Position numbers and translations under genes: made by a program. From contig CM043797.1 of the NCBI GenBank assembly GCA_023974075.1, positions 17,486,103 through 17,550,102 of the forward strand: a DNA stretch of 64,000 nucleotides. Reading direction: 5' to 3'. This document shows positions 1 through 64,000 of the stretch, piece by piece (within the stretch, counting starts at the first letter, position 1; the number at the start of each line of letters is the position of its first letter). This DNA comes from Chaenocephalus aceratus. Lineage: Eukaryota > Chordata > Actinopteri > Perciformes > Channichthyidae. The notes under the pieces were generated by a model. The model saw only the letters and a list, made by a program, of their open reading frames with translations. It did no database searches and was not told the origin of the DNA.

Positions 1-261
1 CTGTTATACAGATATTTAAAGTCATAAAATCACAAAAATATAACATTTCCGTGCAGAATAGTACACTGCATGAAGAAATCAGAGTCCTGTCACAGGTGAA
101 AAACTTTAGTTTGAATACATACTGTATACAAATAAGAAAAATGTCATTGTGTGTCAGCCCTCATGTATATTTCAAAAATATTTCCATGGTGGTGACATTA
201 TCCAAATTAAAATAATAAGAAATACAAAGTTTAACCCTGAAAACTGCTTTCCCAAATGTGC
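1..261. repeat. 3' flank of odorant-receptor tandem unit A
   Basis: This non-coding stretch is nearly identical to 44602-44868 and 54308-54580, which lie downstream of the two receptor genes in the window. It is therefore the 3' flank of a third unit whose receptor would lie to the left of the window. The copy breaks off at AAATTAC (262-268), where the large KDZ transposon is inserted, and resumes at 17971. Confidence 0.85.
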
Positions 262-268
262 AAATTAC

Positions 269-1184
269 CAACCCAGTCTCACAAAAAAACGTATAATAGC
301 TACGTTGGTCCACAACGTAGGACGTAGTAGTTCTACGAAAACGCCTCTGAAATCGTAAGATGCCTACGTTTTTTTTCCCCATTCATTCCAATGGCTGGCT
401 TCTATGTCACGTGATCTTCAAATTTCTCTCTGCAGAAAAAGAAACATGGCCGACCTCCGTTTTATTCTTGGTGTAAAATGCCTATTTTAAGGTTAGTTAG
501 GTCATTAAAATGCGTTTTGATGTCATTTCATGCGAGAAATATGAGTTGTTATTTAAGATTATGTGTGTAGTGGGTGTACATGATCTTTAGTTTGCTAGTT
601 ATTACCAAGATTACTTCAGGAAATCGTGTCCATTCAACGTTTGCATTGTTACCAAGGTGGTTGCTAGGGACGCTGCTATCAGTGTATGCTCTGAAATTGT
701 AATATTATAACGTCTTTGCCCTCATTTATTTATATTGCTGTTAGCGCACAACTCGAACGTAGCAGTTTAACAAAAATGCCTCAGGAAATTGTGTACATTT
801 AACGTATTTTAAGTGTGGCCCGAGCGAGACCTTACGTGTATTGTTAGTGTTAGCATCTGGTGCTAGCTAGCTACGCTAACAGATAACGGATAAGGAACTG
901 TACATCCATGTTCGTAATGCGCAGGTATTTGTTGTGTACTTAATGGCAACGCTACAGGCCTGTCATTTCCTGTGAACCCGGAAGTCATAATAGTGTAATA
1001 TTCCACAATAGGAGTCGAAAACAGGCCTCAAGTTCTTAGGTTTAATAGCTACTTTGGTAGCATACAGGTTCAGAGGTCACAGGTTACAGGTCGCAGGTTT
1101 AACGTCACGCAACAGGGTCAACGTCACACACTCTCCAGCCCTCCCCCCTCTGCTCCCCCCCAACCACAGGCCCGCACATCTATA
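269..1184 (+). repeat. Left terminal inverted repeat of the KDZ transposon
   Basis: This 916-bp segment is the reverse complement of 17055-17970 with only a few differences, such as one base in the ACTCGAACGTAG stretch near 755. Terminal inverted repeats this long are unusual for a cut-and-paste transposon. The inner boundary falls where the left copy runs into a TA dinucleotide run at 1181-1206. Confidence 0.92.
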
Positions 1185-2382
1185 TATATATATATATATA
1201 TATATAACAGTATCATTAAATAATGCTGTGTGTGTATAAATGAATGAATACATCTGTGTATATTTATGAATAAATACATGTGTGAGTACATATAAGTGTG
1301 TGTGTATATGAATAAATGTATATATAAAATAGTATCATTAAATAAATATATATATTATATATATAAAATAGTATCATTAAATAATGCTGTCAGATAAATG
1401 AAGTAGCCTACACAGTAATAGTCAAGGTTATATTCAATATTCTGCACTTACACCAGCTGATAAGATATTTAAAACGTCTTTTGTTTGTCCTGAAAACGAC
1501 ATTTGAGAATACACACAGGCTAGTTATAGATGATAAAACACCAGTAGTACAATCTCAGGACTCTTCGATATGCCTTTAATTACAGGATCGTTTACTTTTG
1601 TCACTACCCGATCCGTCCCCCTGCCCGATCGGTACTGCGCATGTGCGAGATGGTCCGCCATATTGGACAACTCCGGACGGCAACACACGATGGACACTTG
1701 ACACAGTGGCTTTTAGCAAAGCTCAAAAATAAAACGAGAGAGAGATGAGTTATTGTTATTACAACGTGACTTCACTATTATTTAACAACTCTTTGTATTG
1801 GGTTATTTTATTTGGGGTTAAGTACATTGTCAGAATAAGTGAGGAATGAATTTAACTTCTGTTAGACAGCCATATGCCATACATTTGTGCATACATTCAC
1901 AGTAAATATGTATTCAGTATGATAGCTGTCTAACAGAAGTTACATTCAATAAAGTACATTGTCTCCCATTAATTAAATAATAAAGGGCACGTTAGCCCAT
2001 CCCATGCAGTTTAGACATGGTATTTGCTTCTTCTTTTTTCTGCAACTGTTTGATGATGTTCCTTTAATAAAAAAAATACTATTTACCCATTTCAAGTTGT
2101 TTATTTATATATTTTGTTGATGTCCATCAAGTGATTTTAAATTATTATTTCATTTTTATTTGAAGAAGAAATTATACAAGTATGAAAATGAAAAAACAAT
2201 TTTACAATAAAAACAAAAGGCTTTGAGGTTTTTCAGTTCAATAACATAATTTTTATTACAAAGTAACATTCAGCAAGTATATACAATAACGGTAGCAAAG
2301 GAAGGCATATAACCCAAAAAAACAATCAAAACAGATAAAATAGGGTCAAGCAGCACAACGGTTTTGACAACACGTGCAATTA
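1185..2382. other. AT-rich non-coding interior of the KDZ transposon with a foldback hairpin
   Basis: No gene is visible. It begins with TA/TG-rich simple sequence (1181-1380). An inverted repeat at about 1852-1871 and 1926-1945 (core TAACTTCTGTTAGACAGC and its complement, loop about 55 bases) would form a strong hairpin. The 3' end of the downstream minus-strand gene lies just beyond this stretch. Confidence 0.6.
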
Positions 2383-5300
2383 TCAGTCCTGCTGTTCCTC
2401 TGTTGTGGTATTGTCCTTCTCCACCCACTGTAGGGGCCACTTCTTCCCACTGTAATACATTGTAAAGATATCAGCCATGAACATAATTCAAAATATGGCA
2501 ATATATGTTACACCTCTGTCAGATAAAAATGGTAATCAAATGCTTAGACTAATTAGTTATTGGTACATTTGCAGTGCAATTTAAAATACTACATACCACG
2601 TGGAACAAGGTTCCCACTCCACCAATTGCATTTGCTTCCCCTAAAAAATGATCGAAAATATTTGTACCATTTCAAGCAAAAATATGTAAGTTATGTTGCA
2701 TTCAAATCCCAAAAGTGTGTCTGTAGCATGCTTTAGATGTACATTATATTAACTGACACAGTGACCTCTATTTATGACGAACAAACCTTTTGCCTTTTGG
2801 TTTTTACTACAGTCTTCACTGGGTAGTACTGCTCTCCTCCCACGATCTTATGGCTGCATTCTGAAAGAGCAAAATAATGTATACTCGTTTTTTGACCTTA
2901 TAGATGTTAATGTTACTTTTGCACAATTTGATCTGTAATTTATAAAATCGCTTTCAGTTTGCTTTTATTCTCATAAATTATATTTCCACAATTATTTGAA
3001 CATGTCAACTGTTTATATAAAACTGCAAAAACTTTACACAAAAGGACAATCATAACATATATTGTTTAAAATATATATATATTTGACTGTGGTGAGTCGT
3101 TCGTCCACCACCGTGAAACAAATGATGATTTTTAAAAAAAAAATGGTTTCTTTATTGATAAATAGTTGTAAAACAAAAATGCCCTCAAAAGTATTTGTTT
3201 AGAAAAGACAACAGTTGACATTTTTAACACTTCTCTATACAGAGAAAATATACTAGAGCTCGTGTCTTTACTGTCTAATCCCAATTATAATTGAAGCTAA
3301 ATAACCTTCAAAGTGTTGGGGGTTCTTCTTCTTGAGCTTCTTCCTTGGAGACACGTCTGTTGAGATGAAAGAAAAGCTTTTGTGAAGAGCTGTTATTATA
3401 CTGTACACTTGATGTTACTGTTTAAAATATATCATTTAGTTTAAAACAGCACTGTTTATTTGGCTAATTGTCAAGACTTACCAGAAATGTTTCTTATTTT
3501 TAATATTCATATCATAACAGCAGTAAAAAGTCATCAATAATTCATTTCACCTGGCTCCAAAACAGCTAGTGTGCTACGCATGCTTGGCACCCCGATTTAA
3601 AGAGATACCGCTCATCGTTTTGCTTATTGTTGTTGGTGTAGATGGCCCTTAAGGGTTTATTTTTAACCTTTAGTAATGTTCACTTAGTTGTACAACTCCT
3701 TAGAAGTAGCTTCACTGTTATCATCAGGGTTAGGAAGTTACTAGAGAAAGATATATATATAGGAACTAGTCATTTGTAACCTGTTACCTTTTAAAAGTGT
3801 CCAACACTGGTCATCATCTAACATCAACATGTTTAGAGCGCAGAGAAAATCTTGTTTCGCCCAAAATATAATAATAATATAATAGAGATTGAAGCTGAAT
3901 ATTTGCTTGGATAAAACATGTTGTGAAATTTTTTCTTGACTTCTGGGCTTTACAACACTGGAGTTAAAAGTGAATGGTTGAAACGAGTCAAAAAACGATA
4001 CTACGCGGCCAACAGTGGAATTTTATTGTTTTAAAAGTATAATACTAATAATATTAGTGAAGCATCATTCTTATCTGATATTATGCTAAATAAACAAAAA
4101 AAGATATAAAAGCTGCATAGTATTGATTTAGTATTGAAGTATCAACATTAAGAATGGGGTTTCAAAGCTTTCCTCTATTCCGTACAGGCCTAGTTATATT
4201 TTTAACCCCGCAGGGTTGCAGCTGAAAGACTAAGACTAGAACTGACATAAAAGCCATGTATCAACTTACATGTTACCAACACATTAAATTATCCAAATAC
4301 ACAAATGTTATTAGGTTATATCTACTTGTGCCCTTCATAGAGCAGTCCTATTAATTTAAACATTCACACAGTAAGGTTTTTTTTGTCAGCAGCAACTGTG
4401 CTGCTTTTAGTCTGGATTATGAGTTTAAATTCTTCATATTAACAATATTACAGTCTGATTTTCGGTTGTAAAATATGCCTCTCTGCTTGCAGTTGACCTA
4501 GTATACCTGTCCATGTTTACCATTGGTCATATGGGGCAAACACTTCCCCTTTATGTGAACCTGCTCATGGTGGGAAAACCCTGGGTTATGTGAAAATTTA
4601 GCTTGATTGCGGCTATTAAGGTTAGTGAAGTAAGGTAACGCAAAAATACCTAAAGTATGTGCATTTGCTTTGGAGTATTGTCCTCTGGATGTATTGCTAT
4701 TTAAAATTGCCACTAAAACCTACCCTGTTTCTTTTTTGCTGCTGCAGTCCTTTTTGTTTGTGCTGCTGGAGTTGCAGGACCTGTAGAGGGTTGTATGGCA
4801 GGACTAGTAGGGAGCAGGACTGCATAAGTACTGCTGGAGGGTCGGTCTTCTGGACTGGATGAGGGAATGGTGGTAGGAGCACTTGTGGAGTGTTCCGCGT
4901 CCAGACTGAGTGAGGGGATGGTGGTAGGAGCACTTGTGGAGTGTTCCGCGTCCAGACTGGGTGAGGGGATGGTGGTAGGAGCACTTGTGGAGTGTTCCGC
5001 GTCCAGACTGGATGAGGGGATGGTGGTAGGAGCACTTGTGGAGTGTTCCGCCTCCAGACTGGGTGAGGGGATGGTGGTAGGAGCACTTGTGGAGTGTTCC
5101 GCGTCCAGACTGGGTGAGGGTTGTGGGTTAGTCCAACCTCAATGACACAAAAAGACAAAACTATCAGAGTAATGTTGATTTGTTTTGCATTCAGCAGCTC
5201 AATTTCTACTTTGAATATATATGTATACAACATAGTAACACAATTGTTTCTGATGTCAGCTTCTTCTTAACTACACATTTATTTTACCTAGACTGTGTGT

Positions 5301-5883
5301 GTATAATTAAATGAATTGTTGAATCATTAAGAATTTTTTTGCCATAAATTGTTCATGAGCATTTTAAAATAGACTGAGCTATATGGTAACATTTGAAATG
5401 ACCACAAATATAATTGCTTACCATCTACTAACACCTCATATAAAGCCTTCATCCGGTGAAGGCACTTTGCAGCCTGGTCCGACAGATGCCATCTCGGATG
5501 TGCAACATTTGTCTTCCAGGTGGAAGGCTTTTCCCTGGTTTTGAGAGAAACACCATGGCCCTATACCCAAGGGTGTTCAGTTTCTCAACCTAAAAAAAAG
5601 ATTTAAATGTAATACAGAAACATTATCAGACTTAATTTTGTAAACTACAATTACAGACATAAACACACACCAAAACAGATGCCTCATCAAGAACATGTGA
5701 GATGGTTTTGTTCTTTTTTTGTTTTTTTAACCAATCGTCTTTTTTGGCCTCAAATTTTTGCAGTTTCTTGGCCAGTCGTTGCTTTCTCGGCTGCAGTGTT
5801 TTGCAGAACTTGCAGGTCTTGGTTGACACAGCAATGACTGCTTTGCAGCTGACGCAGGTTGTGTTTGTTGACCCTCTTGGCAT
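2383..5883 (-). CDS. Seven-exon passenger gene of the KDZ transposon: basic N terminus, 17-residue repeats, chromo-like C terminus
   Basis: The exon model on the complement is 5671-5883, 5422-5589, 4724-5137, 3306-3356, 2787-2860, 2597-2640 and 2383-2449; every junction has GT/AG. Exon 1 starts MPRGSTNTTCVSCK and holds two Cys-x2-Cys pairs (CVSC, CKFC) followed by a lysine-rich helix. Exon 3 encodes Ser/Pro/Thr-rich 17-residue repeats and a lysine tail. The last exons (IVGGEQYYPVKTV, then LVEWEPCSTCGKKW) resemble a small chromo-like beta barrel with a CxxC. From memory, similar uncharacterised proteins occur in many fish, but I cannot name a function. Exon 2 reads in one frame to about 5530 and in another frame after it, implying a single-base indel, so this copy may be broken. 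Its location between the inverted repeats and its shared strand with the transposase suggest it is carried by the element. Confidence 0.6.
4861..5120 (-). repeat. 51-bp coding minisatellite, five copies
   Basis: Five near-identical 51-bp units lie in exon 3 of the passenger gene. The plus-strand unit begins GAGGGGATGGTGGTAGGAGC, and successive starts are 51 bases apart (for example 4912 and 4963). On the minus strand each unit encodes PSPSLDAEHSTSAPTTI. The period is a multiple of three, so copy-number change keeps the frame. Units differ at only a few bases. Confidence 0.9.
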
Positions 5884-7149
5884 CTTGAACCTGCAATAAA
5901 AACAAGCAAAAATATAAACACCAAATTGACTAAGGAACTAAATAACTTTAATATGATCAAATTATCAATTTGTCATGTAGGCCTACCCTACTTCAATGTT
6001 TCAGTGACATTTCTGCCAGAATACTGGTGACGGATTACAGGTGACTCTTTCATGCCTTCTGTTACCCACCTCTATAGTACACAATACCAGTATTAACCTG
6101 GTTAACCATGCAAAGTAGTATCGGAGAGAACCATCTTGCACCAAGTCTGTACAGGCAGGTCTAGAAGATCCATTCTGAACTATGTACAGACAGGGGGTGG
6201 TTGTTTTGTTTTGTAGTGAAAGTTTACACTTATTTTGTTAAAATACCTATGACATATATATATAGTATGTATTTTTACTATTTCAAATGTTCACTGTAGA
6301 TGTTCTTATGACTGACAAAAGAGGAATTAAGTATGGACAGTGTTCTTGGACAGACATCAATCGGTACCACATTAGTGTCAGCGCATACATCTTGTGCATG
6401 AGATGCAGACTAAATTAAAGACATTGCTTATACTCTGTTCTATTTGTATTGGCCTACTAGTAGGCCTACTAACAGGTTTTCAAATATTGCTCAACTGTTT
6501 TCAAGTAATAATATATTTCAGCAATACATCAATACATAGTATCAATACTGACATCATTGTCTTTGGGGATTTAACCTTATCATTAGTAAAACAACAATCT
6601 ATCTAAAAAATCTCTGGCCCTGTCACCCATATGTAATGCAGTTGTTAAATGCCGCTAACTAAAAATAAAATAAAACCCATAAAAAAATAGTTCGATTAGC
6701 TGAGGGTATGTTTGAGAGTGACTGCTAGCTGCAACTGCCAAAATTAGGTACAATGGATGCTGCCACTTTCATTTTGAGCTATAAAATACAAAATAGCTCC
6801 GTAAACAAGTTTAAGGTAGGCCTATTACCGCACGTCCGCACCCTATAGCTTACAGTTTAAGATGCATGTTAATAAATAAGTGGCTGTTTTGCATAAACAT
6901 CTTTGCGTTGTTTAACATAACGTTACCCGTTATAGGCAAACTAAAAAGTTGGTGTATATTTAGCTTTTTAATGCATAGAAATGTGTGCTCATTACCTACC
7001 GTTCAAACTGTCCAGCTTAATAATTGGTACCTCGGAAGCGCGCTAATTTCGCCCGCGCAGCATCGATGTTGACACCTCCCCCCTCTCAGAGGTCCAGCGG
7101 CTGAACTCTGTGTGACCCCGGGCAATTGACAGACAGACAGAATTGTATA

Positions 7150-7343
7150 TGTTGTGTAACTATTTAATGGTGTTATCTTTATTGCTACCCCCTTCCCCGT
7201 CAATGTATAGTGTTGGTCCACAGCGCAAATGCTCCAGAGATCTCGGAAATATGTTGGCACTAAACAATTAGTAAATAAACAAGTAAAGAATTGATGAATA
7301 TTTCATATGCTCAGACACACACTCACAAGCGCACACACACACG

Positions 7344-7395
<52 letters not shown>

Positions 7396-8990
7396 GTTAG
7401 GCACTTGCCGCCAACACTGATAACGTGACGTGGATCATAAATATATCAGCCATTAAACAACATCTTACATTTCTTTTCACACAATACGTCTCCTTGCAGT
7501 ATCAACACTAATTCGGCTCACTTTTATATTTGATCCAATTGGTAGATAGGCTGTATTTACACCATAAAGGTGCACAGATGATATAAAGGGACGCCTGGTG
7601 GTTAAAGCATGTTATTGAATTTCATTATTTTTATTATTAGATATTAATACGATCCCTATAAAGTATATTCATTACTCGTTATTCTCTACTAATAGTTAAT
7701 TAAAGACTGTATGTAATTACTATTTTGCACATCCCTTTCAAGATTTCAAGATTTTCTAAGGTTTATTGACATATCATATAGGCCTACACAACTGTGGTGT
7801 AGTTCTGCACTGAATGAAAAACTTGGGTCGCAGGTTCCTCAATAGTGCATTACAAGACATCTATCAATATGTGTGCATGCCTCCAGCAATGTTAACTATG
7901 TTGAAGCACTTATTTTAACTGATATTATACATAATGTATTATACTCTTATAGATGTATGTAGATATTTCATCTCCGGCCTCGTCAGATATTGAACAATCA
8001 ATAAATAAAGAACACAGAATTGTTGAATATAAAACACAGAATTTATGTGATTATACTAAATGATTTACAAATAAACACCACTGCATATTTAACTGTTACA
8101 CATGCTGATGTAACGCAAATGTTTCCAACTTGGGATCAATAAAGTATATCTTATCTTAAGATGATCGATGGCTACTGCCATATTGCCAAGTGCATGTTTC
8201 AGGCTTATCAATTAATGTAATGTAATCAATTAACAACAGGGGTTACAGACATAAGACCAGCTGTTAAATAAAGCTCTTCTGACCTTAGCTGGCGTGTGGG
8301 TATATATATTAATGCTGCCCATATTGGGCACAAGCCATTTTCACCCATTTATTAATTATATGTTTTAAATGTGAGTGTTTCCTGTCCCCTAAACCTCCAG
8401 GGATGTACACAGTTTAATACTGGCAACTTCTTATTATGGGAAATACGAAAACGTCTTTTAAAACTACAACTCCCAGTAGAGACGTGCCATAGAGAACATG
8501 TTGCAAAACAGAATAGCCAGCATGTGTAGTTCTGGGGACGGGGTGGGGGAGGGGGGACGCGGTGGACCCGTTCAAATCCAGTTGTGGACAGTCTGCCGTG
8601 GTTCCATCCCATTTCAAGTGCTGTTCGAGAATCGGCTTAACCCTCGGAGCACACTCTCCAATCACAGAGCTTGAGGACTATCACGGGGTTTGTCAAGCGA
8701 AGCGGAGAGAATACTTACTTCCCGGTGTAATATTCTCAAAAGCAAATGAGCTGCTCCGACTCTCGGTCCTGACGGACTCCAACTTGTGTTTATTAATCAA
8801 ACAAATAAATAAACACAAGGATAATTATGTGTTGTTGAGTAAATGGAGAATTGCACAGGGGAAAATAACGTGTCGGCTATGCCACAATTTTAGATGCGGA
8901 TTTTGTTAAACTAATACGTTTGCACTGTGGACCAACACTATACATTGACGGGGAAGGGGGTAGCAATAAAGAGAACACTATTTTACACAA
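7150..8990. repeat. Foldback (TIR) element nested in the KDZ transposon
   Basis: About 80 bases at 7150-7232, with core TTATTGCTACCCCCTTCCCC, are inverted at 8913-8990 with few mismatches. The 1.7 kb between them is non-coding. This fits a non-autonomous terminal-inverted-repeat element or remnant, but no clean target duplication was found, so the boundaries are approximate. Confidence 0.5.
7325..7393. repeat. CA dinucleotide microsatellite
   Basis: A CA/GT run of about 60 bases with a few GC interruptions at its left end. Confidence 0.95.
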
Positions 8991-9160
8991 CAGAAATAAT
9001 ATCGATAGCAGCGTCCCTAGCAACCACCTTGGTAACAATGACAACGTTGTATAGAAGTAATCTTCGTAATAACTAGCAAACTAAAGATGTACATCCACTG
9101 CACACATAATCTGAAATAACAACTCATATTTCAATACAATTTCAGAGGCGTTTTTGTAGA
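8990..9160 (+). repeat. Internal degenerate copy of the KDZ right terminal repeat
   Basis: This segment matches 17558-17705 of the right terminal repeat in the same orientation (shared runs include GCAGCGTCCCTAGCAACCAC and TAACTAGCAAACTAAAGAT). It then jumps to the TTTCAGAGGCGTTTTTGTAG part of the repeat, with an internal deletion. It may mark an older related copy inside the element. Confidence 0.75.
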
Positions 9161-9596
9161 TAATCACCACTCTGAAATGCACTAACTCTTCCCAAATACT
9201 GTACAATTAACTGATGGACTACACAATATATTTACACTGACATGAATGTACTGGTATGTATGCTGTGTGTCTCTGTCATTGTGTCTCCCTGTGGGTGCCT
9301 GCATCTGTGTTATTGCACTTAAGGAACAGTTCTCAGTCATTTCATTACATTTTTGTATAAAGAGAAAGTCAATTCTTATTCCGTTTTTATTAAAATTAAA
9401 ATCTGTACAAAAGCAACCAATGACAGGTATGCACATTCTTGCAGCAATGACAACTGTATTCATGTTTCACCAAGGCATTGTGAGACAGGTTCTTAGGGAT
9501 TTTTTTGATAGCAGATATGTAATTTTACAATGATGGCAAAAGCTTAACCGCTGATGTGAAATCAGTACAGAAACACATACCCTGATTGGTCTAAGG

Positions 9597-10702
9597 CAGG
9601 GGTCTTCAACTAAAATTCAACGAGGTCCAGTTAGAGAAAATCTCCCCATGTAAAGGTCCGGAACATCAAAATGTCTAAGTTGCTTCATGAATTAGTGTGA
9701 TATATATTGAAGTGACCTGTAGCTTTATCAACATTTGCATGTAATCAACAACTGACTGCCAATCAAATAAAGAAAGTACAATTCAAAAACAACAATATTT
9801 ATTGTCAATTAACATTACTTAAATACTGTGGATATGTGTCATGTTTAAATATTGAAGTTAAATGCATCAATCTGGTACACTTTGAGAGCAACATTAAGAG
9901 ATCTATGGATACATCTCTCAACACCCATATGAAACAGAACTGTAAGCAGATTTGTCTTTTTGGATATTTTACAAATCACTCCCCTTTTAAACTCAATTCT
10001 TGTTATTTTTAACAACTTTTTTGTTACTGTCATATAGTATTTTATACCTGTTTTTCATTTAGTCTCATTAATAACTATAATAATCATATCAAGGTGTGCC
10101 TTAACCTCACTGAGCTGAGGTTATTTGAGCCTCTCAGGAGAGAGCTCTCTTCCACCTGGTTGTAGAAAAGCTCTTTAAATTCGTTAGCATAGCTAGCTAA
10201 CCAGATGCTAATAACAACAGATCGCCACTGTACTTACAACTAAAGACACAGCCACATAAACACTGCGGCATGTGTACGGCTCCTTATGGGTATTGCAATA
10301 TTTTAAGGGCTGAAGCTGCGTTCCGGTGCTCTCTGTCAGCACTCCTTTCAGACGAGACATATACCACGCGAAGTCACGTTACGCTCGTGTTGTGTTCAAG
10401 GAACCTGTCCTTGGCCAGGAAAAACAGGTACTCGCTTGTTTAAATTATTTTTGCGGTCTAGATTTCTTCTTCTTTTTTGAAGTGAGAAGTTGTCCGTCAG
10501 TCGGACTGACGGACGGACTCCCCCCACCCCAAAACGAAAACTCTTCGGTTCTCCACGAATTACACAAGTCACCCATATCAGCGTTAAAAAAGTGGGAGGC
10601 TTCGAAAAAGCCCCTATTAATGTATTGATTATAGCTCCGGGTCCGTATAGGTCGGCGTCTGGGTCCGGATCCGGACCGCGGTCCGCCTCTTGCCGACCCC
10701 TG
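9597..10702. mobile_element. Non-autonomous hAT element
   Basis: The ends are CAGGGGTCTTCAAC and GCCGACCCCTG, with an exact 8-bp target duplication GTCTAAGG at 9589-9596 and 10703-10710. The 1.1-kb interior has no intact transposase. The terminal CAGGGG motif and 8-bp duplication are hallmarks of hAT elements. It sits inside the KDZ transposon, so it is either a passenger or a later insertion. Confidence 0.85.
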
Positions 10703-10978
10703 GTCTAAGGCAATGCATATATAATTTGGTAACCATCACAATACATATGGACGTGAACTGATAATTGTCAGTCACTGGAATTAGATTTACCAATTGGAGC
10801 TTCTGATGATGCAGGATGACAATCATTAGTTTATTTAGTCAGTCTGTAGAGGTGTAATTTATCTTGGTTAGTTTGTGAAAGGTCAGTGTGAACAGGACCA
10901 GAACTTTAACAAATGCATTTATCTTCCTTTGTTCCAAGGTGTTAAAGCAGCCTTATAGCTTGAAGTCATTCACTGCTG

Positions 10979-13900
10979 TCAAAGTTCTTCATCAGTAGAG
11001 GAGCTACTGTCAGAGGGCTGCTCTTCGGAGGAGTCATCCAAAGACACCGTTTGCTGTCCCAAAATGCATTGGTATGCAATACGTGCCATGGCCTGCTGCG
11101 CTTTCACTTTGTGGAGTTGTTTCTTTAGAACACAAAGTAGCCCCTCACGTCCTCTCTCCGTCAACGCCTCGGTACTGCCTGAGAATGTATGACATCAAAT
11201 AAATAAATCATCAAATAAGCTAAATGTTATTGCCAGACCAAAACACTACCAACAACAATAATCATTTATTGTACTAACTTTGTCCAGTGATGCCTTCAGA
11301 AAGCTGGGAGGACAGGTGATCAATCTTTCCTGCCACGCTCCTCATGTACTCCCAGTGCTGTTTGACTTCATGAACCAGAATAACAGCTTCTTCTTTCAGT
11401 CTGGTCAGCAGCATTACCTTGTCGTAAACCTTTTTTTTCTGTACCATATCACCATGACCTGCAAAATACATCAAAGCATTATCAATTATCTTACATTGGA
11501 AATATTACAATTACAACTCCTGGTCCTCACTTTAATCTTAATTACACACCAACATGTTTCAATAGATCAGCTATTGTTTACCATCTATGAAATATTAGTG
11601 AATACATTTGTTTCCATATATAGGCGTGCGTATACTTAGAACAGAGGGACAGAATTTATCATTTATTTATTCATTTTTATGGCATTTTACGCCTTTATCT
11701 GACAGTAAGAGAAAGGATATTTGGGAGGGAAAAATAGGGCAAGGGTTGCCAGCAAATGGTCCAGCCGGCTGAGAAATGATTGGAGATTCGCTCCTCAATG
11801 CATTTGCATAGAAGTGGTAACGGATGACCCCAATTAATCTATACCTTAGTTGTTTTTAAGCAGCAACTCCATTGTTTATAACATCAATGGGACTATAGAA
11901 ATTCACTATAGTCACTGGACATTTCTTTTTTATATGACAATAAAATAAACAATATTCCCATTGCTGTAGATCAGTCATTCATCCTATTCTCTGGAGACCT
12001 CCTTCCAATGATGGGTGTTACTAGCATCGAGGTACCCCTGATAGAAGAGGAGGGGCTGGTTTGCCTTAGGAGGCATAAGGCAATCAATTCTCACCAGACT
12101 TGCGATACAGCTGATATTTTCGCTGCTTGATGCTCAGATACAGTCCTTCAATGGTCTTCTGCAGGTCATTTTGAATGGGTGTTCCTTGTGAAGAGAAGTA
12201 TAACAATTATTTCACATAAAACTCTAATTAAACCCTTTCACGGCCATATAGCCTACAACAGAATAGAGAAAAAGATGCTTTTTTTTTATTGTGCAAGAAA
12301 TTATTTTTTCACAGTACCTGTAGTCCACTGCTGAACATCAGATACCCACTGCTGTACTTGGTCGTCCTGTAGTGACAATTCAGCGGTGAGTTTCTCCAGA
12401 TCCTCTGTTGCTTCTGTAATCCTTTGCACCGTCTGTCAAAACAAATAACAAAACAAAATGTTGACCAACATTAAAAAAAAAAAGTTTTAAATTAACATAT
12501 TTGTGTAGTCAGTACCTTCATGTATCTTTTAGCCAATGTTTGCTCAAGGTTTGCTGCCTTTCGCTTGTTCCAGCCACTTGCTTGGATTGTAAGCATATCC
12601 GTGCGAACTGAAGACAGAATTTATGTTAGGCCAGGAAACCAAAAATACAATAATTGAGTTTGCATGAAAAATACTTACCAGCTTTTGACATGTACTTCGA
12701 ACATATTGCTGCTCGAGAGAGGAAGCTGTTCACCTGTTCAACCTCCTCCCCTATTGTATTCCCTGCTCCTTTTTGATTCCGTCCTCCCCATCGCAACTGT
12801 AAACACATTTAGACGACGGTTACCATTTGGATAACAGAAAAATTAAGAAAATGAGTAATGTTGTCTTCTGCCAATTATTGTATTTACCTCACACAACCAT
12901 GAATGTGCTTTGGCATGCATGATGGACAGAAATGGACGCATGTTCAAAAGGTTTTGCAGCTCTGGACAGTGGCTCGCAACCCTCTGCAGATATGGCCAGT
13001 ATTTGCAGACCACATCAGAGCAAAAAAACTGTACATTCCGTGAAGAAAGCTGTTTCTGCAGATATAAAGGATATGCAAAAATTTCTCCACGGAACATATT
13101 CAATCCCTTAAGCAAGAATCCATGACGGCAGACAGCAACCTCCACGCCTTCCTCATCTAGTTTGCTGGCAGACTTGTTGGCAGTCTCTCGGGCAGCCGAC
13201 CACTGACCGGAACCACATCTTCCTTTTGCAGGATTCTAAAACAGATGAAAGAATATAGAGACATATAGACAGGAGACTGGAAGTATGCTGAAGACATTGC
13301 CTACACAATGGGGACATCATATTAATACACAACAAAGGCGAGAAGCATGCTACAAGTGTTCATTACACTTACAAATGCATGTCTTAAAATATGGGGAATG
13401 TAAAATAACTTTACGTGTCTTGTTGTCCCATGGATGTAATCGACAAAGGATGACACTTCAGCATCCTTGGCTAAAAACACTCCGTCGAAAAATCCACAAG
13501 GTCTTAAAGAAGAAATGTTTTATTATTGTACAAAAGTACCATAAAAGGCACTCTAAAATTTCAAATCGAGAAAATTCTACACACCCTGGTTGGCTCTTAA
13601 AGCGGTAGAGTTTACGGTTCCCATCGACTGCGACAGCCAACATAGAGGGTGTGCATGAAGGGCACTGAAAATGCTGCACCTGAGACAGCCTTTCGACCTC
13701 AAATTTGGCATAGGTCCATTCCAGAAAGGACTTCTGCAGTGTGTCGCCACATATCTTACCACTCTAAAAGCAAATAGAGAGGATCTTTTTTTTTTTATTA
13801 AAATCATACAAATATATTTTGAACTTACGCAACTACAATTTAAATTGTACAGTTACTTCCATCTTGTACTCACCCGACCGAAGAGCTTTGTACGATGTTC

Positions 13901-16190
13901 GAGCATGCTGACAAAAGCTTGCCGTGACATTCCAGGAGCAGTGATCTTGAGATCTTCGTAGGTAGTGAACAAATCCACTGCGTACAAGGTCTCAAAATTG
14001 ACAGTGGCTGGCCAATAGCCACTTTCAACCAGATCACCCATGCCTATCGACCAAGTCTTTCCACAGGTGCAGTTTATTTGTGGAAGGAACAGATTGTATC
14101 GCCCTGAAATGTAAAGAGACAAATCATTACTATGATACAGTATCAACTACAAACATTTTTCGTTTCATACATTTCTTTGATTTAATTGGTGAGTTTAAAT
14201 TAAGTGTGACAAAGAGCTAAAATGCATTTGAATCCCTGGCTCAAAAGCGGAATACATAACAGCAAAAAAAACAAATAGAAAAGTCTTGAAATGTTCTTAC
14301 CATTAATTCCAATCAAAATGATTTCCTTTCCTGCGGAAACACTTGTTTGCCCAGTAGCACAATCGCAGCAGGGATGCATTATAGGTATGAAGCATTCTAG
14401 GAAAAAACAATTGAAATAGTCAATTAGATTCATAGGTCATTTATTATTAGCGTCTTTTGATCAAATACATCTTCCCCCAGGAAGTTTTTTTGAACCTAAT
14501 TTACTAATTGTAGTATATCATATAATATAATCGATATCATATAAAAGTTGTGTGTGATTTGTAGTTTAAAAAGTACCTCTTTCATGATATGAGAACTTTC
14601 CTCCCTCATCTTCCGTGATGTGAGTGGATGGTGACAGTGGCCTTAAGAACCCTTCTACCATAGAAGATCTGTTGTGGAGTACACTCGATTGGTGTATGGC
14701 AACATCACAGGCAGTGCAGGAAAGAGGTCTTGGCAAACAATCTTGACATGTGACGACTGCAACCTTTTGTTGACAGCGTTGGCAAACCCCCTCTTTAGGT
14801 TTCTCAGAAGATAACATCTGATTAACCATAAAAGGCCTTAACAACGTCCACTTTTCCAAGGAGGATGCTTGTCGTTTCTTCCACTGTGAGGAGAGAGGTT
14901 CTTCACTCGGAAGTCCTAGAAGTTCTTGTACCTCTTGTATGAGGGAGTCTTAAAAATGAAGTAGAAAAAGTACATATATAAAGCAAGGGTCAATCTAGCT
15001 AACCACTACATGATAAGTGGGGAAACAATCATCATTAAGTGTAGGAAAAACATACCTAAGCTTTGGATGGTCCCAGTCTCGCTCTCTTGACCACTAGTAG
15101 ACGGAGTACATACAAGATCTACACTTCTTGAAGCACCTGCAAAATTGTGATGATGCATTTAATAACTTCCTTGAAGAATATGTGAATGTATTGATCTACA
15201 ATTAATTGATGTAAACAACAAACAAAACAAAAACACAAACCAGTGGCTGAACTCCGCTTCCGTTTCTCTCCAGTTCGCCTCCTTTTTGGCATTGGTTGAC
15301 CGTCATGGTCCTCTTCAAGCCAAACCATTGTCCTTGTTTGCGACCCTCCTGCTGTTGGTTTACTTTGATCCACCTTTAAAATCATTATCAGGACACAGAA
15401 CATATTTCCTTAAAACGTCAATCACCAACTACACATTATGATAATCTGATAAAACTTCACTATCATTGCATCATACTGTAACGTTCCACAATAGGAGTCG
15501 GAAACAGGGCTCAACTTATTAGTTTTAATAACTCCTTTGATAGCATACATATATAGGTTCATCGGTCACAGGTTCTACATCACACAGTACTCCACTCCCT
15601 CACTCACACACCAGTAGGGTCAACGTCATTCACTCTCCAGCCCTCCCCCCTCTGCTCCCCCAACTACCACACCGGCCAGCATTACTGTGCAGCTCTGTGA
15701 TTGGCAGATAGACGGGGGATGCTTGAGTGACACACACAGCAACCTATACCGTGGCCGTTTCTCAATATTGAGTAAACCTGCTGCAGAGCAACTATTTCAA
15801 GTATACTACGTCATCGAGTGGCGCCGAAGGACTGTTTAAATGCATGTTAAATGCCCAGCATTCTGCGCCACTCTATGACGTAGTATACTTGAAATAGTGG
15901 CTCTGCAGTATAAACGGCCCGGGTCGCTACACTACCTTCGGTCAAAAAATATATAGAACTGTGCTTACATTATAGGCCATGCTATTTATAGCTAAAGAGT
16001 ACGAATAATTATGGAAGAATGTCGAACGAAGCTAATGTTATCAGTGTTTCACACGTGCTAACCAATGCTAACGTTAGCTCTTCACTCGAGCGTTCACATT
16101 TCGGCGATACCTTGAAAATAAACTTACCACACAGTCATCCAAGAGCACATCAGCAAGAAATATGGCGTCATTTTCTTCCAGTGGATTCAT
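10979..16190 (-). CDS. KDZ-type transposase, 15 exons, 794 codons, apparently intact
   Basis: The complement exons are 16128-16190, 15241-15373, 15056-15136, 14577-14948, 14301-14396, 13874-14103, 13585-13763, 13415-13502, 12888-13235, 12679-12796, 12516-12607, 12318-12432, 12095-12184, 11279-11458 and 10979-11178. They total 2385 nt, an exact multiple of three; every junction keeps phase with GT/AG and there is no internal stop. Exon 4 has a cysteine cluster (CQRC, CQDC, CTACD, then HxSxxLH) like the CxC domains of KDZ transposases. Candidate catalytic residues are the Asp of AVDGNRKLYRF (exon 7), the Asp of CSDVVCKYW (exon 9) and the Glu of GEEVEQVNSFLSR (exon 10). The C terminus is acidic and serine-rich. 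Start MNPLEENDAIFLADV is the first ATG of exon 1. The family assignment rests on motif recognition. The likely role is excision and integration of the surrounding 17.7-kb element. Confidence 0.85.
15485..15716. repeat. Second internal copy of the KDZ terminal repeat, within transposase intron 1
   Basis: The sequence from TTCCACAATAGGAGTCG to GCTCTGTGATTGGCAGA is a diverged copy of 998-1170 in the same orientation. It is inverted relative to 17017-17225, and it also carries about 40 bases that lie just inside the right terminal repeat. With 17017-17225 it forms an inverted pair around the transposase start. Confidence 0.75.
15781..15908. repeat. 44-bp stem hairpin in transposase intron 1
   Basis: Bases 15781-15824 and 15865-15908 are reverse complements with two mismatches (stem core TTTCAAGTATACTACGTCAT, loop 40 bases). 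The stem includes TGACGTAG, a CRE-like sequence. It could be a small foldback element or a structured intronic or regulatory segment near the transposase start; no function is demonstrated. Confidence 0.85.
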
Positions 16191-17054
16191 TGTGCAAATC
16201 AGAATGTATATGACGACTTTCCAATTGAACTGCTAATGTCGCTTCTGAGACTTTCTGCCTATTTAAAGAACTTCCGAAGGCCCATTCCCAAACCGCCCCC
16301 TACACCCTACCCCTACACCCTATCCCTCCGTTTGCGCGTTCACGCGGAGGGTCCGCCATATTGAGGGCTGTTCCAAAGCAACGTGTGTGGAGGGGGAGTG
16401 GGCTATCAAGCCCTCAAACAGCGAGTCTGCAGCGATGCTGACTTGAGACCGGTCTCTCCCTGACCGGAGTCACGCTGTGTGTGTCCGTCAGGAAACACGC
16501 TGTTAAAAAGTAGTTCCAGCAAACATCCACTGATAAACTACGTTGTTAACAACCTCATGATGACCTCATATATTTTTAACTTAGGATCAAACCTGTGTTT
16601 AGTCTAGAAACAGGTAAACATGTGCATTTTATTATATAGTTGTGTATATTTACAGACCGTTGCAAAAACTAAGAAGCTTATAAACATCAGGTTTAAAACT
16701 AAAAGAGCTTTGAAACACAATGAAAGATGTTTGGAGTTTTATTTGAGTTATTCATTTAAACTTTTTTTCTAAGAGATGCTGATTTGAAACCGTTGTTACA
16801 TACAGTTACGGCATATCCTGTTTCTGCCGGAGAGAGGGGAGGCCGTCCCAAAGCTTGCTGCTGTGTCTACTCCCTCCATCTGACAGGAGGGAGACTCATT
16901 GAGCTGCGAGTGTGGCTACAGACGGAGTTCACTCCATCACGGAGGGGTAGAGTCGAGGGAGTGGTTTGGGATTGGGCCTAAAACAGGCTGAAACCGGTAT
17001 TGTAGCATGCCCGTCTCTCTGCCAATCACAGAGCTGCACAGTAATGCTGGCCGC
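16191..17054. promoter_or_regulatory. Presumed 5' region of the transposase gene
   Basis: This is the stretch upstream of the minus-strand transposase start and inside the right terminal repeat. It has no supported exon. GC-rich blocks around 16320-16500 and 16810-16980 could belong to a promoter, but no canonical TATA box was identified. Confidence 0.35.
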
Positions 17055-17970
17055 ATAGATGTGCGGGCCTGTGGTTGGGGGGGAGCAGAGGGGGGAGGGC
17101 TGGAGAGTGTGTGACGTTGACCCTGTTGTGTGACGTTAAACCTGCGACCTGTAACCTGTGACTTCTGAACCTGTATGCTACCAAAGTAGCTATTAAACCT
17201 AAGAACTTGAGGCCTGTTTTCGACTCCTATTGTGGAATATTACACTATTATGACTTCCGGGTTCACAGGAAATGACAGGCCTGTAGCGTTGCCATTAAGT
17301 ACACAACAAATACCTGCGCATTACGAACATGGATGTACAGTTCCTTATCCGTTATCTGTTAGCGTAGCTAGCTAGCACCAGATGCTAACACTAACAATAC
17401 ACGTAAGGTCTCGCTCGGGCCACACTTAAAATACGTTAAATGTACACAATTTCCTGAGGCATTTTTGTTAAACTGCTACTTTCGAGTTGTGCGCTAACAG
17501 CAATATAAATAAATGAGCGCAAAGACGTTATAATATTAAAATTTCAGAGCATACACTGATAGCAGCGTCCCTAGCAACCACCTTGGTAACAATGCAAACG
17601 TTGAATGGACACGATTTCCTGAAGTAATCTTGGTAATAACTAGCAAACTAAAGATCATGTACACCCACTACACACATAATCTTAAATAACAACTCATATT
17701 TCTCGCATGAAATGACATCAAAACGCATTTTAATGACCTAACTAACCTTAAAATAGGCATTTTACACCAAGAATAAAACGGAGGTCGGCCATGTTTCTTT
17801 TTCTGCAGAGAGAAATTTGAAGATCACGTGACATAGAAGCCAGCCATTGGAATGAATGGGGAGAAAAAAACGTAGGCATCTTACGATTTCAGAGGCGTTT
17901 TCGTAGAACTACTACGTCCTACGTTGTGGACCAACGTAGCTATTATACGTTTTTTTGTGAGACTGGGTTG
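17055..17970 (-). repeat. Right terminal inverted repeat of the KDZ transposon
   Basis: This is the reverse complement of 269-1184. Both copies share the YR-rich CCTCCCCCCTCTGCTCCCCC block near the inner end and the ACGTAG-rich tip. It is followed directly by the target duplication AAATTAC at 17971-17977. Confidence 0.92.
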
Positions 17971-18417
17971 AAATTACACCTGAATGTGTCATTAATGTTA
18001 AAATAATGTTTTGTACTAACTCAATATTTTCATTCCATAAGAAAAGAATAAATGATGTATTAAGATATTTGCATTGTGCTGCATTCATATCACTAGGTTT
18101 ATAATAATGTGCTATGAGAAAACTAAATCAATTTTTTTGTAGGAAAATATTAAAGTGGTCACTTGTAAATCCTTGGCCTATGTATTTGTGACTTTGGAGT
18201 ACACACCATATACATTTAATTTAAAACTATTTATATATATATTAATAATATGTTATGATTATTAAAAAATATTCACCACAATGAATTCATCTGCAGCTTG
18301 TTAATGGCAGTTTGGTTGTTATGCATGTCATTCACCTGCAGGTGTCGCACTGACTCCAAACTTAATATCTAATGCATTTAAGGTCCCATGTCATGGCCAT
18401 TTCTACTGATCATAATT
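17971..18417. repeat. Continuation of unit A receptor 3' flank
   Basis: It matches 44863-45277 and 54575-55020 almost base for base, including the ATTTATATATATATTAATAA and TCATCTGCAGCTTGTTAATGG blocks. It is non-coding. It ends at CCATT (18418-18422), the target duplication of the BEL/Pao element. Confidence 0.9.
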
Positions 18418-18422
18418 CCATT

Positions 18423-18433
18423 TGTTGGCGCCA

Positions 18434-18466
<33 letters not shown>

Positions 18467-18775
18467 CGCGTCATCTAATCTGCGCACCTGGGAGCACGGG
18501 AGGTAATCAAGCTATATGTGGGCACAGGTGATCAGTGGGGATGAGAGGTTAGAGAGGAAGCCACACGTTTTTCAACCGTGTTGACAGTGTGCCTGATTGT
18601 GATATGTTAACCAAGATTTTAGATAGGCCTAAAAGAACCTTTTAACATTTTATAAAGAAATAAAGCATTACAAATTACGTCATGGTGGATCTCATCCTTC
18701 ACCACAACACGCGTTGGGAACTCTGGCTGCTAACCTCCATGAGTGGCTTTGTTTTGATGAGCGATCGCCGCTACA
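18423..18775 (+). repeat. 5' LTR of the BEL/Pao element
   Basis: A 353-bp LTR with TG...CA ends. It has a short TG run (18434-18464) and a polyadenylation signal AATAAA at 18659-18664. Gag starts about 240 bases downstream. Confidence 0.9.
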
Positions 18776-19017
18776 CTTGTTGAAAAACTGGCTCCAATGA
18801 ATGAATCGGAGGATCTTGGACGGAAGAAGGAGCTGCTGCGTTCCCACACAGCTCCAGATGATTGCTGACATGTGAACGCGGTGAAAGCCACGAGGAACCA
18901 CGGTAGGATCGTTAAGAATTGTTGCAAGCTGTGAAAGACCTTCTCATATCAGGGTAAAGGTAAATCCTGCGACAATTCTAAAATAAAACCTCACGCAGCT
19001 GCTGTGTTACTGTCAAA

Positions 19018-19441
19018 ATGAGCCAAGAGGGGAGTCGGCCTAAAGCGCCTGCCACTCAAAGTGATACAGGGAGTGGGCTCGGTAAAAGACAGCCTAAACT
19101 CACTGTTAAAGCATTGGAATTAAAAATAACTTCAATTCAACATGAAAGGAATTCAAGGATAAAGAAACTGCATAAATTAACAAAGGATGTTGAACAATTG
19201 ATACTTTCAAGCCAAAATGTGTCTGAGGTGGAATCCATGTGACATTTTTGTGAAAACAATGATCGAATTAAATGAGTTGCATGGGTCCCTGAAACCATTA
19301 ATACCAGAGGATGAAGTTATAAAACAAAATGAATGGTTTGAAACACGAATGCACAGCAATCGAGAAATGATGAATACAATGAAAAGGTGGTTGCAAACTA
19401 CAAAGGAGCAATTTACACATTCAATTGATGATGATGTGGTA
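19018..19441 (+). pseudogene. BEL/Pao gag, N-terminal part (frameshifted)
   Basis: It begins MSQEGSRPKAPATQ and continues with a predicted coiled coil (LELKITSIQHERNSRIKKL). At about 19238-19245 the frame ends at a TGA and the related sequence continues in another frame (FVKTMIELNELHGSLKPLI), so a small indel has broken it. It is cut at codon-level precision by the Polinton-like insertion: the frame before the duplicated AATGTC joins in frame with the sequence after 30946. Confidence 0.75.
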
Positions 19442-19569
19442 AATGTCAGTAGTAGTAATGATGTTCCTTTCCTCAAAAAAGTGACAGGTGGTGTGACAGG
19501 TCATACCTCTCCCTACTTATGCAAATGAGCTAAGTCCTTTGATGTCAGATTGGCATGAAAGACCCCCCG

Positions 19570-20200
19570 GAGTGATTCTTTTATTGCAGCAATTAAGATA
19601 GTTATAGGTATTTGACCCCTGACCCCTGAGTGGAGTAATTGCCCCAATTAGACTAGCCCCAGGCACCCCCTTTGTGTACAGGCCTTTTATTGCAGCAATT
19701 AAGATAGTTATAGGTATTTGACCCCTGACCCCATAGTGGAGTAATTGCCCCAATTAGACTAGCCCCAGGCACCCCCTTTGTGTATATGCTTTTTATTGTA
19801 GCAATTAAGATAGTTATAGGTATTTGACCCCTGACCCCAGAGTGGAGTAATTGCCCCAATTAGAATAGCCCCTGGCACCCCCTTTGTGTATAGGCTTTTT
19901 ATTGTAGCAATTAAGATAGTTATAGGTGTTTGACCCCTGACCCCAGAGTGGAGTAATAGCCCCAAATTAGAATAGCCCCTGGCACCCCCTTTGTGTATAG
20001 GCCTTTTATTGTAGCAGTTAAGATAGTTATAGGTATTTGACCCCTGACCCCCGAGTGGAGTAATTACCCCGCAATTATATTACCCCCAGGCACCCCCCTT
20101 TGTATACAGGCCATTTTATTGCGTCAATTAAGATAGCTAATGTATTTGAACCCTGACCCTGAGAGTGGAGTATTTGTCAGCAATTATATTAGCCCCATAC
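19570..20200 (-). repeat. Subterminal 106-bp tandem repeats, left arm
   Basis: About six imperfect copies of a 106-bp unit containing TTAAGATAGTTATAGGTATT, TTTGACCCCTGACCCC and GAGTGGAGTAATTGCCCCAA, decaying toward the interior. The same array is inverted near the other end. The position next to both termini suggests a role in replication initiation or packaging, or simple repeat expansion in the terminal repeat. Confidence 0.9.
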
Positions 20201-20656
20201 ACCCCCTCTGTTGTATAGGTATTTATGATGTATTGAATCTCTTTGATCCCTCCCCTCAGAGTCCTTTTGTTGTCTAATCTAATTAGCTTTTTGATGCCTG
20301 CCTTGATGTGCAATTTCACAATGATGAAAGCCTCTGTATAAATGAATGGGGTAACACCATATAGAGATATACTCAAAATAAATTTAAAAAAAGACAGACA
20401 ATTCAGCTTACCGAGTCGACCGTCTGAAGCGCCAGTCAAGAAGTGAATGCGGGCATAGGGGTGGGTTCAGAGTACAGCCTCTTTCTGGTCACGTGTGTTG
20501 GAGGAGGGGCTCTGTAAGGAAGGCAGAGTACAGCCTCTTTCTGGGCACGTGTGTTGGAGGAGGGGCTCTGTAAGGAAGGTTGAAGGAACGAGCAGGATTT
20601 CTCCCCCGGTCTGACTGTAAAAGACTCTGTCTTTTCTCCAAGGGGATAGTCTGAGT

Positions 20657-21043
20657 CAGGTTGTTTCTCTGGGCAAATTTACCCCAGAAACTGTTGAGAC
20701 ATAGTTTTGCCACTTCTCTTTTGGCTGGATTTGATTTGATTTGATCTGCATCCATCAAGATACCCTGTTTAGCGTGATAGTCTGCTACATACTTTTGTCT
20801 GCTCTCATCATCTGTGGCCTCTGAGGGGTAACCTGATGCTTCTTGTTTACCCTTCAAAAATGTGTGTATATACTCTACAAAAATGCTGTCACTTTTCTTC
20901 TCAAAATGCCACACCTCTGTGATCCGAGTCATCTTGTACCCCAGGTCCAGGGCTTTGGTGAATTCTGTGGTCACCCAAACGCCTGTTAATGCTCTTTCCT
21001 CCTTGCTATGCAGGCAGGCCCCTGGGGAGCTGAGTATGGCTCT
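20657..21043 (-). pseudogene. DNA polymerase B (protein-primed type) fragment, left arm
   Basis: About 130 residues of the palm region are in frame: HSKEERALTGVWVTTEF, then EVWHF, TFLKGKQEASGYP, and KLCLNSFWGKFAQRNN, which corresponds to motif B (K-x3-NS-x-xG). These blocks are typical of Polinton and related viral type-B polymerases. The upstream exonuclease, motif A and downstream DTDS motif are all missing. Downstream of LTQT the frame runs across a 786-bp deletion junction (near 20646) into unrelated sequence ending at 20489. It is inactive. Relative to its neighbours it points outward, toward the left end. Confidence 0.8.
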
Positions 21044-21162
21044 CGGGGGATGGTGGGTTAAGAGACAGATGCTTAGTTTTTGGACTGCCTCAGGGGGTTA
21101 ACGACATCTACTAAAAACAAAGTACTTCATTATTTACATTTTTTCAGCTTTTATACACAAAA

Positions 21163-21369
21163 GTGCAGGAAAATTCAGAGGATGAAGAAGCAGAAAACAG
21201 CCATTATTCTTCACTCTTCTGTAAAACGGACAGTTTCAAGAAAGATGACACCGTGTTTATGCATGACATGCAAAATATATTGAAGCCCTATTTTAAAAAA
21301 AACAAGTTACAAGTATATTGTGTGAAAATATCTCAGAAAGTTGTAATATTGTTTATTAGTGATACCTGA
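21163..21369 (+). CDS. Small acidic protein, 68 residues, left arm
   Basis: It begins MQENSEDEEAENSHYSS, with an acidic, serine-rich N terminus and a hydrophobic C terminus (VYCVKISQKVVILFIS). The upstream stretch TTTACATTTTTTCAG could be a splice acceptor, so this may be the last exon of a longer gene. An exact copy lies in the right arm. I do not recognise it, and coding status is uncertain. Confidence 0.4.
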   Translation: MQENSEDEEAENSHYSSLFCKTDSFKKDDTVFMHDMQNILKPYFKKNKLQVYCVKISQKVVILFISDT

Positions 21370-21652
21370 GGATATTCTCTTTTTTTATTTGTAGCGACTG
21401 TGAACTAATGTGTAATTACTTTTTTACTAACTATATAAGAAAAGTCTCTCTGAAGAGAGGAAATAATAAAACAATTTAAAACATAATCTTTGTCTTTTAT
21501 ATTTACTTTACACCACTATAAGGAAACCCAATATGAGGCTGTATGGTGTACTATTAGATTCTGTTGTAGGCAACAAAGAGAGGTTTTCTTAAAATGTGTT
21601 TCTGCTCCATTTCACTCCATGAAGCCTCCAGCTTGTACAGGGGCTCCGCCTC

Positions 21653-21706
21653 CACTCAACATAACATGTCCCGCCCTCCTCACCAGAACATTTCAAAGTA
21701 AGGGGA
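21653..21706 (+). promoter_or_regulatory. Recurrent intergenic module upstream of the 266-residue gene
   Basis: It reads CCACTCAACATAACATGTCC, then CGCCCTCCTCACCAGAAC, then CATTTCAAAGTAAGG. The same three blocks recur before the 81-, 167- and 110-residue genes and in the polymerase flank. The last block is TATA-like in the best copies. It is likely a shared promoter. Confidence 0.6.
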
Positions 21707-21790
21707 TGGAAATAGACGAAAATAAATACGCTCAAACTAGATAACAGGCCAGTCATTTCCAATCACCAAGGCACTTTTCAAAAAAGAAAA

Positions 21791-22591
21791 ATGGCAAAGA
21801 GAAGCTTAGATATGGGTTTAATCAGCGAGACGCCTGTGACAACGTACAGCCATCAGTCCGGAGCGCCAATCAAGAAACGAATGCAATATATGTGCCGGGT
21901 TCAGACGCCTCCAGCCGAAGAACTTTATGAAGAATGGAATCTAAAAAATGGTGATGTTTGGGGTTATGTATTCAACTATATGGCGAATGAACTGCATTTC
22001 TACAATCTGAAGAATGGAGAAACGTACGGACCCCGCAGTGTTAAAGCGACACTGACCTCAACAGATTGGGCTGTGTTAACTCTGGTGTCTTCCAGAGATC
22101 TCCACGCAACCACGGTACCGAAAGAAGTAGTGCATCAAGAAACCATAGTGGAACCAGCGGTGTACAAGATATTTGCAAAGAAAAGCAAAGAAACACAGAC
22201 AGCATGCGAGATCAAAGAAGAGATTTCATCGCCGCCCCTCAATGTGGAGGAAGAAAGAGTTATTTCCCCGCTGCCAGAAGTGAGAAGAGTCCTGACAAGC
22301 ACCGTCTGGGAAACTAAAAGCGGACCATCGGGGCGATGGTATTACCGTGCAAGCCATTTGGAGACGCTGGGGAAGGATCCCTCTGATGATTTTGTTTTGG
22401 AGGTTTTTAATTCTACCTGCGGAGTATTTCAGACAGCAGTGCGGGTACCACTGGCTGCTTGGCTGAAAATGATTGATGGAAAAGCTACAAAGCTTAAAGA
22501 ACTTTTTAAACAGAGTCAGACATCGATGGACATTATACTGGTGAAAAAGAATCTCACCTTTACAGAGGACTCTGCCCCCCACTCAACATAA
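21791..22591 (+). CDS. Unknown 266-residue protein of the Polinton-like element, left arm
   Basis: It starts MAKRSLDMGLISETPV, has a basic segment (APIKKRMQYMCR), and two similar globular parts separated by a charged linker (EIKEEISSPPLNVEEERVIS). The first part has WNLKNGDVWGYVFNYM and NGETYGPRSVKATLT. The second has SGPSGRWYYRASHLETLG and PLAAWLKMI. No signal peptide or membrane segment is seen. The right-arm copy (27003-27803, minus) encodes the identical sequence. The intergenic module at 21653-21706 lies about 85 bases upstream. I do not recognise the family; accessory or structural roles are equally possible. Confidence 0.75.
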   Translation: MAKRSLDMGLISETPVTTYSHQSGAPIKKRMQYMCRVQTPPAEELYEEWNLKNGDVWGYVFNYMANELHFYNLKNGETYGPRSVKATLTSTDWAVLTLVSSRDLHATTVPKEVVHQETIVEPAVYKIFAKKSKETQTACEIKEEISSPPLNVEEERVISPLPEVRRVLTSTVWETKSGPSGRWYYRASHLETLGKDPSDDFVLEVFNSTCGVFQTAVRVPLAAWLKMIDGKATKLKELFKQSQTSMDIILVKKNLTFTEDSAPHST

Positions 22592-22633
22592 CAAGTCACA
22601 CCCTCCTCATCAGAGCATTTTAAACTAAGGACC
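22576..22633 (+). promoter_or_regulatory. Recurrent intergenic module upstream of the 81-residue gene
   Basis: CCACTCAACATAACAAGTCA is followed by CCCTCCTCATCAGAG and CATTTTAAACTAAGGAC. It overlaps the last codons of the 266-residue gene, so genes are packed with promoter and coding sequence overlapping, as in compact viral genomes. Confidence 0.6.
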
Positions 22634-22649
22634 CCTCAAGAAAGACATT

Positions 22650-22895
22650 GTGTATTCTACCTATGTAAAAAGAATGTCGGGGTTGTCTCTGTATCAAGAA
22701 GATGTGTTTAAAAATGAATTTTGTGAAAAATACCAACTGTGTGAGAGACGTCATAAAGACAGTCATTTTAACCACAGTGTTTTGTTCTCTACAAATGTTT
22801 TAAGATTGTTACAAAATGTAAAAATAAAAATAAAAGGTATGGAGACTAAATTAATTCAGGTGACTCTGGCTTTATTAGGAAAACAAAACATATAA
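22650..22895 (+). CDS. Unknown 81-residue protein, left arm
   Basis: It starts MYSTYVKRMSGLSLYQEDVF and contains FCEKYQLCERRHKDSHFNH, with two Cys and three His that could bind zinc. The C terminus is basic and then hydrophobic. The start lies 15-20 bases past the TATA-like part of the upstream module. Identical in the right arm (26699-26944). The VKRM motif near the start recurs in the 88/98-residue protein, hinting at relatedness. Function unknown. Confidence 0.55.
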   Translation: MYSTYVKRMSGLSLYQEDVFKNEFCEKYQLCERRHKDSHFNHSVLFSTNVLRLLQNVKIKIKGMETKLIQVTLALLGKQNI

Positions 22896-23339
22896 TACAA
22901 AGGGGTTAGGGGTTAAATGTAACCATCGTGGACTTAATAGTCTAACAAAATACTTTTATCTGAATACATTTTTTCTTTTTAAGCGCACTTTCTGAAATTA
23001 TTTATTTATTATTTCAGTGGAACAATCCAGTTTTTGTTAACATTAACGCTTTCTTCTCTTTTTTCTTGTGTTACTAAGATACTTTTAGACATACTTTGGC
23101 GTATGCAACACTTGTTCAGATAAACAAGGTTTTTTCTTTTTCTGATAAACTTACATTTTTTAGTTATTTTATGTTACCAAGATACTTTGAGATGTACGCA
23201 ACTATACTTTTCTGACTTTTTTCTGTAGAATCGTGACAAAACTATTACTTGTTCTTAAATGATGACCTATTGCTGGAGATGAGATGAAAAAGCTACAACG
23301 CTTAAAGAACTTTTTTCTAAAAACTCTCAATTCTATAAT
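22896..23339. other. Non-coding gap between the 81- and 167-residue genes
   Basis: It is AT-rich. It contains two partly similar halves with ACTAAGATACTTTTAGACAT and ACCAAGATACTTTGAGATGT. No supported gene. It ends in the module of the next gene. Confidence 0.5.
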
Positions 23340-23422
23340 TGACTACCCCCATTCAACGCAATAAGCCCTACCCTCCACTCAGCAAATCATCTAAAACGAA
23401 GGACGACCGTTGTAAACTAGCC
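23340..23422 (+). promoter_or_regulatory. Recurrent intergenic module plus leader upstream of the 167-residue gene
   Basis: CATTCAACGCAATAAGCCC is followed by CCCTCCACTCAGCAAATC, CATCTAAAACGAAGGACG and a leader ACCGTTGTAAACTAGCC directly before the ATG. The 110-residue gene has the same leader immediately before its ATG. This fixes the start at 23423 rather than at the upstream in-frame ATG (23339), which lies before the module. Confidence 0.7.
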
Positions 23423-23926
23423 ATGGAGCAGAGAAAAGCCAAGACTCCCCCCGCGAGTTGCAGCCAGGAACAGAGTCCACCAGCAACACCACCATGGGGG
23501 AAACCCGAATCTTGCAATACTACAGCTGCTGATTTTGCTCCTTGGGCCAAAACGTCTCTGTTTATGGACACAGTGAAAGCGGTGTTGGTTGATATTGTGG
23601 AGAGGGTGATACATCGGTACAGAGAAGAAATATGCAATGGGTGCCGAGTCAGTCACCCCGGCCAGAGGCAACACGATTTTCTGAATGACATGTCCGATTT
23701 TTACTTCAGAAACAATTACAACGCGTTAATGAAAAGACTCTGGCTCACCGACTTCATTACTGAGATCGACCAGACTCTTAATGATAAAGACATTTTCACG
23801 GATGATTGGAGGATCCAAGGCGCTTCGGAGGCTTTTCTTCACAATCTCAAAAATTGCAGACGCCTCAAGGAGAGACTTGAAAAGATCCATGCCGAGTTGG
23901 ATGGAGAAGAAGAAGAAGAAGACTAA
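23423..23926 (+). CDS. Unknown 167-residue protein with a Cys/His cluster, left arm
   Basis: It starts MEQRKAKTPPASC. An upstream in-frame ATG at 23339 would give 195 residues, but it precedes the promoter-like module. After a Pro/Ser-rich N terminus comes a helical domain with CNGCRVSHPGQRQH, a C-x2-C-x3-H-x5-H arrangement that could hold zinc, then FLNDMSDFYFRNNYNAL and a very acidic Glu-rich tail. The right arm (25671-26171, minus) encodes the same protein minus one Glu. A CxxC...HPxQ motif of this kind is, to my memory, seen in proteins of several small DNA viruses of fish, but I cannot assign a family with certainty. Confidence 0.75.
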   Translation: MEQRKAKTPPASCSQEQSPPATPPWGKPESCNTTAADFAPWAKTSLFMDTVKAVLVDIVERVIHRYREEICNGCRVSHPGQRQHDFLNDMSDFYFRNNYNALMKRLWLTDFITEIDQTLNDKDIFTDDWRIQGASEAFLHNLKNCRRLKERLEKIHAELDGEEEEED

Positions 23927-24061
23927 CAACCAGCAGTTGGATGGAGAAGCCAGGGACTTGTTCGATACAGTGACTTTTTTCTTTAAGTAAAATAAAAATG
24001 GGAAACTACTTTGCAAAACGCTCTGTATATATTGATCATAATGTAGTCCCGTTTAATAAGT

Positions 24062-24328
24062 GTGATGATGGGGGCGATTGAAAACAGAACGAGTAGTGAC
24101 CCCTGTGTAAAAAGAATGGCTGAAGTTTGTAAACTAGAAGACATTTTGGATATCATTCGTTCTGGCAGTACTATTCCGGGTCATTGGGAAATGATTGTAA
24201 ACGAAACATTTAAAGTGGTCCTGGAATCTTCATTTTCCGAAACATTCTGTAACATTATCTCAGAAATGAAACAAACATCAAAAGTGTATCATGTGTATCA
24301 TTCGCAGCAGTCGGTTGGCGGGAGATGA
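24062..24328 (+). CDS. 88-residue protein, left arm, truncated at the palindrome centre
   Basis: It starts MMMGAIENRTSSDPCVKRM and continues KLEDILDIIRSG and HWEMIVNETFKVVLESS, a helical protein without membrane segments. The reading crosses the arm/centre boundary at 24295, so the last 11 residues differ from the right-arm version. One of the two must carry a foreign C terminus. Function unknown. Confidence 0.55.
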   Translation: MMMGAIENRTSSDPCVKRMAEVCKLEDILDIIRSGSTIPGHWEMIVNETFKVVLESSFSETFCNIISEMKQTSKVYHVYHSQQSVGGR

Positions 24329-24376
24329 TCTATAAGATTATTATGATCCGGTAATGGCTCTACAACACCATCTAGT

Positions 24377-24709
24377 TTAAATTTGTTCACTTTGTTTCTT
24401 TTTCTTTTCACCTTCCTTCTTTTGTCTTTCTGCTAATTGTCGTTTGCGATCTAGGCGAGTGGTATGAGATATACTGTTTCTATAAAGGTTATCTATAATA
24501 CCATCTTTTAAAGAAAGATATTCTTCATATGTCATGTTATCATGGTCCTCTTTTGTCCTAAAGACTTTACATGGATATGATATAGACGAGAGCTCTTCTT
24601 CTGGGACATCCTCTCCCCTACTTTGTAACATCCAGTCATTAAGCCCGTATCCATTATCCTGGTGATAATAAGGGCAGGCTACATCAGACTTGGTTTTTCT
24701 CAGATCCAT
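24377..24709 (-). CDS. Unknown 110-residue protein in the palindrome centre
   Basis: It starts MDLRKTKSDVACPYYHQD and ends in a strongly charged, lysine-rich tail (RQKKEGEKKKKQSEQI), with a middle part SYPCKVFRTKEDHDNMTYEEY. The ATG follows exactly the same leader (ACTAGCC) and TATA-like core as the 167-residue gene, which supports expression. It is the only gene in single copy. Function unknown. Confidence 0.7.
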   Translation of the reverse strand: MDLRKTKSDVACPYYHQDNGYGLNDWMLQSRGEDVPEEELSSISYPCKVFRTKEDHDNMTYEEYLSLKDGIIDNLYRNSISHTTRLDRKRQLAERQKKEGEKKKKQSEQI

Positions 24710-24790
24710 GGCTAGTTTTTAACGGTCGTCCTTAGTTTTATATGATTTGCTGAGTGGGTGGGACATATTGCGTTGAGTGGGAGGCTTCAT
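24710..24790 (-). promoter_or_regulatory. Recurrent module upstream of the 110-residue gene
   Basis: On the minus strand: CCACTCAACGCAATATGTCC, CACCCACTCAGCAAATC, then CATATAAAACTAAGGACG, in which TATAAAA is a consensus TATA box. This best copy identifies the last block of the module as a core promoter. Confidence 0.7.
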
Positions 24791-25235
24791 CTGTAGAAAG
24801 TACTCTGTTTCAGTAGATTTGGTTAAGAATCTGACTCTTAATGGCAGTTTGTCATTTTGGAGGGTATTTCAGTGAAACAAGGCTGTTTTGAACATTTGAC
24901 AGATTTAATGCTTAAATTCTCTGAGAAAGTTACCGAAGACACACTTTTCTTTTTAAAAAGCTGAAAAGTAGATAATGAAGTGTGCTTTGTGTTACAGACA
25001 CACGAAAACACTGAAAACACAACAAGAAGGACTGTAATACACATGTATCAGACACGTTCCCCTTGCGTATAAATGATGACAACAGTTTTTTAGATGTAAA
25101 AAACACTTTTTTTATTTTTTCACACACAAAATCAATAGTTATACTGATTGTAGCATCCCCAGGACAGTCTCCAGCTTAGAATTCCCCATATTACTGGAGA
25201 TATCATGATGGAGATTTTTCACTCAGTCAAAATAT

Positions 25236-25532
25236 TCACGTGTATGCTGTTTCAACACACAGATGCATTACATCTACAAACAGAGCATACAATGAGAGCA
25301 CATGATACACTTTTGATGTTTGTTTCATTTCTGAGATAATGTTACAGAATGTTTCGGAAAATGAAGATTCCAGGACCACTTTAAATGTTTCGTTTACAAT
25401 CATTTCCCAATGACCCGGAATAGTACTGCCAGAACGAATGATATCCAAAATGTCTTCTAGTTTACAAACTTCAGCCATTCTTTTTACACAGGGGTCACTA
25501 CTCGTTCTGTTTTCAATCGCCCCCATCATCAC
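25236..25532 (-). CDS. 98-residue version of the MMMG protein, right arm
   Basis: It is identical to the left-arm product for 77 residues, then continues LSLYALFVDVMHLCVETAYT from the centre. The hydrophobic end looks more natural than the left-arm tail, so this may be the original C terminus. That would place the right half of the centre next to this arm in the parental genome. Confidence 0.55.
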   Translation of the reverse strand: MMMGAIENRTSSDPCVKRMAEVCKLEDILDIIRSGSTIPGHWEMIVNETFKVVLESSFSETFCNIISEMKQTSKVYHVLSLYALFVDVMHLCVETAYT

Positions 25533-25670
25533 ACTTATTAAACGGGTAGACTACATTATGATCAATATATACAGAGCGTTTTGCAAAGTAGTTTCCCATT
25601 TTTATTTTACTTAAAGAAAAAAGTCACTGTATCGAACAAGTCCCTGGCTTCTCCATCCAACTGCTGGTTG

Positions 25671-26171
25671 TTAGTCTTCTTCTTCTTCTCCATCCAACTC
25701 GGCATGGATCTTTTCAAGTCTCTCCTTGAGGCGTCTGCAATTTTTGAGATTGTGAAGAAAAGCCTCCGAAGCGCCTTGGATCCTCCAATCATCCGTGAAA
25801 ATGTCTTTATCATTAAGAGTCTGGTCGATCTCAGTAATGAAGTCGGTGAGCCAGAGTCTTTTCATTAACGCGTTGTAATTGTTTCTGAAGTAAAAATCGG
25901 ACATGTCATTCAGAAAATCGTGTTGCCTCTGGCCGGGGTGACTGACTCGGCACCCATTGCATATTTCTTCTCTGTACCGATGTATCACCCTCTCCACAAT
26001 ATCAACCAACACCGCTTTCACTGTGTCCATAAACAGAGACGTTTTGGCCCAAGGAGCAAAATCAGCAGCTGTAGTATTGCAAGATTCGGGTTTCCCCCAT
26101 GGTGGTGTTGCTGGTGGACTCTGTTCCTGGCTGCAACTCGCGGGGGGAGTCTTGGCTTTTCTCTGCTCCAT
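25671..26171 (-). CDS. Unknown Cys/His-cluster protein, right-arm copy (166 residues)
   Basis: It is a mirror copy of 23423-23926, shorter by one Glu codon in the terminal acidic run. It keeps the same leader and TATA-like module (26172-26254). All residues of the C-x2-C-x3-H-x5-H cluster are retained, so both copies are open. Confidence 0.75.
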   Translation of the reverse strand: MEQRKAKTPPASCSQEQSPPATPPWGKPESCNTTAADFAPWAKTSLFMDTVKAVLVDIVERVIHRYREEICNGCRVSHPGQRQHDFLNDMSDFYFRNNYNALMKRLWLTDFITEIDQTLNDKDIFTDDWRIQGASEAFLHNLKNCRRLKERLEKIHAELDGEEEED

Positions 26172-26698
26172 GGCTAGTTTACAACGGTCGTCCTTCGTTT
26201 TAGATGATTTGCTGAGTGGAGGGTAGGGCTTATTGCGTTGAATGGGGGTAGTCAATTATAGAATTGAGAGTTTTTAGAAAAAAGTTCTTTAAGCGTTGTA
26301 GCTTTTTCATCTCATCTCCAGCAATAGGTCATCATTTAAGAACAAGTAATAGTTTTGTCACGATTCTACAGAAAAAAGTCAGAAAAGTATAGTTGCGTAC
26401 ATCTCAAAGTATCTTGGTAACATAAAATAACTAAAAAATGTAAGTTTATCAGAAAAAGAAAAAACCTTGTTTATCTGAACAAGTGTTGCATACGCCAAAG
26501 TATGTCTAAAAGTATCTTAGTAACACAAGAAAAAAGAGAAGAAAGCGTTAATGTTAACAAAAACTGGATTGTTCCACTGAAATAATAAATAAATAATTTC
26601 AGAAAGTGCGCTTAAAAAGAAAAAATGTATTCAGATAAAAGTATTTTGTTAGACTATTAAGTCCACGATGGTTACATTTAACCCCTAACCCCTTTGTA

Positions 26699-26944
26699 TT
26701 ATATGTTTTGTTTTCCTAATAAAGCCAGAGTCACCTGAATTAATTTAGTCTCCATACCTTTTATTTTTATTTTTACATTTTGTAACAATCTTAAAACATT
26801 TGTAGAGAACAAAACACTGTGGTTAAAATGACTGTCTTTATGACGTCTCTCACACAGTTGGTATTTTTCACAAAATTCATTTTTAAACACATCTTCTTGA
26901 TACAGAGACAACCCCGACATTCTTTTTACATAGGTAGAATACAC
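26699..26944 (-). CDS. Unknown 81-residue protein, right-arm copy
   Basis: It encodes the same residues as 22650-22895. The upstream module is at 26962-27018. No defects are seen. Confidence 0.55.
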   Translation of the reverse strand: MYSTYVKRMSGLSLYQEDVFKNEFCEKYQLCERRHKDSHFNHSVLFSTNVLRLLQNVKIKIKGMETKLIQVTLALLGKQNI

Positions 26945-27002
26945 AATGTCTTTCTTGAGGGGTCCTTAGTTTAAAATGCTCTGATGAGGAGGGTGTGACT
27001 TG

Positions 27003-27803
27003 TTATGTTGAGTGGGGGGCAGAGTCCTCTGTAAAGGTGAGATTCTTTTTCACCAGTATAATGTCCATCGATGTCTGACTCTGTTTAAAAAGTTCTTTAA
27101 GCTTTGTAGCTTTTCCATCAATCATTTTCAGCCAAGCAGCCAGTGGTACCCGCACTGCTGTCTGAAATACTCCGCAGGTAGAATTAAAAACCTCCAAAAC
27201 AAAATCATCAGAGGGATCCTTCCCCAGCGTCTCCAAATGGCTTGCACGGTAATACCATCGCCCCGATGGTCCGCTTTTAGTTTCCCAGACGGTGCTTGTC
27301 AGGACTCTTCTCACTTCTGGCAGCGGGGAAATAACTCTTTCTTCCTCCACATTGAGGGGCGGCGATGAAATCTCTTCTTTGATCTCGCATGCTGTCTGTG
27401 TTTCTTTGCTTTTCTTTGCAAATATCTTGTACACCGCTGGTTCCACTATGGTTTCTTGATGCACTACTTCTTTCGGTACCGTGGTTGCGTGGAGATCTCT
27501 GGAAGACACCAGAGTTAACACAGCCCAATCTGTTGAGGTCAGTGTCGCTTTAACACTGCGGGGTCCGTACGTTTCTCCATTCTTCAGATTGTAGAAATGC
27601 AGTTCATTCGCCATATAGTTGAATACATAACCCCAAACATCACCATTTTTTAGATTCCATTCTTCATAAAGTTCTTCGGCTGGAGGCGTCTGAACCCGGC
27701 ACATATATTGCATTCGTTTCTTGATTGGCGCTCCGGACTGATGGCTGTACGTTGTCACAGGCGTCTCGCTGATTAAACCCATATCTAAGCTTCTCTTTGC
27801 CAT
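27003..27803 (-). CDS. Unknown 266-residue protein, right-arm copy
   Basis: It encodes a sequence identical to the left-arm copy at 21791-22591, including its start and stop. Two intact identical copies in an otherwise gutted element suggest recent formation of the palindrome or continued gene conversion between the arms. Confidence 0.75.
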   Translation of the reverse strand: MAKRSLDMGLISETPVTTYSHQSGAPIKKRMQYMCRVQTPPAEELYEEWNLKNGDVWGYVFNYMANELHFYNLKNGETYGPRSVKATLTSTDWAVLTLVSSRDLHATTVPKEVVHQETIVEPAVYKIFAKKSKETQTACEIKEEISSPPLNVEEERVISPLPEVRRVLTSTVWETKSGPSGRWYYRASHLETLGKDPSDDFVLEVFNSTCGVFQTAVRVPLAAWLKMIDGKATKLKELFKQSQTSMDIILVKKNLTFTEDSAPHST

Positions 27804-28224
27804 TTTTCTTTTTTGAAAAGTGCCTTGGTGATTGGAAATGACTGGCCTGTTATCTAGTTTGAGCGTATTTATTTTCGTCTATTTCCATCCCCTTACTTTG
27901 AAATGTTCTGGTGAGGAGGGCGGGACATGTTATGTTGAGTGGAGGCGGAGCCCCTGTACAAGCTGGAGGCTTCATGGAGTGAAATGGAGCAGAAACACAT
28001 TTTAAGAAAACCTCTCTTTGTTGCCTACAACAGAATCTAATAGTACACCATACAGCCTCATATTGGGTTTCCTTATAGTGGTGTAAAGTAAATATAAAAG
28101 ACAAAGATTATGTTTTAAATTGTTTTATTATTTCCTCTCTTCAGAGAGACTTTTCTTATATAGTTAGTAAAAAAGTAATTACACATTAGTTCACAGTCGC
28201 TACAAATAAAAAAAGAGAATATCC

Positions 28225-28431
28225 TCAGGTATCACTAATAAACAATATTACAACTTTCTGAGATATTTTCACACAATATACTTGTAACTTGTTTTTTTTA
28301 AAATAGGGCTTCAATATATTTTGCATGTCATGCATAAACACGGTGTCATCTTTCTTGAAACTGTCCGTTTTACAGAAGAGTGAAGAATAATGGCTGTTTT
28401 CTGCTTCTTCATCCTCTGAATTTTCCTGCAC
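28225..28431 (-). CDS. Small acidic protein, 68 residues, right-arm copy
   Basis: Mirror of 21163-21369, identical in sequence. The same doubts apply: it may be an exon or a chance frame. Confidence 0.4.
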   Translation of the reverse strand: MQENSEDEEAENSHYSSLFCKTDSFKKDDTVFMHDMQNILKPYFKKNKLQVYCVKISQKVVILFISDT

Positions 28432-28553
28432 TTTTGTGTATAAAAGCTGAAAAAATGTAAATAATGAAGTACTTTGTTTTTAGTAGATGTCGTTAACCCC
28501 CTGAGGCAGTCCAAAAACTAAGCATCTGTCTCTTAACCCACCATCCCCCGAGA

Positions 28554-29164
28554 GCCATACTCAGCTCCCCAGGGGTCTGCCTGCATAGCAAGGAGGAAAG
28601 AGCATTAACAGGCGTTTGGGTGACCACAGAATTCACCAAAGCCCTGGACCTGGGGTACAAGATGACTCGGATCACAGAGGTGTGGCATTTTGAGAAGAAA
28701 AGTGACAGCATTTTTGTAGAGTGTATATACACACATTTTTGAAGGGTAAACAAGAAGCATCAGGTTACCCCTCAGAGGCCACAGATGATGAGAGCAGACA
28801 AAAGTATGTAGCAGAATATCACGCTAAACAGGGTATCTTGATGGATGCAGATCAAATCAAATCAAATCCAGCCAAAAGAGAAGTGGCAAAACTATGTCTC
28901 AACAGTTTCTGGGGTAAATTTGCCCAGAGAAACAACCTGACTCAGACTAAGATTGTGACCAAAACAGAAGAATTTCTTCACCTCTTGTTTTCAGCTAAAC
29001 AATTTGTGTTTAATTTAACTGCGGCGGAAGACGCTGAAGCCCTGTCTCCCCTTACAAGCGGTAGTTTAAGACTGGAAATGAGATTCAGAGTACCGCTGCC
29101 CCAGACTACCACTTTAATCGTATATTCTTGTTTTGATTCGATTCTGGAGATTAAACTTTTTTAG
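28554..29164 (+). pseudogene. DNA polymerase B fragment, right arm
   Basis: It carries the same palm fragment as the left arm but has a 2-bp insertion in a TGTATATACACACA run near 28722, which breaks the frame before TFLKGKQEASG. Downstream it keeps about 70 more residues (KIVTKTEEFLHLLFSAKQF onward) that the left arm has lost. The final part (PLPQTTTLIVYSCFDS) is not typical polymerase, and the catalytic DTDS motif is absent. It is non-functional. Confidence 0.8.
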
Positions 29165-29740
29165 TTTTGGTCGATGTGAGTGCTCGTATATCCTGAAATC
29201 GTTTGAAATGTTTGTTTTACTTCGCATATTGACTGACTAATGTGTCATTTTATTTGTGTTTTACAGCTGTATTTGTCTGCCTTTCATGTCTGTGTTTTAT
29301 AGGTTGTAACTTTGTACATGCTGCCCTTGGGACATATTGCGTTGAGTGGGAGGCTTCATCTGTAGAAAGTACTCTGTTTCAGTAGATTTGGTTAAGAATC
29401 TGACTCTTAATGGCAGTTTTTTGATTTAAAGACTTTTTTACAGACATTCGGCAGATTTATGTGTAAAGATTTAGTTAAGAATCTGTCTCTTAACCTACCA
29501 CCCCCTATAGCCAAAACATAAAACTCTGCAGATTTGTGTGTAATTCACTCACAAAGGAACTGTAAGATACACTTTAATGGATGCATAACCTATAGTTAAT
29601 AAAAGTAATTATACATTAGTTCACAAACCTACAATTAAAGAGTATGCTGGAAAACTATAATGTCCTTGAAGGGTTCTCGCTTTTAAATGATCTGATGAGG
29701 AAAGGTGGGGCTTATTATGTTGAGGGGTAGGCGGATCCCC
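29165..29740. other. Polymerase-flanking segment found only in the right arm
   Basis: It holds a 91-bp block (29329-29419) identical to 24760-24850, a related diverged copy after it (TTAGTTAAGAATCTGTCTCTTAACC near 29470), and a further intergenic module on the minus strand (29684-29736, TCAACATAATAAGCCCCACC). Most of it corresponds to the 786 bp missing from the left arm. Confidence 0.7.
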
Positions 29741-30204
29741 TTGGAGAAAAGACAGAGTCTTTTACAGTCAGACCGGGGGAGAAATCCTGCTCGTTCCTTC
29801 AACCTTCCTTACAGAGCCCCTCCTCCAACACACGTGCCCAGAAAGAGGCTGTACTCTGCCTTCCTTACAGAGCCTCTCCTCCAACACACGTGACCAGAAA
29901 GAGGCTGTACTCTGAACCCACCCCTATGCCCGCATTCGCTTCTTGACTGGCGCTTCAGACGGTCGACTCGGTAAGCTGAATTGTCTGTCTTTTTTTAAAT
30001 TTATTTTGAGTATATCTCTATATGGTGTTACCCCATTCATTTATACAGAGGCTTTCATCATTGTGAAATTTCACATCAAGGCAGGCATCAAAAAGCTAAT
30101 TAGATTAGACAACAAAATGACTCTGAGGGGAGGGGTCAAAGAGACTATCTATTCAATACATCATAAATACCTATACAACAGAGGGGGTGTATGGGGCTAA
30201 TATA

Positions 30205-30815
30205 ATTGCTGACAAATACTCCACTCTCAGGGTCAGGGTTCAAATACATTAGCTATCTTAATTGACGCAATAAAATGGCCTGTATACAAAGGGGGGTGCC
30301 TGGGGGTAATATAATTGCGGGGTAATTACTCCACTCGGGGGTCAGGGGTCAAATACCTATAACTATCTTAACTGCTACAATAAAGGCCTATACACAAAGG
30401 GGGTGCCAGGGGCTATTCTAATTTGGGGCTATTACTCCACTCTGGGGTCAGGGGTCAAACACCTATAACTATCTTAATTGCTACAATAAAAAGCCTATAC
30501 ACAAAGGGGGTGCCAGGGGCTATTCTAATTGGGGCAATTACTCCACTCTGGGGTCAGGGGTCAAATACCTATAACTATCTTAATTGCTACAATAAAAAGC
30601 ATATACACAAAGGGGGTGCCTGGGGCTAGTCTAATTGGGGCAATTACTCCACTATGGGGTCAGGGGTCAAATACCTATAACTATCTTAATTGCTGCAATA
30701 AAAGGCCTGTACACAAAGGGGGTGCCTGGGGCTAGTCTAATTGGGGCAATTACTCCACTCAGGGGTCAGGGGTCAAATACCTATAACTATCTTAATTGCT
30801 GCAATAAAAGAATCA
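30205..30815 (+). repeat. Subterminal 106-bp tandem repeats, right arm
   Basis: Mirror of the left array, with the unit containing AATACCTATAACTATCTTAA and GGGGTCAGGGGTCAAA. Copies next to the end are the most similar to each other. Confidence 0.9.
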
Positions 30816-30946
30816 CTCCGGGGGGTCTTTCACGCCAATCTGACATCAAAGGACTTAGCTCATTTGCATAAGTAGGGAGAGGTATGACCTGTCACACCAC
30901 CTGTCACTTTTTTGAGGAAAGGAACATCATTACTACTACTAATGTC

Positions 30947-33704
30947 AATGCTGCAACCAAAACTGTGGTAATTGATGATATCTGTCCAAATGACAGCGTT
31001 TCTAATGTAACCGGAAGAACGTGCACATCAGCTGGTCGCTCCAGCCACAGGTCCAACATGTCATCCATCTCGTCTGCATGTATCAAGGCGGAGGCTGAAG
31101 CGGCTGCTCTCAGTGCTATGGCGGCTATCCTCAAAGAAAAACATGCACTGGAGTGTGAAGAGCATAGCCTCGCAGCAGCCAGAAAGTGTGAAGAGGAGCA
31201 GATCAGACAACGCAAGGAGTGGCTTGAATTGCAAAGTGGAATTGCTGCCTATACAGCAAAGGCCAATGTGCTCAGGTACAGAGGATCTGAGGTTCAAAGC
31301 TCAAGGGCTGATTCAAATGGAATGAATTCATATCTAGACAGAGCCAAAAGGAAACTCTCTCTTACGGCCCCTACACACGGCGGCGTGCGTTACCGCTTGG
31401 CGGTGGGCGTGTCTTGAGCTTGGGGAATCAACGCGAGCAGCCCGACCAACAACCAACCACATGAATGTCCCGCCCCGGACATACAAAGCAAAGCGTTCAT
31501 GCTACTTCCATGCTGGCTAAATATACTGTCTATGCTTGCTAGCTGTCCATTCAAACGAAATACACTGGATATAAACTCCCCAAACAAGCGAAAACCTACC
31601 AGTTTCCCCCACTGTCTTTGCCACCTCCCCCCATGCCTGGCTCCTCCGGTTTGTATCCCTGTATGTTCCCTACCGCCACGATCATTTTCTCCTCCTTTTG
31701 TTGACATATGGGAAATAACTGCGGTCTGGCTCTCCCAACATACACCCGGTTTGATTGGCTACTGCTTGTACTGTCAGATTTACATACGAGGGATTTGATT
31801 GGCTGACGCCTCCGTCGAGGCGGCAAAAGTAGAACATTGCTTTACTTTTGCAGCGAGCACCTCGAGAGAAGCTACGCTTTGCTCCCGCAATGCAGTTCGG
31901 CGAATCGTGACGTCACCCCATTCAAAGTGAATGGGCAGACGCGTTGAAGCGGCAACGCACGCCGCCGTGTGTAGGGGCCGTTAGACCCTCTGCTACAGAA
32001 TTCATCCCACAAGGTTCAGAAGGTCAGTTCAACCCCTCACCAAAAGGGGGCAGCAGAGCGGTAGTGTCAGTGGAGACTCTGCACAACGATGCAAACTTGC
32101 AGTACCATAATCCTACAGAAGAGGATAAGAACTTTGCTCTGTCAATGGGTGCGCGCCCCAAAGATTAAAACCAGCAGTTGCATCATCCACCAGTAGGTGG
32201 CAGTAACACTCTATTGCCAATGGAGGCATTCACAGCCACAACAATACCAGAAGGAAATGGATCTAAAGCCGATGAACTCAATCCCACATCATCTCAAGTA
32301 TGTCAGCAGACATTCTCTGCCACACAAGTCACTCATGATCTTGACACACATTTGGTGCAGGAAACCAACCAACATACGGGTTCAGTGCAAAGTAACGTGA
32401 ATCAAGGCAACATTATCAACATCATGCAAAGGCAAAAGGATATCACAGCTCTGTTGGTGCAGCAACAGTTAACATTGTCACTGCCACCAAGAGAAATACC
32501 AACCTTTGATGGAGATCCTTTGGAGTATAGTGCATTCATACGAGCATTTGAACATGGAGTGGAAGCAAAGACTGCTACCAATGTTGATTGCCTATACTTT
32601 TTGGAATAATACACCAAGGGACAACCCAAAGAACTGGTTAAAAGCTGTCAACACATGCCACCCGACAGGGGATACCAAAGAGCAAAGACACTTTTGAGAG
32701 AACGCTTTGGAAATCAACAAATAATAGCCACTGCATACATGGAGCAAGCGCTTGGATGGACACCAGTGAAAGCAGAGGATGCTAAAGCTTTGCAAGCTTT
32801 TTCTTTGTTTCTCCGTGTTTGCTGCAATGCCATGGAGGACATAAGCTACATGTCAGAGATGAATATGCCAACTAACATGCGGGCGATGATCTTAAAGTTG
32901 CCCTATAAAATGAGGGAAAGATGGAGAAACCTTGCTTACGAGCTACAGGAGAGGCAACATCGTCAAGCAAGTTTCAGCGATATTGTCAAGTTTGTTGAGC
33001 GACAAGTATCTATTGCCTCTGATCCACTGTTTGGAAACATTCAAGACACGTCCATCTCTTCACCAAAATACATAAGTGGAAACAACATATCCCAGCCTCG
33101 CAGCCGCCAGAAAGGAAGCAGTTTTGCTACTTCCGTTGAAGCTGTCAATCGTGGAACTGCACCTGAAAAGCAAAAGGAGAATAGCCTACCGTATAGGCCA
33201 AGAAGGATATCTTGTCTGCTGTGTGAAGAGGATCACAAGTTGGAGACATGCTACAAAATGGAGAGGATGATGCACACAGAGAAAATTAGTTTTCTGAAAG
33301 AAAAGGGTGCATGTTTTGGTTGTTTAGCTGTTGGACACATGAGTAAGGACTGCAGCAGCCGCCTGTACTGCCAAGTGTGTGATTTAAAACATCCCACTAT
33401 CCTCCACATCCATTCACAGAGAAAGGAAGTCTCATCAGAGGACATACAGCACGAAACATCAACAGAGGATCACAAAGTTTCTACCAAAACATGTGACCAT
33501 ATTGGGGCTGGAGGACAGGAGTGTGCCTTGCCCATTGTGCCCATTCAGATCAAGGCTACAAAAGGCAGCACAGTGATACACACTTATGCCTTCCTAGATC
33601 CTGGTAGCACGGCCACCTTTTGCTCAGAGCGACTGATGAGGGAGCTTAAGATGACAGGAAGAAAATCCAAATTCCTGTTGAGAACAATGAATCAGGAAAA
33701 GCTT
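30947..33704 (+). pseudogene. BEL/Pao gag and aspartic protease region
   Basis: After the Polinton-like insertion, gag resumes with a coiled coil rich in Ala/Glu (KAEAEAAALSAMAAILKEKH). It is interrupted by the MITE and continues with PTFDGDPLEYSAFIRAFEH and LRERFGNQQIIATAYMEQAL, typical of the BEL/Pao gag domain. A nonsense codon TAA stands near 32607. Two CCHC-like knuckles follow (CLLCEEDHKLETC, CFGCLAVGHMSKDC). Then comes the retroviral-type protease with the active-site motif FLDPGSTATFC. The hAT insertion cuts the frame at 33705-33712. Confidence 0.8.
31365..31980. mobile_element. PIF/Harbinger-like MITE
   Basis: 616 bp with terminal inverted repeats of about 27 bp (tip CGGCCCCTACACACGGCGGC) and a 3-bp target duplication TTA at 31362-31364 and 31981-31983, the usual Harbinger signature. 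There is no transposase. It sits in the gag of the BEL/Pao element, and removing it restores the gag frame across the junction. Confidence 0.85.
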
Positions 33705-33712
33705 GTGGGTAG

Positions 33713-33797
33713 TAGGGATGGGAATTTGAAAGCAAATGTATATTCGAATATTCGACCCCCCAAAAAACGGTTAACCGGTTAACCGAAATGTACATAT

Positions 33798-33838
<41 letters not shown>

Positions 33839-34834
33839 AAATTGGGTAAAAAACTTTTTCCCGAATTTTTTTTTTTGACATTTTTTTTTTTACCCAATTT
33901 TTTTTCAAGAATTTTTTAGAAATACATACATGTTCAAATAAGTGTAGAAACCAAGTCGAATTTGTCAAATGTATTGAACTGGTGATCACAGTTTGACAGC
34001 TATAGGCCTACAGCTTTCATGTGTGGAGGCCATTCACAATCAGGCCAGCTGTAGAGAAGACCCTCTCAGCTGGAACGGAGGTTGCGGGTATAGCAAAGTA
34101 TAGCATGTATATAAGTTTAATTTGGCATAGTTTGACCTCTACATCGCACTCACTAACCTGGTCGAAGTATTTCCACACATTACTCCTTTTTGACGCCATG
34201 TCTGTTGTGTAGGACTCTTCTTAGAGTGTAAATAATTAAGGGACTATGACTGGTAAAATGTTGAATACCGGCAAAACTAAATCTCTCCAGTCAAAATGTC
34301 TATGCACTTTGCCGCCACACACGGTTGCCAAGCAGCGCTTATTGTTGTTTAGGCTGGCCACTCATGTGTCGCGAGTGTTGACAGGGGGCGGGGGAGCACG
34401 CTCAACTGTTAGCGCCGGAACCTCGCAACGGCTGCGGAGCTCATTTGCGCCACATTTGTGCCTAAGATGAGGTTTGAGTCTGCGTGATCTGCGTGTAGGC
34501 AGGGGTAGCAGCCATATCATTGGCTAGAACTAGCTATATCTGATGGATTTAGACATAAACGCGAGTGAAGTATAACCGGACACGAGAGAGAGAGAGAGAT
34601 CAGCACCTGCAGCTCTGCCTCCACCTAACACATTTAGCTATGGCATAGTCGTATATAAATACATTGAATTATTCAATTTGATAATATGTAATCAACTTAG
34701 GCATCACTCCCAAAAAAAAATTAATAAAACAAAATTTTTTTTATAAAAATATTCATAACTCATATTCGAATACATGAATAATTATTCGAATACCTGAATA
34801 ATTTCGAATATTCGATTAATCGTTCCCATCCCTA
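33713..34834 (-). mobile_element. hAT element, internal deletion derivative
   Basis: The ends are TAGGGATGGGAA and TTCCCATCCCTA, with an exact 8-bp target duplication GTGGGTAG at 33705-33712 and 34835-34842. Simple AT sequence and long T runs flank a short transposase remnant. It disrupts the BEL protease region. Confidence 0.88.
34017..34199 (-). pseudogene. hAT transposase remnant: start fused to dimerisation end
   Basis: Sixty codons start MASKRSNVWKYFDQV, like the beginning of a BED-finger hAT transposase. They run straight into ATSVPAERVFSTAG, the hallmark of the C-terminal hAT dimerisation region. Everything between, including the catalytic core, is missing. This is a natural deletion derivative and is non-functional. 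Confidence 0.75.
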
Positions 34835-34842
34835 GTGGGTAG

Positions 34843-36979
34843 TCACATCATTTCTGGGTTGGAGGTGGCTGCACTCAACAATAACAATTACTATGAGCTA
34901 CCTGATGTGTTCACACAAACTGTAATGCCTGTGACTCGTGACAACATTCCAAAACAGGAAGAGTTAAGTGCATGGCCCCACTTAAACTCTGTGAAACTTC
35001 CTGTCATTGACGCTGACGTGGAGCTGCATGGAGCTGCATGTCTCAACTCATGGAACCATGGGAGGTGGTGAACAGCAATGATGATGGACCTTATGCTGTT
35101 GGAACCCTGCTAGGGTGGGTTGTCAATGGACTGCTGAGAGGAGACTGCCAAATTGTAAACAGCTGTCCCACCATTGCAGTCAATCACATATCATTGACCA
35201 GCTTGGAGGAACTGCTGGTAAAGCAATACAACCACGACTTCAATGAGAGATCAGTTGACGAAAAGCCAGAAATGTCCAGAGAAGATGTTAAGATTTTGGA
35301 AATCTTGAAAAGTTCCGCCAACCTCACTGATGGACATTACAGTCTGAAACTACCTTTCAGAGAAGAGAAAGTTTCAATGCCAAACAATCGTCATGTTGCT
35401 GAGCTCTGTGTCTTAAAAGGAAAGTCAAGAAAAATGCAACATTTAACGAGGAGTATGTCAACTTTCTGGGCGCTGTCATACAAAAGGGCTATGCAGAAAG
35501 AGAGCCTGAACAGCAACTGGAAGACACAGAGGTCAAAGGTGAGGCGACAGTGAACGCCATCATTGTCAAGGATGGACAGACTACAACAAACCACATGATA
35601 ACCTACTTCTCATCATGGACAAGGCTGAAAACATCCGTTGCATGGCTTCTGCAGGTTAAAAGGACGTTGCAGATGTTGAGTAAAAAACGAAAGGATATAC
35701 AGGCATTTGCGTTAAGCAATGCACTTGATATGACTCACCATAAGAACACGGTTGAAAAGGAAATGCAAAGATTCAGAGCCACACTGGGCGGTCAAACCTT
35801 GTCCATGGATGATATTGACACAGCAGAGAGAGCCATCATTCAATTCTGTCAAATGAAAAGGTTTAATGACGAAATCACTTCATTGTCTGGAGTGAGCAAA
35901 CAGAGTCACATTTATCAACTTGATCCAGTGATAGACAATGGCCTTTTAAGAGTGGGAGGAAGGCTCAGCAAATCAGCAATGCCTAATGACGTGAAACACC
36001 CAGTCATTCTCTCTAAAGATCAACACATCTCCACTCTCATCTTACGCCACATTCACAAACAGCTTGGACATTGTGGAAGAAATCATCTGCTTTCTAGACT
36101 TCGGCAGAAGTATTGGATCACCAACAGCAATGCTTCTGCCAGGAAGATTATTTCTTCCGGCACTGTCTGTAGGCGTGATCGCGGAAAGCTGGGCGAACAA
36201 AAGATGGCAGATTTGCCAAAAGACAGACTTCAGCCTCACCTTCCACCATTCACGAATGTGGGTGTAGACTATTTTGGCCCATTTGAGGTGAAAGTAGGCC
36301 GCAGCCTCTGCAAACGGTACGGGGTTATCTTCACTTGCATGGCCAGCCGTGCAGTGCATCTGGAAATTGCCTACTCATTAGACACCAGCTCTTGCATAAA
36401 TGCCATACGAAGATTCATTTCTAGAAGAGGCCAAGTTTCATGCATCAGATCAGATAACGTAACTAACTTTGTGGGAGCAGAATGCGAACTGAGAGAAGCT
36501 CTGTGTGCTCTGGATCAGAAGAAAATTCAAAGTTCACTACTTCAGTCAGGAGTTAAGTGGAGCTTTAATACTCCTGCTGCATCACATCATGGAGGAGTAT
36601 GGGAGAGGATCATTCGTATGGTCAGAAAGGAAAACCTGCTCTACCTCCTGGACTGTTTGAGAGAGGCGACCTGTACACCAAACAACGTTGGAAGCAAGGT
36701 CAGTTCCTGGCAGATCTCTTTTGGCGCAGATGGATCCGGGAGTACTTGCCACTGTTACAGGAACGTCAATGGTGGACAAAGGAGAAGAGGAGTTTCGTCA
36801 CAGGAGACATCGTCATCATTGCAGACTCTACTGCTCCCCGTGGATCTTGGTTGCTAGGGAACATACTGCAGACCTTTCCTGACGCACATGGACTGGTGCG
36901 GTCTGTTAAAGTCCAGACAAAATGCAGTATACTGGAACGACCAGTCACCAAGATCTGTCTTCTCCAGGAAGCTGAATGA
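34843..36979 (+). pseudogene. BEL/Pao pol remnant: protease end, RT start, integrase, C-terminal domain
   Basis: The part 34843-35540 covers the protease-RT linker (LLGWVVNGLLRGDC) and the first residues of RT (EEYVNFLGAVIQKGYAERVP, in a shifted frame). RT and RNase H are then missing. From 35560 the integrase follows: zinc-binding HIHKQLGHCGRNHLL, core DYFGPF, SDN and GGVWERIIR giving a D,D,E triad. A second deletion near 36635 joins directly to the terminal BEL domain (LFERGDLYTKQRWKQGQFLA). Several frame changes occur. Non-functional. Confidence 0.8.
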
Positions 36980-37135
36980 ATAACTGACATAGATCCCTAT
37001 GTTCGGATTACTTTTTCCTTTTTGGGACCCTTTTTGACTGACAGTATGGACTGAGACACTCTCGTGCTCTTTATTAATAATTGACTCCACTAGTGTTTTG
37101 GTGTAATTGTCACTTTATTATACAGTCACAATTAG

Positions 37136-37565
<430 letters not shown>

Positions 37566-37570
37566 CCATT

Positions 37571-38582
37571 GTTGAGGTATACTAGAATACAGTGGCGAGC
37601 CGTGACTTTTATACCTAGGCCCTCTGACCCCCCTTCCCTCGAAAAAAAAGAAGAGATATTACGTCACAGCGGAATATCAAAACAGAGGCCCGGGGTGCAA
37701 AACGCATCAATGACAGCGACCCTCTACCACACAGAACAACACCATTTATATAAATACCTATCATGACAGGGCACCCACAGCCAAGTAACAATTACAAATG
37801 AATTAAGTCGGCACGGCGGCCCGCATTGAAAATGACGTAGGCCTACCTTTGATGATAAATCACTGAAACACAAAGTCCATCCTCCTGTCCTTTTGGATGA
37901 AGCACTTGCGGTTCATTCAGCTGATCCTTTGCCACTCCAGTTTATCATTGTAACTAAATCTTGAAAATGACTCGGTTAATAATTTCGCAACGATGTCATC
38001 ACTATCACTAAAGTGAGCCATCATGAACAAATTTATGCTAATTATAAATATATCGATCATAAATCTATCGATCATAAATCTATCGTTTAGATTTATGATT
38101 CGAAAATAATAAAAGTAGGGTAGACATGTGGATATTATCCGTCTGAACAAAACGTGCATTTATCTACCAGGTTCGTTTTCCACAGAACTTATTTCCAGCT
38201 ATTTTCCAAAATCCTATGGAGAAATCCCACTGCTTTCTGTCGAGGGAATCCGAGCGCGGCTTACTTCCGGGTGTTAGGACGCGTCACTGCACCACTTGCA
38301 TAGACCTCACAGCGGGCGGAACTTGTCATAAAGTCCGCGAAAAGAAAGCCCGCCCATTTAGAGGGAAGATATGATTGGTCAATTGTACTGTCATTTGACT
38401 CCCGTCTTCACATAACTCGCAGAGATGGCATTTAACCCTTCACATTCCAACAGAAACTGAACAGGCAGATTCGAAGGATTTATTTATTTGGAAATATTAT
38501 TTTACATACAATTAAATCAAGTTATTTTGGTAAAACTAATGACTCTGATTGAGCTAAGTATCGCTGGTGTTTTATTTTTAAT
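37571..38582. other. Unassigned repeat-like DNA between BEL/Pao and the L2 LINE
   Basis: After 20 bases of unit A (to about 37589), the sequence switches at CAGTGGCGAGCCGTGAC, which looks like a hAT 5' tip. No matching right end is found. Tandem ATAAATCTATCGATC units occur near 38055-38095. No gene is supported. Confidence 0.4.
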
Positions 38583-41538
38583 TTGTTTAGCTTTCTAGCC
38601 CCTCATCCTATAATCATGTGTATTTTCTCCATTCCTGTTCATGTGTCTTCTCGCAATTATCACTGGCCCCGTGTATCTCCTAATCGCTATAACCGGCCCG
38701 CTCTCGTCTATCCAACGTGCTCCTCTGAGATCCAGCATCTAGTTTCAGGCGGCCTGTGGAACTGCCAGTCAGCTGTTCCTAAGGCTGACTTCATCTCTGG
38801 CTACGCCTCCCTGCAGTCCCTGGATTTCCTTGCTCTCACTGAGACCTGGATTACTCCATACAACACATCCACCCCAGCATATTCCTTCTCCCATACACCC
38901 AGACCCACTGGCAGAGGAGGTGGCACTGGTCTCCTGCTCTCTCCCAAATGGAGCTTTTCCCTCTTCAAGCTACCTAACTTCACTCCTTCCACCTTTGAAT
39001 TCCATGCCGTCACAGTGACCCATCCTATACAACTAACCATTGTTGTTCTCTACCGTCCACCAGGCGCCTTGGGGGACTTCTTGGAGGAATTAGATCATCT
39101 CCTCTCACACATCCCTGAAATCGGCCCTCCCGCTGTACTTCTCGGAGACTTCAACCTCCTGATGGGGAAAATAGACGAACTAACATCTCTGCTAACCACC
39201 TTTGCTTTCTCACTGTCTCCATCCCCACCAACTCATAAAGCTGGCAATGTCCTTGATCTCATATTCTCAAGGAACTGCTCTACTTCTAACCTCTATGTAA
39301 ACCCGCTCCACACATCTGATCACTTCTTCATTTCATTCTCTCTACCCCTTTCCAAACATAACAAACTAATCTCTTCGCATCCTGCACTTGTCCGCCGTAA
39401 CCTCCGTTCCCTCTCCCCCTCTACTTTTGCCTCCTCGGTTCTCTCAGCCCTCCCTTCCTCTGACTCGTTCCAACTCCTGCCTCCAAACTCTGCTGCAGAA
39501 ACTCTCCTCTCTACTCTCTCTTCCTCTCTGGACTCTCTCTGTCCTCTCACATCTCGGCAGGCTCGTCAGTCTCCTCCTGCTCCCTGGCTAAATGACGCAC
39601 TGCGTGCTAATAGAACCGTCCTTCGGGCAGCAGAGCGGAAATGGTGGAAATCCAAACACCGCGAAGACCTCCTAACCTATCAGGCTCTCCTCTCCTCTTT
39701 CTCTTCTTCGATCTCTCAGGCAAAAAGCTCTTTCTTTCAAGACAAGATCCAATCTTCCTATTCCAATCCTAAAAAACTATTTTCCATCTTCTCCACCCTC
39801 TTGGACCCTCCCAAAGCCCCTCCCCCCTCCTCCCTTCTGTCAAGCGACTTTGTTAACTACTTTGAAAAAAAGGTTGACGATATTCGCTCGTCTTTTTCTG
39901 ACTCACCTTTACTCACTGCTGGATCACCTGACCGACGGTCAACCGGCACACTAACTACTTTTTCCCCTCTCTCGCCAAGTGAGATTCTTACCCTCGTTAC
40001 CTCTGCCCGCCCTACCACCTGTCCTCTGGACCCTATCCCTTCTAACCTCCTTCAGACTATCGCTCCTGATATTCTACCGTTTCTCACCCATTTCATCAAC
40101 ACTTCTCTAACTTCTGGTCACTTTCCAAACAGTCTCAAGGAGGCAAGAGTAACCCCTCTCCTAAAGAAACCCACTCTCAACCCGTCTGATGTTATAAACT
40201 ACAGGCCTGTCTCTCTCCTCCCGTTCCTGTCTAAAACACTTGAACGCGCTGTCTTTAAACAACTTTCCTGCTATCTCCATCAGAACAACCTTCTGGATCC
40301 GCACCAGTCTGGTTTCAAGGCAGGTCACTCCACAGAAACTGCCCTCCTTGCTGTCACTGAGGAACTGCACACTGCTAAAGCAGCCTCCCTCTCCTCTGTC
40401 ATCATCCTGTTGGACCTGTCTGCTGCATTCGACACGGTGAACCATCAGATCCTCCTTCGCACTCTCCAAGAACTTGGAGTGTCAGGCTCTGCACTTTCCC
40501 TCCTCACCTCATACCTCAAAGACCGCACCTACAGGGTTACTTGGAGAGGGTCCGAGTCCGACCCTTGTCAATTAACTACAGGGGTCCCTCAGGGCTCTGT
40601 TCTTGGTCCCCTCCTCTTCTCCCTACACAAACTCGCTCGGATCTGTCATTAGCCCGCATGGTTTTTCATACCACTGCTACGCTGACGACACCCAACTAAT
40701 GCTGTCCTTTCCCCGCTCAGAGACCCAGGTGGTCGCTCGCATCTCTGCTTGTTTAGCTGATATCTCTCAGTGGATGTCTGCTCATCACCTCAAGCTCAAC
40801 CTTGACAAGACTGAACTGCTTTTCCTTCCGGGAAAAGATTGTCCCACTCTTGACCTAACAATCAACATCGGCACCTCTATTGTTTCCCCGACTCAGACTG
40901 CAAGGAATCTAGGTGTGACCCTAGATAACAAACTGTCCTTCACTGCAAACATAGCTGCTACAACCCGCTGCTGCAGATACACGCTTTACAACATCAGGAA
41001 GATACGTCCCCAGCTGACCCAGAAAGCCACGCAGGTTCTGGTCCAGGCTCTCGTCATCTCACGCCTAGACTACTGCAACTCCCTCCTGGCCGGTCTACCT
41101 GCATGTGCCATCCGACCTCTGCAGCTAATCTAGAATGCAGCGGCTCGACTGGTCTTCAACATTCCTAAATTCTCCCACATCACGCCGCTCCTCCGCTCCC
41201 TCCACTGGCTTCCGGTAACTGCTAGAATCCACTTCAAGACAATGGTACTTGCGTACCATGCTGCGAATGGATCTGGCCCTTCCTACATCCAGGACATGGT
41301 TAAACCGTACACCCAAGCACGTGCACTCCGCTCTGCATCAACCAAACGGCTCGCTGCACCCTCGCTGCGAAGGGGACCCAAGTTCCCATCAGCAAAAACA
41401 CGTGGGTTTGCTATCCTGGCTCCAAAATGGTGGAATGAGCTCCCCATTGACATCAGGACAGCAGAAAGCCTGCACATCTTCCGGTGCAGACTGAGAACTC
41501 ATCTCTTTCGACTCCACTTCGAGCAATATAACTATTAA
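38583..41538 (+). pseudogene. L2 ORF2 (endonuclease and reverse transcriptase), broken
   Basis: Endonuclease motifs are LALTETWI, LLGDFNL and SDHFF. RT motifs are YRPVSLLPFLSKTLE, LLDLSAAFDTVNH (first catalytic Asp), GVPQGSVLGPLLF and, after a frameshift near 40620, YHCYADDTQL (catalytic DD). A CAG-to-TAG nonsense change stands at 41131. The C-terminal domain (WWNELPIDIR) follows to 41538. Two lesions in about 3 kb mean a fairly recent but dead copy. Confidence 0.85.
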
Positions 41539-41732
41539 CAAAGCACTTATATACTAATAAAGGACTGGCTTACCTAAAGCCAGTTGAGTAGCACTAACTG
41601 TTTTTGCTCTATGAAACCTGATGTACTTATATGATTCTGTTTTCTTCAAGTTTGTATGTTGTTGGTCGAACGCACTTATTGTAAGTCGCTTTGGATAAAA
41701 GCGTCAGCTAAATGTAATGTAATGTAATGTAA
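38583..41732 (+). mobile_element. L2-type LINE, 5'-truncated
   Basis: The LINE ends with GTAAGTCGCTTTGGATAAAA, then GCGTCAGCTAAATG and short ATGTA repeats, the tail shared by fish L2 elements and their SINE partners. The coding part covers endonuclease and reverse transcriptase. The junction to unit B follows directly at about 41733, and unit B sequence that should precede it is missing, so the insertion was accompanied by a deletion. Confidence 0.85.
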
Positions 41733-42882
41733 CCAAAATAAAGATTTAAAAAATGCATAAATAAATAAATGTTAAGGTAAAATAAGATATGAATGAACAA
41801 CACAAATAAAATAAATTACATTAATTTGTTATTGGCTATGGTAGGTTATTGGTTATGTTCACATACTTATTTGATTACATCCACTTGTCTAAGATGACAA
41901 CAGAGACTTTCGACCCAAACCCAGCTGTTGACTTGTGGATGCAAGCATCTAATCGCAGACTCAACCAGAGAGAAAGTAGTAGGCCTACATCATCAGCTAT
42001 GTCTGACAGAGAGGAAGACAGTGAGGAGAACAGTCAGGAGGGTAGTGATGCTTGTAGGATTACTGGTCGTGCTAATGTTGTCTTGTGTTCACCTCTGCAT
42101 GTGTGTTCAGTGTTCACCTCTGCATGTGTGTTCAGTGTTCACCTCTGCATGTGTGTTCAGTGCCGTTTGTCTGGCAAATAAAGTCAAGACCCCCTCAAAA
42201 GTTACGGTTTATTTCATTTTAAGGATGAGCACCAAGCAACATCTCCAGGTACTCCTTTGAGAACCAGGGTAAAAAAAGTTATGTGCACCCCTGCTTATAA
42301 GATCCTATTCTACTATACACTGTGTAATTTAACAATCATATTATATTATTAGATGCAAGCCAAACCATAACAATTAAATAAAGTAGTTTTTTCTGGGTTT
42401 ATAATTTTCTTTCTTTTTTATTAGCCACTTATAAATGCTTTCACAAACTCACTGCTTCAACAAATACTGCAACAGGATCCTATGTCCCCATGCACTGAAA
42501 TATGTTAATGACAAACATCATGGTGTATGACGATGGCATGTAAATAATGCATCTCTGGAGGAATCTGGCATGAATCAAAGAGATGTGAACTGGGCAAAAC
42601 ACTTCAGATAAGGGAAGAACATCTCAGATGTTGTTCATCATCAAGTGAACTGAAATCTGATGAACACATTCTTAGGTGAGGGGAGAGCTATTTTATTTTA
42701 AAGGTTATGTGTTTTGAATACAGTATAAATAGTATGTTCAAATGGGTGGATACCAAGGATATATATTTGTATATTTACAAATTTGAGGTTTTACTTTAAT
42801 TATCCAGCATTTACTTATTTACAGTACTCTGCTCTTTAGCTATGTTGTATTCTTATTCCTTTTCAATTGTCATTGTGTTTTT
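41733..42882. repeat. 5' flank of unit B receptor, with hAT-like coding remnant and 25-bp repeats
   Basis: It is nearly identical to 50719-51927. At 41894-42055 an open stretch reads FDPNPAVDLWMQASNRRLNQ followed by an acidic serine-rich part, resembling the linker of hAT/ZBED transposases; the unit C copy is at 50883-51036. Three perfect 25-bp units (GTTCACCTCTGCATGTGTGT...) lie at 42087-42161 and again at 51065-51139. The promoter of the receptor gene should be here; no TATA box is evident. Confidence 0.6.
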
Positions 42883-42978
42883 TTGAGGATGTCCTTTTTT
42901 TGTGTACACAGATTTAATGTTGTTTTTTTTTCTTACAGGTTTGCGAGAGAGGTTTGCTTAATAGTGTATATTTGCAGA

Positions 42979-43908
42979 ATGCATAATCTGACTGAATTAA
43001 CAGGCAATGCAACATCACACACAAGCCTCTCTGTGATCATCAAGGTGTGTGTGGTCATCCCTTTCTTCTGCATCTTCCTCTGTTGCATTGTTATCATGCT
43101 GCGCATCTTTGCAACTAACAGGCACTTCCTGGACACCTCCCGTTATATCCTGTTTGCCTACATGCTGATTAACGACACTCTCCAGCTCTTGTCCTCTGTG
43201 ATCCTTTTCCTCTTGGTCATGTGTCTGGTAACATTTCCTACTGTCTACTGTGTTCCTCTGCTGTTATTTTCCACTTCCACATTCATGAACACAACTTTAA
43301 TCCTGGCCACGATGTCACTGGAGCGCTATGTGGCGATCATCTACCCACTGCAGCGCCCAGCAGCCTGGCGCTCTGACCGTATCTGGATCATAATTCTATC
43401 CATTTGGTTTCTCAGCTTTATTTTCCCTATGATTGAATACTCTATTGGGGAAAGAGATCCTGCTGTGGATATCCTCTCCACACCTGTGCTCTGCAAAACC
43501 ATTTATATCAACTCATCTCCAATCCAGGCATTTTTCCGAGCTGCTGTTAATATTCTCTTCTTTGCAGTAGTATCTGTTGTTATCCTCTTTACATACATAA
43601 AAATCCTGCTGAAAACAAGAAAGATGAGACAGCATAAGGTTTCTGCCAGCAAAGCCAAGCACACTGTGCTGCTGCACGGCTTTCAGCTGCTCCTGTGTAT
43701 GTTGGCCTTCACTCTTCCCATCACTGAAAGTATCATGGCGCCACATGTCAGCTGGCCACCAGAGGATATCACCTTTTTTTATTATTTCTGTTTCATCCTT
43801 ATACCACGCTTTCTCAGCCCACTAATCTACGGCTTTAGAGATCAGACGCTCAGGGACTGCTTTGGGAAAACCTTTCTCTGCTGCTCAAACAAAGCCAACC
43901 CAGTGTAA
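42979..43908 (+). CDS. Odorant receptor, OR131-2-like type (unit B), 309 residues
   Basis: Seven-transmembrane receptor probably expressed in olfactory sensory neurons and coupled to a G protein. The N terminus (MHNLTELTGNATS) has two N-glycosylation sites. Helix 1 is near residues 14-40. DTSRYILFAYMLINDTLQLL marks loop 1 and helix 2. MSLERYVAIIYPLQ is the helix-3/loop-2 signature. KHTVLLHGFQLLLCM is helix 6 and PLIYGFRDQTLRDC is helix 7 and the start of the tail. The coding part is a single exon; a pyrimidine-rich CTTACAG acceptor at 42933-42939 suggests a 5' non-coding exon, and the ATG at 42979 is the first after it. It is intact. Family named from motif recognition of fish OR131-2-like receptors. 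Confidence 0.85.
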   Translation: MHNLTELTGNATSHTSLSVIIKVCVVIPFFCIFLCCIVIMLRIFATNRHFLDTSRYILFAYMLINDTLQLLSSVILFLLVMCLVTFPTVYCVPLLLFSTSTFMNTTLILATMSLERYVAIIYPLQRPAAWRSDRIWIIILSIWFLSFIFPMIEYSIGERDPAVDILSTPVLCKTIYINSSPIQAFFRAAVNILFFAVVSVVILFTYIKILLKTRKMRQHKVSASKAKHTVLLHGFQLLLCMLAFTLPITESIMAPHVSWPPEDITFFYYFCFILIPRFLSPLIYGFRDQTLRDCFGKTFLCCSNKANPV

Positions 43909-45277
43909 GGGGCAGGCTGCAGAACAATTTACCTGTTTCTTGAGCTGGCTTATTTAGTTTTGAGTTCTCAAATGTAATGCACAAATGTAAAAATATGTAT
44001 TTGTGATGTTTAAACAGGGTTTATGCTGGTTTTTGGATCATCATCATTGGGAAAAGTTCCATAAAAAGAGTTTTAAATCCTATTTAAAAGTCTTCTATTC
44101 AATTAACCAATATAGTAATTAACAATGCTTTTGAGAAGCTGTGCAAGTGCTGATTTTTTTAGAAACTTCAATACATTTGAATGAATTACTCTTTTTTAAG
44201 TCTGATAAATCCATTCATCCATTTTATACCAATGTTCTGTATCCAAGTCACATTCATTTAATTAATTATAAGAAATTATTTTACACAAATCTGGGAAATT
44301 AACCTCTGGTAACCTCTAAAAAGCAAACATTGCAGAAACTTTGGCACTTTTGCTGACAAGATCAACAGCTGGTTATAGATTGACTGCTGTTAAACATAAA
44401 CCAGGCACTGACTGTTTTTGTGCCAGCTGCATCAGAAAAGAGAATTCAATTGACTGAATTTATATCTTACATAAAATCTGGCATCTGCTGCTGGTATTCA
44501 ATCTCTTATCTTTCATGAGCATGCAGCACTGAGCATGCAGGACTGTGTGTGTGGTTGGTTGCACGTTAGCTCATGGTTCAGGCCTTCTGTAGGGAGTAAA
44601 CTGTTATACAGATATTTAAAGTCATCAAATCACAAAAATATAACATTTCCGTGCAGAATAGTACACTGCATGTAGAAATCAGAGTCCTGTCGCAGGTGAA
44701 AAACTTTAGTTTGAATACATACTGTATACAAATAAGAAAAATGTCATTGTGTGTCAGCCCTCATGTATATTTCAAAAATATTTCCATGGTGGTGACATTA
44801 TCCATATTAAAATAATAGGAAATACAAAGTTTAACCCTGAAAACTGCTTTCCCAAATGTGCAAATTACACCTGAATGTGTCATTAAAGTATGTTAAAATA
44901 ATGTTTTGTACCAACTCAATATTTTCATTCCATAAGAAAAGAATAAATAGTGTATTAAGATATTTGCATTGTGGTGCATTCATATCACTAGGTTTATAAT
45001 AATATGCTATAAGAAAACTAAATCAATTTTTATGTAGGAAATATTAAAGTGGTCACTTGTAAATCCTTTGTTGGCCTATGTATTTGTGACTTTGGAGTAC
45101 ACACCATATACATTTCATTCATAAAACTATTTATATATATATTAATAATATGTTATGATTATTAAAAAATATTCACCACAATGAATTCATCTGCAGCTTG
45201 TTAATGGCAGTTTGGTTGTTATGCATGTCATTCACCTGCAAGTGTCGCACTGAATCCAAACTTAATATCTAATGCAT
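43909..45277. repeat. 3' flank of unit B receptor
   Basis: It matches 52999-55000 apart from the hAT insertion there. No second gene is visible; it includes the block that opens the window (44602-44868). It ends at TAAAG, the target of the Gypsy LTR. Confidence 0.85.
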
Positions 45278-46227
45278 TAAAGTGTCACACTCCCAGGTTT
45301 GTCACAGTTTTAGTGTTGTCTGTCTGGTTATGGGTTTTGTAAGTCTGTTCATTCGGTGTTTTGTCTTCCTCCTGGTGTTTTGTCTGGTCCTCCTCCCTGT
45401 CATTAGTTTCCCTGGTGTGTCTGATTGTCTCATTGTGTTCACCTGTTCCCCTTGTGTTTCTCCCTCCCCTGCCCAGCTGTGTCTTGTTCTGTGATTACCC
45501 TTCTGTGTATTTAGTCTAGTCTTCCCCTGTGTTCCATGTCGGTTCATTGTTTCCCCTCCATGTTATTCCACGGTCTGTGTTCCTTGTGCTGCTCGTTGGT
45601 TTTGGATATTTTGGATACTGCCTTTTTTGCCACAGCTTTATATTATTTAATAATAATAATAATTAAAACTGCGGTCGCACTTGTGCGCGCAGTGATGAGC
45701 GGGCCCTCGCGTCCGTGCGCCTGTCGGGGAGGGTTGCTGGTCCCCCCCCTCAGTCCTCCGAAATGAGCCATTTGTCATCCCTCTAAATTGTTTACCTGAC
45801 TTTGCGTTCCTTTGTTTCTGACCAGGAAATCTTAGGCATGTGCGCCAACTGTGTTGGTACCATTTTTCCTGCATCAACCAGGTAGCGATATGCCGATAGT
45901 GAAGAATAAACATATTTATAACTAGTTTAGCTAGTTCCAGAGGTAGATGGAATAGCTAAGTGTGTTTGGTCTAACTGTTAGTGTGTGTTTTGCTCAGCTC
46001 CGCAGTCCGTCACAGCAACAATTAAAATGTAAACCTAAGACGCAAAGAAGTGCAAGATAACAGATAAATATATAACAACCACAATGTAGATTCAATAATA
46101 TGAGAGAAGTTGTAGATTAAGTGTAGACAGTATTTCAAATAAAGACAATGTAATAAGTATATACAGTATATGCAAAATGACAAGTACTATATGAAGTGAC
46201 AGCATTGATGAGCTATACACGTCTCCA

Positions 46228-46810
46228 CCATAGAGCAGGGGTGGCCAACCTTTTTTGAACCGAGAGCTACTTTTAAAGTTGCCAGTCTGCCAAGATCTAC
46301 CAGTCCAAATAGAGAGGCGTAGCCATTACTGACAGCCTACTACCAGGTAAATACACACTTCTGCTTGTATAAAACTGACCTTTAATACTCCATAAAATAC
46401 TGCAGATCCTTTATCTTACCTCTTTCTAATCTACACACATACAAGTATTTAACTGAAGTTACACAACAGTGTTGTTGATACAGAGTTGGAGTTTATTCAC
46501 ACGTCACACTACAGTGGGTAATGTTTTCAAGAAGCATTGAACAGTGCTGCCACATATGACACAGGAAAAAAAGAAAAGACTCTGAACCCTTTCTTTGCCA
46601 TTATATAAAAATAGTGTTGCTACAAAAGTATAAATTAGGCTTACTAATAAGACAACTCAGATCTGAAGCTACACAGGAATCTGCTGCAACTGTGCGCTGT
46701 TCAGGCTTGCTTTATCCAGCAACTCAGGTGGCAGCTCTGTCCTGATTTACCGTGCACTTTTCAAAGTAGGGATCGTTCCCCAGCAGATCCATTTCTCCAG
46801 AATTCTGGTA
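46228..46810. mobile_element. Possible truncated hAT copy
   Basis: CAGGGGTGGCCAACCTTTTT followed by GAGAGCTACTTT is a familiar hAT 5' tip. No matching right end or target duplication was found, so extent is a guess. Confidence 0.35.
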
Positions 46811-46915
46811 ATCACAGAGAAAACAAGAGATCATAATAAAGACATGGTTGCTAAAGCATGATTGAACAATGTAACTGTAAGCCTTATAGACAGATAAAGT
46901 GTTTGTGTGTGTGTC

Positions 46916-46937
46916 GGAGGGGGGGGGGGGGGGGGTG
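46916..46937. repeat. Poly-G tract
   Basis: An uninterrupted G run of about 20 bases, between TGTCGGA and TGTGTTTATTT. It can form a quadruplex and is a likely sequencing-error site. Confidence 0.9.
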
Positions 46938-47171
46938 TGTTTATTTGTAGGCTTTAGGAGATATGTAGAAATAAACAGTAGATATTTTTCATGAAACCAT
47001 ATGGTGCTTCACATAATAAAATATACAAGGGCTGTAGCCTGATATACATGATATGCTTTAGGAGCTGTTTGTGTGTGTTTTACATTCAGTAGGTGTCTGT
47101 TGTGGAGTGTATAGGTGTCTGTTGTAATTGATTTTGCTGCCAGCAGAGCCGGTGTGTGTGTGTGTGGTTTA

Positions 47172-49425
47172 GGAGTTATGAGCATTTCTATCTAAGCCCC
47201 GCATTTAGATTAATGACGGGCATATTTATCGACTGAACATGCTCATTTTCTACAGTAATGTGTCTGACCCGCCACTGATGCTGTATACTAAGTTTGGCGT
47301 TGTAAAAGAAAACATGGAAATTTAAGGTAATATTTCACTGTTTTTAACATTATGGTAATTAAAAAAAAATGAAGGAGGTGGAGCTTTCGGGTTCCAGGAC
47401 ATAATATGTAGAGTAGGTCCACCCGAATAAGTGGGTACAATTTCAGGTCATTCGGAGTTACGGTGCCACTTTATAAAGGTTTCCAAAAATGGAAATGTAG
47501 TAGTTTGGATGAATTTGTGACATGTAAATCGTCAAAAATGGTGTATTCGCTGTTAGCTTACAACCTCCACGAGTAATTTTTCAAAAATGTGCTCCTCAAT
47601 TAAGTATCGTATGGGATAGGGGCTAAACCTGTCCTGCATTGGAATTTTTCCGATAATTCCCCTAGGAGGAGTTCGCAAGAACGTGCGTAAAATGGCTGAA
47701 AAATGCAAATTTTTCAAAATGGCCGACTTTCTGGGGGGCGGGGCTAATGGAAGGCAATTTGAAATATGTGTGAAATCATAATAGCAATAGGTATACAGCG
47801 TTTCGTGAATATCGGAATAACTATATCCGAGTGGTTTGGAGTCATTTGCGACATGTAAATCGTCAAAAATGGTGTATTCGCTGTTAGCTTACGACCTCCA
47901 CGAGTAATTTTTCAAAAATGTGCTCCTCAATTAAGTATCGTATGGGATAGGGGCTAAACCTGTCCTGCGTTGGAATTTTTCCGATAATTCCCCTAGGAGG
48001 AGTTCGCAAGAACGTGCGTAAAATGGCTGAAAAACACACATTTTTCAAAATGGCCGACTTTCTGGGGGGCGGAGCTAATGAAAGGCAATTTGAAATATGT
48101 GTGCAATCATAATAGCAATATGTATACGGCGTGTCGTGAATATCGGAATAACTATATCCGAGTAGTTTAGAGTAATTTGCGACATGTAAATCGTCAACAA
48201 TGGTGTATTCGCTGTTAGCTTACGACCTCCACGAGCAATTTTTCAAAAATGTGCTCCTCAATTAAGTATCATATGGGATAGAGGCTAAACCTGTCCTGCA
48301 TTGGAATTTTTCCGATCATTCCCCTAGGAGGAGTTCGCAAGGACGTGCGTAAAATGGCTGAAAAACGCACATATTTCAAAATGGCCGACTTTTTGTGTGG
48401 CGAGGCTAATGAAATGCATTTACAAATATATCCGCAATTCCATGAGAAATGTCTGTGCAAAAATTCGTGAACTTTTGAGAAACTATATGTGACTACCACA
48501 CAATAGGGGGCGCTAGTGAGCAGTTTTTTTGAAAATGTACGGTTTCTTTTTACATTTTCGAAAAGGTCCTGGGCTCTGACGTGTGTCCCAAGTTTTGCGT
48601 CCGAAGCTCATTTTATGCTATCGCAATTTAAAAATAATGTATAGGCCACGCCCACATTCTGAATTTGTTGCGACACTTTGAATCTAAGTTCGTAGTCTCC
48701 CCGAGAGTATGTGTAAACAAAAAACTAAAAGATTAGTCCATCCGCTCTTGAGTTATAAATTGGTGGTGTTTTTGGCGCCCCCTATAGTCCAAAATGAAAA
48801 TACTTTGTTGTGCCTATTCCTCAAGACAGACTCAACGTTTCCACCAAAATCTGTGATGTTTGGATACATTGTTGATGAATTATGATCATTTCTTTCTGAG
48901 CCCCGCCTTTTTGCGAGTACGTTTTAATTCATGGCGGAAATATTTATCGTTTGAACATGCTCATCTCCTAGGGTAATGTGTATGACCCTCCGGCGATACT
49001 GTATACGAAGTTTGGTGTTGATAAACTAAAAATTGAAATTTAAGTGAATATTTAAGTGTTTTTAAAAATATGCTAATTTAAAAAAAAAAAAAGTAGGCGG
49101 AGCTAAGGATTCCAATTGGATTATTTGTAGAGCAGGTCCACCCGGATATGTTTGCAAAATTTCAGGTCATTCGGAGTTACGGTGGGACTTTGTGAATTTT
49201 TCCAAAATGGAATTGAAATAGGTGGCGCTAGCGAGCAGGTTGGACAATTTGAACTCATTGACTCCAGAATATCAAATTTTTCACCGGTCCTGGCGTCCGT
49301 TATACAACTTTTTCAGCCTGAAAACAAGCATTCCGTTGTGGAATAATAATAATAGGAATTCCACCAATAACAATACTTCGTGCTAGGACGCTGTTGGGTC
49401 CTAGCACATCGTGCTCGGGCCCTAA
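47172..49425. repeat. Composite repetitive element with duplicated 345-bp block, 331-bp tandem repeats and terminal hairpin
   Basis: A block of about 345 bp (47172-47515) recurs diverged at 48869-49210 (shared TTTCAGGTCATTCGGAGTTA). Between them are three 331-bp tandem copies. Near the right end, 49380-49407 forms a 10-bp hairpin (GTGCTAGGAC/GTCCTAGCAC) followed by GCTCGGGCCCTAA. A 3' hairpin before a CTRR-like end is Helitron-like, but no replication-initiator gene or clean 5' end is visible. Confidence 0.45.
47519..48511. repeat. 331-bp tandem repeat, three copies
   Basis: Copies start at the recurring GACATGTAAATCGTCAA at about 47519, 47850 and 48181. Each contains TTCCCCTAGGAGGAGTTCGC and ATGGCCGACTTTCTGGGGGG. 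Later copies drift toward the right. No coding function. Confidence 0.9.
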
Positions 49426-49429
49426 TAAT

Positions 49430-49805
49430 TCCTTACATTTATTATAGCGCTTTTACAATGACTCAAAGCGCTTTACATATACACACATTACACATATATG
49501 CAATGGTCAGAAACTGTGGACAATACCCACAGGAGCAAGTTCAGGTGAAGTGTCTTGCCCAAGGACACACCGAGGCGGCGGGTTTCACCCCTTGATCTGA
49601 TGATCATTGCACAGCGCCACACCGTCCATCTTCACGCCTCGAGGTCATCGAGGCGCTTTTACAAGTATACATTGGTATTATACATGTACTGTGGACAATA
49701 CCCACAGGAGCAAATCCGGGTGAAGTGTCTTGCCCAAGGTTTCGAACTGGAGTTCCCCAGCACTCCCCCTTGATCTGATGATCGGATGCATAGACCACTG
49801 CGCCA
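49430..49805. repeat. Fish interspersed repeat, two partial copies
   Basis: GACAATACCCACAGGAGCAA followed by GTGAAGTGTCTTGCCCAAGG occurs twice (about 49518 and 49693), each followed by CTTGATCTGATGATC and a CACTGCGCCAC-like end. This is a common teleost interspersed repeat; I do not assign its class. Confidence 0.6.
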
Positions 49806-49883
49806 CCCGTCCCATAATAAAGCTCGCTTTTCGTTAAATTCTGTATTTGAGTCCTACCTGCTTCACCCAATCGTAACATAAAG

Positions 49884-52023
49884 GTCCCATGTCATGGCCA
49901 TCTACTGATCATAATCCCATTGTTGAGGTATACTAGAATATATTTATATTGTGCAATTTTCTAAACTCACATTGGTTTCTCATACAGCATCTCTGTATAG
50001 TATGTGTATTCACTCTCTGTCATAAACGGCTTGTTGGAGCTCCTGCTTCTGTCTTTAGGACGTTGTTGTGAGTTTGGACGGAGCAGATACAGGTTAGTTT
50101 AGCCTGATCTGATCGAATGGAGATCGCTCCATTCAGAGAACACGCATTTTAAAAGTTTTTCGCCTGCCATCTTGCATTCTCACTTGTCAAAGCATGGTTT
50201 TTACTAACCGTTATCAGTAAAAACAAACATTTTTGACCGTTGCTCATCCTAATTTTCGGCCTTGATGTAACAATATTCATAATTAAGTAAATGTAACCCC
50301 CTTTTCACCCCGGTAACACGTTTCATGTGCCCTGTACGACGGGCGCTGTAAGTGATGAAAATGGGTTTATCTGACGCCCACAGCTCACAGCCAAAATGCG
50401 AGTGAGCGAGGGAGAGAGAAGGCGCGCACCGCCCGGCACCGGGGCTGTAGTTATTAGAATCTGGTGCTAGCTGCTCTAACGGATATAAGAAGAAGATGTT
50501 TCTACAATAATGTGGAGGGAGAGTCCTCTCCACTCAGACTGAGAGGCTGATAACTACAGCTCAGTGAGGTAAAGGACTCTGAGTGTTTAGATAGTTAACT
50601 TTAGTCTAAGTTCAAACGGTTTGGTCACAATTTATGTAAACATATTTCCAAGGCACTCCTTTATAATTATTGGGATAAACAGGTTTGAAATCATTCCAAT
50701 GTATACTATAGGACAGTAACCAAAATAAAGATTAAAAAAAATGCATAAATAAATAAATGTTAAGGTAAAATAAGATATGAATGAACAACACAAATAAAAT
50801 AAATTGCATTCATTTGTTATTGGCTATGGTAGGTTATTGGTTATGTTCACATATACTTATTTGATTACATCCACTTGTCTAAGATGACAACAGAGACTTT
50901 CGACCCAAAACCAGCTGTTGACTTGTGGATGCAAGCAGCTGATCACAGACTCAACCAGAAAGAAAGTAGTAGGCCAACATCATCAGCTATGTCTGACAGA
51001 GAGGAGAACAGTCAGCAGGGTAGTGATGCTTGTAGGATTACTGGTTGTGCTAATGTTGTCTTGTGTTCACCTCTGCATGTGTGTTCAGTGTTCACCTCTG
51101 CATGTGTGTTCAGTGTTCACCTCTGCATGTGTGTTCAGTGCCGTTTGTCTGGCAAATAAAGTCAAGACCCCTCAAAAGTTATGGTTTATTTCATTTTAAG
51201 GATGAGCACCAAGCAACATCTCCAGGTGCTCCTTTGAGAACCAGGGTAAAAAAGTTGTTTTTGTTTTTGGTAATGATGTCAGAGAAGAACGATTGTCTTT
51301 GAGAACCAGGGTAAAAAAGCTATGTGCACCCCTGCTTATAAGATCCCATTCTACTATAAACTGTGTAATTTAACAATCATATTATATTATTAGATGCAAG
51401 CCAAACCATAACAATTAAATAAAGTAATTTTTTCTGGGTTTATAACTTTCTTTCTTTTTTATTAGCCACTTATAAATGCTTTCACAAACTCACTGCTTCA
51501 ACAAATACTGCAACAGGATCCTATGTCCCCATGCACTGAAATATGTTAATGACAACCATCATGGTGTATGACGATAGCATGTAAATAATGCATCTCTGGA
51601 GGAACCTGGCATGAATCAAAGAGATGTGAACTGGGCAAAACACTTCAGATAAGGGAAGAACATCTCAGAGATGTTGTTCATCATCAAGTGAACTGAAATC
51701 TGATGAACACATTCTTAGGTGAGGGGAGAGCTATTTTATTTTAAAGGTTATATGTGTTTTGAATACAGTATAAATAGTATGTTCAAATGGGTGGATACCA
51801 AGGGTATATAATTGTATATTTACAAATGTGAGGTTTTACTTTAATTATCCAGCATTTACTTATTTACAGTACCCTGCTCTTTAGCTATGTTGTATTCTTA
51901 TTCCTTTTCAATTGTCATTGTGTTTTTTTGAGGATGTCCTTTTTTTGTGTACACAGATTTAATGTTGTTTTTTTTTCTTACAGGTTTGCGAGAGATGTTT
52001 GCTTAATAGTGTATATTTGCAGA
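49884..52023. repeat. Unit B/C junction and 5' flank of unit C receptor
   Basis: 49884-50216 matches 55000-55335 (end of the duplicated unit). From about 50217 the next unit begins, so the tandem-duplication breakpoint is at the ACCGTTATCAGTA sequence. From 50719 on it matches the 5' flank of unit B. No gene is seen in 49884-50718. Confidence 0.75.
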
Positions 52024-52998
52024 ATGCATAATCTGACTGAATTAACAGGCAATGCAACATCACACACAAGCCTCTCTGTGATCATCAAGGTGTGTGTGGT
52101 CATCCCTTTCTTCTGCATCTTCCTCTGTTGCATTGTTATCATGCTGCGCATCTTTGCAACTAACAGGCACTTCCTGGACACCTCCCGTTATATCCTGTTT
52201 GCCTACATGCTGATTAACGACACTCTCCAGCTCTTGTCCTCTGTGATCCTTTTCCTCTTGGTCATGTGTCTGGTAACATTTCCTACTGTCTACTGTGTTC
52301 CTCTGCTGTTACTTTCCACTTCCACATTCATGAACACAACTTTAATCCTGGCCACTATGTCACTGGAGCGCTATGTGGCGATCATCTACCCACTGCAGCG
52401 CCCAGCAGCCTGGTGCTCTGACCGTATCTGGATCATAATTCTGTCCATTTGGTTTCTCAGCTTTATTTTCCCTATGATTGAATACTCTATTGGGGAAAGA
52501 GATCCTGCTGTGGATATCCTCTCCACACCTGTGCTCTGCAAACCCATTTATATCAAATCATCTCCAATCCAGGCATTTTTCCGAGCTGCTGTTAATATTC
52601 TCTTCTTTGCAGTAGTATCTGTTGTTATCCTCTTTACATACATAAAAATCCTGCTGAAAACAAGAAAGATGAGACAGGATAAGGTTTCTGCCAGCAAAGC
52701 CAAGCACACTGTGCTGCTGCACGGCTTTCAGCTGCTCCTGTGCATGTTGGCCTTCACTCTTCCAATCACTGAAAGTATCATGGTGCCACATGTCAGCTGG
52801 CCACCAGAGGATATCGCCTTTTTTAATTATTTCTGTTTCATCCTTATACCACGCTTTCTCAGCCCACTAATCTACGGCTTTAGAGATCGGAAGCTCAGGG
52901 ACTGCTTTGGGAAAACCTTTCTCTCTCAAACAAAGCCAACCCAGTGTAAGGGGCAGGCTGCAGAACAATTTACCTGTTTCTTGAGCTGGTTTATTTAG
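52024..52998 (+). CDS. Odorant receptor, OR131-2-like type (unit C), altered C terminus
   Basis: It is nearly identical to the unit B receptor over the seven helices, with a handful of substitutions (for example Arg to Cys after PAAW, Thr-Ile-Tyr-Ile-Asn to Pro-Ile-Tyr-Ile-Lys in loop 2, Gln-Thr to Arg-Lys after YGFRD). A 4-bp deletion near 52925, relative to unit B, shifts the frame after FGKTFL. The normal short cysteine-containing tail is replaced by about 24 other residues ending CFLSWFI, giving 324 residues. The core is intact, so it may still work. The same splice acceptor precedes the ATG. Confidence 0.8.
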   Translation: MHNLTELTGNATSHTSLSVIIKVCVVIPFFCIFLCCIVIMLRIFATNRHFLDTSRYILFAYMLINDTLQLLSSVILFLLVMCLVTFPTVYCVPLLLLSTSTFMNTTLILATMSLERYVAIIYPLQRPAAWCSDRIWIIILSIWFLSFIFPMIEYSIGERDPAVDILSTPVLCKPIYIKSSPIQAFFRAAVNILFFAVVSVVILFTYIKILLKTRKMRQDKVSASKAKHTVLLHGFQLLLCMLAFTLPITESIMVPHVSWPPEDIAFFNYFCFILIPRFLSPLIYGFRDRKLRDCFGKTFLSQTKPTQCKGQAAEQFTCFLSWFI

Positions 52999-53602
52999 TT
53001 TTGAGTTCTCAAATGTAATGCACAAATGTAAAAATATGTATTTGTGATGTTTAAACAGGGTTTCTGCAGGTTTTTGGATCATCATCATTGGGAAAAGTTC
53101 CATGAAAAGAGTTTTAAATCCTATTTAAAAGTCTTCTATTCAATTAACCAATATAGTAATTAACAATACTTTTGAAAAGCTGTGCAAGTGCTGATTTTTT
53201 CAGAAACTTCAATACATTTGAATGAATTACTCTTTTTTAAGTCTGATAAATCCATTCATCCATTTTATACCAATGTTCTGTATCCAAGTCACATTCATTT
53301 AATTAATTATAAGAAATTATTTTACACAAATCTGGGAAATTAACCTCTGGTAACCTCTAAAAAGCAAACATTGCAGAAACCTTGGGACTTTTGCTGACAA
53401 GATCAACAGCTGGTTATAGATTGACTGCTGTTAAACATAAACCAGGCACTGACTGTTTTTGTGACAGCTGCATCAGAAAAGAGAATTCAATTGTATGACT
53501 GAATTTATATCTTACCTAAAGTCTGGCATCTGCTGCTGGTATTCAATCGCTTATCTTTCATGAGCATGCAGCACTGAGCATGCAGGACTGTGTGTGTGGT
53601 TG
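52999..53602. repeat. 3' flank of unit C receptor, first part
   Basis: It matches 43909-44565 with scattered substitutions. Non-coding. It is interrupted at GTTGCACG by a hAT element. Confidence 0.85.
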
Positions 53603-53610
53603 GTTGCACG

Positions 53611-54270
53611 CAGAGTTGGGTTACTAACATTGCACCGACACGCGTTACTTCGTTACTTTCTAAAATCAGTCATAATCAAACCTCAACAAACACCTGCAAA
53701 GAACACATGCTAAGGTTAAGCTAACGCACATAGCTGTTGTTTATTTATTACACACACGTAGTCTGTTCTTCTTCTCTGTTTTCCGGTTGTTGCCTGTTTT
53801 GAATGACGAATACAAACTACCGCCGCCTGCTGGTAAGGAGAGTTATTGCCACTCACGCATGCGCAGTTCGTACGTGCTCGGCTGCGGTGTGCTCTAGTCT
53901 GGCTCCAGTGCAACACATGGCCAACACGCAGGAGAACACGCTGACGCAACAGTGTGAGCAGAGATAGACTGCGCAACATATACAGATAGCAGGAGCCAGA
54001 GGACAGCCATGGTCAGATAGGAAAACATTCAGGATCTGGATCAGTCTTATGCGACAATGGAAACTGAACTAAACAGAACATTTGAAACTTTAGCAGTCTG
54101 CGTGATCTGCCTGCAGGGAGGGGCGGGGCCGGCCCTGCTAGTAAAGTAACGAGTAAAGTAACGAATTACTTTATGTAGAGAGTAACGAAGTATGTAATAT
54201 ATTACTTTTTTTTAAAAGTAATATGTAATGTGTAATATATTACTTTTTTTTAGTAACGACCCCATCTCTG
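53611..54270. mobile_element. Non-autonomous hAT element in unit C
   Basis: The ends are CAGAGTTGGGTTACTAAC and GTAACGACCCCATCTCTG, with an exact 8-bp target duplication GTTGCACG (53603-53610, 54271-54278). The uninterrupted site is at about 44560 in unit B. 660 bp, no transposase. The GTAACG/CGTTAC-rich subterminal repeats are typical of this fish hAT group. Confidence 0.9.
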
Positions 54271-54278
54271 GTTGCACG

Positions 54279-55335
54279 TTAGCTAATGGTTCAGGCCTTC
54301 TGTAGGGAGTTGTTATACAGATATTTAAAGTCATAAAATCACAAAAATATAACATTTCCGTGCAGAATAGTACACTGCATGAAGAAATCAGAGTCCTGTG
54401 GCAGATGAAAAACTTTAGTTTGAATACATACTGTATACAAATAAGAAAAATGTCATTGTGTGTCAGCCCTCATGTATATTTAAAAAATATTTCCATTGCA
54501 TGGTGGTGACATTATCCATATTAAAATAATAGGAAATACAAAGTTTAACCCTGAAAACTGCTTTCCCAAATGTGCAAATTACACCTGAATGTGTCATTAA
54601 AGTATGTTAAAATAATGTTTTGTACTAACTCAATATTTTCATTCCATAAGAAAAGAATAAATAGTGTATTAAGATATTTGCATTGTGGTGCATTCATATC
54701 ACTAGGTTTATAATAATATGCTCTGAGAAAACTAAATCAATTTTTTTGTAGGAAAATATTAAAGTGGTCACTTGTAAATCCTTTGTTGGCCTATGTATTT
54801 GTGACTTTGGAGTACACACCATATACATTTCATTTAAAACTATTTATATATATATTAATAATATGTTATGATTATTAAAAAATATTCACCACAATGAATT
54901 CATCTGCAGCTTGTTAATGGCAGTTTGGTTGTTATGCATGTCATTCACCTGCAGGTGTCGCACTGACTCCAAACTTAATATCTAATGCATTAAAGGTCCC
55001 ATGTCATGGCCATTTCTACTGATCATAATTCCATTGTTGAGGTATACTAGAATATATTTATACTGTGCAATTTTCCAAACTCACATTGGTTTCTCATACA
55101 GCATCTCTGTATAGTATGTGTATTCACTCTCTGTCATAAACGGCTTTTTGGAGCTCCTGCTTCTGTCTTTAGGACGTTGTTGTGAGTTTGGACGGAGCAG
55201 ATACAGGTTAGTTTAGCCTGATCTGATCGAATGGAGATCGCTCCATTCCGAGAACACGCATTTTAAACGTTTTTTCGCCTTCCATCTTGCATTCTCACTT
55301 GTCAAAGCATGGTTTTTACTAACCGTTATCAGTAT
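54279..55335. repeat. 3' flank of unit C receptor, second part
   Basis: It is the best-preserved copy of the unit end. It provides the empty-site reference for the BEL/Pao insertion (CATAATTCCATTGTTGAGGT near 55026) and for the KDZ insertion (GCAAATTACACCTG near 54573). Confidence 0.85.
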
Positions 55336-57975
55336 TTAGTTACTTCGGCATCATTTTGAAACGTGTATTACAATTAAATCACGGTAAAATGTACATGTGT
55401 ATTTACATTTAAATTACAAATTTCACCGGCCATGCCGTCATGGCCGCCGGTGAAAATCCTGCCCTGGTACACTCACTTTTCCAGATGGACAGGTCGTTCA
55501 GATGTGTAGGCGGCCACCCCAGACAAGCTGTCGTGTGACCCACACCATTATAACACAGACAACCGAGACAGTGACCGACGCCGTTGCTTGTTGCGACCCC
55601 CAGATGACGGCACCTGCACAAACCCCCACCCTGCCGACCCTGGACCCTTGCCTTCACCCAGTCATTGCTGCAGAACCTGTCGCAGACAGTGGCGGCACCA
55701 GAGTATTTTTGTATTTTTGTTGGGTAATCTGTGGTAAATCAGTATTTGCGATGTAATTACATACACGCTATATCGCCCCCCTTGACAGTGAAATGCCACG
55801 CGTGAGGTTTAGATTATTTCCCTGTCTCAATCCAAATTGAACTGTATGAAATAAAAAGGGACATTTGTAGTAAATCAAAAGGGCGACCTGGAGCCAATCC
55901 TACAATTTCCCCACAAGTGAAAGAGTTGACATGCTGAAAACCCAACCCATAAGGGGGGTCTGGGGGGATTCACCCCAGGAGGTCTTTTTGAAATACCAAC
56001 ATAAAATACACATTCTGGTACTCTCTTGAGAAGAAAAATAAATAAATCTATTACTACACGACATATTTAAAAAAATGAATGCCATTTTTGTTACTTTGTT
56101 CTGAAAGCTGAAACTGCTGCTCCGAGAAGGTCCTCGCTGCAGAACGAGGAATGGGGCGGGGTCGGATAAAAGGTAAGAGAAGAGTTATGACATCTCCGTT
56201 CACTCCAATGGACCAGTTTTTTACAGCAATGGCGGATCGTGGAGCCTCTGAGAGGATCTGCGGCTAGCAGCGCAGTAGAGTTGTAGCATAATAGACCGTT
56301 GGTGATGGACTTTTAAAGGTAAGAAGACGTTTAAAGATTTATATTGCGGATATTATCAGAACATCTGAATCAAATTAACTACACATGTGTATTAAAGGAT
56401 GTTAGTGGATTATCCCCTCAATCAGTATATTTAATGTTTACAGATAACAGATTAGGCTAGAATGCCGGATAAAGTTAGCAACACACGTTAACCACGAACA
56501 GCCTATTAATCCGTTCTCCTCATGTTATTTCCTCCAATGTTGTGGAATTAGAGAAAAGGGGCTTCTTAACGTGCTTTTATCCGGGGTGGAGGGAGTTACA
56601 TATTAACATTGGGGCGTGTGATTGTAGTGGGTGGAGGTGGTGAAATGAGGATATCCATTTTGGAGTTCAAGCTAGTATATTATAGTTAACGTTACACAAT
56701 AATAAGGAAGAGAGCTATTTGTGAGATACATCGCTATTGATATGGATTTAGAGTGCATATTTGAGACTTCCAAACAGTAAACTAAAACGTAATTTATGGG
56801 TGAGTGTTTTTAGCAGAGCCATATTATGTCCTTGTGATTCTGTTGATTATTACCTGTCTGTATTATGTTGCAGCTCAGCTGATGTTGGATTGATGGCAAA
56901 GGGAGAGTGAAAACACAAAGTACGTTTAAAATAGGTCAGCAATTTCCCATCCTCTAGGTTGCTAGATGTATCTACCCCTTTATCCGGTCTCCCTCTTTCA
57001 GCACAAGAACCCCAGGGGGATTCAATGGAGCCTGAAGACCTGCAATGAACCTGCACCTGAGTCTCAACTCCCACAGCTTTGCAAGCCTCTCCCTGTTCCT
57101 TATTTTTATTAAACAGACGTTAAGCTTCCCAATGGTGTGGTCTTCGTTTTGTGAAAAATATGATTACCTCACATATGTTGTTGCTGTTGTTGTCTTTTGT
57201 GATAGTTAAATTGCTCCTGCTGACTTGAGCCAGCCATTCTTTGCTCCTCTCTGTGTCAGTGGGGAAACCTTACATTCATACTCCTTTCTCTGAGCGCTTG
57301 GAGCATCCCCAGGCAGCACAGCATTTATGTTCAGGTTCAAATTTATTTAATGTTTTTTGAGCAGTGCATTGATAAAGAAAACCTTAAGGTTCATGCCTGT
57401 TTTGAAGAGCGTGGTTGAATGTTTGCATCAGCAAAGCCTTTCACTGTTGTATAAATCTTTTTTTTTTATATACTAGGTTTTTTTTTTTTATATTTACTGT
57501 ATTTTCTTTTTCGGTTCTGTTATCTTAATGATTGTTCTGTTATATGATAAATGTTGTAAATAATAAATGCTTTTTCTATCATTCTATGAAATGCAGTGCA
57601 ATGTATCATTTGAAATATATGGACTAGATATGAGTATGCACAGAACTGACTAAATGAATAATCAATTAAAACAAATATTAAATAATGAACTTAAATACAC
57701 TAATATAGAAAATATGACTTTTTATACCACATTGCACATGTGGTATATTTAAATACATTCATGCATTTAATTAGTATGAAGTTTTTAAATTTAGTTTTTA
57801 AATTTTATTTAGTCGAGTGCAGATTTGTATTTGTACTTCTTGTAGTTGTCCAGCAGATGATGCTGTTTGTCTCATTAGGATATCCATACACCCCGCCCAT
57901 CGGACGTCCAGCCCCGCCCACATCTGACCACGCCCCATTCCGCGTGCTGCAGTCAGGGCCTATAGGCTGCTCCTC
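55336..57975. other. Intergenic DNA beyond the receptor array
   Basis: No coding gene is supported. A perfect-looking inverted motif CACCGGCCATGCCGTCATGG lies at 55424-55450. CAGTGGCGGCACC at 55689 resembles a hAT tip. Segments at 56160-56318 (ending GGTAAGAAG), 56872-56920 (after TTGCAG) and 57001-57115 (after TTTCAG, with ATTAAA) could be exons of a spliced non-coding RNA; this is speculative. Confidence 0.4.
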
Positions 57976-58794
57976 TGCCCCTTTCACACCAGCGCCTTTT
58001 CAGCTCCGGCTCGGAGCTAGAGCCTGAAAAGCGCCGGGTTTTCCTGTTCACACCGCAGCGGCGCCGGCTCTTAGCTCCGGAATCCGCTTCATTTCCAGCT
58101 CCAAAAAAGTGTCGGTCCAGAGGCAAGAGCTTTGGAGCTAAGAGGCGACGTCGCTTACGTCTCTCTTACGTCGAGGCGTGCAGGAAACTAAACCCACCTC
58201 CCCTGAACATGGGTCGACTGTTATGCCTGCCTACAAGCAGTAGTGCCTATAAACACACTTTATAAAGTCAGGCAACACTAACCAGGCTTCGTGTGATTCT
58301 GTTTATTTGTACCTTACTTTGACCATCCGTTCACTGTTATCGATCATTGTGGAGAGAGGCAGACGTGTTGTTTTGTATTATTGCAGCTATCGGATGCAAG
58401 TAGTCAGTTTAGCTTCGGTTGCTATGCTAACATCACCCGTTTTATACCAGAGAAACTTTCATAACAGCGTTGTGATACCAAACAGTGTCAATTCAGACTG
58501 ACACACATTCACTTAGGCTGAGGGGAACTGGGGATATGCATCAGCTGCTTGTGTGAGTCGGACAGTGAATACTTTAGAGCGGCCGCTGCAGTGTGAGCTA
58601 ACCGGGAGCTAACGGGAGAATAAACTCCCGTGGAAGAGCAGCCAATACTGCAGCGGTCGGTAAATGCTGCAGAAACACATTAATAAACAATGAACCACGG
58701 CACTCTGGAGCAAAGTATAAGGTTGGAGAAGTCGTTATTCAATTTATTCTGGCTTCGTGTGATTAAAAGCAACACGATCATCGACCCGACGCAG

Positions 58795-58831
<37 letters not shown>

Positions 58832-58952
58832 GAGCTGCGGTGGGCGGTGTGAACAGAGCGGGAGCTCAAAAGGGAAACCGGAGCTGAACCAGAAAAGCTC
58901 CCGCTCGGAGCTAGAAACTGAAAAGCACTGGTGTGAAAGCCGCATGTTCAGA
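57976..58952. mobile_element. Terminal-inverted-repeat MITE
   Basis: CTTTCACACCAGCGCCTTTT at the left is mirrored by AAAAGCACTGGTGTGAAAG at the right, and the inner GCTCCGGCTCGGAGCTAG-like parts also pair. About 970 bp without a gene. It contains a TTG microsatellite at 58795-58830. The target duplication is unclear. Confidence 0.6.
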
Positions 58953-60133
58953 GACAAGAGGAGAGGCTGTGTGAATTACTTTACATTGTGGATAGCCCCC
59001 ATTGTTCTGTGTGTCAAAATGAAAGACAGCCCACACACCTATCAATCATCAAACCGCGGGGTCTTATTTCATTACGTGTTGATTTCTATCAACGTAATGT
59101 TGTATCGATGTATCGGGACTTCCTGCAACAACACCATGCCGTTATCGTGATTCTGATTGGCCAGAAGACATTATCAAAGATGTTCTATTGAGAAGATGAT
59201 CACTACATACATGACAAACGTTTTCAAAACCGTTTCTAGTCTTCGGTATGTCCAGACAAGTGGCTACTGAAATCAATCTTACTAACTGCTGTCTGTGCAA
59301 TTTACTCCGCGCGAGTTGGCGGACTTTATTTTGCTTAACTTAACATCATTTTTCATGGTGGGGCTAAGCCATTTCTTGGTATGGCTGTAGCCTACCCCAG
59401 CCATACCCTGGCGCCGCCCCTGACCACAAATACCTCATTCCTTCCGTCTACTTGGATCCTAAATGCTTCTCGTTTTGCGCTGTCCCCCGTTCAAATGAAA
59501 TCGCCGCCAATCATATTTCCACGCACGTTCCAGGGGAGGGGTTACAAGGCTCGCGTCTTGTGCTGCATTCACTTGCACTCGGACATTAGAGATTTTCTCT
59601 CATAAATGTCCGATGAGCCACAACTTTTTTTCAAAACATAACTGCCACCCCGTGCCACCCTGTAGAACCACCACTGGTAACTGATATACCCTAATCACCA
59701 ACAGTAAAATAATAAACATAGTAACATTAAAGTGGTGCATACATAATACCCAGATGTAATGCTCCTCATGTTCATGATTTATTTGCAGGACTATAAACTC
59801 AAACTGAGTGTGCAGCTCGTTAAATCAGAAACAGTCTTCACACACTGGCACATAACCCAAACCCCATAACGTGTTATGAGTTCTTGTCATTAATAGTGCA
59901 TATAAACCTGTCGTGCTGTAATGATAAAAGTATTGTCCTGACTGAATTCAGGCTGCAGGTCATACAGAAGGGAAAGCTGATCCCAGAGCAGGATGAGGGA
60001 GATCCCCGTGTGGACTGCAGAGGCATGTTGAAACTCCTGGAGATCCTCAGAACACTTTAGGGCAGGGAGAGAGGAGCTCACCCACTGAAACTGCTGCTGA
60101 ACAACTGGAATAAACGTATTATCTGCGCTGGAG
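58953..60133. other. Intergenic DNA upstream of p4ha3
   Basis: No gene is supported. Fragments of hAT-like ends occur (TACCCTGGCGCCGCCCCTG at 59395-59420, ACCACCACTG at 59668). A short hairpin CATTACGT/ACGTAATG lies near 59070-59100. The p4ha3 promoter and 5' untranslated region should lie in the last few hundred bases. Confidence 0.4.
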
Positions 60134-62791
60134 ATGAAGTACTCCACATGTGTTTGCTTCAGCTGGAGTCTCCTGACTGTCGCTGTGATCCCCGTGTCTT
60201 TAGGGGAAATGTATACGTCGCTGCTGAACGTAAAGCAGGCGATCAGCGTTGAGCGGAAGCTGATCGATTACTTGAAAACTTACATTGACCACGAGTCAGA
60301 GAGACTGGAGGACGTGAAGCGGTAAGTGACACTGGAGATGCAGTTACACTTTTGTGGTACCCCTATAGCTCTGTGGATGCAAAACCCTGAAAAACAGTGA
60401 CAGTGCACATGTTTTGGGGAAATGTAAAGGACTAATTCACAGCCACACAATTGAAGGAAAGTCTCTTTAAAAGAGCAAATAAAATACTGTGATCATTTGT
60501 GTGGCTCATCCACAGTTTAGCTATGATATCTTCCCATTTTTAGACCAACAGCTTGAAATCTGCTATTTTATTAACAAATATATAAAAAAAAATACTTCAG
60601 CCCAACAAACTAAAACATTACCACCTAAATAAATGATCAGTTCATAACTGATTTCCATCTAAAAGAGATGTATTTCTTTACAATAACACAATGTAAGCTA
60701 TAGAGTGTTTCTTTACATGAAGGTCTTATCAGCACAATTTCTTCCAGTCAAAAAACCTTTATTGGTTGGAAACAGTATGAGTCATGACTGATACCAGGGA
60801 CGTGCACAGACATTTTGGGGGGTGGGTGCTCAAGTGAGAAAAAGGGCACTTCCCATAATCATTTATTTAAAAAATGTAAACAAAAAGTTAAATATAGTTG
60901 CACATCTCTGACTTACTGACCCATTTATTTTAATACCCTCACACTCACACAATTGTTTAATACTCAACAGAATTCTACAAACGGTCTTCTTTAGTACACT
61001 AAGCACAAGTGCAAACAACAAACTAGTACAATTAATAGTTATTAAATGAGCAGCCAACAATCAAAATTATGAAGTTACTGTTTAAGGCAGGACAGCAGGC
61101 AAAAAGATTGTTTTTTCATGTACTTATTATTTTGGTCTATTTTGCTTCGATGTTTTCTTTCACTCTAATGGAAATAAAACTTCCAAGAACCACATGATGT
61201 TCGTTTTACTACCATGTCTGAATTAATAGCTATAGATTTAAAGCTAATCTGCATTTAAACATAACATTTCAGGGAAAAATACTGACTTGACGTAAGTAAC
61301 TATCTGGGGAAGTTGTAAGGTGATGTGTTTTTTAGTTTTATCCTTTTATCCTTTTCACCTGCAATGCCTTGTTAACTGTATGCAAACTAGCACATTTTAA
61401 TTGGGCCTAGGTAACGCCTAATTTGCATATCAATGTGGCGATTGTGATGACGTTATTAGATACAGATTTGACTGTAGAGCATCGGAACTTCACAGTCTAA
61501 TCTCCCGACCTGATGTTTTTATTTTGTATTCAATCAATATATTGTTGGAAAGGGAAACTGTGCGCAAACCGCAGTAGATACTGTATACATTCAAGGGACT
61601 AGAAAAAAGGGCAGGGGCTCAAGCCCACTTTGATGTCTACGTGTGTGCACGTGGCTGACTGATACACTCACCTCTAACCATTTTATTCTCATGATTCAAC
61701 CGTTTCTTCCAGCCCTTTTGACCATGAAATCTTTGTGGTGTGAGGTTGGAAAATGTGTAATGTCATGCATCAGCTTTATTCATCTGTTTCAATAATGTAA
61801 AAATGATGATCATAGCTAAAAGCTGCAGATGTAGCTTTCCTTCTTTCATATGAAAAAGTCTAACTCTATATTATTCTGTGGCACAACAATGTATATCGTC
61901 ATTTGATATACAACCCTCAACCCTTGGTGATGTGATGTGTAGGCCTATAGTCATTATTCACTTATTTATTTTATTAGGCTATTCTCATTCATTGCAGTTG
62001 GTTTTACAGCTGCTTTCTCCTTATTCTTCAGTCTTTTTATGATGCATTGTTGTTTATTTCAGTGTATTGGCTATATTAAGTGCCAGGTTTTATCACTGTT
62101 TATACTGTTTTTAACCAAATTACAATACACTGAAAAGGTCTTGTTCTATGTTCCTATGGATCGTTTTATTTTCTATGACCAATTTGTATTGTTCTTCAAG
62201 ATCACCTTAAGGTTCCTCACCTGCAACAGGTGAGACTGTCTGAGCACATAGTCGCTTCTTCCGTTTTGTAACCACAGTCTACAATCTTCCCTGCAGCTTT
62301 TATGCCAAAGTGTCAGACCTGCACACTGAACTTTACAAAGGCCCGGCGACTGCGATGGCCAACCCTCTGGTGGCTTTCACCCTGATCAAGCGGCTGCATT
62401 CAGAGTGGCTGAACGTAGTCCACAGCAACGAAGCCCAGGAGAACACACAAGGTTGCCTCTCTGCCTTGTTTACAGACACATCTGGTGGTGATAACGCCCC
62501 CTACTCCTCTTCTCAGCTGTCACCACCAAACCCCCCCCAACTCACCTTTTGGCCCTCTGCTGTCCAGCCCTCAGGTCCAGTTACGAGAAGGAAGACGCGG
62601 ATCTGCCCAAACTAGAAGACCTCCAGGGGGCCGCCCAGGGGCTGATGAGGCTGCAGGATGTGTATGTTCTCCAGGTGGCCAGCCTCGTAAGGGGTCTTTT
62701 CCAGAGAGTGACTGAAGGACAGCCTATTGATATCTACAGGCCTGCGGTGTCTGTCCCGCTGTCGGGGGATGACTGCTTCCTGGTTGGAAAG
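60134..62791 (+). CDS. p4ha3: Prolyl 4-hydroxylase subunit alpha-3, exons 1-3 (3' part beyond window)
   Basis: Coding exons are 60134-60321, 62297-62451 and 62568-62791, in phase throughout. The product starts with a signal peptide (MKYSTCVCFSWSLLTVAVIP) for the endoplasmic reticulum, where the alpha subunit pairs with protein disulfide isomerase and hydroxylates prolines in collagen chains. Next is the N-terminal dimerisation domain (ANPLVAFTLIKRLHSEW) and the start of the peptide-substrate-binding domain (LMRLQDVYVLQ, SGDDCFLVGK). FYAKVSDLH, ANPLVAFTLIKRL and RGLFQRVT are specific to alpha-3 rather than alpha-1/2. The catalytic domain lies outside. Intron 2 is only 116 bp with a weak GTTGCC donor; intron 1 carries a hAT copy. 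Confidence 0.9.
60795..61657. mobile_element. Non-autonomous hAT element in p4ha3 intron 1
   Basis: The ends are CAGGGACGTGCACAGACAT and TGTGTGCACGTGGCTG, with an exact 8-bp target duplication ACTGATAC (60787-60794, 61658-61665). 863 bp, no transposase. Confidence 0.88.
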
Positions 62792-64000
62792 GTACACAAT
62801 TCATTATTTTCATGTATTGCTTCATCCAATTGATTTTAGGTTATTAGCCTTGGTGGAAAAAGAATCTGCAGAAAAGTCGCCACTGGCATACATATCTTTA
62901 GGCTATATACTGTATGACGTTATTAGATTTGAACAATGCATCAATGGGGAGCTAGTTTAACCTGGTTGGTTTATATAGCCTTCGCCTATAGGTAGTTTAG
63001 TAGAGAGGCTCCCAATCTAGAGTCCCAAGATAATTCTGAGAAGAGATGATACTTTTAATCAGAGAGGAAAGTGGGGGAAAAAACAAAGTCCTGCGACACA
63101 CATTTCTGTGTGTTTTTTAAACTTGACTTAACTTTTTGGTAAAATATTTTTTAGATGATTTCTCTTCAAAACACTTGAAATGAAACCATCTGCCTGAAAT
63201 AACTTTCTGAAATGTGACAATAGGTCATAATTAGATACACCTTTTTTGTAAAAGAAAGTTCGAAATCAACCAGTAACAGCTTGCAAATAAATGTTGTTGA
63301 GGAAAAAATGTGTACTTAAGTATTCTCTTAAACTAAATGGAGAATTCTCTTAAACTAAATGGAGAATTTGTATTATGTGATGTAAAATAGTAGGCTTATG
63401 CACCGGAAGGCCTACGTACAAATGTCTTTTTAAGTGCAGTTCTTCAGTAACTCATTGCTCTATTGCCCATTTGTGAGCTCTATAAATCCTAAAATGCAGA
63501 CGAAAATGTCGGTCCTGATAAACATCCCACTTTAAAGGTCTGCAAAATACTTTTATTCCTAACCTGTCAGTCAGTGTGTGGTGGGAATCCAGACAGTCAA
63601 GTATGGAAAAAGTGAAATTCTTCCCATTGCGTGCCTGGGAATCCGTTCCATGGGAAGATGAATATACATATACAATATACATTACATACAGAAGCAGAAT
63701 GAAAGAAAAAAAAGTTTTCCCAGCTATAAATTAAATGTGTTATGTACAGTGTTAGGGCAGGGCACTATGTGGGAGAGACGTCCTCCTGCCTGGAAAATAC
63801 ATTATCTCACTAAGCAGAAGCTTTTGGAGCAAAGAGCCTGAGCTTGTCTTTACTCGTACTGAGGCTGAGATTATCTGAGACAATCTTTAAACAGTAAAAA
63901 AGTGAAAAAGCTCTCACTCTGAGATTTTATATGGCCGTTAAACTGTTACTCAAACCAGCAGGATTAAAAGACAGACGTTTTTAGCGTCGGTTCATTTGAA
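62792..64000. other. Start of p4ha3 intron 3
   Basis: The intron begins GTACAC after the AAG codon. No further exon is visible to the end of the window. A 23-base sequence (TTCTCTTAAACTAAATGGAG...) is tandemly repeated at about 63323-63366. Confidence 0.6.

What the first reader, a model, noticed from the sequence alone, without database searches (positions are those of the whole stretch)
19448..30940. Polinton-like element that is almost entirely a giant palindrome
Arms of 4.85 and 5.64 kb are near-identical inverted copies around a 1.0-kb unique centre, yet the whole unit has AG-first termini and an exact 6-bp target duplication (AATGTC) within a BEL gag frame. Polintons normally have terminal repeats of a few hundred bases and one copy of each gene. 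This looks like a snap-back or head-to-head defective genome, as known for protein-primed linear DNA viruses, that was integrated as a unit. A read-through assembly artefact is unlikely: the two flanks are different halves of one gag gene, and the arms differ by a 786-bp deletion and small indels.
Basis: partly seen in the sequence, partly recalled or inferred. Interest (0 to 1): 0.88.

Follow-up and report, generated by a model that had tools for sequence, protein, structure and literature searches.

The report
Maverick family built as palindromes
This is one copy of a family of virus-like mobile elements built almost entirely as two mirror-image halves, which appear to insert into the host's chromosomes as complete palindromes; it suggests that a virus-like element can persist and spread in such a stripped-down mirror form.

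Summary
Positions 19448-30940 hold an 11.49-kb element with AGT-repeat ends, a 6-bp target duplication inside a BEL element, inverted arms of 4.85 and 5.64 kb, and a 1.00-kb unique centre. Ends and duplication match vertebrate Mavericks (Polintons); of the core genes only a PolB remnant was recognised.

The one-off defective genome does not hold. In the window's own genome one arm gene has at least 40 matches, 98-100% alike. Eleven of 16 sites examined are palindromic; seven were picked as inverted pairs (window included), and six of those have exact 6-bp duplications. A second site shares this element's inner joint and its 786-bp one-arm deletion, which implies that the palindrome moved as a unit. 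The fullest copy has 6.6-6.7-kb arms around 0.7 kb; this copy is a truncated derivative. A probable second haplotype of this locus has the centre inverted, which suggests recombination between arms.

Best reading: a non-autonomous Maverick family whose usual form is a giant palindrome, mobilised in trans (inferred). Whether the first palindrome came from snap-back replication or from core loss by a long-repeat parent is unresolved. No core-bearing relative was seen, but the profile search for one did not complete.

The parts
19442..19447 (.). target-site duplication AATGTC, left copy
   Evidence: repeated at 30941-30946
19448..20646 (+). left arm, outer part: (AGT)3 end and six-copy 106-bp tandem array
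20647..24295 (+). left arm, inner part; lacks 786 bp that the right arm has
20665..21097 (-). remnant of a family-B DNA polymerase gene (PF03175), left-arm copy, pointing to the terminus
   Evidence: E 2.4e-11
21791..22591 (+). 266-aa accessory gene, left-arm copy
   Evidence: no Pfam family
23423..23926 (+). accessory gene of 167 aa, left-arm copy (searched as 166 aa without its Met); relative in Champsocephalus esox
24296..25298 (.). unique centre; in the fullest family copy most of this sequence is part of both arms
24377..24709 (-). 110-aa ORF in the centre; open stretches with the same start are 187 and 275 aa long in copies C18 and C22
25236..25532 (-). 98-aa ORF running from the right arm into the centre
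25299..28949 (-). right arm, inner part
25671..26171 (-). accessory gene of 166 aa, right-arm copy (one codon shorter)
27003..27803 (-). 266-aa accessory gene, right-arm copy, identical to the left copy
28497..29164 (+). DNA polymerase remnant, right-arm copy (2-bp indel against the left copy; runs on past the point where the left copy ends)
28950..29735 (.). 786 bp present in the right arm only
29736..30940 (-). right arm, outer part: tandem array and (ACT)3 end
30941..30946 (.). target-site duplication AATGTC, right copy

Best explanation
The element is a truncated copy of a multi-copy, non-autonomous Maverick (Polinton) family whose usual form is a giant palindrome: two inverted arms of up to about 6.6 kb, each with an (AGT)n end, a PolB remnant and accessory genes, around a centre of about 0.7 kb. 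Shown by sequence: the palindromes, their target duplications, and two sites that share the same joint and the same one-arm deletion. Inferred from this: the palindrome integrates as a unit. Inferred from Maverick biology: a related Maverick's protein-primed polymerase copies it from both ends and its integrase inserts it. Shown by sequence, with an assembly caveat: the centre is inverted between the window and a probable second haplotype. Inferred: recombination between the arms did this. How the first palindrome formed (snap-back of a strand from one end, or loss of the core from a parent with very long terminal repeats) is open.
For:: 40 scored matches of the 266-aa gene in the own genome, 98-100% alike (a few are second haplotypes); 18 of the 40 lie in 9 inverted pairs; those pairs are palindromic and make 7 sites with the window, because two contigs look like second haplotypes. 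Exact 6-bp duplications at 6 of 7 sites, 5 of 6 bases alike at the seventh (C6); 4 of 9 unpaired hits fetched show inverted arms; the C859/C17 site shares the window's joint (arm 5642 | centre 1003) and its 786-bp deletion. C18 (fetched arm parts 95.2% alike) and C22 (with an internal duplication) have the arm-centre layout, so the form is not new; two subfamilies, 12-15 differences per 801 bp, both palindromic; contig C1146 has the window's left flank (99.3% over 2181 bp) with the centre reversed. AGT ends and 6-bp duplications are the published features of vertebrate Mavericks.
Against: The pairs were chosen because they were pairs. Of the 9 unpaired hits fetched, 4 show no second arm within the fetched stretch (C4 11.71 Mb, C23, C73, and C16 43.37 Mb, which has only a 94-bp arm piece and a 0.84-kb mirrored insert 11-12 kb from its arm) and C52 runs into N; 13 of 22 unpaired hits were not fetched. 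Unit transfer rests on one pair of sites. No helper was found. Homogenisation within a site is not general: arms of one site differ by 0-6 of about 801 bp, sites of the main group by 1-5, and C1146's two arms by 6 where the window's differ by 0. The second flank of C1146 lies beyond its contig.
Confidence: 0.78

Rival explanations
1. Account of the founder, compatible with the best explanation: an autonomous Maverick with terminal repeats of about 6.6 kb that hold its accessory genes lost its core by internal deletion; the palindromes are its non-autonomous derivatives.
For: The centres of window, C859, C6, C16 and C24 fit deletions within one arm-centre map. The fullest copy keeps a 0.7-kb centre with an open stretch of 174 aa. 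Accessory regions near the ends are normal for Mavericks.
Against: No core gene was recognised in the copies seen, of which only some ORFs were scanned. Reported repeats of intact vertebrate Mavericks reach 1,447 bp. The PolB remnant points to the terminus in both arms, against the usual inward direction. C333 has a different centre.
Confidence: 0.4
2. Account of the founder, compatible with the best explanation: during protein-primed replication a strand from one end folded back and copied itself, giving a palindrome with one duplicated end and a loop; the founder then amplified as a family.
For: AAV asymmetric snapback genomes have this form (passages of PMC8235507). The AGT end repeats are expected to serve jumping-back in protein-primed replication (passage of PMC8097293).
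Against: The founder joint has not been identified. The window's own joint, which carries a 9-bp tandem (chance 0.2%), is a later joint within the family map and does not bear on the founder.
Confidence: 0.4
3. One reading: a one-off defective genome that snapped back and integrated once here.
For: Single 6-bp duplication, full ends, matching arms.
Against: Ten further palindromic sites among 16 examined, one with the same joint and deletion.
Confidence: 0.03
4. Inverted duplication after integration, by repair primed on the terminal repeats.
For: It would keep flanks and target duplication; the inner arms are more alike than the outer ones (0 against 8 substitutions).
Against: The same joint and the same 786-bp deletion occur at a second site with its own target duplication; palindromes recur in two subfamilies.
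Confidence: 0.05
5. Assembly artefact (fold-back reads or collapsed arms).
For: Reads could not be checked; the inner 3.3 kb without substitutions could be a collapsed consensus; the inverted centre at C1146 could be a phasing error.
Against: Seven paired sites with different flanks, six with exact and one with near-exact target duplications; probable second haplotypes of two sites on separate contigs or places; arm-specific indels.
Confidence: 0.04

Closest known systems
Vertebrate Mavericks / Polintons (PMC8097293; section 7 and passages seen)
   Same: (AGT)n//(ACT)n ends, 6-bp target duplications, a family-B polymerase gene (here a remnant), accessory genes near the ends
   Different: Arms of 4.85-5.64 kb here and up to 6.7 kb elsewhere, against reported repeats of 46-1,447 bp; no integrase, ATPase or capsid gene recognised. 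That survey started from integrase and pPolB hits, so it would not list such elements.
AAV snapback subgenomes (PMC8235507; passages seen)
   Same: One genome end duplicated as an inverted copy, with a loop in the asymmetric form; replicates with functions supplied in trans
   Different: A parvovirus, seen as packaged DNA; here a chromosomal, multi-copy element
Chromosomal palindromes with arm-to-arm gene conversion (PMC3723533, PMC1803023; passages seen)
   Same: Long near-identical inverted arms, rare inversions of the middle
   Different: Those are host sequences; here the palindrome is a mobile element
Foldback-type non-autonomous DNA transposons (recalled, no call)
   Same: Long inverted repeats with little single-copy DNA, moved in trans
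   Different: Different ends and target duplication as recalled; here a Maverick-type element

Membership tests
Maverick/Polinton (vertebrate) | (AGT)n start and (ACT)n end | tested here: met
   window and the other paired sites (left end of C1146 not held); definition in PMC8097293
Maverick/Polinton (vertebrate) | 6-bp target-site duplication | tested here: met
   window AATGTC; exact at 6 of 7 paired sites, 5 of 6 bases at C6
[quoted passage not shown]
   remnant matches PF03175 above its cut-off; too short to assign to the Maverick branch; protein search of the right-arm piece could not be made
Maverick/Polinton (vertebrate) | integrase, ATPase, protease and capsid genes | tested here: not met
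   longest open stretch 291 aa; Pfam scan of 10 of 38 open stretches of 75 aa or more found only PF03175 above a cut-off. Hence filed as a non-autonomous derivative, not as an autonomous Maverick.
Maverick/Polinton (vertebrate) | terminal inverted repeats of 46-1,447 bp, as in the intact elements of the survey | tested here: not met
   arms 4.85/5.64 kb here; 6.62/6.71 kb at C17 23.25 Mb
Non-autonomous multi-copy transposon family | several copies of one structure, each with its own target duplication | tested here: met
   7 paired sites; 4 of 9 unpaired hits also have inverted arms, target duplications there not examined
Snap-back defective genome | one end of a parent genome duplicated, present once in the parent | tested here: inconclusive
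   parent not found; the search with PF03175 did not complete (last try)

The most novel reading that the evidence does not exclude
A virus-derived Maverick lineage adopted a giant palindrome as its stable form. With two identical functional ends and two copies of its accessory genes it has spread as a satellite of autonomous Mavericks, and its centre flips orientation by recombination between arms, in the manner of isomerising virus genomes. It may interfere with its helper through competition or double-stranded RNA.
Probability: 0.25. Interest if true: 0.8.

Novelty: new variant of a known kind. Interest (0 to 1): 0.62.

Why it matters
A survey of vertebrate Mavericks that starts from integrase and polymerase genes (PMC8097293) would miss elements of this form. 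A palindromic, core-less family with intact ends and target duplications would be a natural satellite of an integrating virus. It would allow direct tests of whether Mavericks support replication and integration in trans, and of how long palindromes survive and recombine in a chromosome.

Tried and rejected
Viral contig scans with three proteins and two DNA patterns gave no relatives, nor did the scan of prokaryote genome contigs. The accessory proteins have 3 and 4 relatives.

I first read the clustering of arm differences around the 786-bp deletion as gene conversion (7 of 8 substitutions within 400 bp of it, 4e-05 under even placement, chosen after seeing the data). Sibling copies do not show arms of one site to be more alike than arms of different sites in the main group, so I keep it as possible only.

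I first read the left inner joint (9-bp tandem) as a snap-back joint; the family comparison makes it a later joint within a longer arm. That reading is withdrawn.

Two successive insertions are rejected, as the outer target duplications match.

Print: five searches had Polinton or Maverick terms (59, 72, 14, 36 and 16 papers found, at most 20 listed each); no listed title reports a palindromic Maverick. I saw listings only, and the library holds open-licence papers only. Searches were on adenovirus, protein-primed and palindrome themes.
Full report
What is there. The element lies at 19448-30940 between copies of AATGTC. Its ends read AGTAGTAGTAATGATG and the reverse complement. The host BEL element (18423-37565) has LTRs with 4 substitutions in 300 aligned bases and a 5-bp duplication CCATT. 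A reading frame runs on across the empty site. The left arm ends at 24295 and the right arm begins at 25299.

Contents. Each arm has a six-copy 106-bp array near its end, a piece of a family-B DNA polymerase gene (PF03175, E 2.4e-11 and 6e-07), a 266-aa gene and a gene of 166-167 aa without a Pfam family. The 266-aa protein has 3 relatives and the other 4 among 5.8 billion proteins; one of the latter is named from Champsocephalus esox, an icefish (recalled). The longest open stretch is 291 aa; a Pfam scan of 10 of 38 stretches of 75 aa or more gave no integrase, ATPase or capsid family. A 51-bp motif lies near accessory genes.

Arm differences. All eight substitutions fall in the outer 1571 bp; the inner 3277 bp differ by two 3-base indels only. 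With even placement a substitution-free run this long occurs in about 0.1% of trials.

The genome. The window is G000:C13:17486103-17550102 in a 1.06-Gb assembly of 3032 contigs. A search with the 266-aa gene scored 40 of 1277 candidates; all 40 are 98-100% alike. Eighteen of the 40 form nine inverted pairs. I fetched the eight pairs outside the window and compared them with the window's arm and centre.

Paired sites. Two of the nine look like second haplotypes: C1146 carries the window's left flank at 99.3% over 2181 bp (its other flank is beyond the contig), and C859 and C17:7.00 Mb share flanks at 99.6% and 99.9%; segmental duplication is not excluded. That leaves seven distinct sites with the window, all palindromic; they were chosen as pairs. 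Exact 6-bp duplications are at the window, C859/C17 (AATGGG), C16 (CACCAG), C17 23.25 Mb (GATGGG), C333 (ACCATG) and C24 (TAGTGT); C6 has one mismatch.

Unpaired hits. Of 22 I fetched nine. C4 27.27 Mb, C11, C22 and C18 show inverted arms; in C11 the second arm is short, and C22 and C18 are cut by the fetched end. C52 shows the centre in both directions and then N. C4 11.71 Mb, C23 and C73 show one arm in the fetched stretch. C16 43.37 Mb shows one arm, and 11-12 kb from it a 0.84-kb inverted copy of its insert with a 94-bp arm piece. Thirteen were not examined. In all, 11 of 16 sites examined are palindromic.

A common map. In C17 23.25 Mb the arms are 6.62 and 6.71 kb and the centre 0.70 kb; most of the window's centre is there part of both arms. 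C18 and C22 share the layout as far as fetched, and C6 and C16 hold the same centre next to a shortened side. The window is therefore a shortened member. C333 has a different 2.28-kb centre without recognised families.

Moved as a unit. C859/C17 has the window's inner joint (arm position 5642 against centre position 1003) and lacks the same 786 bp in one arm, at a different target. The simplest reading is that one palindrome with that deletion gave rise to both insertions. The C17 copy has lost a further 1.45 kb of one arm.

Arms recombine, probably. On C1146 the centre is reversed relative to the flank, while C859 and C17 agree in orientation. A crossover between inverted arms would do this; an assembly error cannot be excluded without reads. 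Long conversion tracts and rare inversions are known in chromosomal palindromes (passages of PMC3723533; see also PMC1803023). Against steady homogenisation: over the 266-aa gene the two arms of one place differ by 0-6 of about 801 bases, about as much as sites of the main group from each other (1-5); C24 and C333 differ from the rest by 12-15 and from each other by 4.

Age. At C18 the fetched arm parts are 95.2% alike, so the palindromic form is older than the recent copies.

What it is. Ends and duplication match vertebrate Mavericks (section 7 and passages of PMC8097293). It lacks the core, and its arms are far longer than the repeats of intact elements (46-1,447 bp), so I call it a non-autonomous, palindromic variant.

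How it works (inferred). Two Maverick ends allow protein-primed copying from both sides by a helper's polymerase and insertion by its integrase. The founder arose by snap-back, as in AAV asymmetric snapback genomes (passages of PMC8235507), or by core loss from a parent with long terminal repeats. The deciding search did not complete (last try).

Host. A fish is likely from the icefish relative; the Zisupton element nearby fits as recalled. This was not tested further.

Noticed in passing
269-17970: A 17.7-kb DNA transposon with 916-bp inverted repeats (99.3%) and a 7-bp duplication AAATTAC; a Kyakuja-Dileera-Zisupton transposase piece (PF18758) lies at 12846-13235; an empty paralogous site is at about 44862-44868.
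   Followed up: partly
42787-43905 and 51832-52995: Similar long open stretches in a direct duplication; the second was scanned and matches 7tm_1 receptors.
   Followed up: no
38553-40649: LINE-type open stretch with endonuclease and reverse transcriptase domains.
   Followed up: no
21653-21703, 22580-22630, and cores at 24777, 29346, 29724: A 51-bp motif or its core near accessory genes, a possible shared promoter.
   Followed up: partly
24759-24850 and 29328-29419: A 92-bp exact repeat shared by the centre and the 786-bp segment of the right arm.
   Followed up: no
L034 from about 6652 to 10000: The C52 copy runs into N soon after its centre turns round: an assembly gap or a withheld stretch.
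   Followed up: no
L023/L024, C333 159215-161497: The C333 copy has a different 2.28-kb centre with open stretches of 151 and 116 aa of no known family.
   Followed up: partly
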